Below, in pieces: positions 1 to 64,000 of a stretch of DNA of 64,000 nt. The position numbers and the translations under genes are program-made. Within the stretch, counting starts at the first letter, position 1; each line of letters opens with the position of its first letter. Source of the stretch: Curvibacter microcysteis (lineage in GTDB: Bacteria; Pseudomonadota; Gammaproteobacteria; Burkholderiales; Burkholderiaceae_C); the NCBI RefSeq assembly GCF_028649455.1, contig NZ_JAQSIO010000001.1:744001-808000 (forward strand). Reading direction: 5' to 3'. The notes under the pieces were generated by a model, which was not told the DNA's origin, made no database searches, and was given only the letters and a program-made list of their open reading frames with translations.

Positions 1-1
1 C

Positions 2-400
2 CAGTTCGATGACGAAGCCTTTTCTCTGCGCGGTCGCGACGAGGTGGCCGGCATGTGGCGCATGCTCTGTTCGGCCACCCGCAAAAGCGGGGCCGCGAAC
101 TGGAAGCTGGAGTTCCGCGATCTGCAGGCCGAAGGCTCACAAGGCCGCGCCCATTGGGAAGCGCATTACACCTTCAGCGCCACCGGCCGGCGCGTGCACA
201 ACATCATCGACGCTGAATTCACCTTCAACGAGGCGGGGCTGATCCTGCGCCACCGCGACCGTTTCAGCTTCTGGCGCTGGTCTCGCCAGGCCCTGGGCCT
301 GCCCGGCCTGCTGTTGGGCTGGTCGCCCTCGCTCAAGCGCAAGGTGCGCAGCACCGCTGCCGGCAACCTGCGCAAATTCCTGGCCCTTCCCCCCGCCTGA
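2..400 (+). CDS. Nuclear transport factor 2 (SnoaL-like) family protein, 5' end missing
   Basis: The reading frame is open from the first bases, so the gene begins upstream of the window; 132 residues are visible. The visible part has the antiparallel-sheet pattern of NTF2/SnoaL-like domains, with a stretch of alternating hydrophobic residues and the ending YTFSATGRRVHNIIDAEFTF followed by a basic, Trp-rich tail (FWRWSRQALGLPGLLLGW). Family members are small cone-shaped folds that are either enzymes or ligand binders, so the substrate cannot be told. It lies 37 bases upstream of the hydrolase gene on the same strand, so the two may be co-transcribed. The assignment is by overall pattern, not by a catalytic motif. 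Confidence 0.6.
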   Translation, partial: QFDDEAFSLRGRDEVAGMWRMLCSATRKSGAANWKLEFRDLQAEGSQGRAHWEAHYTFSATGRRVHNIIDAEFTFNEAGLILRHRDRFSFWRWSRQALGLPGLLLGWSPSLKRKVRSTAAGNLRKFLALPPA

Positions 401-437
401 GCCCCCGCCCTGACGCCTCTTGTTTGAAGGACGCACC

Positions 438-1343
438 ATGACCTGGTTCCAAGGCTTTGAAGAGCAACGCATCCGCACCCGGGGCGCCGAGATTCACCTG
501 CGCCAGGGCGGCAACCGCCAAGGCCCGGCCCTGCTGTTGGTGCACGGCTTTCCTCAGACCCATGCCATTTGGCACCGCGTGGCTCAGCAACTGGCCCCGC
601 ACTTCCACCTGGTGATGCCCGACCTGCGGGGTTATGGTGACTCCTCCAAACCCGTGGGGGAAGCCGACCACGCCAACTACAGCAAGCGCGCGCTGGCCCA
701 GGACCTGGTCGACGTCATGGACGCCCTGGGCTTGCCCCAGTTCCAGGTCTGTGGCCACGACCGAGGCGGTCGCGTGGCACACCGGCTGGCCCTGGACCAC
801 CCGCAGCGCGTGCGAAAGCTGTGCCTGATCGACATTGCCCCCACGTTGGACATGTACGAGGCCACGGACATGGCCTTTGCGCGGGCTTACTACCACTGGT
901 TCTTCCTGATCCAGCCCAGCCCCTTGCCCGAGCGCCTGATCGGCAGCACGCCAGCCATGGCGCGCGACTGGCTGCACAGCGCCCTGGGTGGCTGGGGCAG
1001 CCAGGGCCTGGACTGGATCGAGCCCGAGGCACTGGCCGAGTACGAGCGCTGCTTTGGCCAGCCCGAGTCCCTTCACGGGGCCTGCGAGGACTACCGCGCC
1101 AGCGCTGGCATCGACCTGGAGCACGACCGCGCCAGCCGCGCGCGCGGCGAACGCATCGCCTGCGACCTGCATGTGCTGTGGGGCGAGCGTGGCGTGGTGA
1201 ACCGCCTGTTCCAGCCGCTGGCCCTGTGGCAGGCCCAGTGCGCGGGCACGGTCACCGGCCAGGCGGTCGCGGCGGGGCACTTCATTCCTGAAGAAAAGCA
1301 CGCGCTCACCGCCCAGACGCTGCTCGATTTCTTCCAGCCCTGA
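438..1343 (+). CDS. Haloacetate (fluoroacetate) dehalogenase-like alpha/beta hydrolase
   Basis: A 301-residue alpha/beta hydrolase. The ATG at 438 is preceded by GAAGGA, and the upstream TTG at 420 has no such signal. The residues needed by fluoroacetate dehalogenases are all visible: nucleophile Asp108 in GHDRGGR, carboxylate-binding Arg109 and Arg112, Asp132 in LIDIAPT, the halide pocket His153-Trp154 (YYHWFF) and Tyr219 (CEDYRA), and catalytic His281 in GHFIPEE. The oxyanion motif HGFPQTH is near residue 36. In the family the Asp attacks the carbon bearing the halogen and water releases glycolate. Cytoplasmic, no signal peptide. Activity on a C-F bond is inferred from the pocket; related family members may prefer chloroacetate or act as epoxide hydrolases. 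Confidence 0.8.
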   Translation: MTWFQGFEEQRIRTRGAEIHLRQGGNRQGPALLLVHGFPQTHAIWHRVAQQLAPHFHLVMPDLRGYGDSSKPVGEADHANYSKRALAQDLVDVMDALGLPQFQVCGHDRGGRVAHRLALDHPQRVRKLCLIDIAPTLDMYEATDMAFARAYYHWFFLIQPSPLPERLIGSTPAMARDWLHSALGGWGSQGLDWIEPEALAEYERCFGQPESLHGACEDYRASAGIDLEHDRASRARGERIACDLHVLWGERGVVNRLFQPLALWQAQCAGTVTGQAVAAGHFIPEEKHALTAQTLLDFFQP

Positions 1344-1352
1344 CAACAACAA

Positions 1353-1374
1353 CGGCGCCCTGGGGCGCCGTTTT
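1353..1374 (+). terminator. Intrinsic terminator after the dehalogenase gene
   Basis: Perfect 8-bp stem CGGCGCCC / GGGCGCCG with a 2-base loop, followed by TTTT. It begins 10 bases after the stop codon of the hydrolase. The convergent yecA-like gene ends at 1406, so the hairpin may serve both directions. Confidence 0.85.
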
Positions 1375-1405
1375 CTGGTGTCTCAATTCAAGGCCCAGGC
1401 GCGCA

Positions 1406-2260
1406 TCAAGCGCCGTGGCATTTCTTGTACTTCTTGCCACTGCCGCAGGGGCAGGGGTCGTTGCGACCGGGTTCGGCTTCCTTGCGCAGGGTTTCCACGC
1501 GCGGGCCGAAGCTCTTCCAGAGTTGACGCAGGTCGTAGACCGCCCAGATGGCGTCACCAAATGCATCCAGTCGGGCTTGGCTCAGGCTGGGCGGGCCGTC
1601 TTCGGAGAACATCGACAGCTCTGGCTTGCCGGTGTCGTCCTCGGTCAAGGTGACGATGCGGGTCAGGGCATCGTCCAGCCACTCGGCGGCTTCCTTGTCG
1701 CGCGGAGCAGCCCAATCCTCGGGCCAGTTTTCCACGGCGAACATGAAGCCCAAGGCCCAGATCTGGCCAAACGAAGGGACTTCTTGGTCGCCCATCTCGG
1801 CCAGTTCTTCTTCGCTCAGGGTGGCAATGGCGCCACGCATGTCCATCACCTCAGGCTCGTAGCAGCGCTCGTCGCCCAGGTTGTCGACCTTGGTGTCCAA
1901 AGCGGTCTGCACTTCGTTCCAGCGGGCTTGCCACAGGCTGATGAAGCGCGCTTGCTGAGCGGCATCGGCAAACGCGGGCAAGGCGGGGATGCCGTCGGCA
2001 TCGGTCTCTTCGGCAGTGATGCCGTCACCCAACAACATGGGCAGGTACTCGGCGGGCGACAGAGGGCGGCGGTTGCAGATCACGGCGGCCATGAAGCCTT
2101 CACAGAACTCCCACTGGGGGATTTCTTCTTCGCGGCTGCGCAGGTCGTCCAGGATGGCGTCCAGTTCGTCGTAGGCCGGGGGCGGCAGGCGCTCGCCAGG
2201 CACAGGGTAAACCGCCGACTCTTCGGCTTCTGGGGTGTCAACAGGGGTCAATTCGGACAT
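1406..2260 (-). CDS. YecA/UPF0149 family protein with C-terminal SEC-C zinc motif
   Basis: A 284-residue protein. Residues about 25-230 match the UPF0149/YecA helical domain ([48 protein letters not shown]). The C terminus ends in a SEC-C zinc-binding motif, [17 protein letters not shown], also found on SecA. SEC-C domains bind zinc and in SecA contact SecB or the ribosome. The role of YecA proteins is poorly defined; a SecA-like or ribosome-associated role is inference. The gene is alone on the minus strand, convergent with the dehalogenase gene and divergent from the glutamate-synthase-like gene. Confidence 0.85.
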
Positions 2261-2436
2261 GGTGGACAGCGCTGTTGCGCTTCAATAGGGGGTGGAGTCT
2301 GCGGCAGAGTGGAGGCCCGCCAGCCCCTATGATGGGGCGCAGTGCCAGCGCTCGCGGCCTGCCGCCACGGTGCCGCAGTTTACCGGGCCTGAACCGCCCA
2401 AGCCATGCCCAACCCCGTCCTCGTTCAGGAGAAGCT

Positions 2437-4104
2437 ATGTTGAAGCAGCTCAATGCCATCTACCCGGTGCGATACACCGCCCTGGGTCTGTGCGTCTTCG
2501 GCCTCATGTTGAGCCTGTTCACGTGGGTCGGCTTTGGCCAAGGCGGGGGCTTGGCCCTGGTGTTGGCGGCACTGGTGGTGTTGGGCTTGTATGACTTGCG
2601 GCAAACCCAGCACTCGGTCTTGCGGAATTACCCGGTCATCGGTCACTTGCGCTTCTTGCTGGAGTACATCCGTCCGGAAATCCGCCAATACTTCATCGAG
2701 AGTGACAGCGAGGCGGCACCTTTCTCGCGGGCACAGCGATCCTTGGTCTACCAACGTGCGAAAAGCGAGCCCGACAACCGCCCTTTCGGCACCTTGCTCG
2801 ATGTGGGCCAGCATGGCTATGAATGGATCAACCATTCGGTGGCGCCCACCACGCTGGCGTCGCATGACTTTCGCATCACCATCGGACCAGACACGGCCCA
2901 GCCCTACAGCGCCAGTGTGTTCAACATCTCCGCCATGAGCTTTGGCGCGCTGTCGGCCAATGCCATCTTGGCGCTGAACCAGGGCGCGCGACTGGGCGGT
3001 TTCGCCCACGACACCGGCGAGGGGTCGATCTCGCAACACCACCGGGTGCACGGCGGCGACCTGATCTGGGAAATTGGCTCGGGCTACTTTGGCTGTCGCA
3101 ACCCCGACGGCAGCTTCAACGCCGAGCGCTTCAGCGAGAACGCGCGCGACCCGCAGGTCAAGATGATCGAGCTCAAGATGAGCCAAGGCGCCAAGCCCGG
3201 ACACGGCGGGGTGCTGCCCGGCCCCAAGGTCACCCCTGAAATCGCTGCGGCACGCGGTGTGCCCGTGGGGGAAAGCTGTGTGTCGCCAGCCGCTCACTCG
3301 GCCTTCTCCACGCCCGTCGAAATGATGCAGTTTCTGGCCCGCTTGCGCGAACTCAGCGGCGGCAAACCCACCGGCTTCAAGCTGTGCATCGGCCACCCCT
3401 GGGAGTGGTTTGCCATGGTCAAGGCCATGCAGGTGACAGGCATCACGCCCGATTTCATCGTGGTCGATGGCGCCGAAGGCGGCACCGGCGCGGCGCCCGT
3501 CGAGTTCAGCGACCATGTCGGCACGCCCCTGCAGGAGGGGCTGCTGCTCGTGCACAACACGCTCAAAGGCGTGAACCTGCGCGACCGCATCCACCTGGGC
3601 TGCGCGGGCAAGGTGGTCACCGCCTTTGACGTGGCGCGCTTGATGGCCTTGGGCGCCGATTGGTGCAACTCGGCGCGCGGCTTCATGATGGCCTTGGGCT
3701 GCCTGCAAGCCCAGACCTGCCACAGCGGCAACTGCCCGACCGGCGTCGCCACCCAGGACCCGATTCGCCAGCAGGCTCTGGTGGTGCCCGACAAGGCCAC
3801 CCGGGTGAAGAACTTCCACAACAGCACCTTGCATGCGCTGCAGGAGCTCGTGCAGGCCGCAGGCCTGCAGCACCCACGCGACATCAGCACCCACCACATC
3901 GTGCGCCGGGTCTCGGACACCGAGGTCCGCCCCTTGAGTCAGCTGGTGTTGGACCTGCCTGCAGGCGCCCTGCTGGGGCCTGTGGATGGCCTCAGCCGCG
4001 TCTTCCGTGACTACTGGCCGCTGGCCAACCCCCACAGTTTTGCGGCCCTGCCCGCACCCACCGACGCGGCCGCCGGGGCGGCCCCCTCCACTCAGGCTGC
4101 GTAA
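2437..4104 (+). CDS. FMN-binding glutamate synthase family protein, membrane-anchored
   Basis: A 555-residue protein starting at ATG 2437 with AGGAGAAG just upstream; the longer frame upstream is not needed. Two hydrophobic segments at residues about 10-55 suggest membrane anchoring. The rest is the FMN and 3Fe-4S domain of the glutamate synthase large subunit: FNISAMSFGALSANAI, the FMN-site stretch DGAEGGTGAAP, and the cluster-binding cysteines in GCLQAQTCHSGNCPTG (C-x5-C-x4-C). It lacks the N-terminal glutaminase and the GXGXG domain of GltB, and no gltD partner is near, so a true ammonia-assimilating GOGAT is unlikely. It overlaps the last 13 bases of the convergent Crp/Fnr gene. Physiological substrate unknown. 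Confidence 0.85.
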   Translation: MLKQLNAIYPVRYTALGLCVFGLMLSLFTWVGFGQGGGLALVLAALVVLGLYDLRQTQHSVLRNYPVIGHLRFLLEYIRPEIRQYFIESDSEAAPFSRAQRSLVYQRAKSEPDNRPFGTLLDVGQHGYEWINHSVAPTTLASHDFRITIGPDTAQPYSASVFNISAMSFGALSANAILALNQGARLGGFAHDTGEGSISQHHRVHGGDLIWEIGSGYFGCRNPDGSFNAERFSENARDPQVKMIELKMSQGAKPGHGGVLPGPKVTPEIAAARGVPVGESCVSPAAHSAFSTPVEMMQFLARLRELSGGKPTGFKLCIGHPWEWFAMVKAMQVTGITPDFIVVDGAEGGTGAAPVEFSDHVGTPLQEGLLLVHNTLKGVNLRDRIHLGCAGKVVTAFDVARLMALGADWCNSARGFMMALGCLQAQTCHSGNCPTGVATQDPIRQQALVVPDKATRVKNFHNSTLHALQELVQAAGLQHPRDISTHHIVRRVSDTEVRPLSQLVLDLPAGALLGPVDGLSRVFRDYWPLANPHSFAALPAPTDAAAGAAPSTQAA

Positions 4105-4910
4105 GGGGCATTGGCCGCTTCGGCGCAGTCGCTCAACAACCCAAGCAAGGCATTGACCGAGGGGTTGCGGCGCCAGACCTGTTGGCTGTGCAAGCGCAGG
4201 AACAGGCCGCGCCAGGCGTCGAGCTGTTGCAGCTCCACACCTCGGTATTGCAAGCGCACCCAGTTGCCCCGCTCCAACTGGCCGATGTACTCGGAGAACA
4301 AGGTGCGCGACACCCCGCACAAGCGGGCAATCATCTGCTGCGACAGAGGCAGCAGCAAGCTGTTGGCCCGCATGAAGTGAGGCGCCCCGCCAGACACGGG
4401 GTTGCACAACCCCTCGGCACACAAAGCCAGCCCCCCAATCACCCGCAAAGCAGAGTTGCTGCATTTGTTGACGATCAAATGGTTGTTCTGCTGACGAATC
4501 TCGGCCGACAGCAAGGTGACCAAATGCTGGGCGAATCCGGAGTCACTGCGCAACAAAGCCAAATAAGCATGGGCTGGCAAGGTCAGCAGCTCCACATCGG
4601 TGACCGCCAGGTAGTCGACCTGGGCGCGGCCGTCACCGAGCAAATCGTGTTTGGCAAAGGAGCTGCCCCGGCCGTGCAAGGCCAAGGGGTAGCTGAGCCC
4701 CTGGTCCATGGTCACCTGCTCGGCCACGATACCGTCAATGATGTGATGCCAGTGGGTGATGGGAGCGCCAGTGCGCCAAATCAAATCGCCGGCCTTGCGG
4801 GAAATGACACGGCTCTGCTTCCCGGCCTCATAGGCCAAGGCCGTCCCCACCCCCATGGAGGAATAGACCTGTAAAGTGAAGTCATGAACGCGTTGGGTCA
4901 CCTCAAACAT
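4092..4910 (-). CDS. Crp/Fnr family transcriptional regulator
   Basis: A 272-residue protein. Residues about 40-150 form a cyclic-nucleotide-type beta-barrel (KAGDLIWRTGAPITHWHHI, LALHGRGSSFAKHDLLGDG). A C-terminal winged helix lies at about 185-235, with LPLSQQMIARLCGVSRTLF as the helix-turn-helix. The N-terminal cysteine cluster of FNR is absent, so direct oxygen sensing by an iron-sulfur cluster is not supported; the ligand is unknown. The 3' end overlaps the glutamate-synthase-like gene by 13 bases on the opposite strand, which could couple their expression by antisense transcription (inference). Confidence 0.85.
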   Translation of the reverse strand: MFEVTQRVHDFTLQVYSSMGVGTALAYEAGKQSRVISRKAGDLIWRTGAPITHWHHIIDGIVAEQVTMDQGLSYPLALHGRGSSFAKHDLLGDGRAQVDYLAVTDVELLTLPAHAYLALLRSDSGFAQHLVTLLSAEIRQQNNHLIVNKCSNSALRVIGGLALCAEGLCNPVSGGAPHFMRANSLLLPLSQQMIARLCGVSRTLFSEYIGQLERGNWVRLQYRGVELQQLDAWRGLFLRLHSQQVWRRNPSVNALLGLLSDCAEAANAPYAA

Positions 4911-5239
4911 GGTTCACCACCTGACCTGGCCACCGTGGCCGTCTGATGTGGGACCTGGTTTCAAAAGGACGTGGTGGCGCGCTATGCCGCGCAGGTGTCG
5001 TTGGTTTCATGCAAAAGCCTTGGCTGGACCAATCTGAGGTAAGCGGACTGTCGCCCCCCATGGTCGACAGCATGGGCGGTGATGACCCCCCAATGCGTTC
5101 TGCATCCCTGCGAACGCCGCTTTGGCTTTAAATCATGTTGGAGGGGGCGGCCCCCCCTTTTTTTGACGGTTCACTTTTGCACAAACAAGACGTAAAAAGT
5201 GTCTGAAGGTGCGTCGCTTTGCGACCTGAGGTAGCGAAC
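4911..5239. other. Intergenic stretch upstream of the Crp/Fnr gene
   Basis: 329 bases between the Crp/Fnr start and the PIN gene stop. No convincing conserved gene: a 61-codon plus-strand frame (4946-5131) has no family resemblance. The only clear element is a terminator-like hairpin pointing in the plus direction at its right side. Confidence 0.5.
5143..5164 (+). terminator. Terminator-like G-stem/C-stem followed by T7, no annotated plus-strand gene before it
   Basis: GGGGG, a short CGG turn, then CCCCCCC and seven T residues. This has the shape of an intrinsic terminator on the plus strand, but the nearest plus-strand gene ends more than 1 kb upstream and is followed by a minus-strand gene. 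It may end a small transcript begun in the Crp/Fnr promoter region, or simply be a homopolymer-rich spacer. Confidence 0.45.
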
Positions 5240-5755
5240 TTAGACCAACGGTGTTTCTGGCAGCAGATGCCGCTGGACATGCACCTGGGCGCTGGCCAAA
5301 CGTTTTTGCATGCAAAGGACGGCTTGGTCCTTGCTCAGCAGGTAGCCTGGGTAGGCAACGGCCAAATCGATGAACTTCTGGTCATCGGGGTCTTTGCAGG
5401 TCCAGGGGGCTTTGTCCGCCTCGGGAACGCAGGCCACATGGCGGTCGAAAGACGCCAACACAAACTCGGCGGTCAGGCCGTAAAAAGCCAGTCGGCGCAC
5501 GATTTGCGGGTAGGCCAGAACGCGCTGCAATTCATCCCGCATGGCCGCCGTGGCGACCCAGCGGTAACGCCCCGCCTCCAGCCCTTGGCGCAAGGGCCGC
5601 GAGGTGGGGTCCGCAAAGACAAAGGTGTCGAGCACCACATTGGTGTCGATGACCACCGTGACCGGGGTCAGCCGGGCCGACTGGAGCGGCAGGTGCGCAG
5701 ATGGGGCCTCCGGAGGGGGCGCCGCCGGTCCCGTGTCTGTGTGATGCGCGTTCAC
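5240..5755 (-). CDS. PIN-domain protein (putative toxin-type RNase)
   Basis: A 171-residue protein. After a disordered 30-residue head comes a PIN domain with the acidic metal-binding residues in order: VVIDTNVVLD, MRDELQRVL, DPDDQKFIDLA and a final SKDQAVL. PIN proteins of this subtype are annotated as toxin-antitoxin RNases, but no small antitoxin gene sits before or after it. The gene begins 3 bases after the stop of the RNA methyltransferase gene on the same strand, so they are almost certainly co-transcribed. A role in RNA maturation alongside that methyltransferase is as plausible as a toxin role. Confidence 0.8.
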   Translation of the reverse strand: MNAHHTDTGPAAPPPEAPSAHLPLQSARLTPVTVVIDTNVVLDTFVFADPTSRPLRQGLEAGRYRWVATAAMRDELQRVLAYPQIVRRLAFYGLTAEFVLASFDRHVACVPEADKAPWTCKDPDDQKFIDLAVAYPGYLLSKDQAVLCMQKRLASAQVHVQRHLLPETPLV

Positions 5756-5758
5756 GCG

Positions 5759-7054
5759 TCAGCCTTGTGCAGACGCCGGTTTGTCGCCCGCAGCGACCGG
5801 GGCCTTGTCACGCACCCGCCCCTGAACCATGTCAAAGCGGAACAGGCGGCACTCGATGGGGCCGTTCCACATGGGCACGCGGCGTGATTCTTTCAAACGC
5901 ATCAGGCTGGGCAGCTTGAGGTCAGGGGTCAACATCCAGGCCTGCCAGCCTGCGTAATTCTTCTTCCAGTGGCTGGCCAGTTGCGAAAAAAACTCGCCGC
6001 CGTCCTCGGTCTGCGCCGTCTCACGGCCTTGGCGCGGGCCACGCTCCAGCGAGGTGTCGCCTCGATCCTGGGCTCGGCGCCCGGCCACGCCTGCGGCCTC
6101 GATGCGCTCGCCATAGGGCGGGTTGAGCAGCATGACACCCGATCCGTCGCAAGGCGGCATGCGCTGCAAGGCGTCGCCGCCGCGCAGTTGCACGGCGTGG
6201 GCAACACCTGCGCGCTCGGCATTGCGCTGGGCAAAGTCAACCATGCGGAAGGCCACGTCGCTACCAAAAATCGGCACGGTGGGGGCACGCTCCTCGGCCT
6301 GCGCTTGTTGCAAGAGCACGTCCCAGACGTGACCCTGGAAAGGCAGCAACTTTTCAAAGGCAAATCGACGCTGGGCGCCAGCCGCCATGTTGCAGGCCAT
6401 TTGCGCGGCCTCGATGGCGATGGTGCCGCTGCCGCAGCAGGGGTCGTACAAGGGCAAAGGCTGGTCGCCCAGCGGGTCCCAGCCACTGGCGGCGATCATG
6501 GCAGCCGCCAGGGTCTCCTTCAGCGGGGCATCGCCCTTGTCCTCACGCCAGCCTCGCTTGAACAGGGGCTCACCCGAAGTGTCGATATAGAGCGTGGCTG
6601 TATCGGTGGTCAAGTGCACGTAAATTCGCACATCGGGCCACTGGGTGTTCACATCAGGGCGAACACCGGTCTTGTGACGAAAGCGATCAGCGATCGCGTC
6701 CTTGACCTTCAAGGCCGCGAAATTGAGACTGGTCAGCGGGCTGTGCTGGGCGGTGATCTCGACCTTGAAGCTTTGCTTGGTCGTGAACCAGATTTCCCAG
6801 GCGACCTGGCTGGCGGCCTCGTACAGGTCACGCTCGCTGCGGTAAGGCGTGTGCGAGAGCTGCACCAGCACGCGTTGGGTCAGGCGGCTGTGCAGGTTGA
6901 GCTTCATGGCATCTCGCCAAGAGGCCCGGGCCAGGACGCCACCGCGCCCGGTGAGCAGGTCTTGCCCGGTCAGGCCGGTGATGCGGTGCACCTCATCGGC
7001 CAAAAAGCCTTCCACGCCGGCGGCGCAGGGCATAAACAGTTGCAATTGATTCAC
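5759..7054 (-). CDS. THUMP-domain class I SAM-dependent RNA methyltransferase (RlmL-like)
   Basis: A 431-residue protein. I chose GTG at 7054 because GGGAG lies 9 bases before it and the product then begins MNQLQLFMPC, as in relatives; a GTG at 7078 would add eight residues. A THUMP region at about 45-160 is followed by a Rossmann methyltransferase with DPCCGSGTIAIEAAQMA (SAM binding) and NPPYGER (catalytic NPPY). This is the fold of the N-terminal half of RlmL, which methylates N2 of a guanine in 23S rRNA. Between NPPYGER and the C-terminal strands there is a polar insert rich in Arg, Gly and Glu (about 35 residues). Target base inferred from family only. Confidence 0.85.
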   Translation of the reverse strand: MNQLQLFMPCAAGVEGFLADEVHRITGLTGQDLLTGRGGVLARASWRDAMKLNLHSRLTQRVLVQLSHTPYRSERDLYEAASQVAWEIWFTTKQSFKVEITAQHSPLTSLNFAALKVKDAIADRFRHKTGVRPDVNTQWPDVRIYVHLTTDTATLYIDTSGEPLFKRGWREDKGDAPLKETLAAAMIAASGWDPLGDQPLPLYDPCCGSGTIAIEAAQMACNMAAGAQRRFAFEKLLPFQGHVWDVLLQQAQAEERAPTVPIFGSDVAFRMVDFAQRNAERAGVAHAVQLRGGDALQRMPPCDGSGVMLLNPPYGERIEAAGVAGRRAQDRGDTSLERGPRQGRETAQTEDGGEFFSQLASHWKKNYAGWQAWMLTPDLKLPSLMRLKESRRVPMWNGPIECRLFRFDMVQGRVRDKAPVAAGDKPASAQG

Positions 7055-7117
7055 GGTATTCACTCCCGCGCGAACCACAAGCCGGAGCCACAGCCCCGGC
7101 CCGCAGAACGGGCAAGT

Positions 7118-8701
7118 TCAGAGGGCTTTTCTCAGGTTGGCGGGGGCGATGCGCAAGGCCTCGCGGTATTTCGCCACGGTGCGGCGCGCACATTCAATGC
7201 CCTGTTCCTTGAGCATTTCCGAAATCTGGTTGTCAGACAAGGGCTTCTTGCTGCTTTCCGAGGCCACGAACTGCTTGATCAAGGCGCGCACTGCCGTGCT
7301 GGAGGCATTCCCGCCGGTTTCAGTGCCCAGCGCGGAGCCGAAGAAATACTTCAACTCGAAAGTGCCAAACGGCGTGCCCATGTACTTGGCGGTGGTGACG
7401 CGGCTGATGGTGGACTCGTGCAGACCCAGTTCATCGGCAATTTCACGCAGCACCAAGGGCCGCATGGCCAGCTCACCGTGGACGAAGAAGTTCTTTTGTC
7501 GCTCCACGATGGCGTTGGATACGCGCAAGATGGTGTCAAAACGCTGCTGTATGTTCTTGATGAACCAACGAGCCTCTTGCAGTCGCTGCTGCAGTGCGGC
7601 GTGGCCTTCGCCCTTGTGGGCGCGCAGGGCGCTGGCATAGATGTCATGCACTTTCAGGCGCGGCATGACCTCGGTGTTGAGTTGAACCCGGAAGCGCACC
7701 TGGGGACCCCGCCCCACCTTGGTGACGATGACGTCGGGCACGATGATGTTGCGCTCCACATCGACAAAACGTCGCCCTGGCTTGGGTTCCAGGCGGGTCA
7801 GAAGGGTCAGGGCGGCGCGGATGCGCTCATCACTCTCGGCACAAAGCTGCTGCAGGCGCTTGACGTCTCGGCGCGCCACCAGCTCCAGGGGCTGCACACA
7901 CAATTTGAGCGCAACCTCCAGGATTTCAGGACCAATGCCATCGATACCGCCATCATCTTGCCGCAACTGTCGCAATTGCAAACTCAGGCATTCACGCAGA
8001 TCGCGCGCCCCCACCCCCACAGGCTCCAGGGTTTGCAGCAGCCGCAAGGCCACGGTGAAGTGATGTACCAGCTCTTCGACCTGCTCCTCGTCGTCGCCAG
8101 CCAAGCCGCGGGCCAACTCCTCGAGCGGGTCTTCCAGGTAACCGTCGTCATTGAGCGATTCAATCAGGAAGCGCAGCGCCGCTGAGTCTTCGACAGACAA
8201 GCGCAGCGCCAAGGCCTGGCGGTGCAGGAACTGCTGCAGGGACTCCTGGCTGCGGGCCAGCTCGGTGGCGTCCACCTCTCCGTCTTCACCGAGGTTATTG
8301 CGGCTGGGGGGCGCATCGCTGCCCCATTCGCTGTCATCGGGCGCCAAATCGACCTGGCCATCCCCCTCCCAGCTCGGATCGTCGTCGCCCACGCTGGAGG
8401 ACACCTCGGCTTCGCTGCTGGTGGGACTTTCGCTCGGGGTGAGGCTGTCTTTGGGCAGAACGGCGGCGGACTCTTCAAAGCTGGTCTCTTCGTCGCGCGC
8501 GGGGGTGTCGGCCTGGGTCAGGCCGAATTCCTCGCGCGCAGCTTCTTCGCTGCTGAGCTCAAGGAATGGGTTTTCGTCGAGCATCTGCTCGACTTCCTGG
8601 CTCAATTCCAGGGTGGACAGCTGCAGCAGCCGGATCGATTGCTGCAATTGCGGCGTGAGCGCCAGATGCTGCGAAACGCGTAAGGAAAGGCCCTGTTTCA
8701 T
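7118..8701 (-). CDS. rpoN: RNA polymerase sigma-54 factor RpoN
   Basis: A 527-residue protein beginning MKQGLSLRVSQHLALTPQLQ, the glutamine- and leucine-rich activator-interacting region I. An acidic region II follows (about 50-150), then the core-binding region, a helix-turn-helix and the C-terminal RpoN box ARRTVAKYRE that reads the -24 element. I chose ATG 8701, two bases after the lptB stop, over the GTG at 8707, which overlaps that stop. RpoN directs core polymerase to -24/-12 promoters opened by AAA+ activators such as NtrC. A candidate sigma-54 promoter lies at 59148-59164 in this window. Co-transcription with lptA-lptB is the usual proteobacterial arrangement. Confidence 0.97.
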   Translation of the reverse strand: MKQGLSLRVSQHLALTPQLQQSIRLLQLSTLELSQEVEQMLDENPFLELSSEEAAREEFGLTQADTPARDEETSFEESAAVLPKDSLTPSESPTSSEAEVSSSVGDDDPSWEGDGQVDLAPDDSEWGSDAPPSRNNLGEDGEVDATELARSQESLQQFLHRQALALRLSVEDSAALRFLIESLNDDGYLEDPLEELARGLAGDDEEQVEELVHHFTVALRLLQTLEPVGVGARDLRECLSLQLRQLRQDDGGIDGIGPEILEVALKLCVQPLELVARRDVKRLQQLCAESDERIRAALTLLTRLEPKPGRRFVDVERNIIVPDVIVTKVGRGPQVRFRVQLNTEVMPRLKVHDIYASALRAHKGEGHAALQQRLQEARWFIKNIQQRFDTILRVSNAIVERQKNFFVHGELAMRPLVLREIADELGLHESTISRVTTAKYMGTPFGTFELKYFFGSALGTETGGNASSTAVRALIKQFVASESSKKPLSDNQISEMLKEQGIECARRTVAKYREALRIAPANLRKAL

Positions 8702-8703
8702 GC

Positions 8704-9480
8704 TCACATTCGGAAATGCTCACCGAGGTAGACGCGCCGAACATCGGCGTTCTCCACGATCTCGGACGGGGTGCCTTTGGCCAGCACATGGCCATCGCTG
8801 ATGATGAACGCGTGGTCGCAAATGCCCAGCGTCTCGCGCACGTTGTGGTCGGTGATCAAGACACCGATGCCGCGCGACTTGAGAAAGCCGACGATGCGCT
8901 GGATTTCGATCACCGCGATGGGGTCGATGCCGGCAAAGGGCTCATCCAACAAGATGAAGCGCGGCTGCGTCGCCAGGGCGCGGGCGATCTCGACCCGCCG
9001 CCGTTCACCGCCGGACAAAGCCAGAGCCGGCGAGTCACGCAGGTGGTCCACACGCAGGTCCTGCAGCAAGGCCTCCAGGCGCTCCGCAATAGCGGCTTTG
9101 CTCAAGGGCGCGCCCGACTCGTCCTGCTGCAACTCCAACACAGCCTGCACGTTTTCGGCCACGGTGAGCTTGCGGAAGATCGAAGCCTCTTGGGGCAGGT
9201 AGCTCAGGCCCAGGCGAGAACGGCGGTGGATGGGCATGTGGCCCACCTGTTGGCCGTCCATGAGGATCTCGCCCGCGTCAGAACGCACCAGCCCGACGAT
9301 CATGTAAAACGAAGTGGTCTTGCCCGCACCGTTGGGGCCCAGCAAACCCACGACTTCGCCCTTGTTCACGGACAAGGACACGTCTTTGACCACCTTGCGG
9401 CTGCCATAGGCCTTGCGCAGGTGGCGCGCTTCCAGGCGGCTGACAGCAGCCTCAGGCGCGTTCACGACAGGAGCGTTCAA
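8704..9480 (-). CDS. lptB: LPS export ABC transporter ATPase LptB
   Basis: A 258-residue ABC ATPase with Walker [14 protein letters not shown], signature [15 protein letters not shown], Walker [16 protein letters not shown] and switch His in ITDHNVRET. LptB powers LptFG in pulling lipopolysaccharide out of the inner membrane toward LptC, LptA and LptDE. Its start overlaps the end of lptA by 4 bases and its stop is followed two bases later by the rpoN start, so the three genes are one unit. The N-terminal extension of about 15 residues before the ABC domain is unremarkable. Confidence 0.96.
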
Positions 9481-10118
9481 GGCTTGGAGCCCTCCATGCC
9501 GTTGGTCGACCGCAGCACAGGCCGAGGCCCACCGGCGTCGACCGGGGGCGCCGCCGCATCGGCAGCCGGGCCCCGCGGCGACAGCATGGCACGCACCCGC
9601 TCGCCGGGGGCGGCTGGGCTGGGCACCACGTTGCGGGCCTGCTTGATGCCATCGACCGTGAACACGTCGGTGACGTTGTCGTAAACGATCACATCACCCG
9701 TGACCTGGTCGTTGAGGGTGTTGCCACGGTAGCGACGCAATTCGCCACGCTTGATGAATTTGACGTTGTCGGCGCGGCCATCGTATTCAATGGTCTCGCC
9801 TTCGCCTTCGATGTATTCCTCGCCGCCATCGCGCTTTTGCCGGTAAAAGGCGCGCTGACCAGGCTCAGCGAACACCACGCCGTACTGGTAGCCCTCGGCG
9901 TCTTGGCGCACATCCAGGCGCGCGCCGCGGATCACGATGGTGCCCTTGGTCATGATGACCCGCCCCGTGAACACGCTGACTTGCTTGAGGTCGTCATGAC
10001 GCAGGTTGTCCGACTCGATGTTCATGGGCTTGCCACGGTCTGCGCGTTCAGCCCAGGCCATGGGCGCAGCCAGGCAGGCCAGGATCAGCAGCAAAGAGGG
10101 GAGGAATGCAGGTTTCAT
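9477..10118 (-). CDS. lptA: LPS transport periplasmic bridge protein LptA
   Basis: A 213-residue protein starting at ATG 10118 ([19 protein letters not shown]), with a signal peptide ending near AWA-ERADRG. The OstA-like beta-jellyroll includes [20 protein letters not shown] and [17 protein letters not shown]. LptA oligomers bridge LptC to LptD across the periplasm. The C-terminal 45 residues are Pro/Ala-rich and disordered. Unlike many relatives, lptC and the kdsC/kdsD genes are not directly upstream; instead a terminator and the dsbA operon lie there, so lptC must be elsewhere. Confidence 0.93.
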
Positions 10119-10180
10119 AAGGCACGTTTCTTGCAAACGATTGTACCGGGCTGTGCCTCAGGATCGCCCCTGCGGCCAAG

Positions 10181-10205
10181 AAAAAGCCCGCACAAGGCGG
10201 GCTTT
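10181..10205 (-). terminator. Intrinsic terminator after dsbA (minus strand)
   Basis: On the minus strand the sequence reads AAAGCCCGC, a 5-base loop, GCGGGCTTT and further T residues. A 9-bp stem with a T-run, 24 bases after the dsbA stop, separates the argS-SPOR-dsbA unit from lptA-lptB-rpoN. Confidence 0.9.
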
Positions 10206-10228
10206 CGGGGTCAGCGGGCGCGGGAGCC

Positions 10229-10882
10229 TCAGCGGCTCTTGCGGGCCTCAGCGATCAGGGCGTCGGTGATTTGCAGGGCGCGGGTCATGCTGCCGGCCAT
10301 GGTGCCGTCGGTGATGTAGCGGCCTGCAATGCCCATGGCGGGCACGCCATCGAGCTTGTACGCATCGACGATCTGCTTGGCTCGCGTGGCCTTGCCGGTG
10401 ATCGAGAAGGACTTGAAATACTCCAGGAACTTGGCCTTGTCCACGCCTTGCTTGACCACCCAGTCGATGATGGCCTCGTCGCCAATCACCTTCAGGCGCT
10501 CGGTGTGCAGCGCGTTGAACACCTTAAATTGCAACTCGTCGACTTTGCCCATGGCTTCGAGCGCGTAGTACAGGCGCTGCTTGGGCTCGAAATCGGCAAG
10601 GAAGGGCACGGGCACACGGCGGAACGACACGTCCTTGGGCAGCTTCTTGAGCCAGGCTTCGAGTTCGGGCTCGAAATGGGCGCAGTGCGGGCAGTTGTAA
10701 GAGAAGAACTCAATCACTTCCACGCGGTCAGCCGGGGCATCCACCGGAGCGCGGCTGCTCAGGGCCACATAGTCTTTGCCGGGCTTGAAAGCCGTTTGGG
10801 CCTGGGCTGGCAGGGCCGTCAGCAAGCCGCTGGCGGTGGCGGAACCGGCCGCCAGGGCCAGCGAAAAATCACGACGTTTCAT
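10229..10882 (-). CDS. dsbA: Thiol:disulfide interchange protein DsbA/DsbL
   Basis: A 217-residue periplasmic oxidoreductase. ATG 10882 gives MKRRDFSLALAAGSATASG, a twin-arginine-looking head followed by a hydrophobic stretch and cleavage near AQA. The thioredoxin-fold active site is CPHC (FFSYNCPHCAHFEPE, about residue 70), and the cis-proline loop is GVPAMG near residue 185. It introduces disulfides into exported proteins and is re-oxidised by DsbB, which is not in this window. The gene is the last of the argS-SPOR-dsbA series and is followed by a strong terminator. Confidence 0.93.
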   Translation of the reverse strand: MKRRDFSLALAAGSATASGLLTALPAQAQTAFKPGKDYVALSSRAPVDAPADRVEVIEFFSYNCPHCAHFEPELEAWLKKLPKDVSFRRVPVPFLADFEPKQRLYYALEAMGKVDELQFKVFNALHTERLKVIGDEAIIDWVVKQGVDKAKFLEYFKSFSITGKATRAKQIVDAYKLDGVPAMGIAGRYITDGTMAGSMTRALQITDALIAEARKSR

Positions 10883-10960
10883 CAAAAAAGCCTCTCATAA
10901 AAGGGTCTGCTCCGTCAGAAAGGAGTGCCGGCAAAAAGTTCAGTGGCCGGCACCACTTCC

Positions 10961-11731
10961 TCAGCGCTGCACCCGAACCAAGGTGGTGTCCAGGCCAGCG
11001 CCTTCCAGTTTTTCTTTGATGCGATCGGCATCGTCACGCTTGCCAAACGGCCCCACGCGCACGCGGAACACGGTGCGGCCCGCTTGCTCGCGTTCGGTCA
11101 CGCGGGCTTCCCAGCCCATCATGGCCAACTTGGCTTTCTGGCCTTCGGCATCCTCATTCGTGCGGTAGGCGCCCACTTGCACGTAATAGTCGAAGGGGTC
11201 GACACCCGAACTGCTGGACGACGCACTGCCCGAAGTCGATCCACCCGACTTGGCGCGCGCCAGATCGCCCAGCGGGTCTGCCGACACCGGCTTGGTGTCC
11301 GAGCCCTTGGTGACGGGCTTCACATCGGGCTTGTCCGACGATTTGTCCGCGGTTTTCTCGCTGGACTTGTCTGAGGCCTTGTCCGCCTTATCGGCTTTCT
11401 CTGCCTTGTCGCTGGCCTTGTTGGGGCGGTCTGCGGACTTGTCCGCAGATTTGTCCGACGAGGCCGACGCATCGGCCGGGGCGTTGTCGCCGCCCACGCT
11501 GCCAGCCGCCCCCGGACGCACCGGGTTCTTGCCGTACAGCGGGGAGTTGGGGTCCCAGTCCTTGTTTTTACGGGCTTCGGCGGCGTCTTGGTCGGCCGAG
11601 CGGGTCTGGCCCTTGTTCAGGAAGGGCACCGGTACCTTGGTGACATACACCGCCACGGCCAAGGCCGCGCCCAAACCCAACACCACCCCGATCACCAGAC
11701 CGAGGAAGGTCCCGCCGAATTGTCTTTTCAT
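10961..11731 (-). CDS. SPOR-domain inner-membrane protein (FtsN-like, divisome-associated)
   Basis: A 256-residue protein: short cytoplasmic head MKRQFGGTFL, one transmembrane helix (residues about 9-31), a long low-complexity periplasmic linker (about 75-150) made of Lys/Ser/Asp/Ala repeats of the type DKSADKSSD, and a C-terminal SPOR domain (about 180-256, DYYVQVGAYRTNEDAE to VRVQR). SPOR domains bind denuded septal peptidoglycan, so a role at the division site is likely. It lies 11 bases after argS, as in other Burkholderiales. Confidence 0.9.
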   Translation of the reverse strand: MKRQFGGTFLGLVIGVVLGLGAALAVAVYVTKVPVPFLNKGQTRSADQDAAEARKNKDWDPNSPLYGKNPVRPGAAGSVGGDNAPADASASSDKSADKSADRPNKASDKAEKADKADKASDKSSEKTADKSSDKPDVKPVTKGSDTKPVSADPLGDLARAKSGGSTSGSASSSSSGVDPFDYYVQVGAYRTNEDAEGQKAKLAMMGWEARVTEREQAGRTVFRVRVGPFGKRDDADRIKEKLEGAGLDTTLVRVQR

Positions 11732-11742
11732 GATGCGTCAGT

Positions 11743-13416
11743 TCACATTTTTTGCGGTGCCGAAACCCCCAGCACTGCCAAGCCATTGTGCAGCACCCGG
11801 GCGGTGGCGGCGACCAGGGCCAGCCGCGCCAGCTTGACCTGTTCGTCGTCCACCAGGATGCGTTCGGCATCGTAGTAGCTGTGGTAGCTGGAAGCGAGCT
11901 CGCGCAGGTAAAAAGTCACATCGTGCGGGGCAAAATCCAAGGCAGCGGCAGTCAGCATCTCAGGGTACTTGGCCAGTTGCAGCATCAAGGCCTGGGCTTG
12001 CGGCCCTTCGAGCGGCGACAGGTCCACCTGGGCCAGCGAGGCGACATCACCGCCCCAGGCGTTGAGCACCGAGCAGATGCGGGCGTGCGCGTACTGCACG
12101 TAGTACACCGGGTTGTCGTTGTTCTGGGCCAGGGCCAAGTCGATGTCGAAGATGTACTCGGTGTCGGGCTTGCGCGACAGCAGGAAGAAGCGCACCGCGT
12201 CCTTGCTGGTCCACTCGATCAGGTCGCGCAGGGTGACGTAGCTGCCGGCGCGCTTGGAGATCTTGACCTCTTCGCCGCCGCGCATGACGCGCACCATGGT
12301 GTGCAGCACGTAGTCCGGGTAGCCCTCAGGAATGCCCACACCCGCCGCCTGCAGGCCCGCGCGCACCCGCGCGATGGTGCCGTGGTGGTCGGTGCCCTGG
12401 ATGTTGACCACCTTGCCAAAGCCGCGCTCGAACTTGGTGATGTGGTAGGCCACGTCGGGCACGAAGTAGGTGAACGTGCCGTCGGTCTTGCGCATCACGC
12501 GGTCTTTGTCGTCGCCGTAGTCGGTGGACTTGAGCCACAGCGCGCTGTCTTGCTCGTAAGTCTTGCCGGCCTCGATCAGCTTGTTGACCGTGGCTTCCAC
12601 CCGGCCGCTGGTGTAGAGGCTGGACTCCAGGTAGTAGTTGTCAAATTTGACCTGGAAGGCCTTCAGGTCCAAATCCTGTTCGTGGCGCAGGTAAGCCACG
12701 GCAAACTGACGGATGCCGTCCAGGTCGTCCGCGTCGCCGCTGCCGGTGAACTCGCGGTCATCGGACTTGACGGTCTTGCCGGCCAAGAAGTCGGTGGCGA
12801 TGTCGCCGATGTAGTCGCCGTTGTAGGCCGACTCAGGCCAGCCGGCGTCACCGGGCTTGAGGCCCTTGGCGCGGCACTGGGTGCTGTTGGCCAGGGTCTG
12901 GATTTGCACGCCGGCATCGTTGTAGTAGAACTCGCGCCACACGTCCCAGCCCTGGGTCTGGAACAGGTTGCAGATGGCGTCACCCAATGCGGCCTGGCGG
13001 CCGTGGCCCACGTGCAACGGGCCGGTGGGGTTGGCCGAGACGAACTCGACCAGCACGCGCTCCTGGCGGGGCGCCTGCCAGCCGAACTTCTCACCGGCTT
13101 GCAGCACTTCACGCACCACCTCTTGCTTGGCGGCAGGCTTCAGGCGCACGTTGAGAAAGCCAGGGCCGGCGATCTCGATCGCGTCCACCCACTGGCTCCA
13201 GGCTGGCGTGGCCAGCAGGCTGGTCTTGAGGGTTTCGGCCACTTGGCGCGGGTTGAGTTTGAGCGGCTTGGCCAATTGCATGGCCGCCGTGCAGGCGAAA
13301 TCGCCGTGGGCCGCCACCTTGGGCGACTCGAACACAGCCTTGGCTGCGGCACCGGGGGAGAGTTTTTCGAGCTCGGCGGCCAGCGCGGCGAGCAAATCGT
13401 GTTTGACAGAGAGCAT
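11743..13416 (-). CDS. argS: Arginyl-tRNA synthetase
   Basis: A 557-residue class I synthetase. The N-terminal Add-1 domain is followed by the HIGH-type motif in [14 protein letters not shown] (about residue 130), the KMSK-type element [10 protein letters not shown] (about 365) and the all-helical anticodon-binding domain ending [15 protein letters not shown]. It charges tRNA-Arg in the cytoplasm. First gene of the argS-SPOR-dsbA unit; the promoter must lie in the 162 bases before the psiF-like gene, which diverges from it. Confidence 0.97.
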
Positions 13417-13578
13417 GGCGCGATTTTACGGGCCGGTGCCCGAACGGCGGCGAACCCTGGTCACATGGCCACCCCAAGCCGTCCATTCCGTCGTCGAATG
13501 CGGCTCAGCAGCGGTGTGACAGGCCCTCGGCAGGCGGGGGTCGGCGCCGCTGCAGCGCAGTATCCAAGGAGGCTTCCC

Positions 13579-13893
13579 ATGCACCCCGTCTTCACACCCC
13601 CCCTGCCAGCGACGCCGGCCCCCAGCCGCCGCAGCCCATTCAACCCCTGGATGGCGCTGGGCGCCCTGGGGCTGGTTTTGCTGCTGAACCCCGGCACGGG
13701 GCAGGCCAAAGACAGCCCCGCCGCCAAAGACGCCAAAGCACCCGCCGAGGCCAGCACCGCACCCGCCAGCGCCCCCGCCCAAAAACAACGCAACCGCATG
13801 GGCGAGTGCAGCGCCCAGTTCAAGGCGACGGGCAAGCCGGGGTCAGAACGCAAAGCCTTCATGCAGGAATGCCTGCGCAAGCCCAAGGCGTGA
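13579..13893 (+). CDS. PsiF-repeat exported small protein
   Basis: A 104-residue protein with AAGGAGG upstream of ATG 13579. It has an N-terminal hydrophobic segment (WMALGALGLVLLLNPGTG), an Ala/Pro/Lys-rich linker, and one PsiF repeat near the C terminus: NRMGECSAQFKATGKPG and RKAFMQECLRK, with paired cysteines. E. coli PsiF is induced by phosphate starvation and its function is unknown. Divergent from argS. Confidence 0.8.
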   Translation: MHPVFTPPLPATPAPSRRSPFNPWMALGALGLVLLLNPGTGQAKDSPAAKDAKAPAEASTAPASAPAQKQRNRMGECSAQFKATGKPGSERKAFMQECLRKPKA

Positions 13894-13900
13894 CCCTGCC

Positions 13901-13937
13901 CAGCCGGGCCGGCCCGCGCCACCGGTCGGCCCGGCTG
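13901..13937 (+). other. GC-rich hairpin between the psiF-like and glycosyltransferase genes
   Basis: A perfect 10-bp stem CAGCCGGGCC / GGCCCGGCTG with a 17-base loop. It lacks a T-run, and the glycosyltransferase ATG follows 15 bases later, so it could be a weak terminator for the psiF-like gene or a leader structure for the next gene. Confidence 0.5.
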
Positions 13938-13952
13938 GCCGATAATCTCCGC

Positions 13953-14927
13953 ATGGCCGACCGCACCGATTCCACCCCCTCCATTTCCTGCGTCATGCCG
14001 GCGTACAACGAAGCCGGCAACCTGGGGCGTTTTGTGCCCCAGGTGCTGGCCGCGCTCAAAACCCTTTCCCCGCAGGTTGAGGTGGTGATCATCAACGACG
14101 GCAGCCGCGACCAGACCGCCGCCGCCGCGATCGAGCTCACGCGTCAGCACCCCGAAGTCGTGCTGCTCGACCTGTCACGCAACTTTGGCAAAGAGGCCGC
14201 GCTCACCGCCGGCATGGAAGCGGCGCGTGGCGAGGTGGTGGTGCTGATGGACTCTGACGGCCAACACCCGGTGGAGTTGATCGGCCAGATGCTGGCCCGC
14301 TGGCGCCAGGGCATGGACGTGGTCTATGCCGTGCGCAAGACGCGAGACGACCAGACCCGCCTGCACGCCAAGCTGGCCGGGGTGTTTTACTGGCTGGTCA
14401 ACCACAACAACCGGGTCAAGATTCCGCCCAATGCGGGCGACTTCCGCCTGATGGACCGGGCCGTGGTGGCCGCCATCAAGAGCCTGCCCGAGCGCAACCG
14501 CTTCATGAAGGGCTTGTACGCCTGGGTGGGTTTCAACAGCACCGCCCTGGAATACGAACCCCTGCCCCGCACGGACGGCCAGAGCAGCTTTGGCCTGCGC
14601 GGCGCCGCCTCTCTGGCCCTGACCGGCCTGGTGGCTTTTTCCTCCGTGCCCTTGCGCACGCTGGCCCTGCTGGGCCTGCTGATCTCGCTGGCGTCGCTGA
14701 GCTATGGCCTGTGGGTGGTCATTTCGTACTTTGTTTACGGCATCGATGTGCCCGGCTACGCCACGCTGGCGGCCGGCATGATGCTGCTCAGTGGGATCCA
14801 GATCCTGTCCATTGGGGTGCTGGCCGAGTACATCGGCCGCATCTATGAAGAGGTCAAGCGCCGCCCCACCTACTTGCTCAAGGGTCGCCACGGCCAAGGC
14901 CTGCCGCCGGCGGGCCCGGAGGCCTGA
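13953..14927 (+). CDS. Family 2 polyprenyl-phosphate glycosyltransferase (ArnC/GtrB/FlmF2-like)
   Basis: A 324-residue enzyme. Residues 1-230 form a GT-A domain with CVMPAYNEAGN, NDGSRDQT, DLSRNFGKEAALTAG and the metal-binding MDSDGQHP; RNRFMKGLY follows. Two transmembrane helices (about 235-300) anchor it, ending VLAEYIGRIYEEVKRRPTYLL, typical for enzymes that move a sugar from UDP or GDP to undecaprenyl or dolichyl phosphate. Its convergent neighbours are an ArnT-like transferase and a YdjC-type deacetylase. These three functions are together the toolkit of the Francisella FlmF2-NaxD-FlmK and Bordetella LgmA-C lipid A pathways, so the sugar may be GlcNAc or GalNAc (inference). Confidence 0.85.
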   Translation: MADRTDSTPSISCVMPAYNEAGNLGRFVPQVLAALKTLSPQVEVVIINDGSRDQTAAAAIELTRQHPEVVLLDLSRNFGKEAALTAGMEAARGEVVVLMDSDGQHPVELIGQMLARWRQGMDVVYAVRKTRDDQTRLHAKLAGVFYWLVNHNNRVKIPPNAGDFRLMDRAVVAAIKSLPERNRFMKGLYAWVGFNSTALEYEPLPRTDGQSSFGLRGAASLALTGLVAFSSVPLRTLALLGLLISLASLSYGLWVVISYFVYGIDVPGYATLAAGMMLLSGIQILSIGVLAEYIGRIYEEVKRRPTYLLKGRHGQGLPPAGPEA

Positions 14928-14970
14928 GGCCCCCCGGCCACCGCGGGGCGGCTGCCCCCTTGGGTCCCCT

Positions 14971-16548
14971 TCAACGCCGGCAACTGGCCAGCCCCGCCCC
15001 CGCCTGGGTGCTGGGGCTGCGGTACAGCGTCCAGGACTGGCCGCGCAGCACCCGCTCAAAACCGCTCACGGCCTGGTCATTGGGGGCCACCAACCACTGA
15101 CCGGCTTGGCCCGCGGCCTGGGTCAGCGCGTCCAAGCCCTGCAAACGCTGGCCGGCCTGGGCATCGAAATTGGCACCTTCAAACAACTCACGACGCCAGT
15201 TGTCCTTGGCCGATTGGCGCTCATGGTCCCAGTCCTGCACCACCACCATGGCCTGCGGCAATCGGACCAGGAAAGGCAGGTCGTAGGGGAAGTCTCCAGC
15301 GGCCAGCACCGTGTCCTGCGGGCCCATTTGGCAAGCCAGCACGGCGGCGATGTCGGCCGTGCCCCGGCGCTCGGTGTAGCGCGTGGCCGCCAGGTTGACG
15401 GCCAGGGCCACGCCCACGGCCAACACCAGCAAGGCCTTGAACAAGCGCTCGGCATGGCGCCAGCGGCCCAGGCCTTGCTCAAAGCCCAGCGCGGCCAAAA
15501 AGGCCAGGGCGGGCATGACCGGCAAGGCATAGCCAATCAGCTTGGAATGCGGCACCGAGAAAAAGCCAATGATGGCCACCAACCAGATCCAGGCCAGCGC
15601 CACCCAGACCCGCGCCGCCGGGGTCAGCGGTGGCTCGGCATGGGGGCGCTTGAAGCCGCGGGCCACCAGCGGTTGCAGCGCGAAAAAGGCCCAGGGAAAG
15701 AGCAGCAGGAACAAGCCCGCCACGTAAAACCACCAGGGGCGACCGTTGTTGAACGTGGTCGCGGTGTAGCGGTTGAACTGCTGATCACCAAACAGGTAGG
15801 CCAGCAAACCAGGCGCGCGGCGCTCGGCCAGCATAAACCAGGGCACGGCAATCAGGGCAAACAACAGCAGTCCGCGCAGCCAGGGCAGGTACAGCACCTT
15901 GCGGAACTGGCGCGTCCACAACAGCCAGACGAACAAGACCAGGCCCGGCAGCACCAGGCCAATCAAGCCCTTGCTCAGCACACCCAGGCCACAGGCGGCA
16001 AAGCCCAGCAAAGCCAGGCCGGGGCGTGGCACCCAGGGGCCCCGGTCCGCACGGCCGCCCGAGTCCGAGCCCACGAAGGCCGCGGCAAAGGCCCAGATGG
16101 CCACGCCGATCCAGCCCGCCACCAGCATGTCGTGGTTGATGTACTGACCGCCAATCAAAAACGCTAGGCTGCTGCCCAGCATCAGGGCAGCGCGGCGCGC
16201 CAAACTCTCAGCGCGCTCGCCGGCCCCAAAGTCCATGCGGCGCACCGACAAGTACAGCGCCAGCAACATCAGCCCAGCGTGCAAGGCCGGCCCCAGCCGA
16301 GCCACCCACACTTGGGCGCCCAGCGCCGCCATCAGGCTGGCGTTGACCCAATGCAGCAGCGGGGGCTTGTGGAAGAAAGGGATGCCATTGAGGCGCGGCA
16401 CCAGCCAGTCGCCGCTTTGCAGCATCCAGCGGCCAATTTCGCCGTAACGGCCTTCGTCGGGCACGGCCATGGGGCGCAGTGCGGCCAGCACCAGCAGCAG
16501 CACCCAAACAGCCCCCAGCGAGGCCCAGGATTTTTGTCTTTCAGTCAC
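14971..16548 (-). CDS. ArnT-like family 39 lipid glycosyltransferase
   Basis: A 525-residue multi-spanning membrane protein. I chose GTG 16548 (product starts MTERQKSWAS) because the longer frame would run deep into the upstream gene and AAGG precedes this GTG. The first periplasmic loop holds the family signature DEGRYGEIGRWM with RLNGIPFFHKPPLLHW, as in ArnT/PMT enzymes. About 11 hydrophobic helices follow, then a C-terminal soluble domain. Such enzymes take a sugar from undecaprenyl phosphate and attach it to lipid A phosphate at the periplasmic face. It starts 22 bases after the YdjC-type deacetylase gene and is convergent with the glycosyltransferase. Confidence 0.88.
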   Translation of the reverse strand: MTERQKSWASLGAVWVLLLVLAALRPMAVPDEGRYGEIGRWMLQSGDWLVPRLNGIPFFHKPPLLHWVNASLMAALGAQVWVARLGPALHAGLMLLALYLSVRRMDFGAGERAESLARRAALMLGSSLAFLIGGQYINHDMLVAGWIGVAIWAFAAAFVGSDSGGRADRGPWVPRPGLALLGFAACGLGVLSKGLIGLVLPGLVLFVWLLWTRQFRKVLYLPWLRGLLLFALIAVPWFMLAERRAPGLLAYLFGDQQFNRYTATTFNNGRPWWFYVAGLFLLLFPWAFFALQPLVARGFKRPHAEPPLTPAARVWVALAWIWLVAIIGFFSVPHSKLIGYALPVMPALAFLAALGFEQGLGRWRHAERLFKALLVLAVGVALAVNLAATRYTERRGTADIAAVLACQMGPQDTVLAAGDFPYDLPFLVRLPQAMVVVQDWDHERQSAKDNWRRELFEGANFDAQAGQRLQGLDALTQAAGQAGQWLVAPNDQAVSGFERVLRGQSWTLYRSPSTQAGAGLASCRR

Positions 16549-16570
16549 AGCGTCGACCTTGCAAGGGGGT

Positions 16571-17389
16571 TCATTGCGGGCGGGCGTACAACACCCGCCC
16601 GGTGACCAGGCGCACATCGGCCTGGTGCAGCGCCTCGGCAAAAGCCGGGCTGCTGAGGTAAGTCCATTCACGCACGCGGGCGGCGGCGATCTCGTCGTCA
16701 GGCGCGGGGCGGGAGGCGGGGTGGCACATCAAGAGCGTGCCCTCAGGCGCCTGCGCCAGCCAGGTGGCCATGCGGCCGGCATAGGTGGCCACATCGCCCT
16801 GGAAGTCATCGATGCCCGACAACCAGGGCGAACAGGCCATGCCCTGCGCTTGCGCCTGCTGCTGCAAGCGCTGCGCCCCCATGGCCGAGATGATGCGCCC
16901 CTTGAGCCCGCCCTGCCCCGGCACCGGGCGTGAAACGCGCAGGTAGGGGCGCTGGCCCGCGGGGTAGCGCTCGGCCAGCACGGCCACCAGGGCCTGGCGC
17001 AGACCGGCAAACTGCTGCACGTGCTGGTGCCCGTCCACGTGGTCGGGCGCGGCACCCCAGTGGTCTTCAAAGGCCTGCAGCTGCCGTTCGATGCAGGTGC
17101 GCGCCGCCGCCACGGCATGGCCTGGCCAGAGCGCGCGGCGCATCACCGCCCCCAAGCCAGCGCCGTGGCCGGCAGCCACGGCGAAGTGGCTGGTCCAGTC
17201 CAGGTGCAGGCCCACGTCCACCCGGCCGCGCCAAGGCGCCAGGGCGCGCGCGTCCTCCGCCCAGCGCGGCGACAAGGTCATGGCGCTGGTGGCGCTCAAA
17301 CGCCCGGCCTCGATCAGGGACAGGATGCCTTGCGACACGCCTTCATGCAGCGCGTAGTCGTCCGCGCACAACACCAGGGACTTGCTCAT
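16571..17389 (-). CDS. ChbG/HpnK (YdjC) family carbohydrate deacetylase
   Basis: A 272-residue YdjC-fold enzyme. Metal ligands are visible: CADDYALHEGV (Asp-Asp near residue 9), VGLHLDWTSHF (His near 62) and VDGHQHVQQF (His-x-His near 125). The family removes N-acetyl groups from sugars; it includes ChbG (chitooligosaccharides), HpnK, and Francisella NaxD, which deacetylates polyprenyl-linked GalNAc before an ArnT homologue transfers it to lipid A. Its place directly upstream of an ArnT-like gene favours the NaxD-type role over chitin or hopanoid roles. Confidence 0.82.
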   Translation of the reverse strand: MSKSLVLCADDYALHEGVSQGILSLIEAGRLSATSAMTLSPRWAEDARALAPWRGRVDVGLHLDWTSHFAVAAGHGAGLGAVMRRALWPGHAVAAARTCIERQLQAFEDHWGAAPDHVDGHQHVQQFAGLRQALVAVLAERYPAGQRPYLRVSRPVPGQGGLKGRIISAMGAQRLQQQAQAQGMACSPWLSGIDDFQGDVATYAGRMATWLAQAPEGTLLMCHPASRPAPDDEIAAARVREWTYLSSPAFAEALHQADVRLVTGRVLYARPQ

Positions 17390-17396
17390 GCGCGGC

Positions 17397-17843
17397 TCAC
17401 CAGCCTCGGGCCCAGAACACGGCGATCACGGGGATCACCGGGAACAGGTGGGCCTGCACCATCACCCAACGGCGCACGCGACGCTGCTCGGCCGCGTCGG
17501 GCAGGGCGCCGGTGGCCCGGCAGGTGTCACGCCAGCGGCGAAACGCCCGCCCGGTGGGCAAGGCCATCAGGCTCATCAGCACAAACAAGGTGATCTTCAG
17601 GTGCAGCAAGGGCTGGGTGCCGTACCAGGCCAGGCCCTTGATGCCCAGGAACACCCGGGCCGCGCCCGTCAACAACATCAGCAAGGCCGCCAGGCCATAG
17701 ATCAGGTGCAGGCGGGGCAGGCGCTCGAGCACCGCCGCGTTCAGCCACTCGGGGCGGCACAGCGCAGCCTGGCTGGCGAGGAACACCACCAGGGTCAACA
17801 TGGCCAGCAGGTGCAGGCTGGCCAACAGGGCTTCGAGGGTCAT
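17397..17843 (-). CDS. DUF2214 family membrane protein
   Basis: A 148-residue protein starting at ATG 17843 with four hydrophobic helices (ALLASLHLLAMLTLVVFLAS; LIYGLAALLMLLTG; LLHLKITLFVLMSLMALP; AHLFPVIPVIAVFWA). It matches the DUF2214 pattern, whose function is unknown. The stop lies 7 bases before the YdjC-type deacetylase start, so it heads the deacetylase-ArnT transcription unit. A part in presenting or moving the lipid-linked sugar is possible, but nothing in the sequence shows it. Confidence 0.75.
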   Translation of the reverse strand: MTLEALLASLHLLAMLTLVVFLASQAALCRPEWLNAAVLERLPRLHLIYGLAALLMLLTGAARVFLGIKGLAWYGTQPLLHLKITLFVLMSLMALPTGRAFRRWRDTCRATGALPDAAEQRRVRRWVMVQAHLFPVIPVIAVFWARGW

Positions 17844-17904
17844 CGGACGGTCTTTCGCGCCCGGCGGCAAGATCGAGGCTGGTCCAAGGGGACCAGGGAG
17901 GCGC

Positions 17905-18825
17905 TCAGGAGGCCTTCCAGAAACCGGGCTGGCCGTAATTGTGCTTGAGGAAATCAATCCACAGGCGCACCCGCAGCGGCAGGTGCTTGCGCTGGGGGAA
18001 GACCGCGTAGATGCCGTTCGGCGGCGCGGCAAATTCGTCGAGCACGGTGCTGAGCCGGCCCTCGGCAATTTCGGCCTCCACCTCCCAGGTGCTGCGCCAG
18101 GCGATGCCAAAGCCGGCCAGGCACCAGCCGTGCAGCACTTGCCCATCCGAGCAGTCCAGCGGACCGCCAGGTTTCAGGTGGATCAGCTCATGGCCGTCAT
18201 CCTTGGGCAGGCGAAAGGCCCAGCCCCGGGTCTGCGAGGCGTCACTGGACAAGGTCAGGCAGTCAAAGCGCGACAGCTCCGAGGGGTGGCGCGGCACGCC
18301 GTGGCTTTGCAGGTAGGACGGGGTGGCCACGCACAGGCGGCGGTTGTCGGCCAGGCGCACGCTGACCAAGGAAGAATCCGGCAGGTCGCCCACCCGCACC
18401 GCGCAGTCATAGCCCTCGCCGGCCAGGTCCACCACGCGGTCGCTGAGGTTGAGTGAAATCGTCACCTCGGGGTGCAACTCGCGGAACAAAGGCACCAAGG
18501 GGGCCACATGGCGGCGACCAAAGCCCGCCGGCGCGGTGATGCGCAAATGGCCGCTGGCCTTGACCCCCCCCGCGCTGACGCTGGCCTCCGCATTGGCCAC
18601 ATCGGCCAGCAGGCGCTGGCAGTCCTCCAAGAAGGCGCTGCCCTCGTGCGTCAACGTGATGCGCCGCGTGGTGCGCATGAGCAGTTTCACGCCCAGGCGC
18701 TCTTCGAGCGCATCCAGGCGCCGGCCCATGATCGCCGGGGCCACGCCTTCGGCGTTGGCCGCGGCCGTCAGGCTGCCGCGGGTCGCCACCGAGACGAATG
18801 ACTCCATCTGCTTGAGTTTGTCCAT
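17905..18825 (-). CDS. LysR-type transcriptional regulator
   Basis: A 306-residue regulator. N-terminal winged helix MDKLKQMESFVSVATRGSLT through RTTRRITLTHEGSAFLEDC, then a two-lobed effector domain (about 90-300). It belongs to the broad group close to AaeR/DmlR-like LTTRs. Its target is not shown; the divergent gene on the other side is the 2-haloacid dehalogenase 257 bases away, which is a usual LTTR target position. Confidence 0.9.
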   Translation of the reverse strand: MDKLKQMESFVSVATRGSLTAAANAEGVAPAIMGRRLDALEERLGVKLLMRTTRRITLTHEGSAFLEDCQRLLADVANAEASVSAGGVKASGHLRITAPAGFGRRHVAPLVPLFRELHPEVTISLNLSDRVVDLAGEGYDCAVRVGDLPDSSLVSVRLADNRRLCVATPSYLQSHGVPRHPSELSRFDCLTLSSDASQTRGWAFRLPKDDGHELIHLKPGGPLDCSDGQVLHGWCLAGFGIAWRSTWEVEAEIAEGRLSTVLDEFAAPPNGIYAVFPQRKHLPLRVRLWIDFLKHNYGQPGFWKAS

Positions 18826-18867
18826 GCGCGCAGATTAAGTCTTAAAAAGTAAAAGCTCAAGCCAAGT

Positions 18868-18885
18868 TCACCCTCATTAGGGTCA
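18868..18885. promoter_or_regulatory. Dyad upstream of the LysR gene
   Basis: ACCCT-CATT-AGGGT is a perfect 5-bp dyad, extended imperfectly to TCACCCTCATTAGGGTCA. It lies 43 bases upstream of the LysR start and about 200 bases upstream of the dehalogenase gene, a typical autoregulatory position. Low specificity; no footprint is implied. Confidence 0.35.
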
Positions 18886-19082
18886 AAAAAAGGAGTGATT
18901 CACCCCTTCAAGTGCCTGCTGCGCCCGTTTTCAGCACCAAGCCACCCTGCACCCAGCCCGCATGGCCTGCCGAGGGCACACCAAACGCCTGGGCCATACC
19001 CAAGAATTACCCCTGTTTTTGTCACAGATAAATCACACGACAATGGATTAATCACCAGGCAAGTATCAAATAAAGTGGAGCC

Positions 19083-19796
19083 ATGGACAAACGCCGAGCC
19101 CCTGCCGCCCACAACGCCCCCCAAGCGGTGTTGTTCGACGCCTATGGCACGCTGTTTGACGTGGACAGCGTGGCCCTGCTGGCCGAGCAGCTCTACCCCG
19201 GCCAGGGCCTGGCCTTGAGCCGGCTGTGGCGCGACAAGCAAATTGAATACACCCACCTGGCCAGCGCCAGCGACCAGGGCGCGCACTACCAAGCCTTCTG
19301 GAGCCTGACCCAGGCGGCCCTGCGCTACGCCGCCGCCCGCCTGGGCCTGGCGCTGCCCCCGGTGCGCGAACAGCAGTTCATGAACCAATACCGGGCGCTG
19401 AGCACCTTTCCGGAGACACGCGACGTGCTCAAGACCCTGAAAGAGCGCGGCGTGTGCACCGGCATCCTGTCCAACGGCGACCCCGAGATGCTGGCCGTGG
19501 CCGTGCGCAGCGCCGGCCTGGAGCCCTGGCTGGACCACCTGATCAGCGTGGACACGGTGCGCCGCTACAAGCCCCACCCCGACTGCTACGCGCTGGGCCC
19601 CCAACACAGCGGCGTGGCCGCGCGCGACACCCTGTTCGTCAGCAGCAATGGCTGGGACGCCCTGGGCGCCACCTGGTTTGGCTACACCACGCTGTGGGTG
19701 AACCGCCAAGGCCTGCCGCCCGAACAGATTGGCCCCGCACCCAGCCGCACGGGCAGCAGCCTGCGCGAGGTGCTTGATTTTTTCCCGGCGGGCTGA
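19083..19796 (+). CDS. (S)-2-haloacid dehalogenase, HAD type II
   Basis: A 237-residue HAD enzyme with the complete haloacid dehalogenase active site: nucleophile Asp19 and Thr23 in FDAYGTLFDV, Arg50 in LWRDKQIEYT, Ser130-Asn131 in LSNGDP, Lys163 and Tyr169 in RYKPHPDCY, and Ser187, Asn189 and Asp192 in SSNGWDALGATWFGY. In characterised members these residues hydrolyse L-2-chloropropionate or chloroacetate to the hydroxyacid. Cytoplasmic. malate synthase G begins 72 bases downstream, which would let glycolate from a haloacetate flow through glyoxylate to malate (inference). Confidence 0.88.
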   Translation: MDKRRAPAAHNAPQAVLFDAYGTLFDVDSVALLAEQLYPGQGLALSRLWRDKQIEYTHLASASDQGAHYQAFWSLTQAALRYAAARLGLALPPVREQQFMNQYRALSTFPETRDVLKTLKERGVCTGILSNGDPEMLAVAVRSAGLEPWLDHLISVDTVRRYKPHPDCYALGPQHSGVAARDTLFVSSNGWDALGATWFGYTTLWVNRQGLPPEQIGPAPSRTGSSLREVLDFFPAG

Positions 19797-19868
19797 GAAC
19801 GCCATCCCAGCGCCCCCGATTTTTGCTTTGATGCTTTTCTGATCCACCTTTCACACAAGGACCTCACC

Positions 19869-22052
19869 ATGACCGCACGCACCCAGGTTCACGGCCTGCA
19901 AGTCGCCACCTCGCTGTACAACTTCGTCAACGACCAAGTGCTGCCCGGCACCGGCGTGGCGCAGGCTGCCTTCTGGCAAGGCTTTGACCAGATCGTCAGC
20001 GACCTGGCGCCCAAGAACATCGCCCTGCTGACCGAACGCGACCGCCTGCAGACCGAACTCGACGGCTGGCACCAAGCCCACCCCGGCCCCATCACCGACA
20101 TGCCGGCCTACCGCGCCTTCCTGGAAAAGATCGGTTACCTGGTCAGTGCGCCTGAACAGGTCAGCGCCAGCACCGTCAACGTGGACGCCGAACTGGCCCA
20201 GCAAGCGGGCCCGCAGCTGGTGGTGCCCATCCTGAACGCCCGCTACGCCCTGAACGCCGCCAACGCCCGCTGGGGCAGCCTGTACGACGCCCTGTACGGC
20301 ACCGACGCCATCCCTGAAACCGATGGCGCCGACAAAGGCAAGGGCTACAACCCGGTGCGTGGCGCCAAGGTGATTGCCTTCGCCCGCCAGGTGCTGGACC
20401 AATCCGCCCCGCTGGCGCAAGGCTCGCACAAGGACGCGGCGGGCTACGCCGTGGTCAACGGCCAGCTGCGCGTCAAGCTGCTCGACGGCAGCGAAACCGG
20501 CCTGCAAGACCCGGCCCGCTTTGTCGGCTACCAAGGTGAGGCCGCTGCGCCCAGCTCGGTGCTGCTCAAGCACAACGGCAACCACCTGGACCTGCAGATC
20601 AACCGCAGCACCCCGATCGGCCAGTCCGACGCGGCCGGCGTCAGCGATCTGGTGCTCGAAGCTGCGCTGTCCACCATCCTCGACCTCGAAGACTCGGTGG
20701 CCGTGGTCGACGCCGACGACAAGGTGCTGGCCTATGGCAACTGGCTGGGCATCCTCAAGGGCACGCTGACCGAAGAGGTGAGCAAGGGTGGCAAGACCTT
20801 CACCCGTGGCCTGAACCCGGACCGCGTCTACACCGCGCCCCAAGGCGGTGAGCTGCGCCTGCATGGCCGCTCGCTGATGTTCCTGCGCAACGTGGGCCAC
20901 CTGATGACCAACCCGGCCATCCTGTACGGCAAGGGCCTGGAAATCCCAGAAGGCATCATGGACGCGGTCATCACCACCGCCATCGCCCTGCACGACCTGC
21001 AAGGCCACGGGGCCAACGGCATCCGCAACAGCCGCACCGGCAGCGTCTACATCGTCAAGCCCAAGATGCACGGCCCGGCCGAAGTGGCCTTCGCCAGCGA
21101 GCTGTTCGGCCGCGTCGAAACCCTGCTGGGCCTGCCCGCCAGCACCGTCAAGCTGGGCATCATGGACGAAGAACGCCGCACCAGCGTCAACCTCAAGGCC
21201 TGCATTGGCGCCGCTGCCAGCCGCGTGGCCTTCATCAACACCGGCTTCCTGGACCGCACCGGCGACGAAATGCACACCGCCATGCACGCTGGCCCGATGA
21301 TGCGCAAGGGTGACATCAAGGGCAGCGCCTGGATCGCTGCTTACGAGCGCCGCAACGTGCTGATCGGTCTGCAAGCCGGCCTGCGCGGCCGCGCCCAGAT
21401 CGGCAAGGGCATGTGGGCCATGCCGGACCTGATGGCCGCCATGCTGGAGCAAAAGATCGGCCACCCCAAGGCCGGCGCCAACACCGCCTGGGTGCCCTCG
21501 CCCACCGCCGCCACCCTGCACGCCCTGCACTACCAGCAAATCAATGTGGCCGAAGTGCAAGCCGGCATCGAGCAATCGCAAGAAAGCGCCGAAGCCCTGA
21601 TGGACAAGCTGCTGACCATTCCCGTGGCCGCACAAGCCCACTGGAGCGAGACCGAGAAGCAACAAGAAATCGACAACAACGTGCAAGGCATCCTGGGCTA
21701 CGTGGTGCGTTGGGTCGACCAGGGCGTGGGCTGCTCCAAGGTGCCCGACATCCACAACGTGGGCCTGATGGAAGACCGTGCCACGCTGCGCATCAGCAGC
21801 CAGCACATCGCCAACTGGCTCCTGCACGGTGTGGTCAGCGAAGCCCAGGTGCGCGCCTCCTTCGAGCGCATGGCCGCGGTGGTGGACCAGCAAAACGCCG
21901 GTGACCCGCTGTACAAGAGCCTGGTCGCCCACCCGCAAGGCGCCGCCATGCAAGCGGCCCTGGACCTGGTCTTCAAGGGCCTGGTGCAGCCCAGCGGCTA
22001 CACCGAGCCCCTGCTGCACGCCTGGCGCCTGAAGGTGAAGGCCGGCGCCTGA
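19869..22052 (+). CDS. glcB: Malate synthase G
   Basis: A 727-residue enzyme, the usual size of the G isoform. It condenses glyoxylate with acetyl-CoA to malate. Seen are [15 protein letters not shown] (acidic metal site), [47 protein letters not shown] and [20 protein letters not shown] precedes the ATG. A terminator follows, so it ends the unit that may begin at the dehalogenase. Isocitrate lyase and glycolate oxidase genes are not in the window. Confidence 0.97.
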
Positions 22053-22104
22053 GCCCCCGCGCCCACAGCCCCCGGCCACGGCCGGTGACTGGAGGCCCCA
22101 GAAC

Positions 22105-22128
22105 AAGGCACCTGCGGGTGCCTTTTTT
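22105..22128 (+). terminator. Intrinsic terminator after glcB
   Basis: AAGGCACC, loop TGCG, GGTGCCTT and a run of T residues. An 8-bp stem, 53 bases after the glcB stop. Confidence 0.92.
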
Positions 22129-22175
22129 CATGGCCGCCCCCTGGGCCCGGCGGGCTTGCGGCAAAATCTGGCCCG

Positions 22176-22406
22176 ATGAGCGCTCCCACCGACACCACCC
22201 GCTGCCCCTTGTGCGGCGGCGCCAATGGCTGCGCGATCGCCCTGGGCGCTGCGCCCGAGACCTGCTGGTGCATGCGCACCGCCATCCCGGAGTCGGTGCT
22301 GGCCCAACTGCCTGATGCCGAGCGGGGCCTGCGCTGCATTTGTGCGCGCTGCGCCGGCGCTGACCTTCCCACCACGGTGCCTTGCGGCACCACACCCCCC
22401 GCCTGA
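22176..22406 (+). CDS. Cysteine-rich CWC family protein
   Basis: A 76-residue protein with eight cysteines: CPLCGGANGC at the start, then ETCWC and CICARCAG. The CWC signature gives the family its name and suggests a small zinc-binding fold. Function unknown. It lies alone between the glcB terminator and the tautomerase gene. Confidence 0.78.
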   Translation: MSAPTDTTRCPLCGGANGCAIALGAAPETCWCMRTAIPESVLAQLPDAERGLRCICARCAGADLPTTVPCGTTPPA

Positions 22407-22503
22407 CGCCATCGCGGCACCAGGTCTGCGCCCGCAGGTCGGCTGGGGCCTGCCAATCCTTCTATGATTCTTGTTTTTCCTGCATCTGAACTGGAGTTGT
22501 GAC

Positions 22504-22695
22504 ATGCCTACGTACCACGTCGAAATGATGGAAGGCCGCACCATCGAGCAAAAGAAGAAGCTCGTGGCGGAAATCACCCGCGTGTCGGTCGAGATCCTGG
22601 GTGGCGCGCCCGAATCGGTGGACATCATCATCACCGACATCAAGCGCGAAAACTGGGCCACCGGCGGCCAGCTCTGGTCTGAACCGCGCAGCTGA
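22504..22695 (+). CDS. 4-oxalocrotonate tautomerase family enzyme
   Basis: A 63-residue protein. After removal of Met the catalytic Pro1 is exposed (PTYHVEMMEGRTIEQKKKLV), and a conserved Arg/Lys-rich helix and the C-terminal GGQLW follow. Such enzymes isomerise enol/keto acids in aromatic meta-cleavage or related pathways. No meta-cleavage genes flank it, so the substrate is open. The MFS gene begins 15 bases downstream, suggesting co-transcription. Confidence 0.85.
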   Translation: MPTYHVEMMEGRTIEQKKKLVAEITRVSVEILGGAPESVDIIITDIKRENWATGGQLWSEPRS

Positions 22696-22710
22696 TTGAC
22701 ACCACCGCCC

Positions 22711-24213
22711 ATGAGCCCACCCAGCCCCGCCCCCCAGAACGACGAGCAGCACGCACGCGAGCTGCGCGAGCGCTATGGGGAGCGGTACCGCTGGCTGCTC
22801 TTGCTGTCGGTGATGATCGGCACGATGGCGTCGATCATGTCCTCGACCATCGTCAACGTGGCCATCCCCGACATGAGCCACCATTTCGCACTGGGCCAGG
22901 AGCGCGCGCAGTGGGTCAGCTCCGGCTTCATGGTCGCCATGACCGTGTCGATGCTGACCACGCCCTGGCTGCTGGCCCGCTACGGCTACCGACGCACCTA
23001 CTCGGGTGCCGTGGCGCTGTTGCTGTTGGGGGGCGTGGTGGGCGGTTTTGCCGACCTGTACTCGCTGGTGCTGGCCGCGCGCGTGACCGAAGGCCTGGCC
23101 GCCGGCATCGTGCAGCCCATCCCCGCCATCATCATCTTGCGCGCCTTCGAGCCCCATGAGCAGGGCCGCGCGAGCGGCATCTTTGGCATGGGCGTGGTGC
23201 TGGCCCCCGCCATCGGCCCCAGCATCGGGGGCATCCTGGTCGACCTGTTTGGGTGGCGCTCCATCTTTTTCATGGTGGTGCCTTTTTGCCTGGCCTCGCT
23301 GTGGATGGCGCAGCGCTTTGTGCCACGCACCGCACCAGGCGGCGTGGTGGCCAACCGCCATGGCGCGGCGCTGGACTGGCGCGGCCTGCTGCTGGGCAGC
23401 ATCGGCACGCTGTGCCTGCTCAATGGCCTGGTGGACCTGCGCGGCGGCACACCCACCCAGGCGGCCCTGCTGTTGAGCGGCGCCTTGCTGTCCTTGATTG
23501 CCTTCATTGGGTGGGAGCGCCGCGTGCTGCGCCAAGGCGGCGAGCCGCTGATGAACCTGTCGCTGTTCAACTACCGCCAATTCGCCATGGGCAGCGTGGT
23601 GGCCGTGATCTACGGCACCGCCCTGTTCGGCTCCACTTACTTGCTGCCGGTGTTCATGCAACTGGGCCTGCACATCACGGCCTCGCATGTGGGCACCATC
23701 TTGCTGCCCGCCGGCCTGGTGCTGGCCGTCACCATCGCGGGCGTCGGGCGCCTGGCCGACCGACAACCAACCTACCTGCTGGTCAGCATTGGCCTGGCCC
23801 TGCTGGCCGCCTCTTTTGCGCTGATGCTGCTGATCGACCTGCAATCCGGCCTGTGGGTGCTGGTGCTGCTGGCCGTGCTGGGCCGCATCGGCCTGGGCTT
23901 CATCCTGCCCTCGCTCAACCTGGGCGCCATGCGGCCGCTGGACAAGGCGCTGATCCCGCAAGGCGCCAGCACCATCAACTTCTTGCGCATGCTCGGCGGC
24001 GCCGCTGGGGTCAGCCTGTGTGGCATCGTGCTCGAGTGGCGCCTGGCCGCCCATGGCGACTCGCTGAGCCAGCTGCAAACCAGCCCGGCGCGCCTGGCCG
24101 CTTTTGACGAAGCCTTTGTCATGCTGGCGGGCCTGTGCCTGCTGGCCCTGGCAGCCGCCTGGCAACTCAAGGGGGGCGATGCTCCCCGCCCCGCCCCCAA
24201 GCCGGAGACCTGA
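22711..24213 (+). CDS. DHA2-type drug:H+ antiporter, MFS superfamily
   Basis: A 500-residue transporter with about 14 hydrophobic helices. Motifs include LARYGYRRTYSGAVAL (loop 2-3, motif A variant), FGMGVVLAPAIGPSIGGILVD (motif C of antiporters, about residue 165) and GRLADRQPTYLL. I chose ATG 22711 over the TTG at 22696. EmrB/QacA-type pumps export lipophilic compounds; the EmrA-type membrane-fusion partner is absent nearby. It is followed after 3 bases by the amidotransferase gene. Confidence 0.87.
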   Translation: MSPPSPAPQNDEQHARELRERYGERYRWLLLLSVMIGTMASIMSSTIVNVAIPDMSHHFALGQERAQWVSSGFMVAMTVSMLTTPWLLARYGYRRTYSGAVALLLLGGVVGGFADLYSLVLAARVTEGLAAGIVQPIPAIIILRAFEPHEQGRASGIFGMGVVLAPAIGPSIGGILVDLFGWRSIFFMVVPFCLASLWMAQRFVPRTAPGGVVANRHGAALDWRGLLLGSIGTLCLLNGLVDLRGGTPTQAALLLSGALLSLIAFIGWERRVLRQGGEPLMNLSLFNYRQFAMGSVVAVIYGTALFGSTYLLPVFMQLGLHITASHVGTILLPAGLVLAVTIAGVGRLADRQPTYLLVSIGLALLAASFALMLLIDLQSGLWVLVLLAVLGRIGLGFILPSLNLGAMRPLDKALIPQGASTINFLRMLGGAAGVSLCGIVLEWRLAAHGDSLSQLQTSPARLAAFDEAFVMLAGLCLLALAAAWQLKGGDAPRPAPKPET

Positions 24214-24216
24214 ACC

Positions 24217-24981
24217 ATGTGCCAACTGCTGGGCATGAATTGCAACGTGCCAACCGACGTCACCTTTTCGTTTTCGGGCTTTTCGCAACGCGGTGGCGTG
24301 ACCGACCAGCACAGCGACGGCTGGGGCATCGCCTTTTTTGAAGGCCGCGGCCTGCGCCACTTTGTCGACCATGAGCCGGCCGCCCACTCGGCGGTGGCCC
24401 AGCTGATCCGCAGCTACCCGATCAAAAGCCGCAACGTCATCGCCCACATCCGCAAAGCCACGCAGGGGGCCGTCAACCTGCAGAACTGCCACCCTTTCGT
24501 GCGCGAACTGTGGGGCCGCTACTGGGTGTTTGCCCACAACGGCGACCTGAAAGACTTCAACCCGCGCCTGCACGGCCACTTCAAGCCGGTGGGCAACACC
24601 GACAGTGAACTGGCGTTTTGCTGGATCATGCAGGAGCTGGCCAAGTCCCACGCCAACGTGCCTTCGGTGGCCGAACTGACGCTCACGCTGAAGGAGCTGG
24701 CGCCGCGCATCGCACGCCATGGCACGTTCAACTTCATGCTGTCCAATGGCGAAGCCCTTTGGGCCCACGCCTCCACCCACCTGCACTACCTGGAGCGCGG
24801 CTTCCCCTTCAGCCAGGCCACCCTGGCCGATGAAGACCTGAGCATGGATTTCAGCACCTGCACCGCCGCGGGCGACCGGGCCGCCATCGTGGTCACCGCG
24901 CCGCTGACCCTGGACGAGGCCTGGGTCGCCTTCCAGCCTGGCGAATTGAAGGTGTTTGTCGACGGCCGCTGCGTGGGCTGA
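24217..24981 (+). CDS. Class II glutamine amidotransferase (YafJ-like)
   Basis: A 254-residue Ntn hydrolase with catalytic Cys2 exposed after Met removal (MCQLLGMNCN). Glutaminase-site residues are in HSDGWGIAF, NVIAHIRKAT, NCHPFVREL and WVFAHNGDL. It is a stand-alone glutaminase domain with no synthase partner, as in YafJ, so the ammonia acceptor is unknown. Same strand as and 3 bases after the MFS gene. Confidence 0.9.
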   Translation: MCQLLGMNCNVPTDVTFSFSGFSQRGGVTDQHSDGWGIAFFEGRGLRHFVDHEPAAHSAVAQLIRSYPIKSRNVIAHIRKATQGAVNLQNCHPFVRELWGRYWVFAHNGDLKDFNPRLHGHFKPVGNTDSELAFCWIMQELAKSHANVPSVAELTLTLKELAPRIARHGTFNFMLSNGEALWAHASTHLHYLERGFPFSQATLADEDLSMDFSTCTAAGDRAAIVVTAPLTLDEAWVAFQPGELKVFVDGRCVG

Positions 24982-25018
24982 GCCTCTGTTGCCACCCTCC
25001 CCGGGCAGGCGCCGAGGC

Positions 25019-25053
25019 GAAAAAAAACCGCCGACCCTTGCGGGGCGGCGGTT
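25019..25053 (-). terminator. Intrinsic terminator after dolP (minus strand)
   Basis: On the minus strand AACCGCCG, a 12-base loop, CGGCGGTT and a run of T residues. It lies 29 bases beyond the dolP stop and also separates it from the convergent amidotransferase gene. Confidence 0.9.
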
Positions 25054-25081
25054 GGGCGCATATCAATCTTGAAACGACGGC

Positions 25082-25738
25082 TCAGCTACCGTTCTTGACC
25101 TGTGCCGCCTCAGCCTTGTCAGGCTGCGATGGCAACTGGCGCTTCAGCTCTTCTTCGGAAATCACTTCAAACACACGGACCACCTTCTGCACACCGTCCA
25201 CGCCCCGGGCGATTTCGGTGGCGCGGTTGGCTTCGCGCTGGGTCACGCGGCCCATCAAGTAGACCACACGACGCTCAGTCACTACTTTAAATGCATTTGA
25301 GATCAAATCGCGCGCATCGACCAAACTGGCCTTGACTTTGCCCGAAATCAGCGCGTCATTGGACCGATCGCTCAGGCTGCTGGGCAGGCCGACAACCATC
25401 TCATTGTGCACGCCGCGCACATTTTCGACCCGCGACACGATCTGCTCGACCTTTTGCTTGGCCTCGGCCGTGGTGGCCTCGCCGGTCAGCAGCACCTGGC
25501 GGTTGTAGCTTGTGACGTTGAGGTGCACGCCGTCGCCCAGGGCTTCGTGCACCCGGTTGACCGCGCGCAGCTCAATGCCCTCGTCCTCGACCTGGGCGCC
25601 CGAGGTGCGCCGGTCCGTGGCCACGAAACCCGTCATGACCGCACCACCCGCGACCAGCGGGAAGCAGCCCGTGAGCTGGCTGGCCAAAGCCGCCGCCGTC
25701 AACGCCGCCCATGTCAGCCGTTTGAAAGATGAATTCAT
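25082..25738 (-). CDS. dolP: Dual-BON-domain outer-membrane lipoprotein DolP (YraP)
   Basis: A 218-residue lipoprotein. Signal peptide with lipobox LTGC at about residue 25, then two BON domains (about 55-120 and 130-200), the second with KVVTERRVVYLMGRVTQREA. DolP maintains outer-membrane integrity and localises to division sites in enterobacteria. Its start overlaps the diaA stop by 4 bases. The dolP-diaA-yraN block with rsmI beside it matches the E. coli yraL-yraP locus, apart from the missing lpoA. Confidence 0.9.
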   Translation of the reverse strand: MNSSFKRLTWAALTAAALASQLTGCFPLVAGGAVMTGFVATDRRTSGAQVEDEGIELRAVNRVHEALGDGVHLNVTSYNRQVLLTGEATTAEAKQKVEQIVSRVENVRGVHNEMVVGLPSSLSDRSNDALISGKVKASLVDARDLISNAFKVVTERRVVYLMGRVTQREANRATEIARGVDGVQKVVRVFEVISEEELKRQLPSQPDKAEAAQVKNGS

Positions 25739-26331
25739 GTGAGAAGCTCCTGTTCACCCAGTAATTGCGCATCCACGCCGTCGCAGATGCAATGCAGCAC
25801 CAGGAGGTGAACCTCCTGGACCCGTGCGACACGCTCGTGTGGCACGCAGATATGAACGTCGGTTTCGCGCAACAAAGGGCCGACCAGGCCACCACCGCGG
25901 CCCGTCAAGGCCAGCACGGTCATGTCACGCTCGTGCGCTGCCTCGATCGCGGCCAGCACGCTGGGCGACTGGCCATCGGCCGACAGCACCAGCAGCACGT
26001 CACCGGCCAGGCCCAGGGCGCGCACCTGGCGCGCAAACAATTGGCGGCCATCGGTCTCAGCCTGCGCCGACAGGCCTGCACCGTCGGTGCTCAAAGCCAG
26101 CGCGGCCAACTCGGGGCGCTCGCGTTCGAACTGGCCCACAAAGCCTGCCGCCAAATGCTGGGCCAGGGCGTTCGAAGCCCCATTGCCGCAGACCAGTACC
26201 TTGCAGCCGCTGGTGACGCAAGCCATCACGGCCTGCACTGCGGCGGCGATGGGTTTGCTTAAGGTCTGCGCCGACTGGTATTTGAGGTCGGCGCTGTCAA
26301 TGAAGTGCTGTTGGATGCGTTGCTCGAGCAT
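25735..26331 (-). CDS. diaA: SIS-domain protein, DiaA/GmhA family
   Basis: A 198-residue SIS protein from ATG 26331 (MLEQRIQQHFIDSADLKYQ). The phosphosugar-binding loop is VCGNGASNALAQHLAA, and LLVLSADGQSPSV is the second SIS motif. DiaA binds DnaA and times replication; GmhA isomerises sedoheptulose-7-phosphate. The flanking yraN and dolP genes favour DiaA. The N-terminal 15 residues of the longer frame (26376) are not conserved-looking. Confidence 0.82.
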   Translation of the reverse strand: MLEQRIQQHFIDSADLKYQSAQTLSKPIAAAVQAVMACVTSGCKVLVCGNGASNALAQHLAAGFVGQFERERPELAALALSTDGAGLSAQAETDGRQLFARQVRALGLAGDVLLVLSADGQSPSVLAAIEAAHERDMTVLALTGRGGGLVGPLLRETDVHICVPHERVARVQEVHLLVLHCICDGVDAQLLGEQELLT

Positions 26332-26396
26332 GGGCGCCGATGATACCCCCGCACCAGAGTGGGTTCCGGACGGCAACGCACGCGGGATGAAGGGTT

Positions 26397-26819
26397 TTAG
26401 CCCGCATCAAAGGCCGCTTTCAACCACTGGACGGTGCCTGGCGCCTCGCCCTCCACCGTCACCACGTCAAAACGGCAGGGCGGCGGTGTGCGCAGGCGCA
26501 TCAGGTAATGGCGGGCGGCAAAGACCAGGCGCGAGCGCTTGACCGCCCCCACGCTGGCGGCCGCGCCACCGTGGGCGCTGCTGCGGCGCTGGCGCACCTC
26601 GACAAACACCAGGGTGCCGTCGGGTGCACGCATGATCAGGTCGATCTCGCCACCGCCGCGCCCAGGCGTCCGATAATTGCGCTCCAGCAGGCGCAGGCCT
26701 GCCGCCTGCAGGTGCTGCAAAGCCCGCTGCTCCGCCGCCGCGCCCAAGGCCCGGGTGGTGGGCCGGGCGGCAGGGGGGGTGACGGTACCACTGGCCGGTT
26801 TTTTTCCGAGGATTCCCAT
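26397..26819 (-). CDS. yraN: YraN (UPF0102) endonuclease-fold protein
   Basis: A 140-residue protein. The Holliday-junction-resolvase-like core has GAAAEQRALQHLQAAGL, then GEIDLIMRAPDGTLVFVEVR with the acidic and E-x-K-like catalytic positions (here E-V-R). Function unproven. Its ATG shares one base (26819) with the TTG start of the divergent rsmI gene. Confidence 0.88.
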   Translation of the reverse strand: MGILGKKPASGTVTPPAARPTTRALGAAAEQRALQHLQAAGLRLLERNYRTPGRGGGEIDLIMRAPDGTLVFVEVRQRRSSAHGGAAASVGAVKRSRLVFAARHYLMRLRTPPPCRFDVVTVEGEAPGTVQWLKAAFDAG

Positions 26820-27748
26820 TGAGCGCTTCTTTTGCTTCCGCCCTGTCGGCCGCCCGCGACGCGGCGGCCCCGCAGCATTATCCGAAAGGCACCCTGTATG
26901 TGGTGGCCACGCCCATCGGCAACCTGGCCGACATGACTCTGCGGGCGCTTCACGTGCTTGAACTGGTGGATGCCGTGGCCTGCGAAGACACCCGCCACAC
27001 CCAAAGCCTGCTGCGCGCCTACGGCATTGACCGCCCCGGCGCCCAATTGATGGCCGTGCACCAGCACAACGAGGCCGAAGCCGCCAGCCAGGTGATCGAG
27101 CGCCTGCAACGCGGTGAGCGCATCGCCTACGCCAGCGACGCGGGCACGCCCGCCGTCAGCGACCCCGGCGCCCGCCTGGTGCGCGCCGTGCAGGCCGCCG
27201 GCCTGCGGGTGGTGCCCCTGCCCGGCGCCAGCAGCGTCACCACCTTGCTGTCGGTGGCGGGCGTGACGCCCCAAGCGGGGCTGCCCTCGGGGTTTGTGTT
27301 TGCCGGCTTCCTGCCCACCAAAGCGGGCGAGCGCGACAGCGCCGTGCAAGTGCTGGCTGGCGAGACCCGCGCGGTGGTGCTGCTGGAGGCGCCGCACCGC
27401 ATCGAGGACCTGGCCCGCGCCCTGGCCGTGCTGGGCCCGCGCCGCGTGACCCTGGGGCGCGAGCTGACCAAGCAGTTTGAAGAAGTGGCCACCGTGCCCG
27501 CCCAGGACCTGTCCGCCTGGCTGGCGGCCCAAGCCCAACGCACACGCGGCGAGTTCGCGGTGCTGATCCATCCACCCGAGGTCGCCGCGGCCGACGATGG
27601 GCAGGATCTGCGGGTGCTGCAGCTGCTGCTGGCGGAATTGCCGCTCAAGACCGCCGTGCGCCTGTGCGCGGAGATCACCGGCGGCTCCAAAAACGAGCTG
27701 TATCAACAGGCCCTGACGCTCAAACGCGGGCAGGACACAGAGGATTGA
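26819..27748 (+). CDS. rsmI: 16S rRNA (cytidine1402-2'-O)-methyltransferase RsmI
   Basis: A 309-residue tetrapyrrole-methylase-fold enzyme, with GTLYVVATPIGNLADMTLRAL, EDTRHTQSLL, SDAGTPAVSDPG and GFLPTKAGER. It methylates the ribose of C1402 in 16S rRNA, near the decoding centre. The likely start is TTG 26819, since no ATG precedes the conserved TPIGNL block. It sits back to back with yraN, so each promoter must lie inside the other gene. Confidence 0.93.
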   Translation: MSASFASALSAARDAAAPQHYPKGTLYVVATPIGNLADMTLRALHVLELVDAVACEDTRHTQSLLRAYGIDRPGAQLMAVHQHNEAEAASQVIERLQRGERIAYASDAGTPAVSDPGARLVRAVQAAGLRVVPLPGASSVTTLLSVAGVTPQAGLPSGFVFAGFLPTKAGERDSAVQVLAGETRAVVLLEAPHRIEDLARALAVLGPRRVTLGRELTKQFEEVATVPAQDLSAWLAAQAQRTRGEFAVLIHPPEVAAADDGQDLRVLQLLLAELPLKTAVRLCAEITGGSKNELYQQALTLKRGQDTED

Positions 27749-27782
27749 TCAGGTCACCCCAAGCCGCAGAGGCGGCGCCCCC

Positions 27783-28931
27783 TCAAGCCTTGGGGGCCGG
27801 TCGACGCGCTGCAGGGCGGCCCCGCGGGCGCTTGGCCGGCGCTTCCGAGGCCGCCTCCGGGGTCGGCTGAGGGGCCAGCGCGGCCGGTGGTGCCAGCAGG
27901 GCGTCTGGCTGGGGGTCACCCACGTCAGCCGCCGCCTGCGAGGGGCAAGGCGGACAGGGTGGGCAGGCCCCTTCCGGCGCCACCAACTGGGGCGCCAGGG
28001 ACGGGGACGGCCAGGTGCGCTCGGCCTCGGCCAGCATCCAGCGCGTGCGCTCAATGATGAAGTCCAGGAAGGCCCGAGTGCGCGCGGGCACGAACTTGCG
28101 GCTGGGCATGGCCGCGTACAAGGTGAAGCGGGCGGTGATCCAGGGTGACAGCACGCGGCGCAACTGCCCATTGCGCAGGTACGGGGCCGCCAAGTCCATG
28201 GGCAGGGAGCACACACCCGCGCCGCTGATGGCCGCTTGCAAAACGGTGTCGGTGTGGTCCACCACCAGGGCGGGCTCGACCTGCACCTCCAGCGCGCGGT
28301 CCCCATCGTCGGGGTTCATCAAGCGCCACACCCCAGGACGCACCGAGGGCATGCGCAGGCGCAAACAGGCGTGGCGACGCAGGTCTTCGGGCTCCCGCAA
28401 AGTGCCCGCGGCGCGCAGGTAGCGCGGCGAGGCGCAGACGATGCCCACGCTGGACACGATGGGCCGCGCGATCACATTGGCGTCGAACTCGCTGCCCGCC
28501 CCCACCAGGGTCAGGTCAAAGTCCTCGATCGTCAAATCGCTGGTCGAACTGGTGTGGATGTCCAAGGACACGCGGGGGTAGAGCCGGCGGAACTCCGCCA
28601 CCTGCGGCGCCAGGATGTGCACCGCCATCACCGGCTGGGCCTGGATGCGCAGCAGGCCGGCCACCTCCTGGGTGTGGGCGCGCATCGAGGCCTCAGCCTC
28701 TTCGATGTCGCTCAAGATCACGCGCAGCCGCGCCAGGTAGGCGGTGCCCGCTTCGGTCAAAGCGTTTTTGCGGGTCGTGCGCTGCAACAGCCGGGTGCCC
28801 AGGTGCTGCTCCAGGTCTTCCACCAGGCGGGTCACCACAGCGGGGGACAGGTCCATCTTGCGCGCCGCCGCGGCAAAGCCGCCTTCGCTGACGACGGCCT
28901 GAAAAACCTTCATTGACTGCAGGCGGTCCAT
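27783..28931 (-). CDS. LysR-type regulator with a long C-terminal tail ending in an AT-hook-like motif
   Basis: A 382-residue protein, about 80 longer than the family norm. Winged helix MDRLQSMKVFQAVVSEGGF through RTTRKNALTEAG, then the effector-binding domain to about residue 300. The tail contains CPPCPPCPSQ, Ala/Pro-rich sequence and the ending KRPRGRPAARRPAPK, where RGRP flanked by basic residues is an AT-hook core. The tail continues in frame to the stop with the same composition, so a frameshift is not needed to explain it. Target unknown; the divergent gene is an Lrp-type regulator 308 bases away. Confidence 0.85.
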   Translation of the reverse strand: MDRLQSMKVFQAVVSEGGFAAAARKMDLSPAVVTRLVEDLEQHLGTRLLQRTTRKNALTEAGTAYLARLRVILSDIEEAEASMRAHTQEVAGLLRIQAQPVMAVHILAPQVAEFRRLYPRVSLDIHTSSTSDLTIEDFDLTLVGAGSEFDANVIARPIVSSVGIVCASPRYLRAAGTLREPEDLRRHACLRLRMPSVRPGVWRLMNPDDGDRALEVQVEPALVVDHTDTVLQAAISGAGVCSLPMDLAAPYLRNGQLRRVLSPWITARFTLYAAMPSRKFVPARTRAFLDFIIERTRWMLAEAERTWPSPSLAPQLVAPEGACPPCPPCPSQAAADVGDPQPDALLAPPAALAPQPTPEAASEAPAKRPRGRPAARRPAPKA

Positions 28932-29155
28932 GGGGCGACTCCAAAGTGGGACAAGAACGCGATCCAGCTATTATTTCTGAATCTGCCTGCAATCCATGCA
29001 ACTTTTGCGCCACTGTTGCGAGGCACCTTGGTGATCGTGCGCCCTGGGCACGGGGCCGGAAGTGCCCCCGCCGGGGGTAACCAGCGGGGGATCTTCTGAA
29101 CCTGGGCAGCCGGTAAGCCGCCTTCCATGCCCAGAAGTTTGCCAGCGCGGGCCCC

Positions 29156-29206
29156 GAACAATCTTTTGTTCTTTCGACAGAATCCAGCTCATTCAGAACA
29201 AAATTC
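29156..29206. promoter_or_regulatory. Paired GAACAA elements upstream of the Lrp-type gene
   Basis: A perfect 16-bp dyad GAACAA-TCTT-TTGTTC (29156-29171) and a second GAACAAAATTC (29196-29206) exactly 40 bases further, about four helical turns. They sit in the AT-rich end of the 308-base spacer between the two divergent regulators, 35-85 bases before the Lrp-type start. The repeated spacing suits Lrp-family dimers, so autoregulation is plausible. The rest of the spacer (28932-29155) shows nothing I can name. Confidence 0.45.
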
Positions 29207-29239
29207 TTTAAAACGGAAATTTGCAGTTTAATTCTCGGA

Positions 29240-29695
29240 ATGGACAAAATAGACCGAAAAATCCTTCAGGTGCTGCAAGCGGATTCGCGCACCAGCCTGC
29301 ACGACATTGGGCAGGCGGTGGGGCTGAGCCCCTCGCCCTGCTGGGGCCGCATCCGCAAGCTGGAGGACAGCGGCGTGATCGAGGGCTACACCGTGCGCCT
29401 GAACCCACAAGCCCTGGGCCTGAACGAAACGGTGCTGGTCCAGGTCACGCTGGACAGCCACTCGGACAACACCCTGGAAAAATTTGGCGAGGTGCTGGCC
29501 GCCATCCCCGAGGTGATCGAAGCCCATCTGGTCTCCGGCGAGTACGACTACCTGCTGCGCGTGGCCGTGCGCGACACGCGCGACTACGAGCGATTCCTGC
29601 GCGAGCGCCTCTACAAGATCAAAGGCATCCGCCACAGCCAGTCTCGCTTCGTGCTGCGCACCCTCAAAAAAGCCGACCTGCCGCTGGACGGCTGA
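29240..29695 (+). CDS. Lrp/AsnC family transcriptional regulator
   Basis: A 151-residue protein: N-terminal helix-turn-helix (MDKIDRKILQVLQADSRTSL, DIGQAVGLSPSPCWGRIRKL) and a C-terminal RAM ligand domain (VLVQVTLDSHS, VIEAHLVSGEYDYLLRVAVRD). The family senses amino acids and forms octamers. Ligand and targets unknown. Confidence 0.92.
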   Translation: MDKIDRKILQVLQADSRTSLHDIGQAVGLSPSPCWGRIRKLEDSGVIEGYTVRLNPQALGLNETVLVQVTLDSHSDNTLEKFGEVLAAIPEVIEAHLVSGEYDYLLRVAVRDTRDYERFLRERLYKIKGIRHSQSRFVLRTLKKADLPLDG

Positions 29696-29808
29696 GCGAA
29701 CGCCCCGCCCCAGCGACACACGCCAGCCTCAGCCCCCTGCGCCTTGTTTATGATTTCGGGTTTGGCCGGCAACGGTCCCTACTTTTTTAAAACAACGGAG
29801 CATTTTTC

Positions 29809-30321
29809 ATGTCCAACAGCCAAGACAACGACAGCCAATCCCGCTTTGCCCTGGGTTTCCTCACCATTTTGCTGGTGTTGGTGGTGGGCACGGTGGTGGG
29901 TTCGGTGGTGGTGCAACGCCTGCGCCCCGACACGGCTGCGGCCCCAGCAGAAGCCATCGTTGAGGTGGCGGCTCCAGGCGCGGAGGAAGTGGCGGCCATC
30001 AAGGTGGACAACGGCGTGGTGACCTTCTTCTTCGCCAGCAACAGCGCTGACGTGGCCGAAGGCGCCCAACAGGCCCTGGCCGAGGTGGTGCAGGCCCTGG
30101 CCGCCGGTCGCCGCGCCGCCATTTCGGGCTTCCACGATGACAGCGGCGCCGCCGAGCAAAACGCCGAACTGGCCAAGCAACGCGCCTTGGCCGTGCGCGA
30201 AGTGCTCAAGGCCCTGGGCGCCAAGGAAGAAGTGATCGAACTGCGCAAGCCCGAGCTCAGCACCGGCAGCGGCAGCCCAGCCGAGGCCCGTCGCGTCGAA
30301 GTGATTCTGCTGCCCAACTGA
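29809..30321 (+). CDS. Inner-membrane-anchored OmpA-like domain protein
   Basis: A 170-residue protein. One N-terminal transmembrane helix (FALGFLTILLVLVVGTVVGSVVV) is followed by a periplasmic domain of the OmpA C-terminal type: VTFFFASNSADVAEGAQQAL, SGFHDDSGAAEQNAELAKQRA and ARRVEVILLPN. This domain normally binds peptidoglycan through an Asp and an Arg. The Asp-containing helix here is somewhat degenerate, so binding is inferred. No partner genes. Confidence 0.75.
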   Translation: MSNSQDNDSQSRFALGFLTILLVLVVGTVVGSVVVQRLRPDTAAAPAEAIVEVAAPGAEEVAAIKVDNGVVTFFFASNSADVAEGAQQALAEVVQALAAGRRAAISGFHDDSGAAEQNAELAKQRALAVREVLKALGAKEEVIELRKPELSTGSGSPAEARRVEVILLPN

Positions 30322-30387
30322 TCCAAGCAAGCCGGGCCGCAGGCCCCTTCGCCGGCCCGCACCGCGGTGCCGGGTGCCTGCCCCGGT

Positions 30388-31647
30388 TCAGCGCGTGTGG
30401 CCGTAGGCCAGGCCCGACGCCACACCGCCAAACAAATCGCCTTCGACCAAGGGCACCCCTGGGAAGGCCTCGGCCAAGGCCTGCTGGAAGGGCTTCAGGG
30501 CTGAAGAGCCCCCGGTCAGGTACACGGCCCCCAGCTGCTGCGGCTGCAAACCGGCACGCTGCACACATTCCAAGGCACATACCACCACCTGGGCCAACAG
30601 GCTTTGCAGGTGGTCGGCCAGATCTTGCGGCGACAGGCTGGCGTTCAGGCCGGCCTCGATCAGCGACAGGTCAATCGTCTGCGGGCCCTGGCCACTGGAG
30701 CAGCCGATCTTGGCCTGCTCCACGCCGTTGGCCAGGCGGTGACCAAAGCGCTCGCGCAGCACCGTCATCAGGCGCTGGTGCAGTTGGGCGTCACGGTAGT
30801 CCACGCGCAGTTCTAGCGCCTCGCGCACCGCTTTGGGCGTTTGCTGCCAGTGGATCAAATGCCAGGTGGCCAGGTCAAAAAACACCCGGCTTGGCACCTC
30901 GCGGCCCTTGGGGCCCAGGTGGCGGTAGCCCAGCAAGGGCATGACCTGCTCCAGGTTCAGGCGCTGGTCGTAGTCGGTGCCGCCAATGTGCACGCCGGTG
31001 GTGGCCAGGATGTCGCTGTGGCGCTCGGCCAGGGCCACGCGCTGCGGGCCCAGGCGCACCACGGTGAAGTCGGAGGTGCCGCCGCCGATGTCCACCACCA
31101 GCACCAGGGTCTCGGCGCTCAGGCGACGCTCGTAGTCCAGGGCGGCGGCGATGGGCTCCAGTTGGAACCCCACGTCGCGAAAGCCGCAGTGCGCAGCGGC
31201 TTGCAGCAGCATGTCCTGCGCCAGTTGGTCGCGCTCGGGGTCGTCGTCGACAAAATGCACCGGCCGGCCCAGCACCAGCTGGCTGGGCAACCCGCCCAAC
31301 TGCTGCTCGGCGCGGCGCACCAGCTCGGCCAGAAAGCGCGCGATGATGTCCTGAAAGCTGATCTGCTCGCTGTTGACGGCCGTCTTTTCGAGCAGCAGCG
31401 GGCTGCCCAACAGGCTTTTGAGCGAGCGCATCAAACGGCCCTCGGTCTCGGCCAGGTAGCAGCTCAGGGCGTCGCGCCCGTAATGCACGGTCTTGTCTTC
31501 GGCATTGAAGAACAAAGCGGTGGGCAAGGTCGTGGCCTGGCCCTCCAGTTGCATGAGGCGGGCGTCCTCGCGCCCATGGGCCCAGGCCACAGCCGAGTTG
31601 GAGGTGCCGAAATCAATGCCCAATGCGCCGGGAAGAATGCTTGCCAT
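30388..31647 (-). CDS. Hsp70-like chaperone, YegD type
   Basis: A 419-residue actin-fold ATPase starting at ATG 31647 (MASILPGALGIDFGTSNSAV). Phosphate loops GIDFGTSNS and VVDIGGGTSDF and the adenosine motif YLTGGSSAL are present. It ends shortly after the nucleotide-binding domain, with no full peptide-binding domain or EEVD-like tail, as in YegD relatives (about 450) compared with DnaK (about 640). A chaperone role is inferred by family. No DnaJ or GrpE neighbours. Confidence 0.87.
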   Translation of the reverse strand: MASILPGALGIDFGTSNSAVAWAHGREDARLMQLEGQATTLPTALFFNAEDKTVHYGRDALSCYLAETEGRLMRSLKSLLGSPLLLEKTAVNSEQISFQDIIARFLAELVRRAEQQLGGLPSQLVLGRPVHFVDDDPERDQLAQDMLLQAAAHCGFRDVGFQLEPIAAALDYERRLSAETLVLVVDIGGGTSDFTVVRLGPQRVALAERHSDILATTGVHIGGTDYDQRLNLEQVMPLLGYRHLGPKGREVPSRVFFDLATWHLIHWQQTPKAVREALELRVDYRDAQLHQRLMTVLRERFGHRLANGVEQAKIGCSSGQGPQTIDLSLIEAGLNASLSPQDLADHLQSLLAQVVVCALECVQRAGLQPQQLGAVYLTGGSSALKPFQQALAEAFPGVPLVEGDLFGGVASGLAYGHTR

Positions 31648-31866
31648 GAGGAACGTGCTCAACCGGGCCCGCCGCGAAGCCGCCGGCCCTTTCAGAAAAA
31701 AGAAGGCCGGGATTGTGGCACAGCCCTCCAGCTCGGCGAGGCGCCAAGGATTCGTCCCAAGTGTTCGGAGCCCGCCATCTGCGTTGGCAATCCGTGGATT
31801 CATGCCCAAAATAGGCCGCCATTGCGCTCCGCCTCGGGGCCTCCAGGCCAGAAAGTCCCGCACCCC

Positions 31867-33369
31867 ATGAAGCTGTCGGATTTATTCAAGCGCACCAGCG
31901 GACACGGGCTCAGGCACAACAGCCCGGACCTGCGCGCCGAGCCCACCGCGTTGGCCGAGGCCTTGCTGCAGGCCTGCGCCCATTTGCTGACCCACCGGCT
32001 CGACCCGGACGAGAGCATTCGCTGGGTGTTCGACGCCCTGCTGCGCTCGGCCCCCCATGTGCGCCTGGCCTGGAGCTGGGCCGGCCCACCCGACGTGCAG
32101 CAGATCGAACCCCGCAACGTGTGCGGCCCCGCGCGCAGCTACCTCGACGGCGTGGCCCTGGAGCGCAGCCCGCTGACCGAATCCGGCCCCGCCTTCCGCC
32201 TGCTCAAGCGCGACCAGCCGGTCAGCCACAACATCACCGCCGACTCGCCCTACGGGCCCTGGCGGCGCGCCTACCAAGTGCACGGCCTGCGCTCGGTGCT
32301 GGGCCTGCCGCTGCGCGCAGACAGCACGGACCGCCGGGGCATGGTGGTTTTCTACGCCGACCGGGAGGACTACTTCCAGCAGCTGGGCATGGGCCTGTTC
32401 GACTCGCTGGCCACCCTGCTCAGCGCGGTGGTGGTGCAGGCCGACCAGCAAAGCCAGTTGGCCCGCGAAGCCCAGCAGGACCCGCTGACCGGGCTGCTGA
32501 ACCGGCGCTCCATCAATGGTCAGCAGCAGCAACTGGGCAAGGACCGCGAACGCAGCTCCTCGGTGCTGCTGCTGGACCTGGACCATTTCAAAGCCATCAA
32601 CGACGAACTGGGCCACCTGGCGGGTGACGAAGTGCTCAAGACCGTGGCGCGTCGCCTGCTGGATGGCGTGCGCAGCGCCGACCGCGTGGCGCGTTGGGGG
32701 GGCGAGGAATTCCTGGTCTGGCTGCCCTCCACGCCACGCGAAGGTGCCCGCCTGGTGGCCGAGTCCCTGCGCGAGCGCATTGGCAGCACACCGATCGCCC
32801 TGCCCAGCGGCGAGGTGCGGGTCACCGTGTCGATTGGCGTGGCCGAGATGCTGCCCGATGAGCACCTGGAGCCCGCCGTGGCCCGCGCCGACGAGGTCTT
32901 GTACGAGGCCAAGCGCAGTGGCCGCAACCGGGTGCGCCTCTGGCAGGGGCCCGTGACCGAGCTGGCCCCCTTGACCCTGGGAGCGGGCGCGCTGCAACGC
33001 GCCAACCGCGTGCCCACCGGGCAGCACGAAGACCCTCACGTTGCCATCATTGGCAAACAACTCGACGGCCAGATCACCAGCTGGAACCTCGGCGCCGAGC
33101 GCCTGTTTGGCTACACCGAACAAGAAATGCTCGGCCGCAACATCGCCCTGCTGCTGCCTGCCGACCGGCTCCATGAAGAGCAGCACATCATCGACCGCCT
33201 GCAGCGCGGCGACCCCATCGAGGCCCTGCACACCACCCGGCTCCACCGCGACGGCCACCCGGTCGATGTGACGGTGTCCGTGACCCCTTTGCGCGGCCCC
33301 GGCGGCACCATCGTGGGCGCCGCCAAGACCGTGCGCATCCGCACCCCATCCCCCCAGGCGCTGCGCTGA
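31867..33369 (+). CDS. GAF-GGDEF-PAS diguanylate cyclase
   Basis: A 500-residue cytoplasmic signalling protein. Order: GAF-like sensor (about 35-190), GGDEF domain (about 205-360) and a C-terminal PAS domain (about 390-490). The active site is WGGEEFLVWL, with DLDHFKAINDELGH for GTP and metal. RSAD lies five residues before GGEEF, the position of the RxxD inhibitory site, so product feedback is expected. PAS after the cyclase rather than before it is unusual. It makes cyclic di-GMP; no EAL domain is present. Confidence 0.9.
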   Translation: MKLSDLFKRTSGHGLRHNSPDLRAEPTALAEALLQACAHLLTHRLDPDESIRWVFDALLRSAPHVRLAWSWAGPPDVQQIEPRNVCGPARSYLDGVALERSPLTESGPAFRLLKRDQPVSHNITADSPYGPWRRAYQVHGLRSVLGLPLRADSTDRRGMVVFYADREDYFQQLGMGLFDSLATLLSAVVVQADQQSQLAREAQQDPLTGLLNRRSINGQQQQLGKDRERSSSVLLLDLDHFKAINDELGHLAGDEVLKTVARRLLDGVRSADRVARWGGEEFLVWLPSTPREGARLVAESLRERIGSTPIALPSGEVRVTVSIGVAEMLPDEHLEPAVARADEVLYEAKRSGRNRVRLWQGPVTELAPLTLGAGALQRANRVPTGQHEDPHVAIIGKQLDGQITSWNLGAERLFGYTEQEMLGRNIALLLPADRLHEEQHIIDRLQRGDPIEALHTTRLHRDGHPVDVTVSVTPLRGPGGTIVGAAKTVRIRTPSPQALR

Positions 33370-33411
33370 GGGGCCCGTGCCAGCGCCCACCGGCAGCGGC
33401 ACAATCCCCCC

Positions 33412-34521
33412 ATGACTGCCCCCACCCCGGTGAGCCCCACCGTCCCCGCCATCACCCCACGCCCCACCCGCAGCGCCGCCTGGGCCGTGTGCTGTGGCCA
33501 CTACCAACCGCCCACGGTGGCCGACATCGCCTTGATTCAATGCGCGCTACAACACGCGCGCCAGGTGGTCGTGGGCCTGGGTGGCGCCTACCAGGCGCGC
33601 AGCCCGCGCCAGCCCCTGAGCTGGGGGGAGCGCGCCGACCTGATCCTGGCCGCCCTGCCCGAACGCGATCGCACCCGGCTGCGCTTTCTGCCGCTGCGCG
33701 AAGGGCCTGACGCGGCGCGCGGGCAGGCCGACTGGCGCGCGGGCCTGGCCCGCCTGACCCAGTCCACCCCGGCCGCCGAGCTGCTGCTGGTGCTGCCAAG
33801 CCCAGGCGAGCGCGTGCACGCCCTGTGCCGCCAGGCCCTGGCCGACAGCCCCGTGCTGGACGCTGCCGCCCTGCCCCCGGCACAGGCGCCGAACGCCGCA
33901 GCGCTGCGTGACGCCTGGTTCAACACCGACAACGGCCTGCAAGCCCTGAACCGCCTGAGCGCCCAGTGGCCCGCCGCCGTGCTGCACGGCCTGCGCGAGT
34001 GGCATGGCCAAGGTCACTACGAGGCCTTGCGCACCGAATGGCGGGCCCTGCGCCAACACCGGGAGCTGTGGGCGGTGGCGCCCTACCCGCCCGTGTTCGT
34101 GACCGTCGACGCGGTGGTTCTTTGCGCCAGCCATGTGTTGCTGATCCGGCGCGGCCGCGCGCCCGGCCTGGGCCTGCTGGCCGTGCCCGGCGGCTTTCTG
34201 GAACAGGACGACACTTTGCTGCAATCGGCCCTGCGCGAGCTGCAAGAAGAAACCCGGCTCGGCCTGCCCGAGGCCGAGCTGGCGGCCGCCTTGCGTGGCG
34301 TGGTGGTGCTGGACGCGCCCGAGCGCAGCCAGCGCGGGCGCACCATCACCCACGCACACCACTTTGACCTGGGCCAGCGCCCCCTGCCCGCCGTTCAAGG
34401 CGACGACGATGCGCGCGAGGCCTTGTGGGTGCCGGTCGCCGACCTGGCCGGGCTGGAAGACCAGTTTTTTGACGACCACTTCATGATGCTGGACCACTTC
34501 CTGGGCCTGCTGCCCCGGTGA
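33412..34521 (+). CDS. NadM-Nudix bifunctional-type protein with degenerate adenylyltransferase site
   Basis: A 369-residue two-domain protein. Residues about 22-200 align with the NMN adenylyltransferase of NadM/slr0787-type proteins, but the nucleotide motif GxFxPxHxGH is replaced by [10 protein letters not shown] (residues 29-38), so both catalytic histidines are lost, and I find no ISSTxxR-like motif. Residues about 225-365 are a Nudix domain with [20 protein letters not shown] and the following Glu; the metal-binding RELxEE core is intact. The intact half could hydrolyse ADP-ribose or similar. The adenylyltransferase is probably inactive. Confidence 0.82.
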
Positions 34522-34602
34522 CGGGTCAAGGGCCGGCTAACGCCAGCCCACCCCGCCCAACCCATCCCAAGCCCCACGGCAGACCAAGCCGCCAGGGCCG
34601 GC

Positions 34603-35463
34603 TCAGCGCAAGACGCTGGACATGGCGCCCAGGGCGTTCAGGCTGCGCACCGCGTCCTGCACGCTGGCGCAGCGCAGGCTGACCGTGTCGGCCGACTCAC
34701 GCTGCAGGTGCGGCCACAGCGCAAACACATCGGCCAGGGCCGGCGTCTGGCATTGCACACGCAGCTGCAAGCCAGCGCTGGCGTCGGCCTGCGCCCACTG
34801 CGGGCGCCACGGGGCCGGCGCCTGGCCCGCCGCGCAGCGCTGCACCGCGGCCTGGCTGCTTTGTTCGATCAACTGGCGCGCGGCCTCGGGTGACAGGGAG
34901 CGCCCGCTGCGGGCGCCCTCGGACCACTTCACGCCCAGCACTGCCACGTCGGGCCCCAGGGCCTGGGCTTCGGGGGCCATCACATCGCAACCGCTGACCA
35001 GCAGCACCGGCACGCCCAGCTCGCCGGCCAGGGCGCCGTACAGGCCGACCTCACCCAGCTCCAAGCCGCCCAGCCAGACGCGGGCAAAGGCAAAGCTGTT
35101 GCTGGTGTGGGCCAGCACGCCGGTGGTTTTGGCGCGCGCGTGCCAGCCAATCATCAACACGCCGTCGATGGCCTGGTCCACGCCCGCCATCATGCCCAGG
35201 CGGCGCGGCTTGCCCTGGATCAGCTCGGCGCGCGGGTCCAGCTCGTCGGCCAGCAGGTTGCCAAAGTGGCCATGCGAGTCGTTCACCAGCACCGCGCCGG
35301 CCCCGCCCGCCCACGCGCCCCGGATGGCGGCGTTGGCCTCTTGCGTCATCCAGCGCCGGGCGCGCTCGTACTCGCTCTGGCCGGCCTGGGTCTGCTCGGG
35401 CCGCCAGACACCGGCCACGCCTTCGATGTCCATGGAAATCAGGATGCGGGGAGAAGAGGACAT
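34603..35463 (-). CDS. M55 family D-aminopeptidase (DppA-like)
   Basis: A 286-residue enzyme with the M55 metal-site motifs: SMDIEGVAGVW (Asp-x-Glu near residue 11), NDSHGH (Asp and His near 62) and GWHARAKTTGVLAHT (His near 105). Bacillus DppA cleaves D-Ala-D-Ala and other D-peptides and lies in a dipeptide transport operon. Here it is the last gene of the iaaA-gsi unit, 15 bases after the P1 peptidase, consistent with breaking down imported peptides. Cytoplasmic. Confidence 0.9.
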   Translation of the reverse strand: MSSSPRILISMDIEGVAGVWRPEQTQAGQSEYERARRWMTQEANAAIRGAWAGGAGAVLVNDSHGHFGNLLADELDPRAELIQGKPRRLGMMAGVDQAIDGVLMIGWHARAKTTGVLAHTSNSFAFARVWLGGLELGEVGLYGALAGELGVPVLLVSGCDVMAPEAQALGPDVAVLGVKWSEGARSGRSLSPEAARQLIEQSSQAAVQRCAAGQAPAPWRPQWAQADASAGLQLRVQCQTPALADVFALWPHLQRESADTVSLRCASVQDAVRSLNALGAMSSVLR

Positions 35464-35478
35464 GGTTCAGAACTCGCT

Positions 35479-36582
35479 TCAGGCGTCAGAAAAAACAGCC
35501 GGCCAGGCCGCTGGCGGCAGGCTCAGCAGCTCGGGCGCCACGGTGGTCAGGGCGTGGCGGTGGTGGCCGTCGCGCCCGCTCACGGGCTGGGCGGCCCACA
35601 GCGCGTGCAGGATGGCTTGCTCGGTGGCTTCGGCGGCGGCCTGGAAGAAGCCGTCGAGTGCGCTCTCGTGCAGCAGGGTGACACAGGGCATGGCCTCGTC
35701 GGCGCGCTGCGGCAGCCGGTAGGCGGTGGAAAACGCCAGCGCCACATCGCCACTGCCGTGGCCGTAGTCCGAGCCGGTGCGGGCCAGGCCCGCCGCCGAG
35801 CGCCGCGCCACGCGCTGCAACTGGCGCGCGTCCAAGGGCGCGTCGGTGGCCAGCACGATGATGATGGAGCCGCGCTCCGGGCCCGCCGCTTCGGTGCGCG
35901 CGATGCGCGCCTGCAGCCCCGGGCCGATGCACTGGCCGGCCACGGTCAGCGCCTCGGGCCGGCCCTGGTTGGCCAGCACCAAAGCGCCCAGCGTGAAGGT
36001 CTGGCCCTGCCAGACCAGGCGGCGCGAAGCGCTGCCCACGCCGCCCTTGAGCCCATGGCAAGACATGCCGCGCCCCGCGCCCACCGCGCCCTGCTCAAAG
36101 TGGCGGCCTGCGCCGGCATCGCGCGCGGCCTGCAGGGCCTGCCACACATGGGCCTCTTGCAAGGCCAGGGCGCGCGCATCATTGAGCCAGCCGTCGTTGC
36201 ACTCGAACACCAGCGGGTTGAGCGTGGGCAGGCTGCGCGCCAGCTCGGGCTGCTGCGCCATGGCGTCGCGGATCAGGGCCGTGCTGGCCGTGCCCACCGC
36301 GAAGGTGCTGACCAGGGCGATGGGCGACTCGATCTGGCCCAGCTCCTGCACCTGCATCAGGCCAGCGCTTTTGCCAAAGCCGTTGATGACGGCCAGCCCG
36401 GCCGGCAACTTGTGCAAAAACAAATCGCCCGGGGCCGGCAGCAGCACGGTGGCGCCGGTCTGCACCGCGCCCTCGGACAAGGTGACATGGCCCAGGGCCA
36501 CGCCCGCCACGTCGGTGATGGCGTCCAGCGGGCCACTGGGCAGGCGGCCGACCTGGGGCGCGCCCAAGGCGCTGCGGGCCAT
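35479..36582 (-). CDS. P1 (DmpA) family self-processing aminopeptidase
   Basis: A 367-residue Ntn-type hydrolase from ATG 36582. The self-cleavage site is visible as KGGVG-SASR, with Ser184 the likely nucleophile freed after cleavage following Gly183. The family includes DmpA (L-aminopeptidase and D-Ala esterase/amidase) and beta-peptidyl aminopeptidases, so it may accept unusual linkages. No signal peptide. It begins 5 bases after the gsiD stop, inside the peptide operon. Confidence 0.9.
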   Translation of the reverse strand: MARSALGAPQVGRLPSGPLDAITDVAGVALGHVTLSEGAVQTGATVLLPAPGDLFLHKLPAGLAVINGFGKSAGLMQVQELGQIESPIALVSTFAVGTASTALIRDAMAQQPELARSLPTLNPLVFECNDGWLNDARALALQEAHVWQALQAARDAGAGRHFEQGAVGAGRGMSCHGLKGGVGSASRRLVWQGQTFTLGALVLANQGRPEALTVAGQCIGPGLQARIARTEAAGPERGSIIIVLATDAPLDARQLQRVARRSAAGLARTGSDYGHGSGDVALAFSTAYRLPQRADEAMPCVTLLHESALDGFFQAAAEATEQAILHALWAAQPVSGRDGHHRHALTTVAPELLSLPPAAWPAVFSDA

Positions 36583-36587
36583 GGGAC

Positions 36588-37487
36588 TCAACCCCGGTCG
36601 AGCTTGGGGTCCAGCGCGTCGCGCAGGCCGTCGCCCAGCAGGTTGAACGCCAGCACGGTGACAAAGATCGCCAGGCTGGGGAAGAGCGCAATGTGCGGCG
36701 CGTTGAGCATGTCGGCGCGCGCCTCGTTGAGCATGGCACCCCACTCGGGCGTGGGCGGCTGCGCGCCCAGGCCCAGGAAGGACAGGCTGGCCGCGGTGAT
36801 GATGGAGGTGCCAATGCGCATGGTCAGGTACACCACCACCGACGACACCGTGCCCGGCAGCAGGTGGCGCAGCATGATGACCGAGTCCGGCGCGCCGATC
36901 GAGCGCACCGCTTCGATGTAGGTCTGGTGCTTGAGCGACAGCACATTGCCCCGCACCAGGCGGGCAAACGCGGGCACGCTGAACACCGCCACGGCCACGA
37001 TCACGTTGATCATGCCGCTGCCCAGAATGGCCACGATGCCGATCGCCAGCAAGATGCCCGGGAAGGCAAACAGCACGTCGGACATGCGCATCACGATGCG
37101 GTCCCACCAGCCCTCGTAATAGCCTGCCAGCAGGCCCAGCAGGGTGCCCACCACGGCGCCCACGGCGACCGAGACAAAGCCCGCCGTGAGCGAGATCCGC
37201 GCGCCCATCAGGATGCGGCTGAAGATGTCACGGCCCAGCGCGTCCACGCCAAACCAGTGCGCGGCGCTGGGCGGGCTGTTGAGCGCGTCGTAGTCGAAAA
37301 AGCCCTCGGCGTCATAGGGCACCAGCCAGGGCGCCAGCACGGCCATCAGCACCAGCAGCAGCACCACCACGCCGGCCACCAGAGCCACGCGTTGGCGTTT
37401 GAACTGGCGCCAGAACTCGGCCGCCGGGGTGCGCACCCGCTCGGCCACCGGCACGGCCACGGAGGGGCGGGAAGACTCTTGTGTCAT
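36588..37487 (-). CDS. gsiD: Peptide/glutathione ABC transporter permease GsiD
   Basis: A 299-residue permease with an N-terminal cytoplasmic tail, a first helix [21 protein letters not shown], and the binding-protein-dependent permease fold with five further helices. The EAA loop (about 200-225) reads [20 protein letters not shown]. It pairs with GsiC. Its start overlaps the gsiC stop by 4 bases. Confidence 0.9.
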
Positions 37488-38404
37488 TTGAAGCGGATGG
37501 TCGGGTTGATGAGGGCGTAGAGCAAATCCACCGCCAGATTGATGAGGATGAACTCGAGCGAAAACAGCAGCACCAGGGCCTGGATCACCGGGTAGTCGCG
37601 CATCTCCACCGCGTCCACCAGCAGGCGGCCCATGCCGGGCCAGTTGAAGACCACCTCGACCACGATGGAGCCGCCCAGCAGGAAGCCGAACTGCAGGCCC
37701 ATCATGGTGACCACCGGGATCAGCGCGTTGCGCAGCCCGTGCTTGACCACCACGGTCAGCTCACCCAGGCCTTTGGCGCGCGCGGTGCGCACATAGTCTT
37801 CTTTGAGGATGTCGATGAAGGAGCTGCGCGTGAAGCGCGCCATCACCGCCGCCACGCCGGCCCCCAGCGTCAGCGAAGGCAGGATGTAATGGCGCCAGCT
37901 GTCCGCGCCCACGGTCGGCAGCCAACCCAGCTGAACCGAGAAAAACTGCATCAGCAGCATGCCCAGCGCAAAAGACGGGAACGAGATGCCCGACACCGCC
38001 AGCGTCATGCCCAGGCGGTCGGGCCAGCGGTTGCGCCACACGGCCGACACCATGCCCAGCACCAGGCCCAGCGCCACCGACCACACCATGGCCGCCACAG
38101 TGAGCCAGAACGTGGGCGCAAAGCGCTCGGCGATCTCGGTGGCCACCGGCCGCTTGCTGCGGATCGAGGTGCCGAAATCGCCTTGCAGCGCGTGGCTGAA
38201 AAAGCGCAGAAACTGCTGCGGCAAAGGCAAGTCCAGGCCCAGGTCCTGGCGCACCAGTTCGACCGTCTCAGGCCCTGCCTCGGGCCCCGCCGCCAGCCGC
38301 GCCGGATCGCCCGGCAGCAAGTGCACGAACGAAAACACCAGCACCGCCACGATCAGCAGCGTCGGCAACAGGCCCAGCAGGCGCTTGAAAAGGTAATGGA
38401 TCAT
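37484..38404 (-). CDS. gsiC: Peptide/glutathione ABC transporter permease GsiC
   Basis: A 306-residue permease starting [20 protein letters not shown], with six helices and the EAA loop [20 protein letters not shown]. It has the DppB/GsiC N-terminal domain with [18 protein letters not shown]. Separated from gsiB by 331 bases that hold two large GC-rich repeats. Confidence 0.92.
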
Positions 38405-38549
38405 GGATTCTTCAGCTCAAACAAAAGCGCCAAACGGGTCCGAGCACGTCCAAGGCATGGCCCGCCAGGCGGGCCCCTCCGCACGGGCCCCTCGACCAAC
38501 CGACGGGGGCCTCGACGCGCAGGCAAGCCCCAGGCGCGAGGGCGTGCCA

Positions 38550-38633
38550 GGCCGCCGCCCGGCCGCCCGAAGGCGGCCTGCGGCCCCCTTGGGGGGCAGG
38601 GAGCGACACGCAGTGCGCGACCGTGGGGGTCAC
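38550..38633. repeat. Intergenic repeat unit A (gsiB-gsiC spacer)
   Basis: An 84-base unit with a GGCCGCC/GGCGGCC stem, a CCCCCTTGGGGGG palindrome and the tail AGGGAGCGACACGCAGTGCG CGACCGTGGGGGTCAC. It is about 90% identical to unit B. The strong self-complementarity suggests a structured RNA element in the operon transcript. Confidence 0.85.
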
Positions 38634-38653
38634 AGACCTTGGGGGTCACCTCC

Positions 38654-38736
38654 GGCCGCCGCCGGGCCGCCCCAAGGCGGCCGGGGCCCCCTTGGGGGGC
38701 AGGGAGCGACACGAAGTGCGCGACCGTGGGGGTCAT
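38654..38736. repeat. Intergenic repeat unit B, abutting the gsiB stop codon
   Basis: An 83-base direct copy of unit A, starting 20 bases after it and ending at the gsiB stop codon. It has the same CCCCCTTGGGGGG palindrome and a tail differing at few positions. Together the two units fill most of the 331-base gsiB-gsiC spacer; the remaining 38405-38549 is GC-rich with no gene I can support. Confidence 0.85.
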
Positions 38737-40274
38737 CATTTCAATTCGATCTCATCGAAGTTGAAGTTCCAGTCGGGCATCACATAGAAGCCCGCCAGGT
38801 TGCGTGCGCGCACCGACAGCGAGCGCTCGGTCACCAAGAAGGCCCAGGGCGCGTCCTTCCAGATCTGCTGCTGCGCTTCGGCGTAGAGCTTGGTCTTCTC
38901 GGCCTTGTCGGTGGTGTTCAGCGCCTTGGCGATGTTGCGGTCCACCACCTCGTTCTTGTAGTACGCGGTGTTGAACAAACGCGGCGGGAAGGACTCCGAG
39001 GCCAGCAGCGGGCGCAGCGCCCAGTCGGCTTCGCCCGTCGACGAGGACCAGCCCACGTAGTACATGCGCACCGGGGCGGTGGCCGGGTCTTGCGCGCTTT
39101 CCACGCGCTCCACCCGTTGGCCGGCTTCGAGCGCCTGCACCTGCACCTTGACGCCGACCTGGCCCAGCTGCTGCTGCACGAACTGGATCACCTTTTGCGC
39201 CGTGGTGTGGTTGTAGGCGCTCCACAGCGTGCTCTCAAAGCCGTTGGGGTAGCCCGCTTCCTTCAGCAGCTCGCGCGCCTTCTTGGGGTCGTAGGGCCAG
39301 GGGCCGAGCTTGGTCGAGTACTCCACGCCCTTGGGCGCCACCGAGTCCATGGGGTCGGCATAGCCCGAGAAAGCCACCTTGGCCAGCGCCTCCTTGTTGA
39401 TGGCGTAGTTCAGCGCCTGGCGCACCTTCGGGTTGTCGAAGGGCTTTTGCTGCATATTGAAGGAGATGTAGCGCTGCACGATGGACGGGCCTTGCGTCAC
39501 TTCCAGGCTGGGCTTCTTGGACAGCGTTTCCACCGCTTCGGGCGGCAGGGTGAAGGCAAAGTGCGCTTCGTTGGTCTGCATCATCGCGGCGCGGGTGTTG
39601 TTGTCCACCACGGGGCGCCAGGTGATGCTGTCCACCTTGGGGTAGCCCTTCTTCCAGTAGCCGTCGAACTTGGCCACCTTGAGGTAGTCCGTGGCTTTCC
39701 ACTCGACGAACTTGAAGGGGCCGGTGCCCACCGGGTTTTGCGCGATGCCCTTGTTGCCGTACTTGGCCAGCGCCGCGGGCGAGATGATCACGCCCGAGGG
39801 GTGGGCCAGGGTGTTGATGAAGGGCGAGAAGGGCTCTTTGAGCGTGAAGCGCACGGTGGCCGGGTCGACCACCTCGGTCTTGGCGATGTTCTTGTAGAGG
39901 TTGTAGCGCTTGAGCTTGTTGTCGGGGTTGGTCACGCGGTCAAACGTGACCTTGACGGCTTCGGCATTGAAGTCAGTGCCGTCGTGGAACTTGATGCCCT
40001 TCTTGAGCTTGATGGTGTAGCTCAGGCCATCCTTGGTCACGGTGTGGCTCTCGGCCAGCACGGGCACCATGTTCATGTCCTTGTCGAAGCTGTAGAGCCC
40101 TTGGTAGAAGGACTTGGCCACCGCCTGCGAGATGGTGTCGTTGGCGTCATAGGGGTCGGTGGTGGTGAAGCTCGAGTAGAGCGCCACGACCACGTCCTTG
40201 GACGCGTGGGCCGAGGACACCGACAGCCCTGCCAGCGCCAGTGCGGCAGCGAGGTGATTCAAACGCAGTTTCAT
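38736..40274 (-). CDS. gsiB: Glutathione/peptide-binding protein GsiB
   Basis: A 512-residue periplasmic binding protein of SBP family 5, with signal peptide [20 protein letters not shown] and cleavage after AHA. It strongly resembles enteric Gsi[68 protein letters not shown] and STGEADWAL are shared patterns. It delivers peptide ligands to GsiCD. Glutathione is the enteric ligand; the peptidases of this operon leave other small peptides possible. Confidence 0.93.
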
Positions 40275-40357
40275 GACAACACTCCTGTGAAAGTTGAAAA
40301 GCCAGAATTCAAGGGACGGGGTAAAGCATCGATCAAGTCAGCAGCGGGCCCAGCGCC

Positions 40358-42219
<1,862 letters not shown>

Positions 42220-42223
<4 letters not shown>

Positions 42224-43254
42224 GCCTGGCTCCGATCGTCTTCGTCAGCGTAAATGGCCACCACCGGGGCCTGGCCCGGTCGGGCCCAACCCCGGTACAT
42301 GCCCTCGGTGTTGAAGGGCAAGGCGATCTGGCCCTGCGCGTCCACCGCCACCAGACCGCCGCGCCCGCCCAGCGGGGGCAGCTTGTCCATCACCACGCGG
42401 CGCGTGGCCTCGTGCAGCGTCAGGCCCGCGTACTCGACCAGGGCCGACACGTCGTAGGCCGCCAGGCCGCGCATGAAGGCCTCGCCCATGCCGGTGCAGG
42501 ACACGGCCACGGTGCGGTCATTGGCGTAGTTGCCCGCGCCCACCAGAGGCGAGTCCCCGACCCGACCCGGCAGCTTGTTGGTCACGCCGCCGGTGCTGGT
42601 GGCCGCCGCCAGGTGGCCCTGCAGATCCAGCGCCACCGCGCCCACCGTGCCGAACTTGGCGCGCTCGTCCAGCGGTGCCGGGGGCTGGGCCGCCAGCTGG
42701 GTTTGCGCGTCGTGGTCCAGCGTGGCGCCCGACTGCGCGGCCTGCACGGTGCGCAGCTGGGCCAGGCGTTCGGGGGTGTCGAACCAGTCGGGGGCCACGG
42801 CCTCGCAGCCGCGCGCCAAGGCAAAGTGCTCGGCCCCCTCGCCGATCAACAGCACCGGCGCACCCGCGGCCAGCACGGCGCGGGCCGCCAGCACCGGGTT
42901 GCGCAAGCGGGTCACGCCCGCCACGGCGCCAGCGGCCAGGTCGCTGCCGCGCATCACGCAGGCGTCCAGCTCATGGCGCGCGTCGGCGGTGTAGACCGCG
43001 CCGCGCCCGGCATTGAACAAGGGACATTCCTCGAGCAAGCGCACGGCTTCGGTCACCACGTCCAGGGCGTCGGCGCCCTGGGCCAGCAGGGCTTGGGCGG
43101 CCAGCAGGATGTCGTTCAGGGCGCTGCGGTAGCGCGCCTGCTGCTCGGGGGTGATGGCGCTGCGGGTCAGGGTGCCGGCGCCGCCGTGCAGGGCGATCAC
43201 CGGGCCGCGCTGGCCGGTCGGGGCAGAGGGCATGGAGGAAACGGACAAGCTCAT
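42220..43254 (-). CDS. iaaA: Isoaspartyl peptidase / L-asparaginase, type 2
   Basis: A 344-residue Ntn hydrolase from ATG 43254. The self-cleavage site is Gly202-Thr203 in [11 protein letters not shown], and the substrate loop is [18 protein letters not shown]. It cleaves beta-aspartyl dipeptides and, weakly, asparagine. In enteric bacteria iaaA also precedes gsiABCD, so this pairing is ancient. It lies 16 bases after the MurR/RpiR gene and overlaps gsiA by 4 bases. Cytoplasmic. Confidence 0.95.
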
Positions 43255-43270
43255 GGACGGGTGCAAACCT

Positions 43271-44269
43271 TCAGGGGGCCGGCTCGCCCTGGGGCGGCGG
43301 CGGGTTGGATCGGGGGGCCTCGCCCGGGGCGGGGCTGAGGCGGCGGCGGCGCGCTGCCGGCGGGGCCGACGCCACCTCCAGGTGCAGCCAGGGCATGACG
43401 CTGTGGGCCAGCTCGCGTTGGCGCTCCACCGCGCCTTCCGTGCGCCGCGCCACCGCGGCCACCAGGGCCTCGACCAGGGCCAGGGCGGTGGCGTTGGACG
43501 TGGCGGCCATCTGGCGTTGGGTGTGGGCGTACAGCACCACGTCGGCCAGGGGGACCAGGGGCGACGCGGGCTTGTCGGTCAGGGCCAGCACCTTCATGCC
43601 GCGCTCGCGCGCCAGGCGGGTGAGTTCAATCGAGTCTTCCACATAGCGCGGAAAGGCCATCACGATCAGCAAATCGGCCGGGCCACGGCGGAACAGCTGG
43701 CGCGCCGCGTGCGAGGGCCCGCCGGCCTGGGCCAGGCAACCGGCCAGGGCGCAATAAGGCTCCAGCTCGTGCTGCAGCAGGCCGGCCAAAAACGCGCTGC
43801 TGCCCCAACCCAGGCTCAGCACCTGCTCGGCCCCCAGGATCAGCTCGACTGCCGCTTCGCAGGCCGGGCTTTGCAGGGCCTGCAGGGTGCGCTCCAGGTT
43901 GTCGCGCGTCTCTTGCAGCGAGGCGGCCATGGTCTCGGCCGTGCTGGCGGCCTGCGCCAGGTTGGAGCGCAAGGCCTCGACCGGCGCCAGGATGGACTCA
44001 AAGCCACGCGCCAGCTCGGCGCGGAACTGCGGGTAGCCGGCAAAGCCCAGCGCGCGGGCCAGGCGGTTGGCCGTGGCCACCGAGACCTCGACCTCGCGGG
44101 CGAACTCTTCAATGCTCAGGGTGGCGGCCCGAAACGGGTGCGCCAGCACCGCCCGCGCCATGCGCTGCAGCGCGGCCGGCAGGCTGGGCGCCTGGGTGGC
44201 CACCAACTGCAAGACCGGCAGGCCAGCAAAGCGGCCAGCCCAGTCTGCGGCGGGTTCAAAAGGGTGCAT
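43271..44269 (-). CDS. MurR/RpiR family transcriptional regulator heading the peptide operon
   Basis: A 332-residue regulator: N-terminal RpiR helix-turn-helix (about 40-110, TLSIEEFAREVEVSVATANR) and a C-terminal SIS domain (about 140-270, VLSLGWGSSAFLAGLL, LLIVMAFPRYVEDSIEL). The tail is Pro/Arg-rich and disordered. SIS domains in this family normally bind phosphosugars. In front of a peptide operon the natural ligand might be an amino-sugar peptide such as a muropeptide, but this is speculation. First gene of the minus-strand unit. Confidence 0.9.
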   Translation of the reverse strand: MHPFEPAADWAGRFAGLPVLQLVATQAPSLPAALQRMARAVLAHPFRAATLSIEEFAREVEVSVATANRLARALGFAGYPQFRAELARGFESILAPVEALRSNLAQAASTAETMAASLQETRDNLERTLQALQSPACEAAVELILGAEQVLSLGWGSSAFLAGLLQHELEPYCALAGCLAQAGGPSHAARQLFRRGPADLLIVMAFPRYVEDSIELTRLARERGMKVLALTDKPASPLVPLADVVLYAHTQRQMAATSNATALALVEALVAAVARRTEGAVERQRELAHSVMPWLHLEVASAPPAARRRRLSPAPGEAPRSNPPPPQGEPAP

Positions 44270-44380
44270 GAAAGGATCTTTTCAGAGAAGTGCGGGACTG
44301 TAAAGCAATTTACAGGCCCGCTGTGCCAGGGTTTGCCTGGGGCGGACGGCGGGCGCGCTGTGCAGCGCCAGCGCCCAAAG

Positions 44381-44407
44381 CCAAACGCCCCACGAGGGGG
44401 CGTTTGG
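44381..44407 (-). terminator. Hairpin after putA
   Basis: A perfect 11-bp stem CCAAACGCCCC / GGGGCGTTTGG with a 5-base loop, 42 bases beyond the putA stop and 112 bases upstream of the MurR/RpiR start. The T-run is weak (CTTT on the minus strand), so it is a probable rather than certain terminator of putA. Confidence 0.65.
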
Positions 44408-44448
44408 CAGGCAAAAGGCCCGCGATGGGCCAGGCGGATCGGGGAGTG

Positions 44449-47400
44449 TCAGCCGATGGTCATCAGGCTGGCATTGCCGCCCGCGGCCGCGGTGTTGACG
44501 CTCAGGGCGCGCTCGATCAGCAGGCGCTCCAACGGCACCCGGGCATCGCCGGGGCGCAGCGCGGTCACGCCCACGATGGGGCCAGGGCGACCCGCCAGGC
44601 GGGCGCAGACGGCGCGCAAGGCCTCGGGCTCACCGTGGTGCAGCACGGCGTCAAACGCCAGCTGCGCCTGGGTCCAGTCGGTGCACAAGGTGATGCGGGC
44701 TTGCACCGCTTCGGGCAAGCGTGCGCGCTGGGCCTCAGCGGCCACCGGCCAGACGGCCTGGCTGCCCACGGCCAGCACGGCCGCCAGTTGCAGCAGGCGG
44801 TCGGCGTCGCTGTCGGCCAGGCACAGCACGGCCTCGCGCGGCAGCCAGGTGTAGAGGTTGCGCTCACCGGTGGGGCCGCGCAGCACGCGCGAGCAGCCGC
44901 TGTGCGACAGCGCGCCCAGCCGATTGCAGGCCTGGGCCAAGGCGCTGCGGCCCTGGTCCGTGGCCCACTGCTGCAAAGCAGCCAGCGGGCTGCCCGGGCC
45001 GACCGGGCGGTCGCCGCCGCCAGCTTCGCCCTCCTGGACAAAGGTGCGGGCCGGGCCGTCATCGGGGCGACTGGCCAGCAGGCGGTACAGGTACAGCGGG
45101 CCGCCGGCCTTGGGGCCGGTGCCCGAGAGGCCTTCGCCGCCAAAGGGCTGCACGCCGACCACGGCGCCGACCATGTTGCGGTTCACGTACACATTGCCGG
45201 CGTGGGCGTGGCCGACCACGCGGGCGATGGTCTCGTCGATGCGGGTGTGCAGGCCCAGGGTCAGGCCGTAGCCGGTGGCGTTGATCTGGTCGAGCAGGGC
45301 CGGCAGGTCCTGGCGGCGGTAGCGCACCAGGTGCAGCACGGGGCCGAAGACTTCGCGCTCCAGCTCGGCCAGGCTGTCCAGCTCGATCAGCGTCGGTGCC
45401 ACGAAAGTGCCTTGCTGGGTCGCCTGGGCCGGGCCCACGCCGGCTTGCTGGTAGACGCGCCGGCCGCGCTGGCGCAGGGTGTCGATGTGTCGCTGGATGT
45501 TGGACTGGGCTTCGGCGTCGATCACCGGGCCCACGTCCACCGCCAGCTCGTCGGGGCGGCCCAGGCGCAACTCGGCCATGGCACCTTGCAGCATCTCGAT
45601 CACGCGCTCGGCGGCTTCTTCTTGCACGCACAGCACGCGCAGGGCCGAGCAACGCTGGCCCGCGCTGTCAAAGGCCGAGGCCACCACGTCGCTGACCACC
45701 TGCTCGACCAGGGCCGAGGAGTCCACGATCATGGCATTTTGCCCGCCGGTCTCGGCGATCAGGGGCACGGGCTGGCCACTGGCGCCGAGGCGACCGGCCA
45801 GGTTCTTTTGCAGCAGGCGCGCCACCTCGGTGGAGCCGGTGAACATGACCGCTTGCACGCGGTCGTCGGCCACCAGCTGGGCGCCCACGGTCTCACCGGG
45901 GCCGGGCAGGAGCTGCACCGCCGCGCGCGGCACGCCGGCCTGCCACAGCAGGCGCACGGCCTCGGCCGCGACCAGCGGGGTTTGCTCGGCGGGCTTGGCC
46001 AACACGGGGTTGCCCGCGGCCAGGGCGGCAGCCACCTGGCCGGCGAAGATCGCCAGCGGGAAGTTCCACGGGCTGATGCAGACCACCGGGCCCAGGGCGC
46101 TGTGGCCGGGTTGGCTGAAATCGCGCCGCGCCTGGGCGGCGTAAAAGCGCAGGAAGTCGACCGCCTCGCGCACCTCGGCGATGGCGTTGGCGCAGGTCTT
46201 GCCGGCCTCGCGGATGAGCAGGCCCATCAGGGGTTGCAGCGCGTCTTCCATCAAGTCAGCGGCGCGCTCCAGCACGGTGGCGCGATCGGCGGGTGGGGTG
46301 GCGGCCCAGGCCGCCGCCTGCTCACTGGCGGCGGCCACGGCGCTGGCCACGTCGGCGGTGCTGGCGTCTTGCACCAGGCCCACCAGGTCGCGCACATCGG
46401 CGGGGTTGCTGAGCGGGCGGGCCAGGCCGGGGGCGGCGTCCTGCGCCAGCAGCGGGCCGGCCTGCCAGGGCTGCTCAGCGCTTTGCTGCAGCTGCTGCAG
46501 CAAGGCCTGCAGGTGCTGGTCGTTGGCCAGGTCCAGGCCGCGCGAGTTCAGGCGCGCCGTGCCGTACAGCTCGCGGGGCAAGGGGATGGCCGGGTGCGGC
46601 AGGCCCAGCGTGCCTTCACGCTCAGCCATTTGCTCGACCGCTTCGACCGGGTCTTGCACCAGGTCTTCCAGGGCCAGGCTGTGGTCGGCGATGCGGTTCA
46701 CAAACGAGGTGTTGGCGCCGTTTTCGAGCAGGCGGCGCACCAGGTAGGCGAGCAGGGTTTCGTGCGTGCCGACCGGGGCGTAGATGCGGCAGGGGCGACC
46801 CAGCTTGCCGGCAGCCACCGCGCCCACCACCTGCTCGTACAGGGGCTCGCCCATGCCGTGCAGGCACTGGAATTCGTACTGAGCGCTGTGGTACGTGTCC
46901 GGGTTGGCCATCTGGTAGATGGCGGCCAGGGTGTGGGCGTTGTGGGTGGCGAACTGCGGGTAGACCGCCTCCGGCGCAGCCAGCAGCTTGCGCGCGCAGG
47001 CCAGGTAGGACACGTCGGTGTAGGCCTTGCGGGTGTAGACCGGGTAGCCGTCCAGGCCGTCGATCTGGGCGCGCTTGATCTCGCTGTCCCAGTAGGCGCC
47101 CTTGACCAGGCGCACCATCAGGCGGTGGCCGCTGCGGCGCGCCAGGTCCAGCACCTGGTCAATCACAAAGGGACAGCGCTTCTGGTAGGCCTGGATGACG
47201 AAGCCAATGCCGTTCCAGCCAGCCAGGGCGGGCTCGAAGCAGAGCTTTTCGAGCAAGTCCAAGGACAGCTCCAGGCGGTCGGCTTCTTCGGCGTCGATGT
47301 TCAGGCCGATGTCGTGGCGGCGCGCCTGCAAGGCCAGGCGCAGCAGCACCGGGTACAGCTCGCCCATCACACGCGACACCTGGGCGCGCTGGTAGCGCGG

Positions 47401-48201
47401 GTGCAGGGCCGAGAGCTTGATGGAGATGCCCGGGCCTTCGTAAATGCCGCGCCCGGCCGAGGCCTGGCCGATGGCGTCGATGGCCTGCTCGTAGTCGCGC
47501 AGGTAGCGCTGCGCGTCGTGGGTGGTGAGCGCCGCCTCGCCCAGCATGTCGTAGGAATAGCGAAAGCCCTGGGCCTCCAGCGGGCGCGCATTGACCAGGG
47601 CCTGGCCAATGGTTTCACCGGTGACGAACTGCTCGCCCATCATTCGCATGGCCATGTCCACGCCCTTGCGGATCAGGGGCTCGCCGCCCTTCGCGGTCAG
47701 GCGCCCCAGGGCCGAGCCCAGGCCGCTTTCGCTGTGCGTGGCGACCAGCTTGCCCGTCAGCAACAGGCCCCAGGTGGCGGCGTTGACGAACAGCGAGGGG
47801 CTCTTGCCCAGGTGGGTGGCCCACTGGCCGTTGGCGATCTTGTCGCGGATCAGGGCGTCGCGCGTGGCCGCGTCAGGGATGCGCAGCAAGGCCTCGGCCA
47901 GGCACATCAGGGCCACGCCTTCTTGCGAGGACAGGGCGTATTCCTGCAACAGCCCTTGCACGATGCCGGCGCGCCCACCCGCCCGCTTGCGCTCGCGCAG
48001 CTGGTGCGCCAGGTGCTGCGCCAGTTGCTGGGTGGCCTGGGCCAAGGGCTGCGGCAAGCGCGCCTGCGGCAGCAGGTCGGCCAGGGCCTCAGGCTCGGGC
48101 CGGCGCCAGGCCGACGTGATGGCCGCGCGCAGCGGGGTAGCCGGGTTCAGGCCGGGGGTGAAACGCGCAAAAGGCAGGTCGGTGGGGGGCAAGGCAGACA
48201 T
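44449..48201 (-). CDS. putA: Bifunctional proline dehydrogenase / glutamate-semialdehyde dehydrogenase PutA
   Basis: A 1250-residue enzyme. FAD-dependent proline dehydrogenase barrel about residues 170-480 (GISIKLSALHPRYQ, VKGAYWDSEIK, FATHNAHTL). NAD-dependent aldehyde dehydrogenase about 570-1030 (ISPWNFPLAIF, AETGGQNAMIVDSS with the general-base Glu, DSAGQRCSAL with the catalytic Cys). A C-terminal domain of unknown role follows. The N-terminal ribbon-helix-helix DNA-binding domain of enteric PutA is absent, so it is not its own repressor. It converts proline to glutamate at the membrane. Divergent from the oxidoreductase gene. Confidence 0.95.
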   Translation of the reverse strand: MSALPPTDLPFARFTPGLNPATPLRAAITSAWRRPEPEALADLLPQARLPQPLAQATQQLAQHLAHQLRERKRAGGRAGIVQGLLQEYALSSQEGVALMCLAEALLRIPDAATRDALIRDKIANGQWATHLGKSPSLFVNAATWGLLLTGKLVATHSESGLGSALGRLTAKGGEPLIRKGVDMAMRMMGEQFVTGETIGQALVNARPLEAQGFRYSYDMLGEAALTTHDAQRYLRDYEQAIDAIGQASAGRGIYEGPGISIKLSALHPRYQRAQVSRVMGELYPVLLRLALQARRHDIGLNIDAEEADRLELSLDLLEKLCFEPALAGWNGIGFVIQAYQKRCPFVIDQVLDLARRSGHRLMVRLVKGAYWDSEIKRAQIDGLDGYPVYTRKAYTDVSYLACARKLLAAPEAVYPQFATHNAHTLAAIYQMANPDTYHSAQYEFQCLHGMGEPLYEQVVGAVAAGKLGRPCRIYAPVGTHETLLAYLVRRLLENGANTSFVNRIADHSLALEDLVQDPVEAVEQMAEREGTLGLPHPAIPLPRELYGTARLNSRGLDLANDQHLQALLQQLQQSAEQPWQAGPLLAQDAAPGLARPLSNPADVRDLVGLVQDASTADVASAVAAASEQAAAWAATPPADRATVLERAADLMEDALQPLMGLLIREAGKTCANAIAEVREAVDFLRFYAAQARRDFSQPGHSALGPVVCISPWNFPLAIFAGQVAAALAAGNPVLAKPAEQTPLVAAEAVRLLWQAGVPRAAVQLLPGPGETVGAQLVADDRVQAVMFTGSTEVARLLQKNLAGRLGASGQPVPLIAETGGQNAMIVDSSALVEQVVSDVVASAFDSAGQRCSALRVLCVQEEAAERVIEMLQGAMAELRLGRPDELAVDVGPVIDAEAQSNIQRHIDTLRQRGRRVYQQAGVGPAQATQQGTFVAPTLIELDSLAELEREVFGPVLHLVRYRRQDLPALLDQINATGYGLTLGLHTRIDETIARVVGHAHAGNVYVNRNMVGAVVGVQPFGGEGLSGTGPKAGGPLYLYRLLASRPDDGPARTFVQEGEAGGGDRPVGPGSPLAALQQWATDQGRSALAQACNRLGALSHSGCSRVLRGPTGERNLYTWLPREAVLCLADSDADRLLQLAAVLAVGSQAVWPVAAEAQRARLPEAVQARITLCTDWTQAQLAFDAVLHHGEPEALRAVCARLAGRPGPIVGVTALRPGDARVPLERLLIERALSVNTAAAGGNASLMTIG

Positions 48202-48383
48202 GGCGAGGCTTCCAGAAATTCAGACAATGCCGCTATCTTCCGAGGGATGAATCCGAATAACTGTTTGTATTTTGGAAAATCAACCGAACAAATCACCAAG
48301 CAAAACCCCAAACCACCCGGTCCCGACCCGGTTTTGTGCCACCGCGCCAGCGGGCGCGCGCCGTGCGTCGCACAATGGGCCGC

Positions 48384-49403
<1,020 letters not shown>

Positions 49404-49469
49404 GCCTCAGCGTCAGGGCGCCCACGGCCCCTGAACGCCGCCATCTCAAGCCTGGGCTTGGCCTGGCGC

Positions 49470-50240
49470 TCAGCCGCGCCGTGCCTGGCGCGAGCGCATC
49501 TGACGCACCATGGCGTCAAAGAACTTCTCGGCAAAACCGTCCTCGCGGATCAGCTGCGCCGTCAGGTCGGCGCAACGCTGGCTGACCGCGCCGGGCAGGG
49601 CCACGTTGTCGCCCGCCAGGGCCCCGGCGGCGCACTGGATCTCGGCGGCGCGCTGCACCGTCCAGAGCAGGAAGAAGGTGCGGGCAATGTCCAGCTCGCA
49701 CACGGCCACGCCGTGGTTGCGCAGCACCAGGATGTGCTTGTCACCCAGACTGCTCAACATGCGCGACTTCTCGTCCGCGAACAGGGTGATGCCCTCGAAG
49801 GCGTGGTAACCGACACGGCCCGTGAGCTGGGCGCCGTAGAAGTCGTCGTGGCCGAAGCCCGCGCGCTTCAGGGCGATGGCCGAGACCTCGGTGGTGTGGG
49901 TGTGCATGACGCAGTGCACGTCCTCGCGCGCGCCGTGGATGGCGCTGTGCAGCGCAAAGCCAGCGGGGTTGGCGTCGTAGACCGAGGGCTCGACCTTGTG
50001 GCCCGCCAGGTCCACCTTGAGCAGGTTGGCCGGCGTGACCTCGTCGTAGTTGAGGCCGAAGGGGTTGACCAGGTAGTGGTCGCTGCCAGGGATGCGCGCG
50101 GAGATGTGGTTGAAGATGGTCTCGGTCCAGCCGAAGTAGTCCACCAGGTGGTAGGCGTCGGCGAGCTGGCAGCGCAGTGCCCATTCGCTGTCGCTGCAGT
50201 GGGCGGGCTGGAGTTGCTGCGGGGTCGGGGTCAGGTCCAT
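49470..50240 (-). CDS. Class II aldolase/adducin family protein at the end of the iac unit
   Basis: A 256-residue protein with zinc ligands in CVMHTHTTEV (His-x-His, about residue 93) and LRNHGVAVCE (His about 175). It has the short fold of fuculose-phosphate aldolase relatives, many of which are aldolases, epimerases or decarboxylases on sugar-like or hydroxy acids. It lies 48 bases after the ketopantoate-reductase-like gene on the same strand, so it probably belongs to the auxin-degradation transcript. Not a standard iac gene. Possible substrate: a product of the indole side chain (inference). Confidence 0.87.
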   Translation of the reverse strand: MDLTPTPQQLQPAHCSDSEWALRCQLADAYHLVDYFGWTETIFNHISARIPGSDHYLVNPFGLNYDEVTPANLLKVDLAGHKVEPSVYDANPAGFALHSAIHGAREDVHCVMHTHTTEVSAIALKRAGFGHDDFYGAQLTGRVGYHAFEGITLFADEKSRMLSSLGDKHILVLRNHGVAVCELDIARTFFLLWTVQRAAEIQCAAGALAGDNVALPGAVSQRCADLTAQLIREDGFAEKFFDAMVRQMRSRQARRG

Positions 50241-50288
50241 GAAAGCTCCAAAAATGAGAGGGCGAATTGATCGGGAAGGAAGGCGGTC

Positions 50289-51323
50289 TCAAGCCGCCAG
50301 GCGGCTGCGCTCGGCGCCACGCCAGCGCGCCAGGGCCAGCAGGGAGCGCGTGGCGGGGGTGGGCAGTTCGTAGCGCTCGGCGAGTTCGATCACGGCCTCG
50401 CCGATGGCGGCCAGCTCCAGCGGGCGGCCGCGCTCGTAGTCCTGCAGCATGGAGGTGCGCACCGCCCCCATGCCTGCGCCCAGGCGCAGGAACTCCTGCG
50501 GATCGAAGTCCAGGCGAGCGCCGTAGGCGCAGGCGGTGAGCATGACCTCGTGCATCACCTGGCGCACGGTGGCCAGCAGCGCGGGCTGGGTGTAGATCTC
50601 CTCCAGCGTGGCGCCGGTGACCACCGACAGCGGGTTGGAGGTGAGGTTGGCCATGACCTTGGTCCACAGCTTGTCGCGGATGCGTTCCAGGGCGCGTGCC
50701 TCGATGCCGGCGCCGGACAGCAGCTCGCGCAGCCACAGCAGGCGCGGGCTCATGGCGCCCGAGGGCTCGCCCAACATCATCAGGTGCGGGGTGCGCGACA
50801 GCACCTGGGCGGGCGCGCTGAGCTCGGCGGTGATGAAGACCACCGCGCCGATGACCTGGTCCAGGGGCAGCAGGCGCGGCAGCACGCCTTGTGGGTCGAC
50901 CGCGCGCACGCTCTGGCCGTCAAAGCGACCGCCCGCGCGGTGGAAGTACCAAAACGGCACGCCATTGGGCGTGGGCACGATCACCGTGTTCGGGCCGATC
51001 AAGGGGCCCACGCTGGCGGCCAGGTCCGGCAGGTCCTGCGACTTGCTGCACAGGAACAGCAGGTCTTGCACGCCAAACACTGGGGCAGCGTCGGCCTGCA
51101 CGGTAGCGTGGGTGCAGCCATTCAAGTCGTCCAGCCGCAGGCCCTGCTCGCGCACTGCACGCAAGGTGTTGCCACGCGCCAGCAGGCTGACCTGGTGGCC
51201 GGCCGCCGCCAGGCGTGTGGCCAGGGTGCAGCCGATGGCGCCAGCGCCCGCGATGGTGATGCGGGCCCGGGCAGGGAAAGGACCGGGAAAAGAGGTGGCC
51301 AAAGCCGGTTCCAGCAGGCTCAT
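50289..51323 (-). CDS. Ketopantoate reductase-like oxidoreductase (2-dehydropantoate 2-reductase family)
   Basis: A 344-residue enzyme. NADP-binding GAGAIGCTLATRLAA at residues about 26-40, the catalytic Lys in RDKLWTKVMANLTSNPLSVV and a C-terminal helical domain with the conserved Ser/Asp pair (TSMLQDYERGRPLE). It reduces a 2-keto acid to a hydroxy acid. It begins 3 bases after iacG, so co-transcription is nearly certain; this argues against a housekeeping panE and for a role in auxin breakdown. Confidence 0.87.
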   Translation of the reverse strand: MSLLEPALATSFPGPFPARARITIAGAGAIGCTLATRLAAAGHQVSLLARGNTLRAVREQGLRLDDLNGCTHATVQADAAPVFGVQDLLFLCSKSQDLPDLAASVGPLIGPNTVIVPTPNGVPFWYFHRAGGRFDGQSVRAVDPQGVLPRLLPLDQVIGAVVFITAELSAPAQVLSRTPHLMMLGEPSGAMSPRLLWLRELLSGAGIEARALERIRDKLWTKVMANLTSNPLSVVTGATLEEIYTQPALLATVRQVMHEVMLTACAYGARLDFDPQEFLRLGAGMGAVRTSMLQDYERGRPLELAAIGEAVIELAERYELPTPATRSLLALARWRGAERSRLAA

Positions 51324-51326
51324 GGC

Positions 51327-51824
51327 TCAGGCCGCCACACCCAGCGGGTGGTAATGGCGGTTGAAGTAGGCCAGGCCCCGCGCCGGCGCGTTGTCGTTGC
51401 GCTGGCGGATGTCGCGCAGCTCGACATAGAAGATGCTGTGCGTGCCCACCTCGTGGGTGGCGACGATCTGGCCATCGAAGTTGACCAGCGCGTCCTCGAA
51501 GGCGGGCGAGCCGGTTTGCAAGCGCTGCCAGTAGGCGCGCTCAAAGCGCTGCGGCATGCTCAAGGCCCGGTCCGCGAAGGCCGCCGACAGCGGCTGCTGC
51601 GCCGCGCTCAGCACGTTGACACAGAGCACCCCGTTGCCGGCAAAAAACGGGTGCGCGTAGGAGTTGCGGTTCATGCACACCAGCAAGGTGGGGGGCTGGT
51701 CGGTGACGCTGCAGACCGCCGACGCGGTGAAGCCCGCCAGGCCGGCCGGGCCGTCGGTGGTGATGATGGTGACGGCACCGGTCAGCAAGGACATGCCGTC
51801 GCGGAATTGTTGAAGAGGCACCAT
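51327..51824 (-). CDS. iacG: Flavin reductase IacG
   Basis: A 165-residue flavin reductase of the DIM6/NTAB type from ATG 51824 (MVPLQQFRDGMSLLTGAVTI). The FMN-binding motifs FTASAVCSVTDQPPTLLVC and GNGVLCVNVL are visible. It would supply reduced flavin to the IacA monooxygenase. Last of the nine genes in the canonical iacHABICDEFG order. Confidence 0.88.
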   Translation of the reverse strand: MVPLQQFRDGMSLLTGAVTIITTDGPAGLAGFTASAVCSVTDQPPTLLVCMNRNSYAHPFFAGNGVLCVNVLSAAQQPLSAAFADRALSMPQRFERAYWQRLQTGSPAFEDALVNFDGQIVATHEVGTHSIFYVELRDIRQRNDNAPARGLAYFNRHYHPLGVAA

Positions 51825-51880
51825 GGTGGGCTCCTGAATTGAGGTGGATGGGGCAGTGGGGAAGGCAGCGTCGCCGGGGC

Positions 51881-52849
51881 TCAGAGGTCCAGCACCAGGC
51901 GCGCCGAACGGGCGCGCGAGCAGCACACCAGGACCTGGTCGTTGGCGGCTTTTTCCTCGTCGGTGAAGTAGGCGTCGCGGTGCTCCGGCTCGCCCTCGAT
52001 CACATCGCAGGCACAGGTGCCGCACACGCCTTGTTCGCACGACAAGGTGATGCGCACGCCAACGCTGTGCAAAGCCTCGGCCATGCTCTGACCCGGCGCC
52101 ACGGTGACGGTTTTGCCGCTGCGCCGGGCCACCAGCTCAAAGGGCGCGTCGCCCGCGGCATGGGCCGGCACGGCGGCACCGAAGTACTCGCGGTGGATCT
52201 GCGCCTCGGCGAGGCCCGCGCTGCGCGCCTCGGCCATGACCCAGTCCATGAAGCCGGTGGGGCCGCACACATAGAGGTGGGTGCCGGCCACGGCGCCGGC
52301 CAGCAGCGCGGCGGGTTGCAGGCGCTGGGCGGGCTCGGCATCGTCAAAGTGCAGCTGCACGCGTTCGGCCCAAGGGGCGCGGGCCAGCTCGTCCAGGAAG
52401 GCGCACTGGCTGCGCGAGCGGGCGCAGTAGTGCAGCTCGAACGAGGCGCCGCTGGCGTGCAGCGCCCAGGCCATGGCGATCATCGGCGTGATGCCGATGC
52501 CGCCCCCGGCCAGCACGCTGTGCGCGGCACCGGCTTGCAGCGGGAAGTGGTTGCGCGGGCGGCTGATGGTGAGGGCCTGGCCCTCGCTCAACTGCTCGTG
52601 CACGGCCACCGAGCCACCGCGCGAAGCCGGGTCGCGCAGCACGCCCAGGCGGTAGCGGCCGGGCTCGCGCGGGTCGCCGCACAGCGAGTACGGGCGCGAC
52701 AGGCCGCCGGGCAGGTGCAGGTCGATGTGGGCCCCGGCCTCAAAGGGTGGCAGGGCCTGACCAGCCGCGTCGGCCAGCTCCAGCACCAGCACCTGGCCGG
52801 CTTGCAGTTCACGGTGCCGCAGCACCACGTGGAGGGTTTCAGAGCTCAT
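51881..52849 (-). CDS. iacF: Phthalate-dioxygenase-reductase-type electron donor IacF
   Basis: A 322-residue PDR/VanB-type reductase: flavin-binding RPYSLCGDP (about residue 52), NAD-binding GGGIGITPM (about 113) and a C-terminal plant-type 2Fe-2S domain with CEQGVCGTC and a fourth Cys in LVCCSRA. It passes electrons from NADH to the IacCD Rieske oxygenase, so no separate ferredoxin is needed. Confidence 0.9.
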   Translation of the reverse strand: MSSETLHVVLRHRELQAGQVLVLELADAAGQALPPFEAGAHIDLHLPGGLSRPYSLCGDPREPGRYRLGVLRDPASRGGSVAVHEQLSEGQALTISRPRNHFPLQAGAAHSVLAGGGIGITPMIAMAWALHASGASFELHYCARSRSQCAFLDELARAPWAERVQLHFDDAEPAQRLQPAALLAGAVAGTHLYVCGPTGFMDWVMAEARSAGLAEAQIHREYFGAAVPAHAAGDAPFELVARRSGKTVTVAPGQSMAEALHSVGVRITLSCEQGVCGTCACDVIEGEPEHRDAYFTDEEKAANDQVLVCCSRARSARLVLDL

Positions 52850-52868
52850 GAAGGTGCACTCCCAAAAA

Positions 52869-53627
52869 TCAGCGCATGAAGATGCCGCCGTTGAAGTCCC
52901 AGGCCGCGCCGGTGGCGAAGTCGGCTTCGGCGCTGGCCAGCAGCAGCACCATGCGGGCGACGAATTGCGGGTTGCCCAGGCGCTGCACGGGGATGGCCTT
53001 GATCAGCGGCTCCAGGCGCTCGGGCGGCACGGCGGCGCGCACCGAGGGCAGCTCCATCGGGCCTGGGGCCACCGCGTTGACGGTGACGCCGCGCGCCGCC
53101 AGTTCGCGCGCAAAGATCTTGGTCAGGGTCAGGATGCCGGCCTTGGACGAGGCGTAGTGCGCGCCCGAGGCCGTGCCCCCGTTTTGCCCAGCCAGCGAGG
53201 CCAGGTTGATGATGCGGCCGTGGCCGGCTTCGGCCATGGCCGCGCCAAACACCTGGCAGCCCAGGAAGGTGCCGCGCAGGTTGATGCGCAGCACCTGCTC
53301 GAACTCCTCCGGGCTGATGCTCATCAGCGGCGTGGTCAACGTGAGCGCGGCGTTGTTGACCAGCACCGAGGGCTGGCCCCAGCGCGCGCGGGTGCTGGCC
53401 AGCGCGGCTTCAAAGTCGCTCTTGTGGCTGACGTCCAGCGCCAGGCCCAGCGCCGTCTGGCCGCTGGGGTCGAGCGCGGCGGCGGCGGCCACCGCGGCCT
53501 CGGCGTGGCGGTCGCTGAGCACCACGCGGTAGCCGTGGGCGTGCAGCTCGGCCGCGATGATCTGGCCCAGGCCGGCGGCGGCCCCGGTGATCAGGGCGAC
53601 CGGGGCGATCGACGTGGGGGCGCTCAC
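52869..53627 (-). CDS. iacE: Short-chain dehydrogenase/reductase IacE
   Basis: A 252-residue SDR with TGAAAGLGQ (cofactor site), NNAA, a Ser in NLASLAGQN and the catalytic YASSK. It starts with GTG and overlaps the iacD stop by 4 bases. IacE assists IacA in forming dioxindole-3-acetate from indole-3-acetate in studied strains. No membrane segments. Confidence 0.9.
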   Translation of the reverse strand: MSAPTSIAPVALITGAAAGLGQIIAAELHAHGYRVVLSDRHAEAAVAAAAALDPSGQTALGLALDVSHKSDFEAALASTRARWGQPSVLVNNAALTLTTPLMSISPEEFEQVLRINLRGTFLGCQVFGAAMAEAGHGRIINLASLAGQNGGTASGAHYASSKAGILTLTKIFARELAARGVTVNAVAPGPMELPSVRAAVPPERLEPLIKAIPVQRLGNPQFVARMVLLLASAEADFATGAAWDFNGGIFMR

Positions 53628-54100
53628 AGGATGTAGCCGATGCTGGTCAGCGCATCGGAGGAGTTGATCAGGCGCACCACCTTGCTGTGGATGACAAAGC
53701 TGTCACCACGGGCTTGCAGCACCCAGGTGACGTCGGCCACATGGCGGCGCAGCGTGTCCTTGCGGAACTCGCTGAGCTCCTGCGCGCCGCGCAGGGTGAG
53801 GCGGTCGCCGTCCTGGGCCAGCACGCGCAGGCGCGACACGCTGCGCACGGTGCGCGCGGCGGGGCTGGTGGAGATGGACTCGCCACTGGTCAGGCGCTTG
53901 ACGCGTTTGACGCGCATCTCGGCGTCGTCGTAAGCGTAGTTCAGGGTGTTGGCAAAGTCGTTGGTGGCCGGGTCGATGGGGATGATGTAGAGGCCGTCGG
54001 CGGCCCACAGGGACAGCCAGGCCTCGTAGTCGGCGTGGTCCAGCAGGTCCGCTTCGGTCCAGACAAAAGCGGTGGCGGCGTTCAATAGGTCGAGCTTCAT
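53624..54100 (-). CDS. iacD: Ring-hydroxylating dioxygenase small subunit IacD
   Basis: A 158-residue beta subunit starting at ATG 54100 with the cystatin-like fold of small subunits (ATAFVWTEADLLDHADYEAW, LYIIPIDPATNDF, RLRVLAQDGDRLTLRGAQEL). It stabilises the IacC hexamer. The ATG lies 17 bases after the iacC stop; its stop overlaps iacE. Confidence 0.9.
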   Translation of the reverse strand: MKLDLLNAATAFVWTEADLLDHADYEAWLSLWAADGLYIIPIDPATNDFANTLNYAYDDAEMRVKRVKRLTSGESISTSPAARTVRSVSRLRVLAQDGDRLTLRGAQELSEFRKDTLRRHVADVTWVLQARGDSFVIHSKVVRLINSSDALTSIGYIL

Positions 54101-54117
54101 GCGCGGGGTCTCCAGGT

Positions 54118-55392
54118 TCAGGCGGTCATCAGTTTTTTCCACTCGCGGTAGGCCGCGCGCATGCCGGTTTCGGCGCTCACGTCGCTGGCCCGACCGTCTT
54201 CGGTGATGCGTTCACCGGGCAAGCCGCGGTTGAGCAGAATCCACAAGTCCTTGCCGGCCTGCGCGCCCTTTTGCACGCGCTCCCAGGCCTCGGAGTCGTC
54301 GGGGGTGCCGAAGCCCATCGGGCCCTGGAAGTGCTCGTGCAGGCGCAGGCGGGCGCGGTTGGCGGCGGCGGGGCCGCCTTGCATGGTCAGCACCGCGTGG
54401 TGGATTTCGGTCTCGTTGACCGACATGGGCTGCAGCACCCGGAAGAAGGCCATCGAGCAGGCGATGTTGGGGAAGAGGTTGAGGTTGAAGCCCGAGCCAC
54501 CAACCGCGCGCACGATGCGGCGCACCTGCTCGTCGCTGTGGCCTTCGGCGGCCAGTTCAGCGGCCAGCTCGGCAAAGCGCTCGGGGATGGGGTCGTCGAG
54601 GTGGTCCTCGAGGTCGATCAGCTCGGGGATCATCACCATCACGCTGTGGCCGTTGCCCAGGTCTTCGACAAAGCCGGGGCCGCCCACGAAGTCGAGCATG
54701 CGCTCGGTCTGCGCGTCCACCGAGCTCAGGAAGGACTTGTGCACCAGCGGGAAGTGGTAGGCGTCGGTGGTGTTTTCGAGCTGGATCTTCCAGTTGCCCG
54801 GGAAGCGGAAGCGGTGTTCGCCGCCGACCTTGATGGGGTAGCCCGCGCCCTGCTTCATGAACAGGTCCATCCACTTGCGCGCCGGGCCCAGGTAGTCGGC
54901 CAGGGGCTCGATGTCGTCGCGGAAGGTGGCGAAGATCATGCCGGCGTAGGACTCCACGCGCAGGCCGAACAGCGGGTAGTCGCCCTTGTCCAGGCACTGG
55001 CCGTAGCTGTCGGGGCTGGGCACACCGCGCAGCGAGCCGTCGAGCGCGTAGCTCCAGCCGTGGTAGGGGCAGACGAAGCTGGCGGTCTTGCCCTTCTTGT
55101 GCTCGCAGACGGTGGCGGCGCGGTGGCGGCAGCGGTTCAGCAGCACATGGATCTGCTGCTTGCGGTCGCGCACCACGATGACGGGTTCGCGGCCCACGAA
55201 GTGGGTCTTGAAGCTGCCGGGCTCGGCGACTTCGCTCTCGTGCGCGACCCAGACCCAGGTGTTGCGGAAGATGCGGTCCATCTCCTGCTCGAAGATGGCG
55301 GGGTCGGTGTAGAGCGAGGTGTGGGCGCGGTCCTCGCGGACCAGGTCGCCCACCGGGCGCTGAAAGAAGACGGGTTGGACAGGGGCGTTCAT
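54118..55392 (-). CDS. iacC: Rieske ring-hydroxylating dioxygenase large subunit IacC
   Basis: A 424-residue alpha subunit. The Rieske cluster ligands are Cys88-x-His90 and Cys108-x2-His111 (RCRHRAATVC and CPYHGWSY). The catalytic iron site includes Asp210, His213 and His218 in NTTDAYHFPLVHKSF. With IacD and IacF it opens the way from dioxindole-3-acetate to catechol in studied strains. Confidence 0.93.
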   Translation of the reverse strand: MNAPVQPVFFQRPVGDLVREDRAHTSLYTDPAIFEQEMDRIFRNTWVWVAHESEVAEPGSFKTHFVGREPVIVVRDRKQQIHVLLNRCRHRAATVCEHKKGKTASFVCPYHGWSYALDGSLRGVPSPDSYGQCLDKGDYPLFGLRVESYAGMIFATFRDDIEPLADYLGPARKWMDLFMKQGAGYPIKVGGEHRFRFPGNWKIQLENTTDAYHFPLVHKSFLSSVDAQTERMLDFVGGPGFVEDLGNGHSVMVMIPELIDLEDHLDDPIPERFAELAAELAAEGHSDEQVRRIVRAVGGSGFNLNLFPNIACSMAFFRVLQPMSVNETEIHHAVLTMQGGPAAANRARLRLHEHFQGPMGFGTPDDSEAWERVQKGAQAGKDLWILLNRGLPGERITEDGRASDVSAETGMRAAYREWKKLMTA

Positions 55393-55434
55393 GGCGGGTG
55401 TCGGAAGTGGGTGGAGGAAGGGTTGGTCAGGGGG

Positions 55435-56010
55435 TCAGGCCGCGCTGGCCGCGGAAGGCGTCGCCTGGGCCGCCGGCACGGGCAAGGCACTGGCGTCGCG
55501 CCAGGCGCTGACCGGGCGGCTGAACAGGTTTTCGGTCTCGAACAAGGCGATGCGCCAGCGGCCGTCGGCACCGCGCTGCAGTTGCAGGCTGAGCTCGGCG
55601 GCGTTGAGGTGCGAATCACCACTGGCGAAGGTGGAGGTCTGCAACATGACCCAGCTGGCGCGGGCCTGGTCACCCTCGGGCTCGATCAGTTCAGAGCACA
55701 GGAAGTGCACGTTGAGCGCAAAGTGCGGCGGCGTGCGCATGTAGCGGCTGAACATCTCGCCGATGGCGGCGCGACCCTGGTAGCCGCCAAAGCTGACGGC
55801 GTAGCGTGCGCCCTTGCCGCGCCACAGCGCGTCTTCGGTGAACAGGTCCAGCAGCGCGGGCAGGTCGGTGTCGGCGTCGAGGCGGTCGCACAGCGCCATG
55901 TAGCGGTTGACACAGGCGCGGATGGCGTGCTGGTCGTCGCCGCGTTGCACGCGCGCCTCCAGGGCAGCCAGGCGGGCGCTCAGCGCCAACAGATCAGCTT
56001 CGGCAGACAT
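55435..56010 (-). CDS. iacI: NTF2/SnoaL-like protein IacI
   Basis: A 191-residue protein: N-terminal helix (LLALSARLAALEARVQRGDD), then an NTF2-like barrel (RACVNRYMALCDRLDADTD, LLDLFTEDALWRGKGARYAV, YRMRTPP-like segment). The C-terminal 35 residues are Ala-rich. IacI is an accessory protein of unknown reaction. Its position between iacB and iacC matches the conserved order. Confidence 0.83.
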   Translation of the reverse strand: MSAEADLLALSARLAALEARVQRGDDQHAIRACVNRYMALCDRLDADTDLPALLDLFTEDALWRGKGARYAVSFGGYQGRAAIGEMFSRYMRTPPHFALNVHFLCSELIEPEGDQARASWVMLQTSTFASGDSHLNAAELSLQLQRGADGRWRIALFETENLFSRPVSAWRDASALPVPAAQATPSAASAA

Positions 56011-56024
56011 GGCGGGCCCCGGGC

Positions 56025-56417
56025 TCAGGCAGCGGCTTGCACGCTGGGCGGCACGACCAGTTCGCGGCCGACACGGGCCTCGACGCGGCAGTACTTCCAG
56101 AGCTTGTAGGCGCCGTCCCCGACCGGCAGGGTGCGGAACAAATTGCAGGCGGCGTGCACCGTGGCCAGGTCGGGCACGTCGGCCAGCACGTAGCAGGTCC
56201 AGGGCCAGCCGACCGAGGGACCGACCATGGACTGGTCGTCGTCCATGTTGCCCAGGACGTGGACACCGGGCAGCTCGCCAATGCCATTCATCATGCGGCC
56301 AAAGGCCAGCCAGACGGCCTTGGCCTCGTCGGCCGTGGCGTCAAAGAAGTTCTGGTTCACGCCGATGCAAAACAGGGTGCGCAGCGGCTTGGTGGGGGTG
56401 GGGGTGGGGGTGCTCAT
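56025..56417 (-). CDS. iacB: Conserved auxin-cluster protein IacB
   Basis: A 130-residue soluble protein with no catalytic motif I can name. It begins with Thr-Pro repeats (MSTPTPTPTKP), then LRTLFCIGVNQNFFDATADE and VAGPSVGW-like segments suggesting a dimeric alpha+beta barrel. Small IacB proteins of unknown role are invariant in iac clusters, and the assignment rests mainly on position between iacA and iacI. Confidence 0.75.
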   Translation of the reverse strand: MSTPTPTPTKPLRTLFCIGVNQNFFDATADEAKAVWLAFGRMMNGIGELPGVHVLGNMDDDQSMVGPSVGWPWTCYVLADVPDLATVHAACNLFRTLPVGDGAYKLWKYCRVEARVGRELVVPPSVQAAA

Positions 56418-56438
56418 GGCAAAAGTCCTTTGCGGGGT

Positions 56439-57620
56439 TCAGAGGTATCCGGGCAGGGGCGGCAGGCCCAGCAACATGGCGCCTGCGTTCTGGAAGGTGA
56501 TGTCGCCCATGAAGGCGTGCTGGGTCAGCACCAGGCTGTCGCAGACCTGCTGCGAAATCGGGCAGCTTTCGTAGACGCCGGTCATGCCGGTCTGCATCTG
56601 CACGGCACGCGTCACTTCGGCGCCGACGCGGGTGGCGTGCGTGGCCGACAGGCGCAGCAGGCTGATCTGCTCGGGCTGGGGCGTGTCACCGCGCAGCAAG
56701 GCCTCCCAGACCTGGTCGATGGCGTCGTAGAAGAAGGCGCGGGCAGCGCGCAATTGGGCGTCGGCGCGGGCCACTTCGATCTGCACTTGCGGGCGGTCGG
56801 CCAGGCGCGGCGCCCCCGTCACCGAGACGCGGCCACCGGCCATCTGGCGCAGCTCGTCGATGGCGGCGCGGGCGATGCCCAGGCTGACCACCGACAGCAC
56901 CTGCGCGGCAAAGGACAGCGTGGGGTAGCGGAACATGGGCTCGTCCAGGCGCGAGGCACTGCCCCGCACAAAGGTCCAGGCCTCGGGCACGAGCACGCGG
57001 TCCACCCGCACGTCGTGGCTGCCGGTGCCGGCCAGGCCCACCACGTCCCAGGCGGGCTCGATCTGCACCTGGTGGCGCGGCAGCACGGCCATGCGCGGCA
57101 GGCTGGTCTTTTCACCGTCGGCGGGGGCGATGCCCACACCGATCCACTGCGCGCCCATGCAGCCGCTGGCAAAGGACCAGCGCCCGCTGACCTCGAAGCC
57201 GCCCTCGACCCGGGCCGCGCGCTGCGGCGGGAAGATGCCGCCGGCAAAAATCACGTCGGGCGAGTGGGCGTAGATCTCGGCGAAGGTCTCGCTGGGCAGG
57301 GCCGCGAGGTAGGTCACGGCCATGCCGAAGCTGGCCACCCAGCCGGCCGAGCCGTCGGCCTGGGCGATGGTTTCGACGCGCTCGCAGAACTGGCGCGGCG
57401 ACTCTTCGAGGCCGCCAAAGCGACGCGGCACCAGGGCGCGGTAAACGCCCTGTTCGACGAAGCGGTCGACGATGTCGGGCGAGACAAAGCGCTGCTTCTT
57501 GAACTCGGCGCGGCGGCGCCGGATGTCGCTGAGCAGCAGGTCCAGGGACGGCTTCTCAGGGGGCAGCACAGGGCGCACGGCGGCGGGGCTGTCAGTGCGT
57601 TGCGGGCTCAAAGTCTGCAT
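56439..57620 (-). CDS. iacA: Indole-3-acetate monooxygenase IacA (acyl-CoA dehydrogenase fold)
   Basis: A 393-residue flavoprotein from ATG 57620: SPDIVDRFVEQGVYRALVP and RFGGLEESPRQF near the N terminus, IAQADGSAGWVASF, the central beta-domain (GRWSFASGCMGAQWIG) and a C-terminal four-helix bundle. It hydroxylates the indole ring using flavin reduced by IacG. The start lies inside the last 29 bases of iacH, showing translational coupling. Confidence 0.9.
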   Translation of the reverse strand: MQTLSPQRTDSPAAVRPVLPPEKPSLDLLLSDIRRRRAEFKKQRFVSPDIVDRFVEQGVYRALVPRRFGGLEESPRQFCERVETIAQADGSAGWVASFGMAVTYLAALPSETFAEIYAHSPDVIFAGGIFPPQRAARVEGGFEVSGRWSFASGCMGAQWIGVGIAPADGEKTSLPRMAVLPRHQVQIEPAWDVVGLAGTGSHDVRVDRVLVPEAWTFVRGSASRLDEPMFRYPTLSFAAQVLSVVSLGIARAAIDELRQMAGGRVSVTGAPRLADRPQVQIEVARADAQLRAARAFFYDAIDQVWEALLRGDTPQPEQISLLRLSATHATRVGAEVTRAVQMQTGMTGVYESCPISQQVCDSLVLTQHAFMGDITFQNAGAMLLGLPPLPGYL

Positions 57621-58758
57621 GGGGGACTCCGTTGGTGATGGCGGTGAGGTGAAGGCGTTCGGACAGGCGCTGGGCGATGGCGCACAGGCGCTCGTCGTCG
57701 CCGCGCAAGGCCACCAGTTGCAGGCCCACGGGCAGGCCTTGCGCATTGCACAAAGGCAGGCTGATGGCCGGGTGACCCGACAAATTGAAGGGCCGCACCA
57801 GGGCGGTCATGCCGACCGAAGCGCCGGTGTCGGCGGCCTGGCTCAGGCGCGGCGGTGGCTCGGGCAAGGTGGGCAGGGCCAGCACATCGCAGTCGGCCAG
57901 GGCCTGGTCCACGTCGGCGGCAAACAGGCGGCGCACCGCGGCGGCGGCCTTGATGGCGATGTCGTCGGTGCGGCTGGCGTGGCGCAGGCGGGCGGCCACG
58001 TCGGGGGCGACCAGGCCGGTCTCGACCAGGGCCTGGCAAGCGCTCCAGGTTTCGACATTGATGACGCTCAGGCCTGCGTGGTAAGCCTCGGCAAAGCGGC
58101 GCAGGTGGACGAGCAGCAGGGTCTCGCCGCTGGCTTGCAAGGCCTGGTGGACGGCCTGCCAGGTGCCAGGCTGGGCGGGGACATCGAGCACGCCAATGCG
58201 CAGGCGCTCGGGCAAGGCGGGCAGCGCGCCAAAGTCGGGCGCAATGACCTGCATGGCCGCCACCAGCTCGGGCATCGACGCAGCCAGCGGCCCCACGCAG
58301 TCCAGCGTGCTGTGGCGCGGCAACACGCCTTCGCGGCTGACGCGGCCAAAGGTGGGCTTGAGGCCGAACACGCCGCAGCAGGCGGCGGGCACCCGGATGG
58401 ATCCGCCCGTGTCGGTGCCCAGGGCCACGCCGACCAGCCCTGCGGCCACGGCGGCGGCGGAACCACTGGACGAGCCGCCCGGCACGCGGTCAGGCCAACC
58501 CGAGTTCAGCGGTGTGCCGGCCCAGGGGTTGATGCCGGTGGTGCCAAAGGCCAGCTCGTGCAAATGGGTCTTGCCACGGAGGTGCCAGCCGGCCGCCAGC
58601 AGGCGCTGCACCACCTCGGCGTGGCGGGTGGCGGGCGCTGCGTCGGCCAAGGCCCGGCTGCCGGCGCGGGTGGCATAGCCGGCCACATCCAAGGTGTCCT
58701 TGACCATCACGGCGGGCCCGTCGGCGCCCAGCGAGAGAGGTTGCGAAACGATGTTCAT
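57592..58758 (-). CDS. iacH: Amidase-signature family enzyme IacH, first gene of the iac operon
   Basis: A 388-residue amidase. The Ser-cisSer-Lys triad is visible: Lys20 in [10 protein letters not shown], Ser97 in PGGSSSGS and nucleophile Ser120 in [16 protein letters not shown] precedes the ATG. It hydrolyses an amide in the pathway; a natural candidate is the C4 amide left when catechol is released from dioxindole-3-acetate (inference), or auxin-amino acid conjugates. Confidence 0.9.
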
Positions 58759-58872
58759 GAAGCCCTTCCGTTCAGAGGTGGGAGGGCGGGCCGGGCGGCC
58801 GGTGTGCCCTCGAGAAAGCCCCGAACCAGGGCTGTCACTCAGGGCGCAAAGTTAGTTTTTATTACGTGAATA

Positions 58873-58886
58873 GTCAATTAATTAAC
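58873..58886. promoter_or_regulatory. Candidate MarR-type operator for the iac operon
   Basis: GTCAATTAATTAAC is a 14-base near-perfect palindrome with a single mismatched pair, centred about 120 bases upstream of iacH. AT-rich palindromes of this kind are typical MarR-family sites, and iac clusters are usually controlled by the MarR protein IacR. The iacR gene itself is not in the window. Confidence 0.5.
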
Positions 58887-58952
58887 CCACTGCTTTGCCT
58901 GAGCAAAACCGGTGCTGACAAAGATCAAAATGGCGCCGATTTGGGGCAAGCC

Positions 58953-58978
58953 GCACCGTGCTGGTGGATAAATCCACC
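58953..58978. promoter_or_regulatory. NtrC-like enhancer site overlapping a second dyad
   Basis: CGCACCGTGCTGGTGGA (58952-58968) follows the NtrC pattern TGCACC-N4-TGGTGCA with mismatches only at the outer bases. GGTGGAT-AA-ATCCACC (58963-58978) shares its right half and is a perfect 7-bp dyad. It lies about 200 bases upstream of the sigma-54 promoter match, a suitable enhancer distance. Confidence 0.5.
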
Positions 58979-59147
58979 CAGCAACCCCTCATAAAGCCTT
59001 ATCAGACAAGGCGGTTGCAATTCATACCGAATCGACCAGAAAAAATCAGGCACCCAATTTCCCCAGAAGAAACCCGACCCCACTGATAAGAGCGGTCGAT
59101 TCCGGTCTTGTATTTCATGGATTTTTGCAAAATTTATTTAATGGAAT

Positions 59148-59164
59148 TTGGCATGATTAATGCT
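59148..59164 (+). promoter_or_regulatory. Sigma-54 (-24/-12) promoter of the Liv-type importer
   Basis: TTGGCATGATTAATGCT fits YTGGCACG-N4-TTGCW with two mismatches. The invariant GG (59150-59151) and GC (59162-59163) are exactly 12 bases apart. It precedes the substrate-binding-protein ATG by 108 bases. The window also carries rpoN. Confidence 0.65.
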
Positions 59165-59271
59165 GACCTGGATCAACCCAGGTTGCCTGCGCTTGCCGCG
59201 CGCTTGGGTCCGGAGGAAACCCTCGTTTTTTTCTTCACCCTTGCGCTGAGCAGCGCGCGGAGTTCGCCACC

Positions 59272-60426
59272 ATGTCGCCTCTTTCCTGCCTCGTCCGTCC
59301 CCTTTTGTTGAGCAGCCTGCTGGCCGCCTGCCACCTGGCCCAGGCCCAGATCAAGGTGGGGGTGGTGTCCTCGGCCACCGGCCCCATTGCGCTGGTGGGC
59401 ATTCCCCAGAAGAACACCGTGCCCTTGCTGCCGACCAAAGTGGCGGGCCAGACCATCGAGTACATCGCCCTGGACGACGCCAGCGACCCGACGGCCTCGG
59501 TGTCGGCGATCAAGAAGCTGATCAACGAGGACAAGGTGGACGCGCTGATCGGTCCCAGCGGCTCGCCCAACGCCATGGGCGTGATCCAGTTCGTGGCCGA
59601 GGCCGGTGTGCCCATGTTTGCCCCGGTGGGCACCGCTGCCGTGGTGCTGCCGATGACCGAGCAGAAAAAATGGGTCTTCAAGACCACGCAGAACGACGAC
59701 CTGATTGCCCGCGCCCTGGTGCAGCAAATGAGCCAGACCGGCATCAAGACGGTGGGCTTCATCGGCACCGCCGACCCCTATGGCGACAACTGGCACAAGG
59801 TGTTTGAAGGCATGGCCACCCAGGCAGGCATCAAGCTGGTGTCGGCCGAGCGCTTTCAGCGCCAGGACACCTCGCTGACCGCCCAGTCGCTCAAGACCCT
59901 GGCGGCCAAACCCGACGCGGTGCTGATCGCGGCCCCAGGCAGCTCCTCGGTGCTGCCGCAGACCACCTTGTTTGACCAGGGCTACCGCGGCAAGGTCTAC
60001 CAGACCCACGGTGCGGCCCTGCCCGACTTCCTGAAGCTGGGCGGCAAAAAGGTCGAGGGCACCATCCTGGCTGCCAGCGGCATGCTGGTGCTGGACCAGA
60101 TGAGCGACAGCAACCCGAGCAAGAAGATCGCCAGCGCCTATGTCGCGGCCTATGAAAAACTCCACGGCAGCAAGCCAGCCACTTTTGGCGCCAATGTGTA
60201 CGACGCTGGGCTGCTGCTGCAGGCCGCCATCCCGGCCGCGCTCAAGGGCGGCAAACCCGGCACACCGGCCTTCCGCAGCGCGCTGCGCGACGCCCTGGAG
60301 CAGGTGCGCGAGTTGCCCGCCACGCAAGGCGTGTACAACCTGAGCGCCGCCGACCACAGCGGCTTTGACGAACGCGGGCGCGAGCTGATCACCGTGAAAA
60401 ACGGTCAGTGGACGCTGCTGAAGTGA
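59272..60426 (+). CDS. Branched-chain-amino-acid-type periplasmic binding protein (LivK family)
   Basis: A 384-residue binding protein with signal sequence MSPLSCLVRPLLLSSLLAAC. Both a lipobox (LAAC) and a conventional AQA cleavage site are possible. The two-lobed fold has IKVGVVSSATGPIALVGIPQ, DDASDPTASVSAIKKL and GPSGSPNAMGV. Such proteins bind amino acids, amides or aromatic acids. Opposite the iac operon, indole-3-acetate or an auxin conjugate is an attractive ligand (inference). First gene of a four-gene importer behind the sigma-54 promoter match. Confidence 0.87.
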   Translation: MSPLSCLVRPLLLSSLLAACHLAQAQIKVGVVSSATGPIALVGIPQKNTVPLLPTKVAGQTIEYIALDDASDPTASVSAIKKLINEDKVDALIGPSGSPNAMGVIQFVAEAGVPMFAPVGTAAVVLPMTEQKKWVFKTTQNDDLIARALVQQMSQTGIKTVGFIGTADPYGDNWHKVFEGMATQAGIKLVSAERFQRQDTSLTAQSLKTLAAKPDAVLIAAPGSSSVLPQTTLFDQGYRGKVYQTHGAALPDFLKLGGKKVEGTILAASGMLVLDQMSDSNPSKKIASAYVAAYEKLHGSKPATFGANVYDAGLLLQAAIPAALKGGKPGTPAFRSALRDALEQVRELPATQGVYNLSAADHSGFDERGRELITVKNGQWTLLK

Positions 60427-60436
60427 GGCCTGCGTG

Positions 60437-61483
60437 ATGGATCTGCAAATCGCCATGCTGCTGGGCCAGGACGGCATGACCAGCGGCGCCATCTACGCCC
60501 TGCTGGCCCTGTCCATCGTGCTGGTCTTCACCGTCACGCGCATCATGCTGGTGCCGCAGGGCGAGTTCGTGACCTTTGGCGCCATGACCATGGCCGCCTT
60601 GCAAGCCGGGCAGACCGCCCGCCTGGCCTGGCTGCTGCTGGCCCTGGCCGCCCTGCACTGGGCGCTGCGCGGCTGGCGCGCCTGGCGCCGGGGCGACGCG
60701 CTGGCCCGAGCCCTGTTCGCTGGTCCGGCCCTGGTGCTGCCGGCACTGACCACCGGCCTGTGGCTGATCAGCCGCCTGCCTGGCTCGGCCGACTGGCCCA
60801 TGGGCTTGCAAGCGCTCTACACCCTGGCCCTGGTGGTGCCACTGGGCCCGCTGCTGTACGACCTGTGCTTTCGCCCGATCGCGGCCGCGCACTCGCTGGT
60901 GCTGCTGATTGTGTCGATCGCGGTGCACGTGGTGCTGGTCGGCCTGGCGCTGATGATGTTTGGCGCCGAGGGCGCTCGCACCCAGCCGTTCTCGGAAGAA
61001 GGCCTGAGCCTGGGACCGGTGACGCTGAACGGCCAGACCCTGTGGGTGCTGGTGGTGTCGCTGTTGTTGATTGGCGGCCTGTACCTGTTCTTTGAACGCA
61101 GCCTGTACGGCAAGGCGCTGCGCGCCACCGCGGTGAACCGGCTGGGCGCTGAGCTGATGGGCATTTCGCCCACGCTGGCGGGTCAGGCCAGTTTTGGCGT
61201 GGCCGCCTTCATGGGCGGGCTGTCGGGGGTGCTGATCGCGCCACTGACCACGCTGTACTACGACTCCGGCTTCATCATCAGCCTCAAGGGCTTTGTGGGC
61301 GCCGTCGTCGGCGGGCTGATCAGCTACCCCGTGGGGGCCCTGGGCGCCTTGGGCGTGGGGCTGGTCGAGGCCTATTCCACCTTCTGGGCCAGCACCTACA
61401 AGGAGGTGATTGTGTTCACCCTGATCCTGCCGTTTCTACTGTGGCGCTCGCTCGCCACCCACCACCATGAGGAGGACGCATGA
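60437..61483 (+). CDS. LivH-type ABC permease
   Basis: A 348-residue permease starting at ATG 60437 ([20 protein letters not shown]), with eight or more hydrophobic helices and the LivH hallmark stretches [16 protein letters not shown] and [16 protein letters not shown] hydrophilic insert [14 protein letters not shown] at about residue 75-95 makes it longer than typical LivH (about 300). Its stop overlaps the next start by 4 bases. Confidence 0.9.
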
Positions 61484-63339
61484 GCGCCACCCTGCCCCCA
61501 CCCACCGAGGCCCGCATGGCGTCGGCCCTGGCTTTGCACGGCGGCGCCTGGCGCCGCTGGGCCCTGCCCTTGCTGGCGCTGTTGTTTGTGCTGCTGGGGC
61601 CCTTGCTGCCCAGCTTTCAGCTCACACTGGCCAACAACATTGGCCTGGCCGCGCTGACCACCCTGGGCCTGGTGCTGCTGACCGGCGTGGCCGGCATGAC
61701 CAGCTTCGGCCAGGCCGCCTTTGTCGGCCTGGGTGCCTACACCTGCGCTTACCTGAGTGCCGTGCCCAGCCTGCCGGCCTGGCTGCAGCCACTGGCGGGA
61801 TCGCACTGGAGCGCCCTGCTGCTGGGCCTGGTGCTGACGCTGGCGATCGCCGCCGTGCTGGGCGCGCTGACCCTGCGCCTGTCCGGCCACTTCTTGCCCC
61901 TGGGCACGATTTGCTGGGGCCTGGCGCTGTTCTACCTGTTTGGCACGCTGGAGGTGCTGGGCGCGCACACCGGGCTGTCGGGCCTGCCCGCGCTCAGCGT
62001 GGGCCCCTGGCTGCTGGACAAGCCCGAGAAGATGTTTGTGCTGATCTGGGTCACCGTGCTGGGCGCGCTGCTGCTGGTGCACAACCTGCTGGACTCGCGC
62101 AGCGGGCGCGCCATCCGCGCGCTCAACGGCGGCCAGGCGATGGCGGACTCCATGGGCGTGCCGGTGTTCCGCGCCAAGCTCACCGCCTTCATGCTGTCGG
62201 CCGCGCTGGCCTGCGTGTCGGGCTGGCTGTATGCCTGCAACCAGCGCTTTGTCAGCCCGGCGCCGTTCAGCCTGGGCGCGGGCATCGACTACCTGTTCAT
62301 GGCCTTGATTGGCGGCAGCGGACAGCTGTGGGGCGCGGTGCTGGGCGCCGGCGTGGTGACGCTGGCGCGCGACCTGCTGCAAGACAGCCTGCCCAAGCTG
62401 CTGGGCAGCAGCGGCAGCTACGACGCGATCGTGTTTGGCGTGCTGATCGTGCTGCTGATGCAGCGCGCGCCCTGGGGCCTGGCGGGCTGGATGGTGCGCC
62501 GCTGGCCCCGCCGCCGCCCTGCAGTGGCCCCCGCCAGCGGGCCTGTCGACGCCCTGCCCCGCCGCACCCTGCCCGCACGCGGCCAGACCGTGCTGCAGGT
62601 GCGCGGACTGACACGGCGCTTTGGCGGCCTGGTGGCCAACCGCGACCTGAACCTGGACCTGAAGGCGGGCGAGATCCTGGCCGTCATCGGGCCCAATGGC
62701 GCGGGCAAGAGCACGCTGTTCAATCAGCTGTCCTGTGTGGACCAACCGAGCTCGGGCGAGATCGAGTTCTGCGGCCAGAACGTGCGCGGCTGGGGCGCGC
62801 GCCGCATCGCCGCGGCCGGCCTGTCGCGCACCTTCCAGCACGTCAAGCTGCTGCCCAGCATGAGCGTGCTGGAGAACGTGGCCATCGGCGCGCACCTGCG
62901 CGGCCGCCAAGGCCTGCTGCCCAGCGCCCTGCGCCTGGACCGGCGCGAGGAGCACGCGCTGCTGGCCGAGGCCCAGCGCCAGCTCGACCGCGTCGGCCTG
63001 GGTGCGCTGGCCCATGCCGAAGCCGGCAACCTGGCCCTGGGCCAGCAACGCCTGCTGGAGATCGCCCGCGCCCTGTGCGCCGACCCGGCGGTGCTGCTGC
63101 TGGACGAGCCCGCCGCCGGCCTGCGCCACCAGGAAAAGCAAGCCCTGGCCGAGCTGCTGCAACGCCTGCGCGCCGAAGGCATGGCGGTGCTGCTGGTCGA
63201 ACACGACATGGACTTTGTGATGAACCTGGTGGACCGCATCGTGGTGGTGGTGTTCGGCGAAAAAATCGCCGAAGGCCTGCCCCAGGACATCCAGCAAAAC
63301 GACCAGGTGCTCGACGCCTACCTCGGAGCTTCTGCATGA
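61480..63339 (+). CDS. LivM-LivG fusion: ABC permease joined to ATPase
   Basis: A 619-residue fusion. Residues about 20-340 are a LivM permease ([20 protein letters not shown]). Residues about 370-619 are a LivG ATPase with Walker [16 protein letters not shown], the family stretch [20 protein letters not shown] and Walker [12 protein letters not shown]. The signature is [15 protein letters not shown], where LSGGQ is usual. The linker is Pro/Arg-rich. Usually these are two genes. Confidence 0.92.
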
Positions 63340-64000
63340 GTGAACACGCCCCCACCCCAGCCCCCAACGCCGCCACGGCGCCCCTGCTCGAGGTGCAGAA
63401 CCTCAGCGTGGCCTACGGCAAGATCGAGGCCCTGACGCAGGCCAGCCTGACAGTCCAAGCCGGAGAGATCGTCACCGTCATCGGCCCCAACGGCGCGGGC
63501 AAGAGCACCTTGCTGGCCGCGCTGATGGGCGTGCTCCCAGCCCGTCAGGGCCGCATCCAACTGCAAGGTGAGGCCCTGAGCGACGGCGGCGTGAACGCTC
63601 GCGTGGCGCGCGGTCTGGCCCTGGTGCCCGAGACCCGGGCGCTGTTTGCCAGCATGAGTGTGGAAGACAACCTGCGCCTGGGCGCCTTCCGCTTCCGACG
63701 CGAGGCCGGCAGCCACCACCAGCATGCACTGCAAGAGGTGTTTGAACTGTTCCCGCGCCTGCAAGAGCGCCGCAGCCAGCTGGCGGCCACGCTGTCGGGT
63801 GGCGAGCGCCAGATGCTGGCCCTGGGGCGCGCGCTGATGGGGCGTCCGCGCCTGCTGATGCTGGACGAGCCCAGCCTGGGCCTGGCACCGCTGATCGTGC
63901 GCGACATCTTCCGCATCATCGAACAGCTGCGCCGCCAGGGCGTGTCCATCCTGCTGGTCGAACAGAACGCGCGCGCCGCCCTCAAGGTGGCCGACCGCGC
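63336..64000 (+). CDS. LivF-type ABC ATPase, 3' end beyond the window
   Basis: Start ATG 63336 overlaps the fusion gene by 4 bases; 221 residues are visible and the frame runs off the end. Walker [15 protein letters not shown], signature [15 protein letters not shown], Walker [14 protein letters not shown] and the switch region LLVEQN are present. It forms the second ATPase of the importer with the LivG half of the fusion. Confidence 0.93.

Follow-up and report, generated by a model that had tools for sequence, protein, structure and literature searches.

The window analyzed here is a 64,000-nucleotide stretch of Curvibacter microcysteis DNA. Between positions 49470 and 58758 its minus strand carries eleven genes, all of which were confirmed: iacHABICDEFG, followed by a ketopantoate-reductase-like gene (KPR) and a class II aldolase-fold gene (ALD). 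To our knowledge, iac is one of two known routes of aerobic auxin destruction in plant-associated bacteria, and we know of no assigned enzyme for several of its steps. The features of the locus are as follows:

57592 to 58758, minus strand: iacH, amidase, 388 aa (PF01425, 1.8e-75)
56439 to 57620, minus strand: iacA, flavin-dependent monooxygenase, 393 aa (PF08028, 1e-20; HsaA-like, 7.9e-48)
56025 to 56417, minus strand: iacB, 130 aa (no Pfam or NCBIfam family found)
55435 to 56010, minus strand: iacI, SnoaL/NTF2-like, 191 aa (PF13577, 6.8e-17)
54118 to 55392, minus strand: iacC, Rieske oxygenase alpha subunit, 424 aa (PF00355, PF00848)
53624 to 54142, minus strand: iacD, ring-hydroxylating beta subunit, 172 aa as listed, start uncertain (PF00866, 1.5e-18)
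52869 to 53627, minus strand: iacE, short-chain dehydrogenase (SDR), 252 aa (PF13561, 7.7e-52)
51881 to 52849, minus strand: iacF, ferredoxin-type reductase, 322 aa (PF00111, PF22290)
51327 to 51824, minus strand: iacG, flavin reductase, 165 aa (RutF, 4.7e-57, and HpaC, 3.4e-50, on the longer ORF)
50289 to 51323, minus strand: KPR, candidate 2-hydroxyacid oxidoreductase, 344 aa (NF005089, 6.2e-90; PF02558/PF08546, PanE/ApbA)
49470 to 50240, minus strand: ALD, class II aldolase-fold protein, 256 aa (Aldolase_II; NF005451, 5.8e-81)
58759 to 59271, no strand: divergent intergenic stretch separating iacH from the transporter operon, presumed from its position to be a control region
59272 to 60426, plus strand: ABC transporter substrate-binding protein (homologue beside iac in other loci)
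60434 to 61483, plus strand: ABC transporter permease (homologues in other iac loci)
61480 to 63339, plus strand: ABC transporter permease-ATPase fusion (homologues in other iac loci)

The gene families and their order bear out the preliminary description, which had proposed a full iac cluster in HABICDEFG order; iacA to iacI are complete in the window, and the nine genes lie on one strand with short gaps of -29 (H/A), 21 (A/B), 14 (B/I), 42 (I/C), -25 (C/D), -4 (D/E), 19 (E/F) and 56 (F/G) bases. The two extra genes are tightly coupled to it, as had also been stated, with 3 bases between iacG and KPR and 48 bases between KPR and ALD. Codon scoring and homologue alignment placed the starts of iacA, an acyl-CoA-dehydrogenase-like flavoenzyme by family, and iacG at 57620 and 51824, respectively, in place of longer ORFs. 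IacC was 76-98% identical to its counterparts in the 78 listed loci (98% to Curvibacter sp. HBC61 and 77% to the record named Pseudomonas composti LY1), and IacH was 49-90% identical to the IacH proteins recovered from the other iac loci, HBC61 again giving the highest value. Among 399 genomes of the order, iacB was found in five, its own genome being one of them. Rfam and tRNA scans of the window gave no hits. The cluster itself is of a known kind, and chance is no serious alternative, since all nine proteins find their counterparts, in unchanged gene order, in other genera.

All nine genes are shared with Pseudomonas putida 1290, Enterobacter soli LF7 and Pseudomonas sp. LY1, which use the catechol route, and the order iacHABICDEFG reported for LF7 and LY1 is that of the window. 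The best catechol 1,2-dioxygenase match in the genome, at C1:266087, scored 363 bits, below the curated cut-off of 392; it lies 3.7 kb away from this genome's second iac cluster. Strain SE9, a different strain of Curvibacter, is reported to degrade indole-3-acetate (PMC11630574). The iad pathway of Variovorax resembles iac in its aerobic catabolism of indole-3-acetate, its Rieske-type oxygenase and its ABC binding protein, but differs in its genes and in its end product, anthranilate (PMC12633357, PMC9613470).

At the cut-off used, all nine iac genes were found in 54 of the 78 fetched loci, contig ends having cut several of the others. IacH was not found at this cut-off in 14 of the 78, several of these likewise cut by contig ends, and the idea that every iac cluster contains IacH was rejected; a second amidase family (AMI2) occurred in six of these 14 loci (L035, L036, L042, L047, L048 and L053) and in seven of the 78 overall.

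The ABC transporter that diverges from the cluster, starting at 59272, was absent from the preliminary description. A candidate iacR lies just past the end of the window (L028:8231-8704, about 64231-64704 in window numbering). It encodes a 157-aa protein whose 41-80% matches in other iac loci lie close to the transporter or to ALD, and a linked conserved gene is therefore present. NCBIfam gave no family for this protein, which we take to be of the MarR type from recognition by eye and from the Marinomonas paper discussed below.

The distribution of the two extra genes was examined in 76 iac genomes, a Pseudomonas-rich sample drawn from the 78 best IacC matches; the genome searches left out the L058 genome and L074 (a 3.8-kb contig), and in part of the searching, scoring was limited to the 7 or 8 best candidates of each genome. 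Genes in the fetched loci, several of which are cut by contig ends, were called with a codon-score script of our own that can overlook genes, especially in low-GC loci, and some neighbor names (muconate genes, sugar-acid genes) were assigned by eye. KPR was present in 34 of the 76 genomes; every one of the 34 has it beside an iac cluster, with ALD as its same-strand neighbor. Among the other 42, no KPR was found above 39% identity at E 1e-50; ALD was looked for in these genomes within the fetched loci only. ALD occurred without KPR in L101, L170 and 5 of a set of 30 loci. KPR and ALD thus form a conserved accessory pair of iac clusters, and the proposal that the pair was a local insertion was rejected, since KPR is found in 34 of 76 iac genomes.

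The adjacency that the preliminary description had suggested looking for was therefore found. Its statement that neither gene is a core iac gene was also right, although both had already been listed in iac clusters of Marinomonas sp. MWYL1 and NFXS50, which contain iacR, class II aldolase, 2-dehydropantoate 2-reductase, ABC transporter and iacABICDEFG genes in an order that differs from that of the window (PMC11373566). In the printed work searched for a role of the pair, this was the only paper that lists both genes beside iac, and it lists them without function; it also gives only 28.6% identity between the NFXS50 and P. putida 1290 iacH (PMC11373566). Neither KPR nor ALD was found in the iac cluster of P. 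putida 1290 (PMC11373566, Table 1). A contig record under the name LY1 (L108), assumed from that name to be the same strain, carries the transporter, KPR and ALD, and the words ketopantoate, 2-reductase and aldolase are absent from the main text on LY1 (PMC8383072).

The association was seen in at least four arrangements, that of Marinomonas among them, and across three proteobacterial classes. In G201 the pair comes after iacABE and the transporter, and a separate, opposite group holds iacCDF and iacH; in L094 the order is aromatic transaminase-KPR-ALD-iacHABICDEFG. Related clusters share neighbors through descent, and the link between the pair and iac may partly reflect this. That both genes are mere passengers of shared cluster descent, with no role in indole metabolism, is nevertheless very improbable: one iac-type KPR copy does lie away from iac, in a KPR-positive genome (L155), but the association outlasts several rearrangements in the three classes, and the active-site-type residues of both proteins are invariant (see below).

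Many Pseudomonas loci have the order transporter-KPR-ALD-chemoreceptor-like gene, followed in some by an iacR-like gene. The substrate-binding protein, for which auxin uptake is a possible role, has a homologue next to iac in 31 of the 33 loci where KPR is adjacent. KPR in turn goes with the transporter, being present in 31 of 44 loci that have it and in 2 of 33 that lack it (Fisher p 6e-9, uncorrected for phylogeny and cut contigs; L074 was entered as lacking both, and contig-end cuts affect the count). Both this co-occurrence and the Pseudomonas gene order are in keeping with a pair that handles another auxin-like substrate or conjugate entering through the same ABC transporter, or that clears a by-product of the pathway, through chemistry we have not guessed, including that of a true aldolase or decarboxylase. 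We regard this as a distinct possibility, though one well short of even; taken alone, it leaves unaccounted for the contexts with an aromatic transaminase or homoprotocatechuate genes described below.

The preliminary description had assigned the pair to the four-carbon remainder of the pathway. In that scheme IacCDF would free catechol and a malamate-like amide from dioxindole-3-acetate, IacH would convert the amide to malate, and KPR and ALD would oxidize the C4 hydroxy or keto acid and cleave or decarboxylate it. The tight coupling to iacG in Curvibacter and relatives fits this scheme, as do the known action of KPR-fold enzymes on 2-hydroxy/2-keto acids, the presence of a decarboxylase among the fold neighbors of ALD, and an added 2-hydroxyacid-oxidizing gene in the clusters of some Marinomonas strains (PMC11373566). 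The scheme is improbable, however, and the results gave it little support. The second iac cluster of the same genome has neither KPR nor ALD, the 42 genomes noted above have no KPR at the threshold used, the iac genes are split in G201, and special enzymes are unnecessary for malate. The pair is also absent from L087, L090 and L109, loci that have iacCD and iacH without iacA, iacB and iacE, and paralogous pairs lie in pathways where no malamate is expected. A paralogue elsewhere that backs up the second cluster was judged unlikely because the only other KPR found in the genome, at 39% identity, sits inside a homoprotocatechuate operon.

The reading that we prefer, tentatively and at somewhat less than even confidence, is that the pair is an upstream feeder of iac, in which KPR would turn indole-3-pyruvate into indole-3-lactate and back, and ALD would oxidatively decarboxylate one of the two acids to give indole-3-acetate. 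KPR would be an NAD(P)-dependent 2-hydroxyacid dehydrogenase, and the indole-3-lactate would probably be the D-form. ALD would be a three-histidine iron(II) oxygenase rather than an aldolase, taking a 2-hydroxy or 2-keto acid to the acid one carbon shorter, and the resulting indole-3-acetate would then be attacked by IacA. Paralogous pairs in homoprotocatechuate operons would carry out the same chemistry on hydroxyphenyl-lactate or -pyruvate.

The structure model of KPR (pLDDT 92.5) had 3ghy as its best fold match. Most matches were ketopantoate reductases, with which KPR shares its fold and conserved Lys, Asn, Asn and Glu positions at about 16-37% identity among the matches listed; the D-mandelate dehydrogenases of this family, which appear from rank 12, favor the feeder reading. 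Residues K222, N226, N230 and E303, presumably the catalytic Lys/Asn/Asn/Glu of the ketopantoate reductase fold, were invariant in 17 sequences. In ALD, H113, H115 and H176, a putative three-histidine metal site, were invariant in 18 sequences. Counting back from the His-x-His motif, the position that would match the catalytic Glu73 of FucA is an invariant Gly94 in ALD. Two points weigh against the feeder reading here: iron and oxygen use cannot be read from sequence, and no report of enzyme activity was found for any member of the KPR and ALD clades concerned.

The ALD model (pLDDT 86.1) matched the chains of NovR, pyruvic oxime dioxygenase (POD) and TqaM with Foldseek TM scores of 0.76-0.84 by query length. 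These iron oxygenases, together with CloR, have the class II aldolase fold, and their substrates are 2-keto or 2-hydroxy acids or the oxime of a 2-keto acid: NovR uses prenylated 4-hydroxyphenylpyruvate, and TqaM, one structure of which contains D-3-phenyllactate, oxidatively decarboxylates a 2R-hydroxy acid. ALD is 21-24% identical to NovR, POD and TqaM in the fold alignments, and like CloR/NovR and POD, for which three histidines are reported, it has three. These neighbors support the feeder reading. Against it, the best fold matches were the uncharacterized protein 3ocr and then adducin, 4xxf (named a fuculose-phosphate aldolase) ranked just above NovR, and the non-oxidative decarboxylase 2z7b was also a neighbor. 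Because the fold is common to aldolases and adducin, the fold match alone decides nothing.

The genomic contexts also bear on both sides of the feeder reading. In its favor are the constant adjacency to iac in varied arrangements, the single clade formed by the 16 iac ALDs in the tree (100/100), and the transaminase order of L094. The pair lies beside homoprotocatechuate (hpa) genes in 9 of 46 contexts, with ALD alone in one more, and the order aromatic transaminase-ALD-KPR was found in 5 of 30 loci, all from one genus; two ALDs of these loci group with the homoprotocatechuate ALDs (82/61 and 87/91). In L136, a KPR relative lies one gene from 4-hydroxyphenylpyruvate dioxygenase. On the other side, the transaminase was near iac in only 2 of 78 loci (directly next to it in L094, and at a distance of 2.6 kb from ALD in L035), no aromatic operon was seen in the surroundings of many KPR or ALD relatives, and ALD can occur without KPR. 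The preliminary description had held that finding the two genes beside unrelated operons in close relatives would count against its proposal, and this was half the case: the iac-type genes stay with iac apart from the L155 copy, but sister pairs are found in other operons, in this genome too.

A broader proposal, which we consider doubtful, is an unrecognized auxin route free of thiamine diphosphate, running from indole-3-pyruvate through D-indole-3-lactate to indole-3-acetate by way of an aldolase-fold iron oxygenase. Degraders would thereby use tryptophan-derived indole acids, and the sister pairs would act on tyrosine-derived acids ahead of homoprotocatechuate cleavage.

A two-gene module that lies beside iac in just under half of the genomes (34 of 76) points to a missing step or a hidden second substrate. 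This genome, in which one iac cluster has the pair and the other lacks it, offers a ready-made test bed. Should the feeder reading prove true, a large set of genes that at present carry the name aldolase would encode oxygenases, and bacteria regarded only as destroyers of auxin would also produce it, with indole-3-lactate or indole-3-pyruvate as the starting material.

The auxin (indole-3-acetate, IAA) degradation genes of the window (C1:744001-808000, within a 4.82 Mb genome) form one minus-strand run of eleven genes, which were assigned by domain searches. The genes of the region are as follows:

58758 down to 49470, minus strand: iacH, iacA, iacB, iacI, iacC, iacD, iacE, iacF, iacG, KPR and ALD
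50289-51323, minus strand: KPR, ketopantoate-reductase-like gene
49470-50240, minus strand: ALD, class II aldolase-fold gene
from 59272, divergent to the iac genes: ABC transporter genes for a binding protein, a permease and a permease-ATPase (gene calls)
about 64231-64704, beyond the transporter genes: iacR-like gene, taken by us to be MarR-type as recognised by eye

The order, the domain assignments and the intergenic spacing (29 bases of overlap at one extreme, a gap of 56 bases at the other) bear out the preliminary description of a complete iacHABICDEFG cluster with two tightly coupled extra genes. Simple ORF calling makes iacA and iacG too long at the start, and an additional transporter ATPase gene straddles the window end. 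Downstream of the cluster, PutA-like and luciferase-like monooxygenase genes, named by eye, occupy 44449-49403. Both also lie beside the cluster of a close relative, Curvibacter sp. HBC61, which taxonomy assignment places in the same genus. Its iac cluster is collinear with that of the window, and the nine Iac proteins as well as KPR and ALD are 89.9-97.6% identical between the two.

The nine iac genes match iac loci across many genera (78 loci from the genome collection). The cluster is rare: IacB was found in 5 genomes of a sample of 399 from the order and in 2 genomes of a sample of 369 from the class, each count including the own genome. The contig record under the name Pseudomonas composti LY1, presumably the same strain as Pseudomonas sp. 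LY1, encodes proteins identical to those of the window at 64% (IacA), 77% (IacC) and 64% (IacE). Growth of Pseudomonas sp. LY1 on IAA requires iadA, iadB and iadE of the iadHABICDEFG cluster, according to the accessible text of PMC8383072. Curvibacter strain SE9, one of a set of strains described as extremely slow growers, is able to degrade IAA, with induction of its iac operon (available part of PMC11630574). The portions available of PMC9613470 and PMC7225977 treat the conversion of dioxindole-3-acetate to catechol as an unresolved stretch of the pathway.

The same genome carries a second iac cluster, with these features:

C1, about 270.6-276.8 kb (fetched span about 270600-283300, L023 and L024): iacABICDEFG
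C1, about 282-283.3 kb (L024:5972-7309): AMI2, an amidase other than IacH

Its IacC is 79% identical to that of the window and its transporter is of the same kind, and neither IacH, KPR nor ALD was found near it. A catechol 1,2-dioxygenase-like gene lies 3.7 kb beyond this cluster (363 bits, under the family cut-off of 392). Muconate-type genes were also seen nearby by eye. IacC of at least 79% identity occurred in three of the eight congeners examined: HBC61 has one cluster of the window type, and C. gracilis and C. lanceolatus have one each of the second type. AMI2 accompanies iac genes in some loci (L024, L035, L036, L042, L044, L047, L048 and L053), mostly those in which no IacH was found, and two of them, L042 and L044, have it directly after ALD. 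It seems to stand in for IacH as a non-orthologous substitute. In terms of cluster integrity, one fetched stretch (L030, genome G375) holds only iacA, B, E and G, and three loci (L087, L090 and L109) hold only iacC, D and H plus a weak IacI. These split clusters suggest two separable modules, one from IAA to dioxindole-3-acetate and one from dioxindole-3-acetate to catechol.

The adjacency of the two extra genes to iac was checked across iac loci by searching the window KPR against 76 genomes behind the 78 loci (39 + 37; L058 and L074 left out). KPR at 44-91% identity was found in 34 genomes (20/39 + 14/37), copies of at most 39% only in four more, and none at E 1e-50 in 38. In 33 of the 34 positive genomes KPR lies inside the fetched iac locus or at most 702 bases past its edge, the three genes outside the edge being confirmed by fetching those stretches; the remaining genome (G860) has it on a different contig, next to an additional iac cluster (L154), of which the fetched stretch covers iacH, A, B, I and a portion of iacC. 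ALD adjoins KPR on the same strand in all 34 (by batch, 11 + 12 [13 stretches, one repeat] + 1 + 3 + 7 genomes). One iac locus (L101) has ALD without KPR, and in a genome of the class sample outside the 76 (G783) iac genes lie about 5 kb from a 47% KPR and an incomplete ALD. An extra KPR copy of 52% lies away from iac (G845:C47, L155); sugar-acid-type genes were seen near it by eye, and no iac gene was found in the fetched 18 kb. Among the best seven candidates per genome, KPR of at least 60% identity occurred in 3 of 300 genomes of the order, all of them iac genomes (the own genome, G081 and G201). In the trees, 17 iac KPR copies and the solo L155 copy form one group (100/99), and 16 iac ALD copies form one clade (100/100).

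Both genes are listed in Marinomonas iac clusters with their function given as unknown, in the part of PMC11373566 available, and a literature search covering few subscription journals found no other paper tying the pair to IAA. The window cluster is a complete iac cluster of the ordinary kind, joined by a conserved, unexplained and widespread accessory pair to which the literature found assigns no role.

Relatives of the pair were examined in 46 stretches fetched for holding a KPR or ALD relative. Both genes lie beside homoprotocatechuate genes in nine of them (L112, L118, L119, L135, L137, L140, L143, L150 and L169), and L170 has ALD without KPR among such genes. One of the nine, whose genes were put through family checks, is in the own genome:

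G000:C1:937526-939449 (L112:7526-9449): sister ALD-KPR pair inside a homoprotocatechuate operon

In L113-L116, KPR and ALD occur with a FAD hydroxylase of the PRK08132 group, and with TRAP transporter genes in three of the four; a second class II aldolase-fold protein was observed in most. In L136, a 4-hydroxyphenylpyruvate dioxygenase gene and one further gene precede the KPR relative. No aromatic operon was visible in many of the remaining stretches. In a sample of 150 genomes around G278, 70 had an ALD relative at E 1e-60; among the best 30 loci KPR adjoined in 25, and an aromatic transaminase gene lay directly upstream of ALD in five, all of one genus. Two transaminase-linked ALDs group with the homoprotocatechuate ALDs at modest support (82/61, 87/91). 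A similar transaminase occurs in 2 of 78 iac loci, at 2.6 kb from ALD in L035 and in Pseudomonas sp. CFII64 (L094), where the order is transaminase-KPR-ALD-iacHABICDEFG and transaminase, KPR, ALD and iacH run in one direction (L094:3662-7794), an arrangement reminiscent of a single operon channelling tryptophan into the iac pathway.

The KPR model (pLDDT 92.5) has 3ghy as its best fold match, and its matches are mostly named ketopantoate reductase, with D-mandelate dehydrogenases from rank 12 down. Lys222, Asn226, Asn230 and Glu303, which we take to be the catalytic positions of ketopantoate reductase, are invariant in 17 sequences. Three ALD histidines (His113, His115 and His176) are the same in all 18 sequences compared, iac and non-iac, and Gly94 stands at the position that we count as FucA Glu73. 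The best fold matches of the ALD model (pLDDT 86.1) are 3ocr, a Pseudomonas protein that is uncharacterised, and adducin; a Glaciozyma protein named L-fuculose-1-phosphate aldolase (4xxf) is next, ahead of NovR, pyruvic oxime dioxygenase and TqaM; pyridine-dicarboxylate decarboxylase (2z7b) ranks below these and bacterial FucA lower still. Per the accessible portions of the respective papers, pyruvic oxime dioxygenase works with iron and, of the active-centre residues of FucA, retains the histidines alone (PMC5216522), CloR/NovR carry out two oxidative decarboxylations at an iron site of three histidines, by which a prenylated 4-hydroxyphenylpyruvate becomes a benzoate (PMC13111500), and TqaM acts on a 2R-hydroxy acid by oxidative decarboxylation (PMC11880133). 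One TqaM structure contains D-3-phenyllactate, by the title of its entry.

The three settings (iac genes, homoprotocatechuate genes and an aromatic transaminase) have in common an arylacetate that is derivable from an aromatic amino acid via an aryl-pyruvate or aryl-lactate. We therefore propose that the pair may feed the iac pathway: KPR would interconvert indole-3-pyruvate and indole-3-lactate, and ALD, using oxygen, would shorten one or the other to IAA.

The pair occurs in several arrangements. The order iacG-KPR-ALD occurs in Curvibacter, Azohydromonas, Sphaerotilus (with one gene between iacG and KPR in both loci), Ideonella and Aquabacterium, and transporter-KPR-ALD in Pseudomonas, Stutzerimonas, Azospirillum, Derxia, Acinetobacter and G201. 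The pair is followed in many Pseudomonas by a chemoreceptor-like gene (best NCBIfam match under its cut-off), and in some an iacR-like gene comes next. Marinomonas has iacR-ALD-KPR-transporter (available part of PMC11373566). The pair is found in 31 of 44 loci having the transporter versus 2 of 33 lacking it (Fisher p 6e-9 over 77 loci, L058 left out, with kinship and contig-end cuts ignored). According to the preliminary description, the pair could instead act on the four-carbon remainder of catechol release, a malamate-like amide that IacH could hydrolyse. Angular dioxygenation by the IacCD homologue, a speculation of PMC8383072 in its accessible text, would fit such an inferred remainder. 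Position leans towards the feeding of IAA: in G201, iacCDF and iacH form a group of their own, apart from the pair, which comes after iacABE and the transporter, and the pair is absent from the three loci with iacCD and iacH and without iacABE (L087, L090 and L109). Against the feeding of IAA, the pair in the window comes last in the operon, behind iacG. Action on the four-carbon remainder is improbable. Within the favoured proposal, the precise version with D-indole-3-lactate as the ALD substrate is rather doubtful, and which step comes first, and with which stereochemistry, is guesswork. The general proposal, that the pair may supply the iac pathway with IAA made from indole-3-pyruvate or indole-3-lactate, is put forward tentatively, at somewhat under an even chance.
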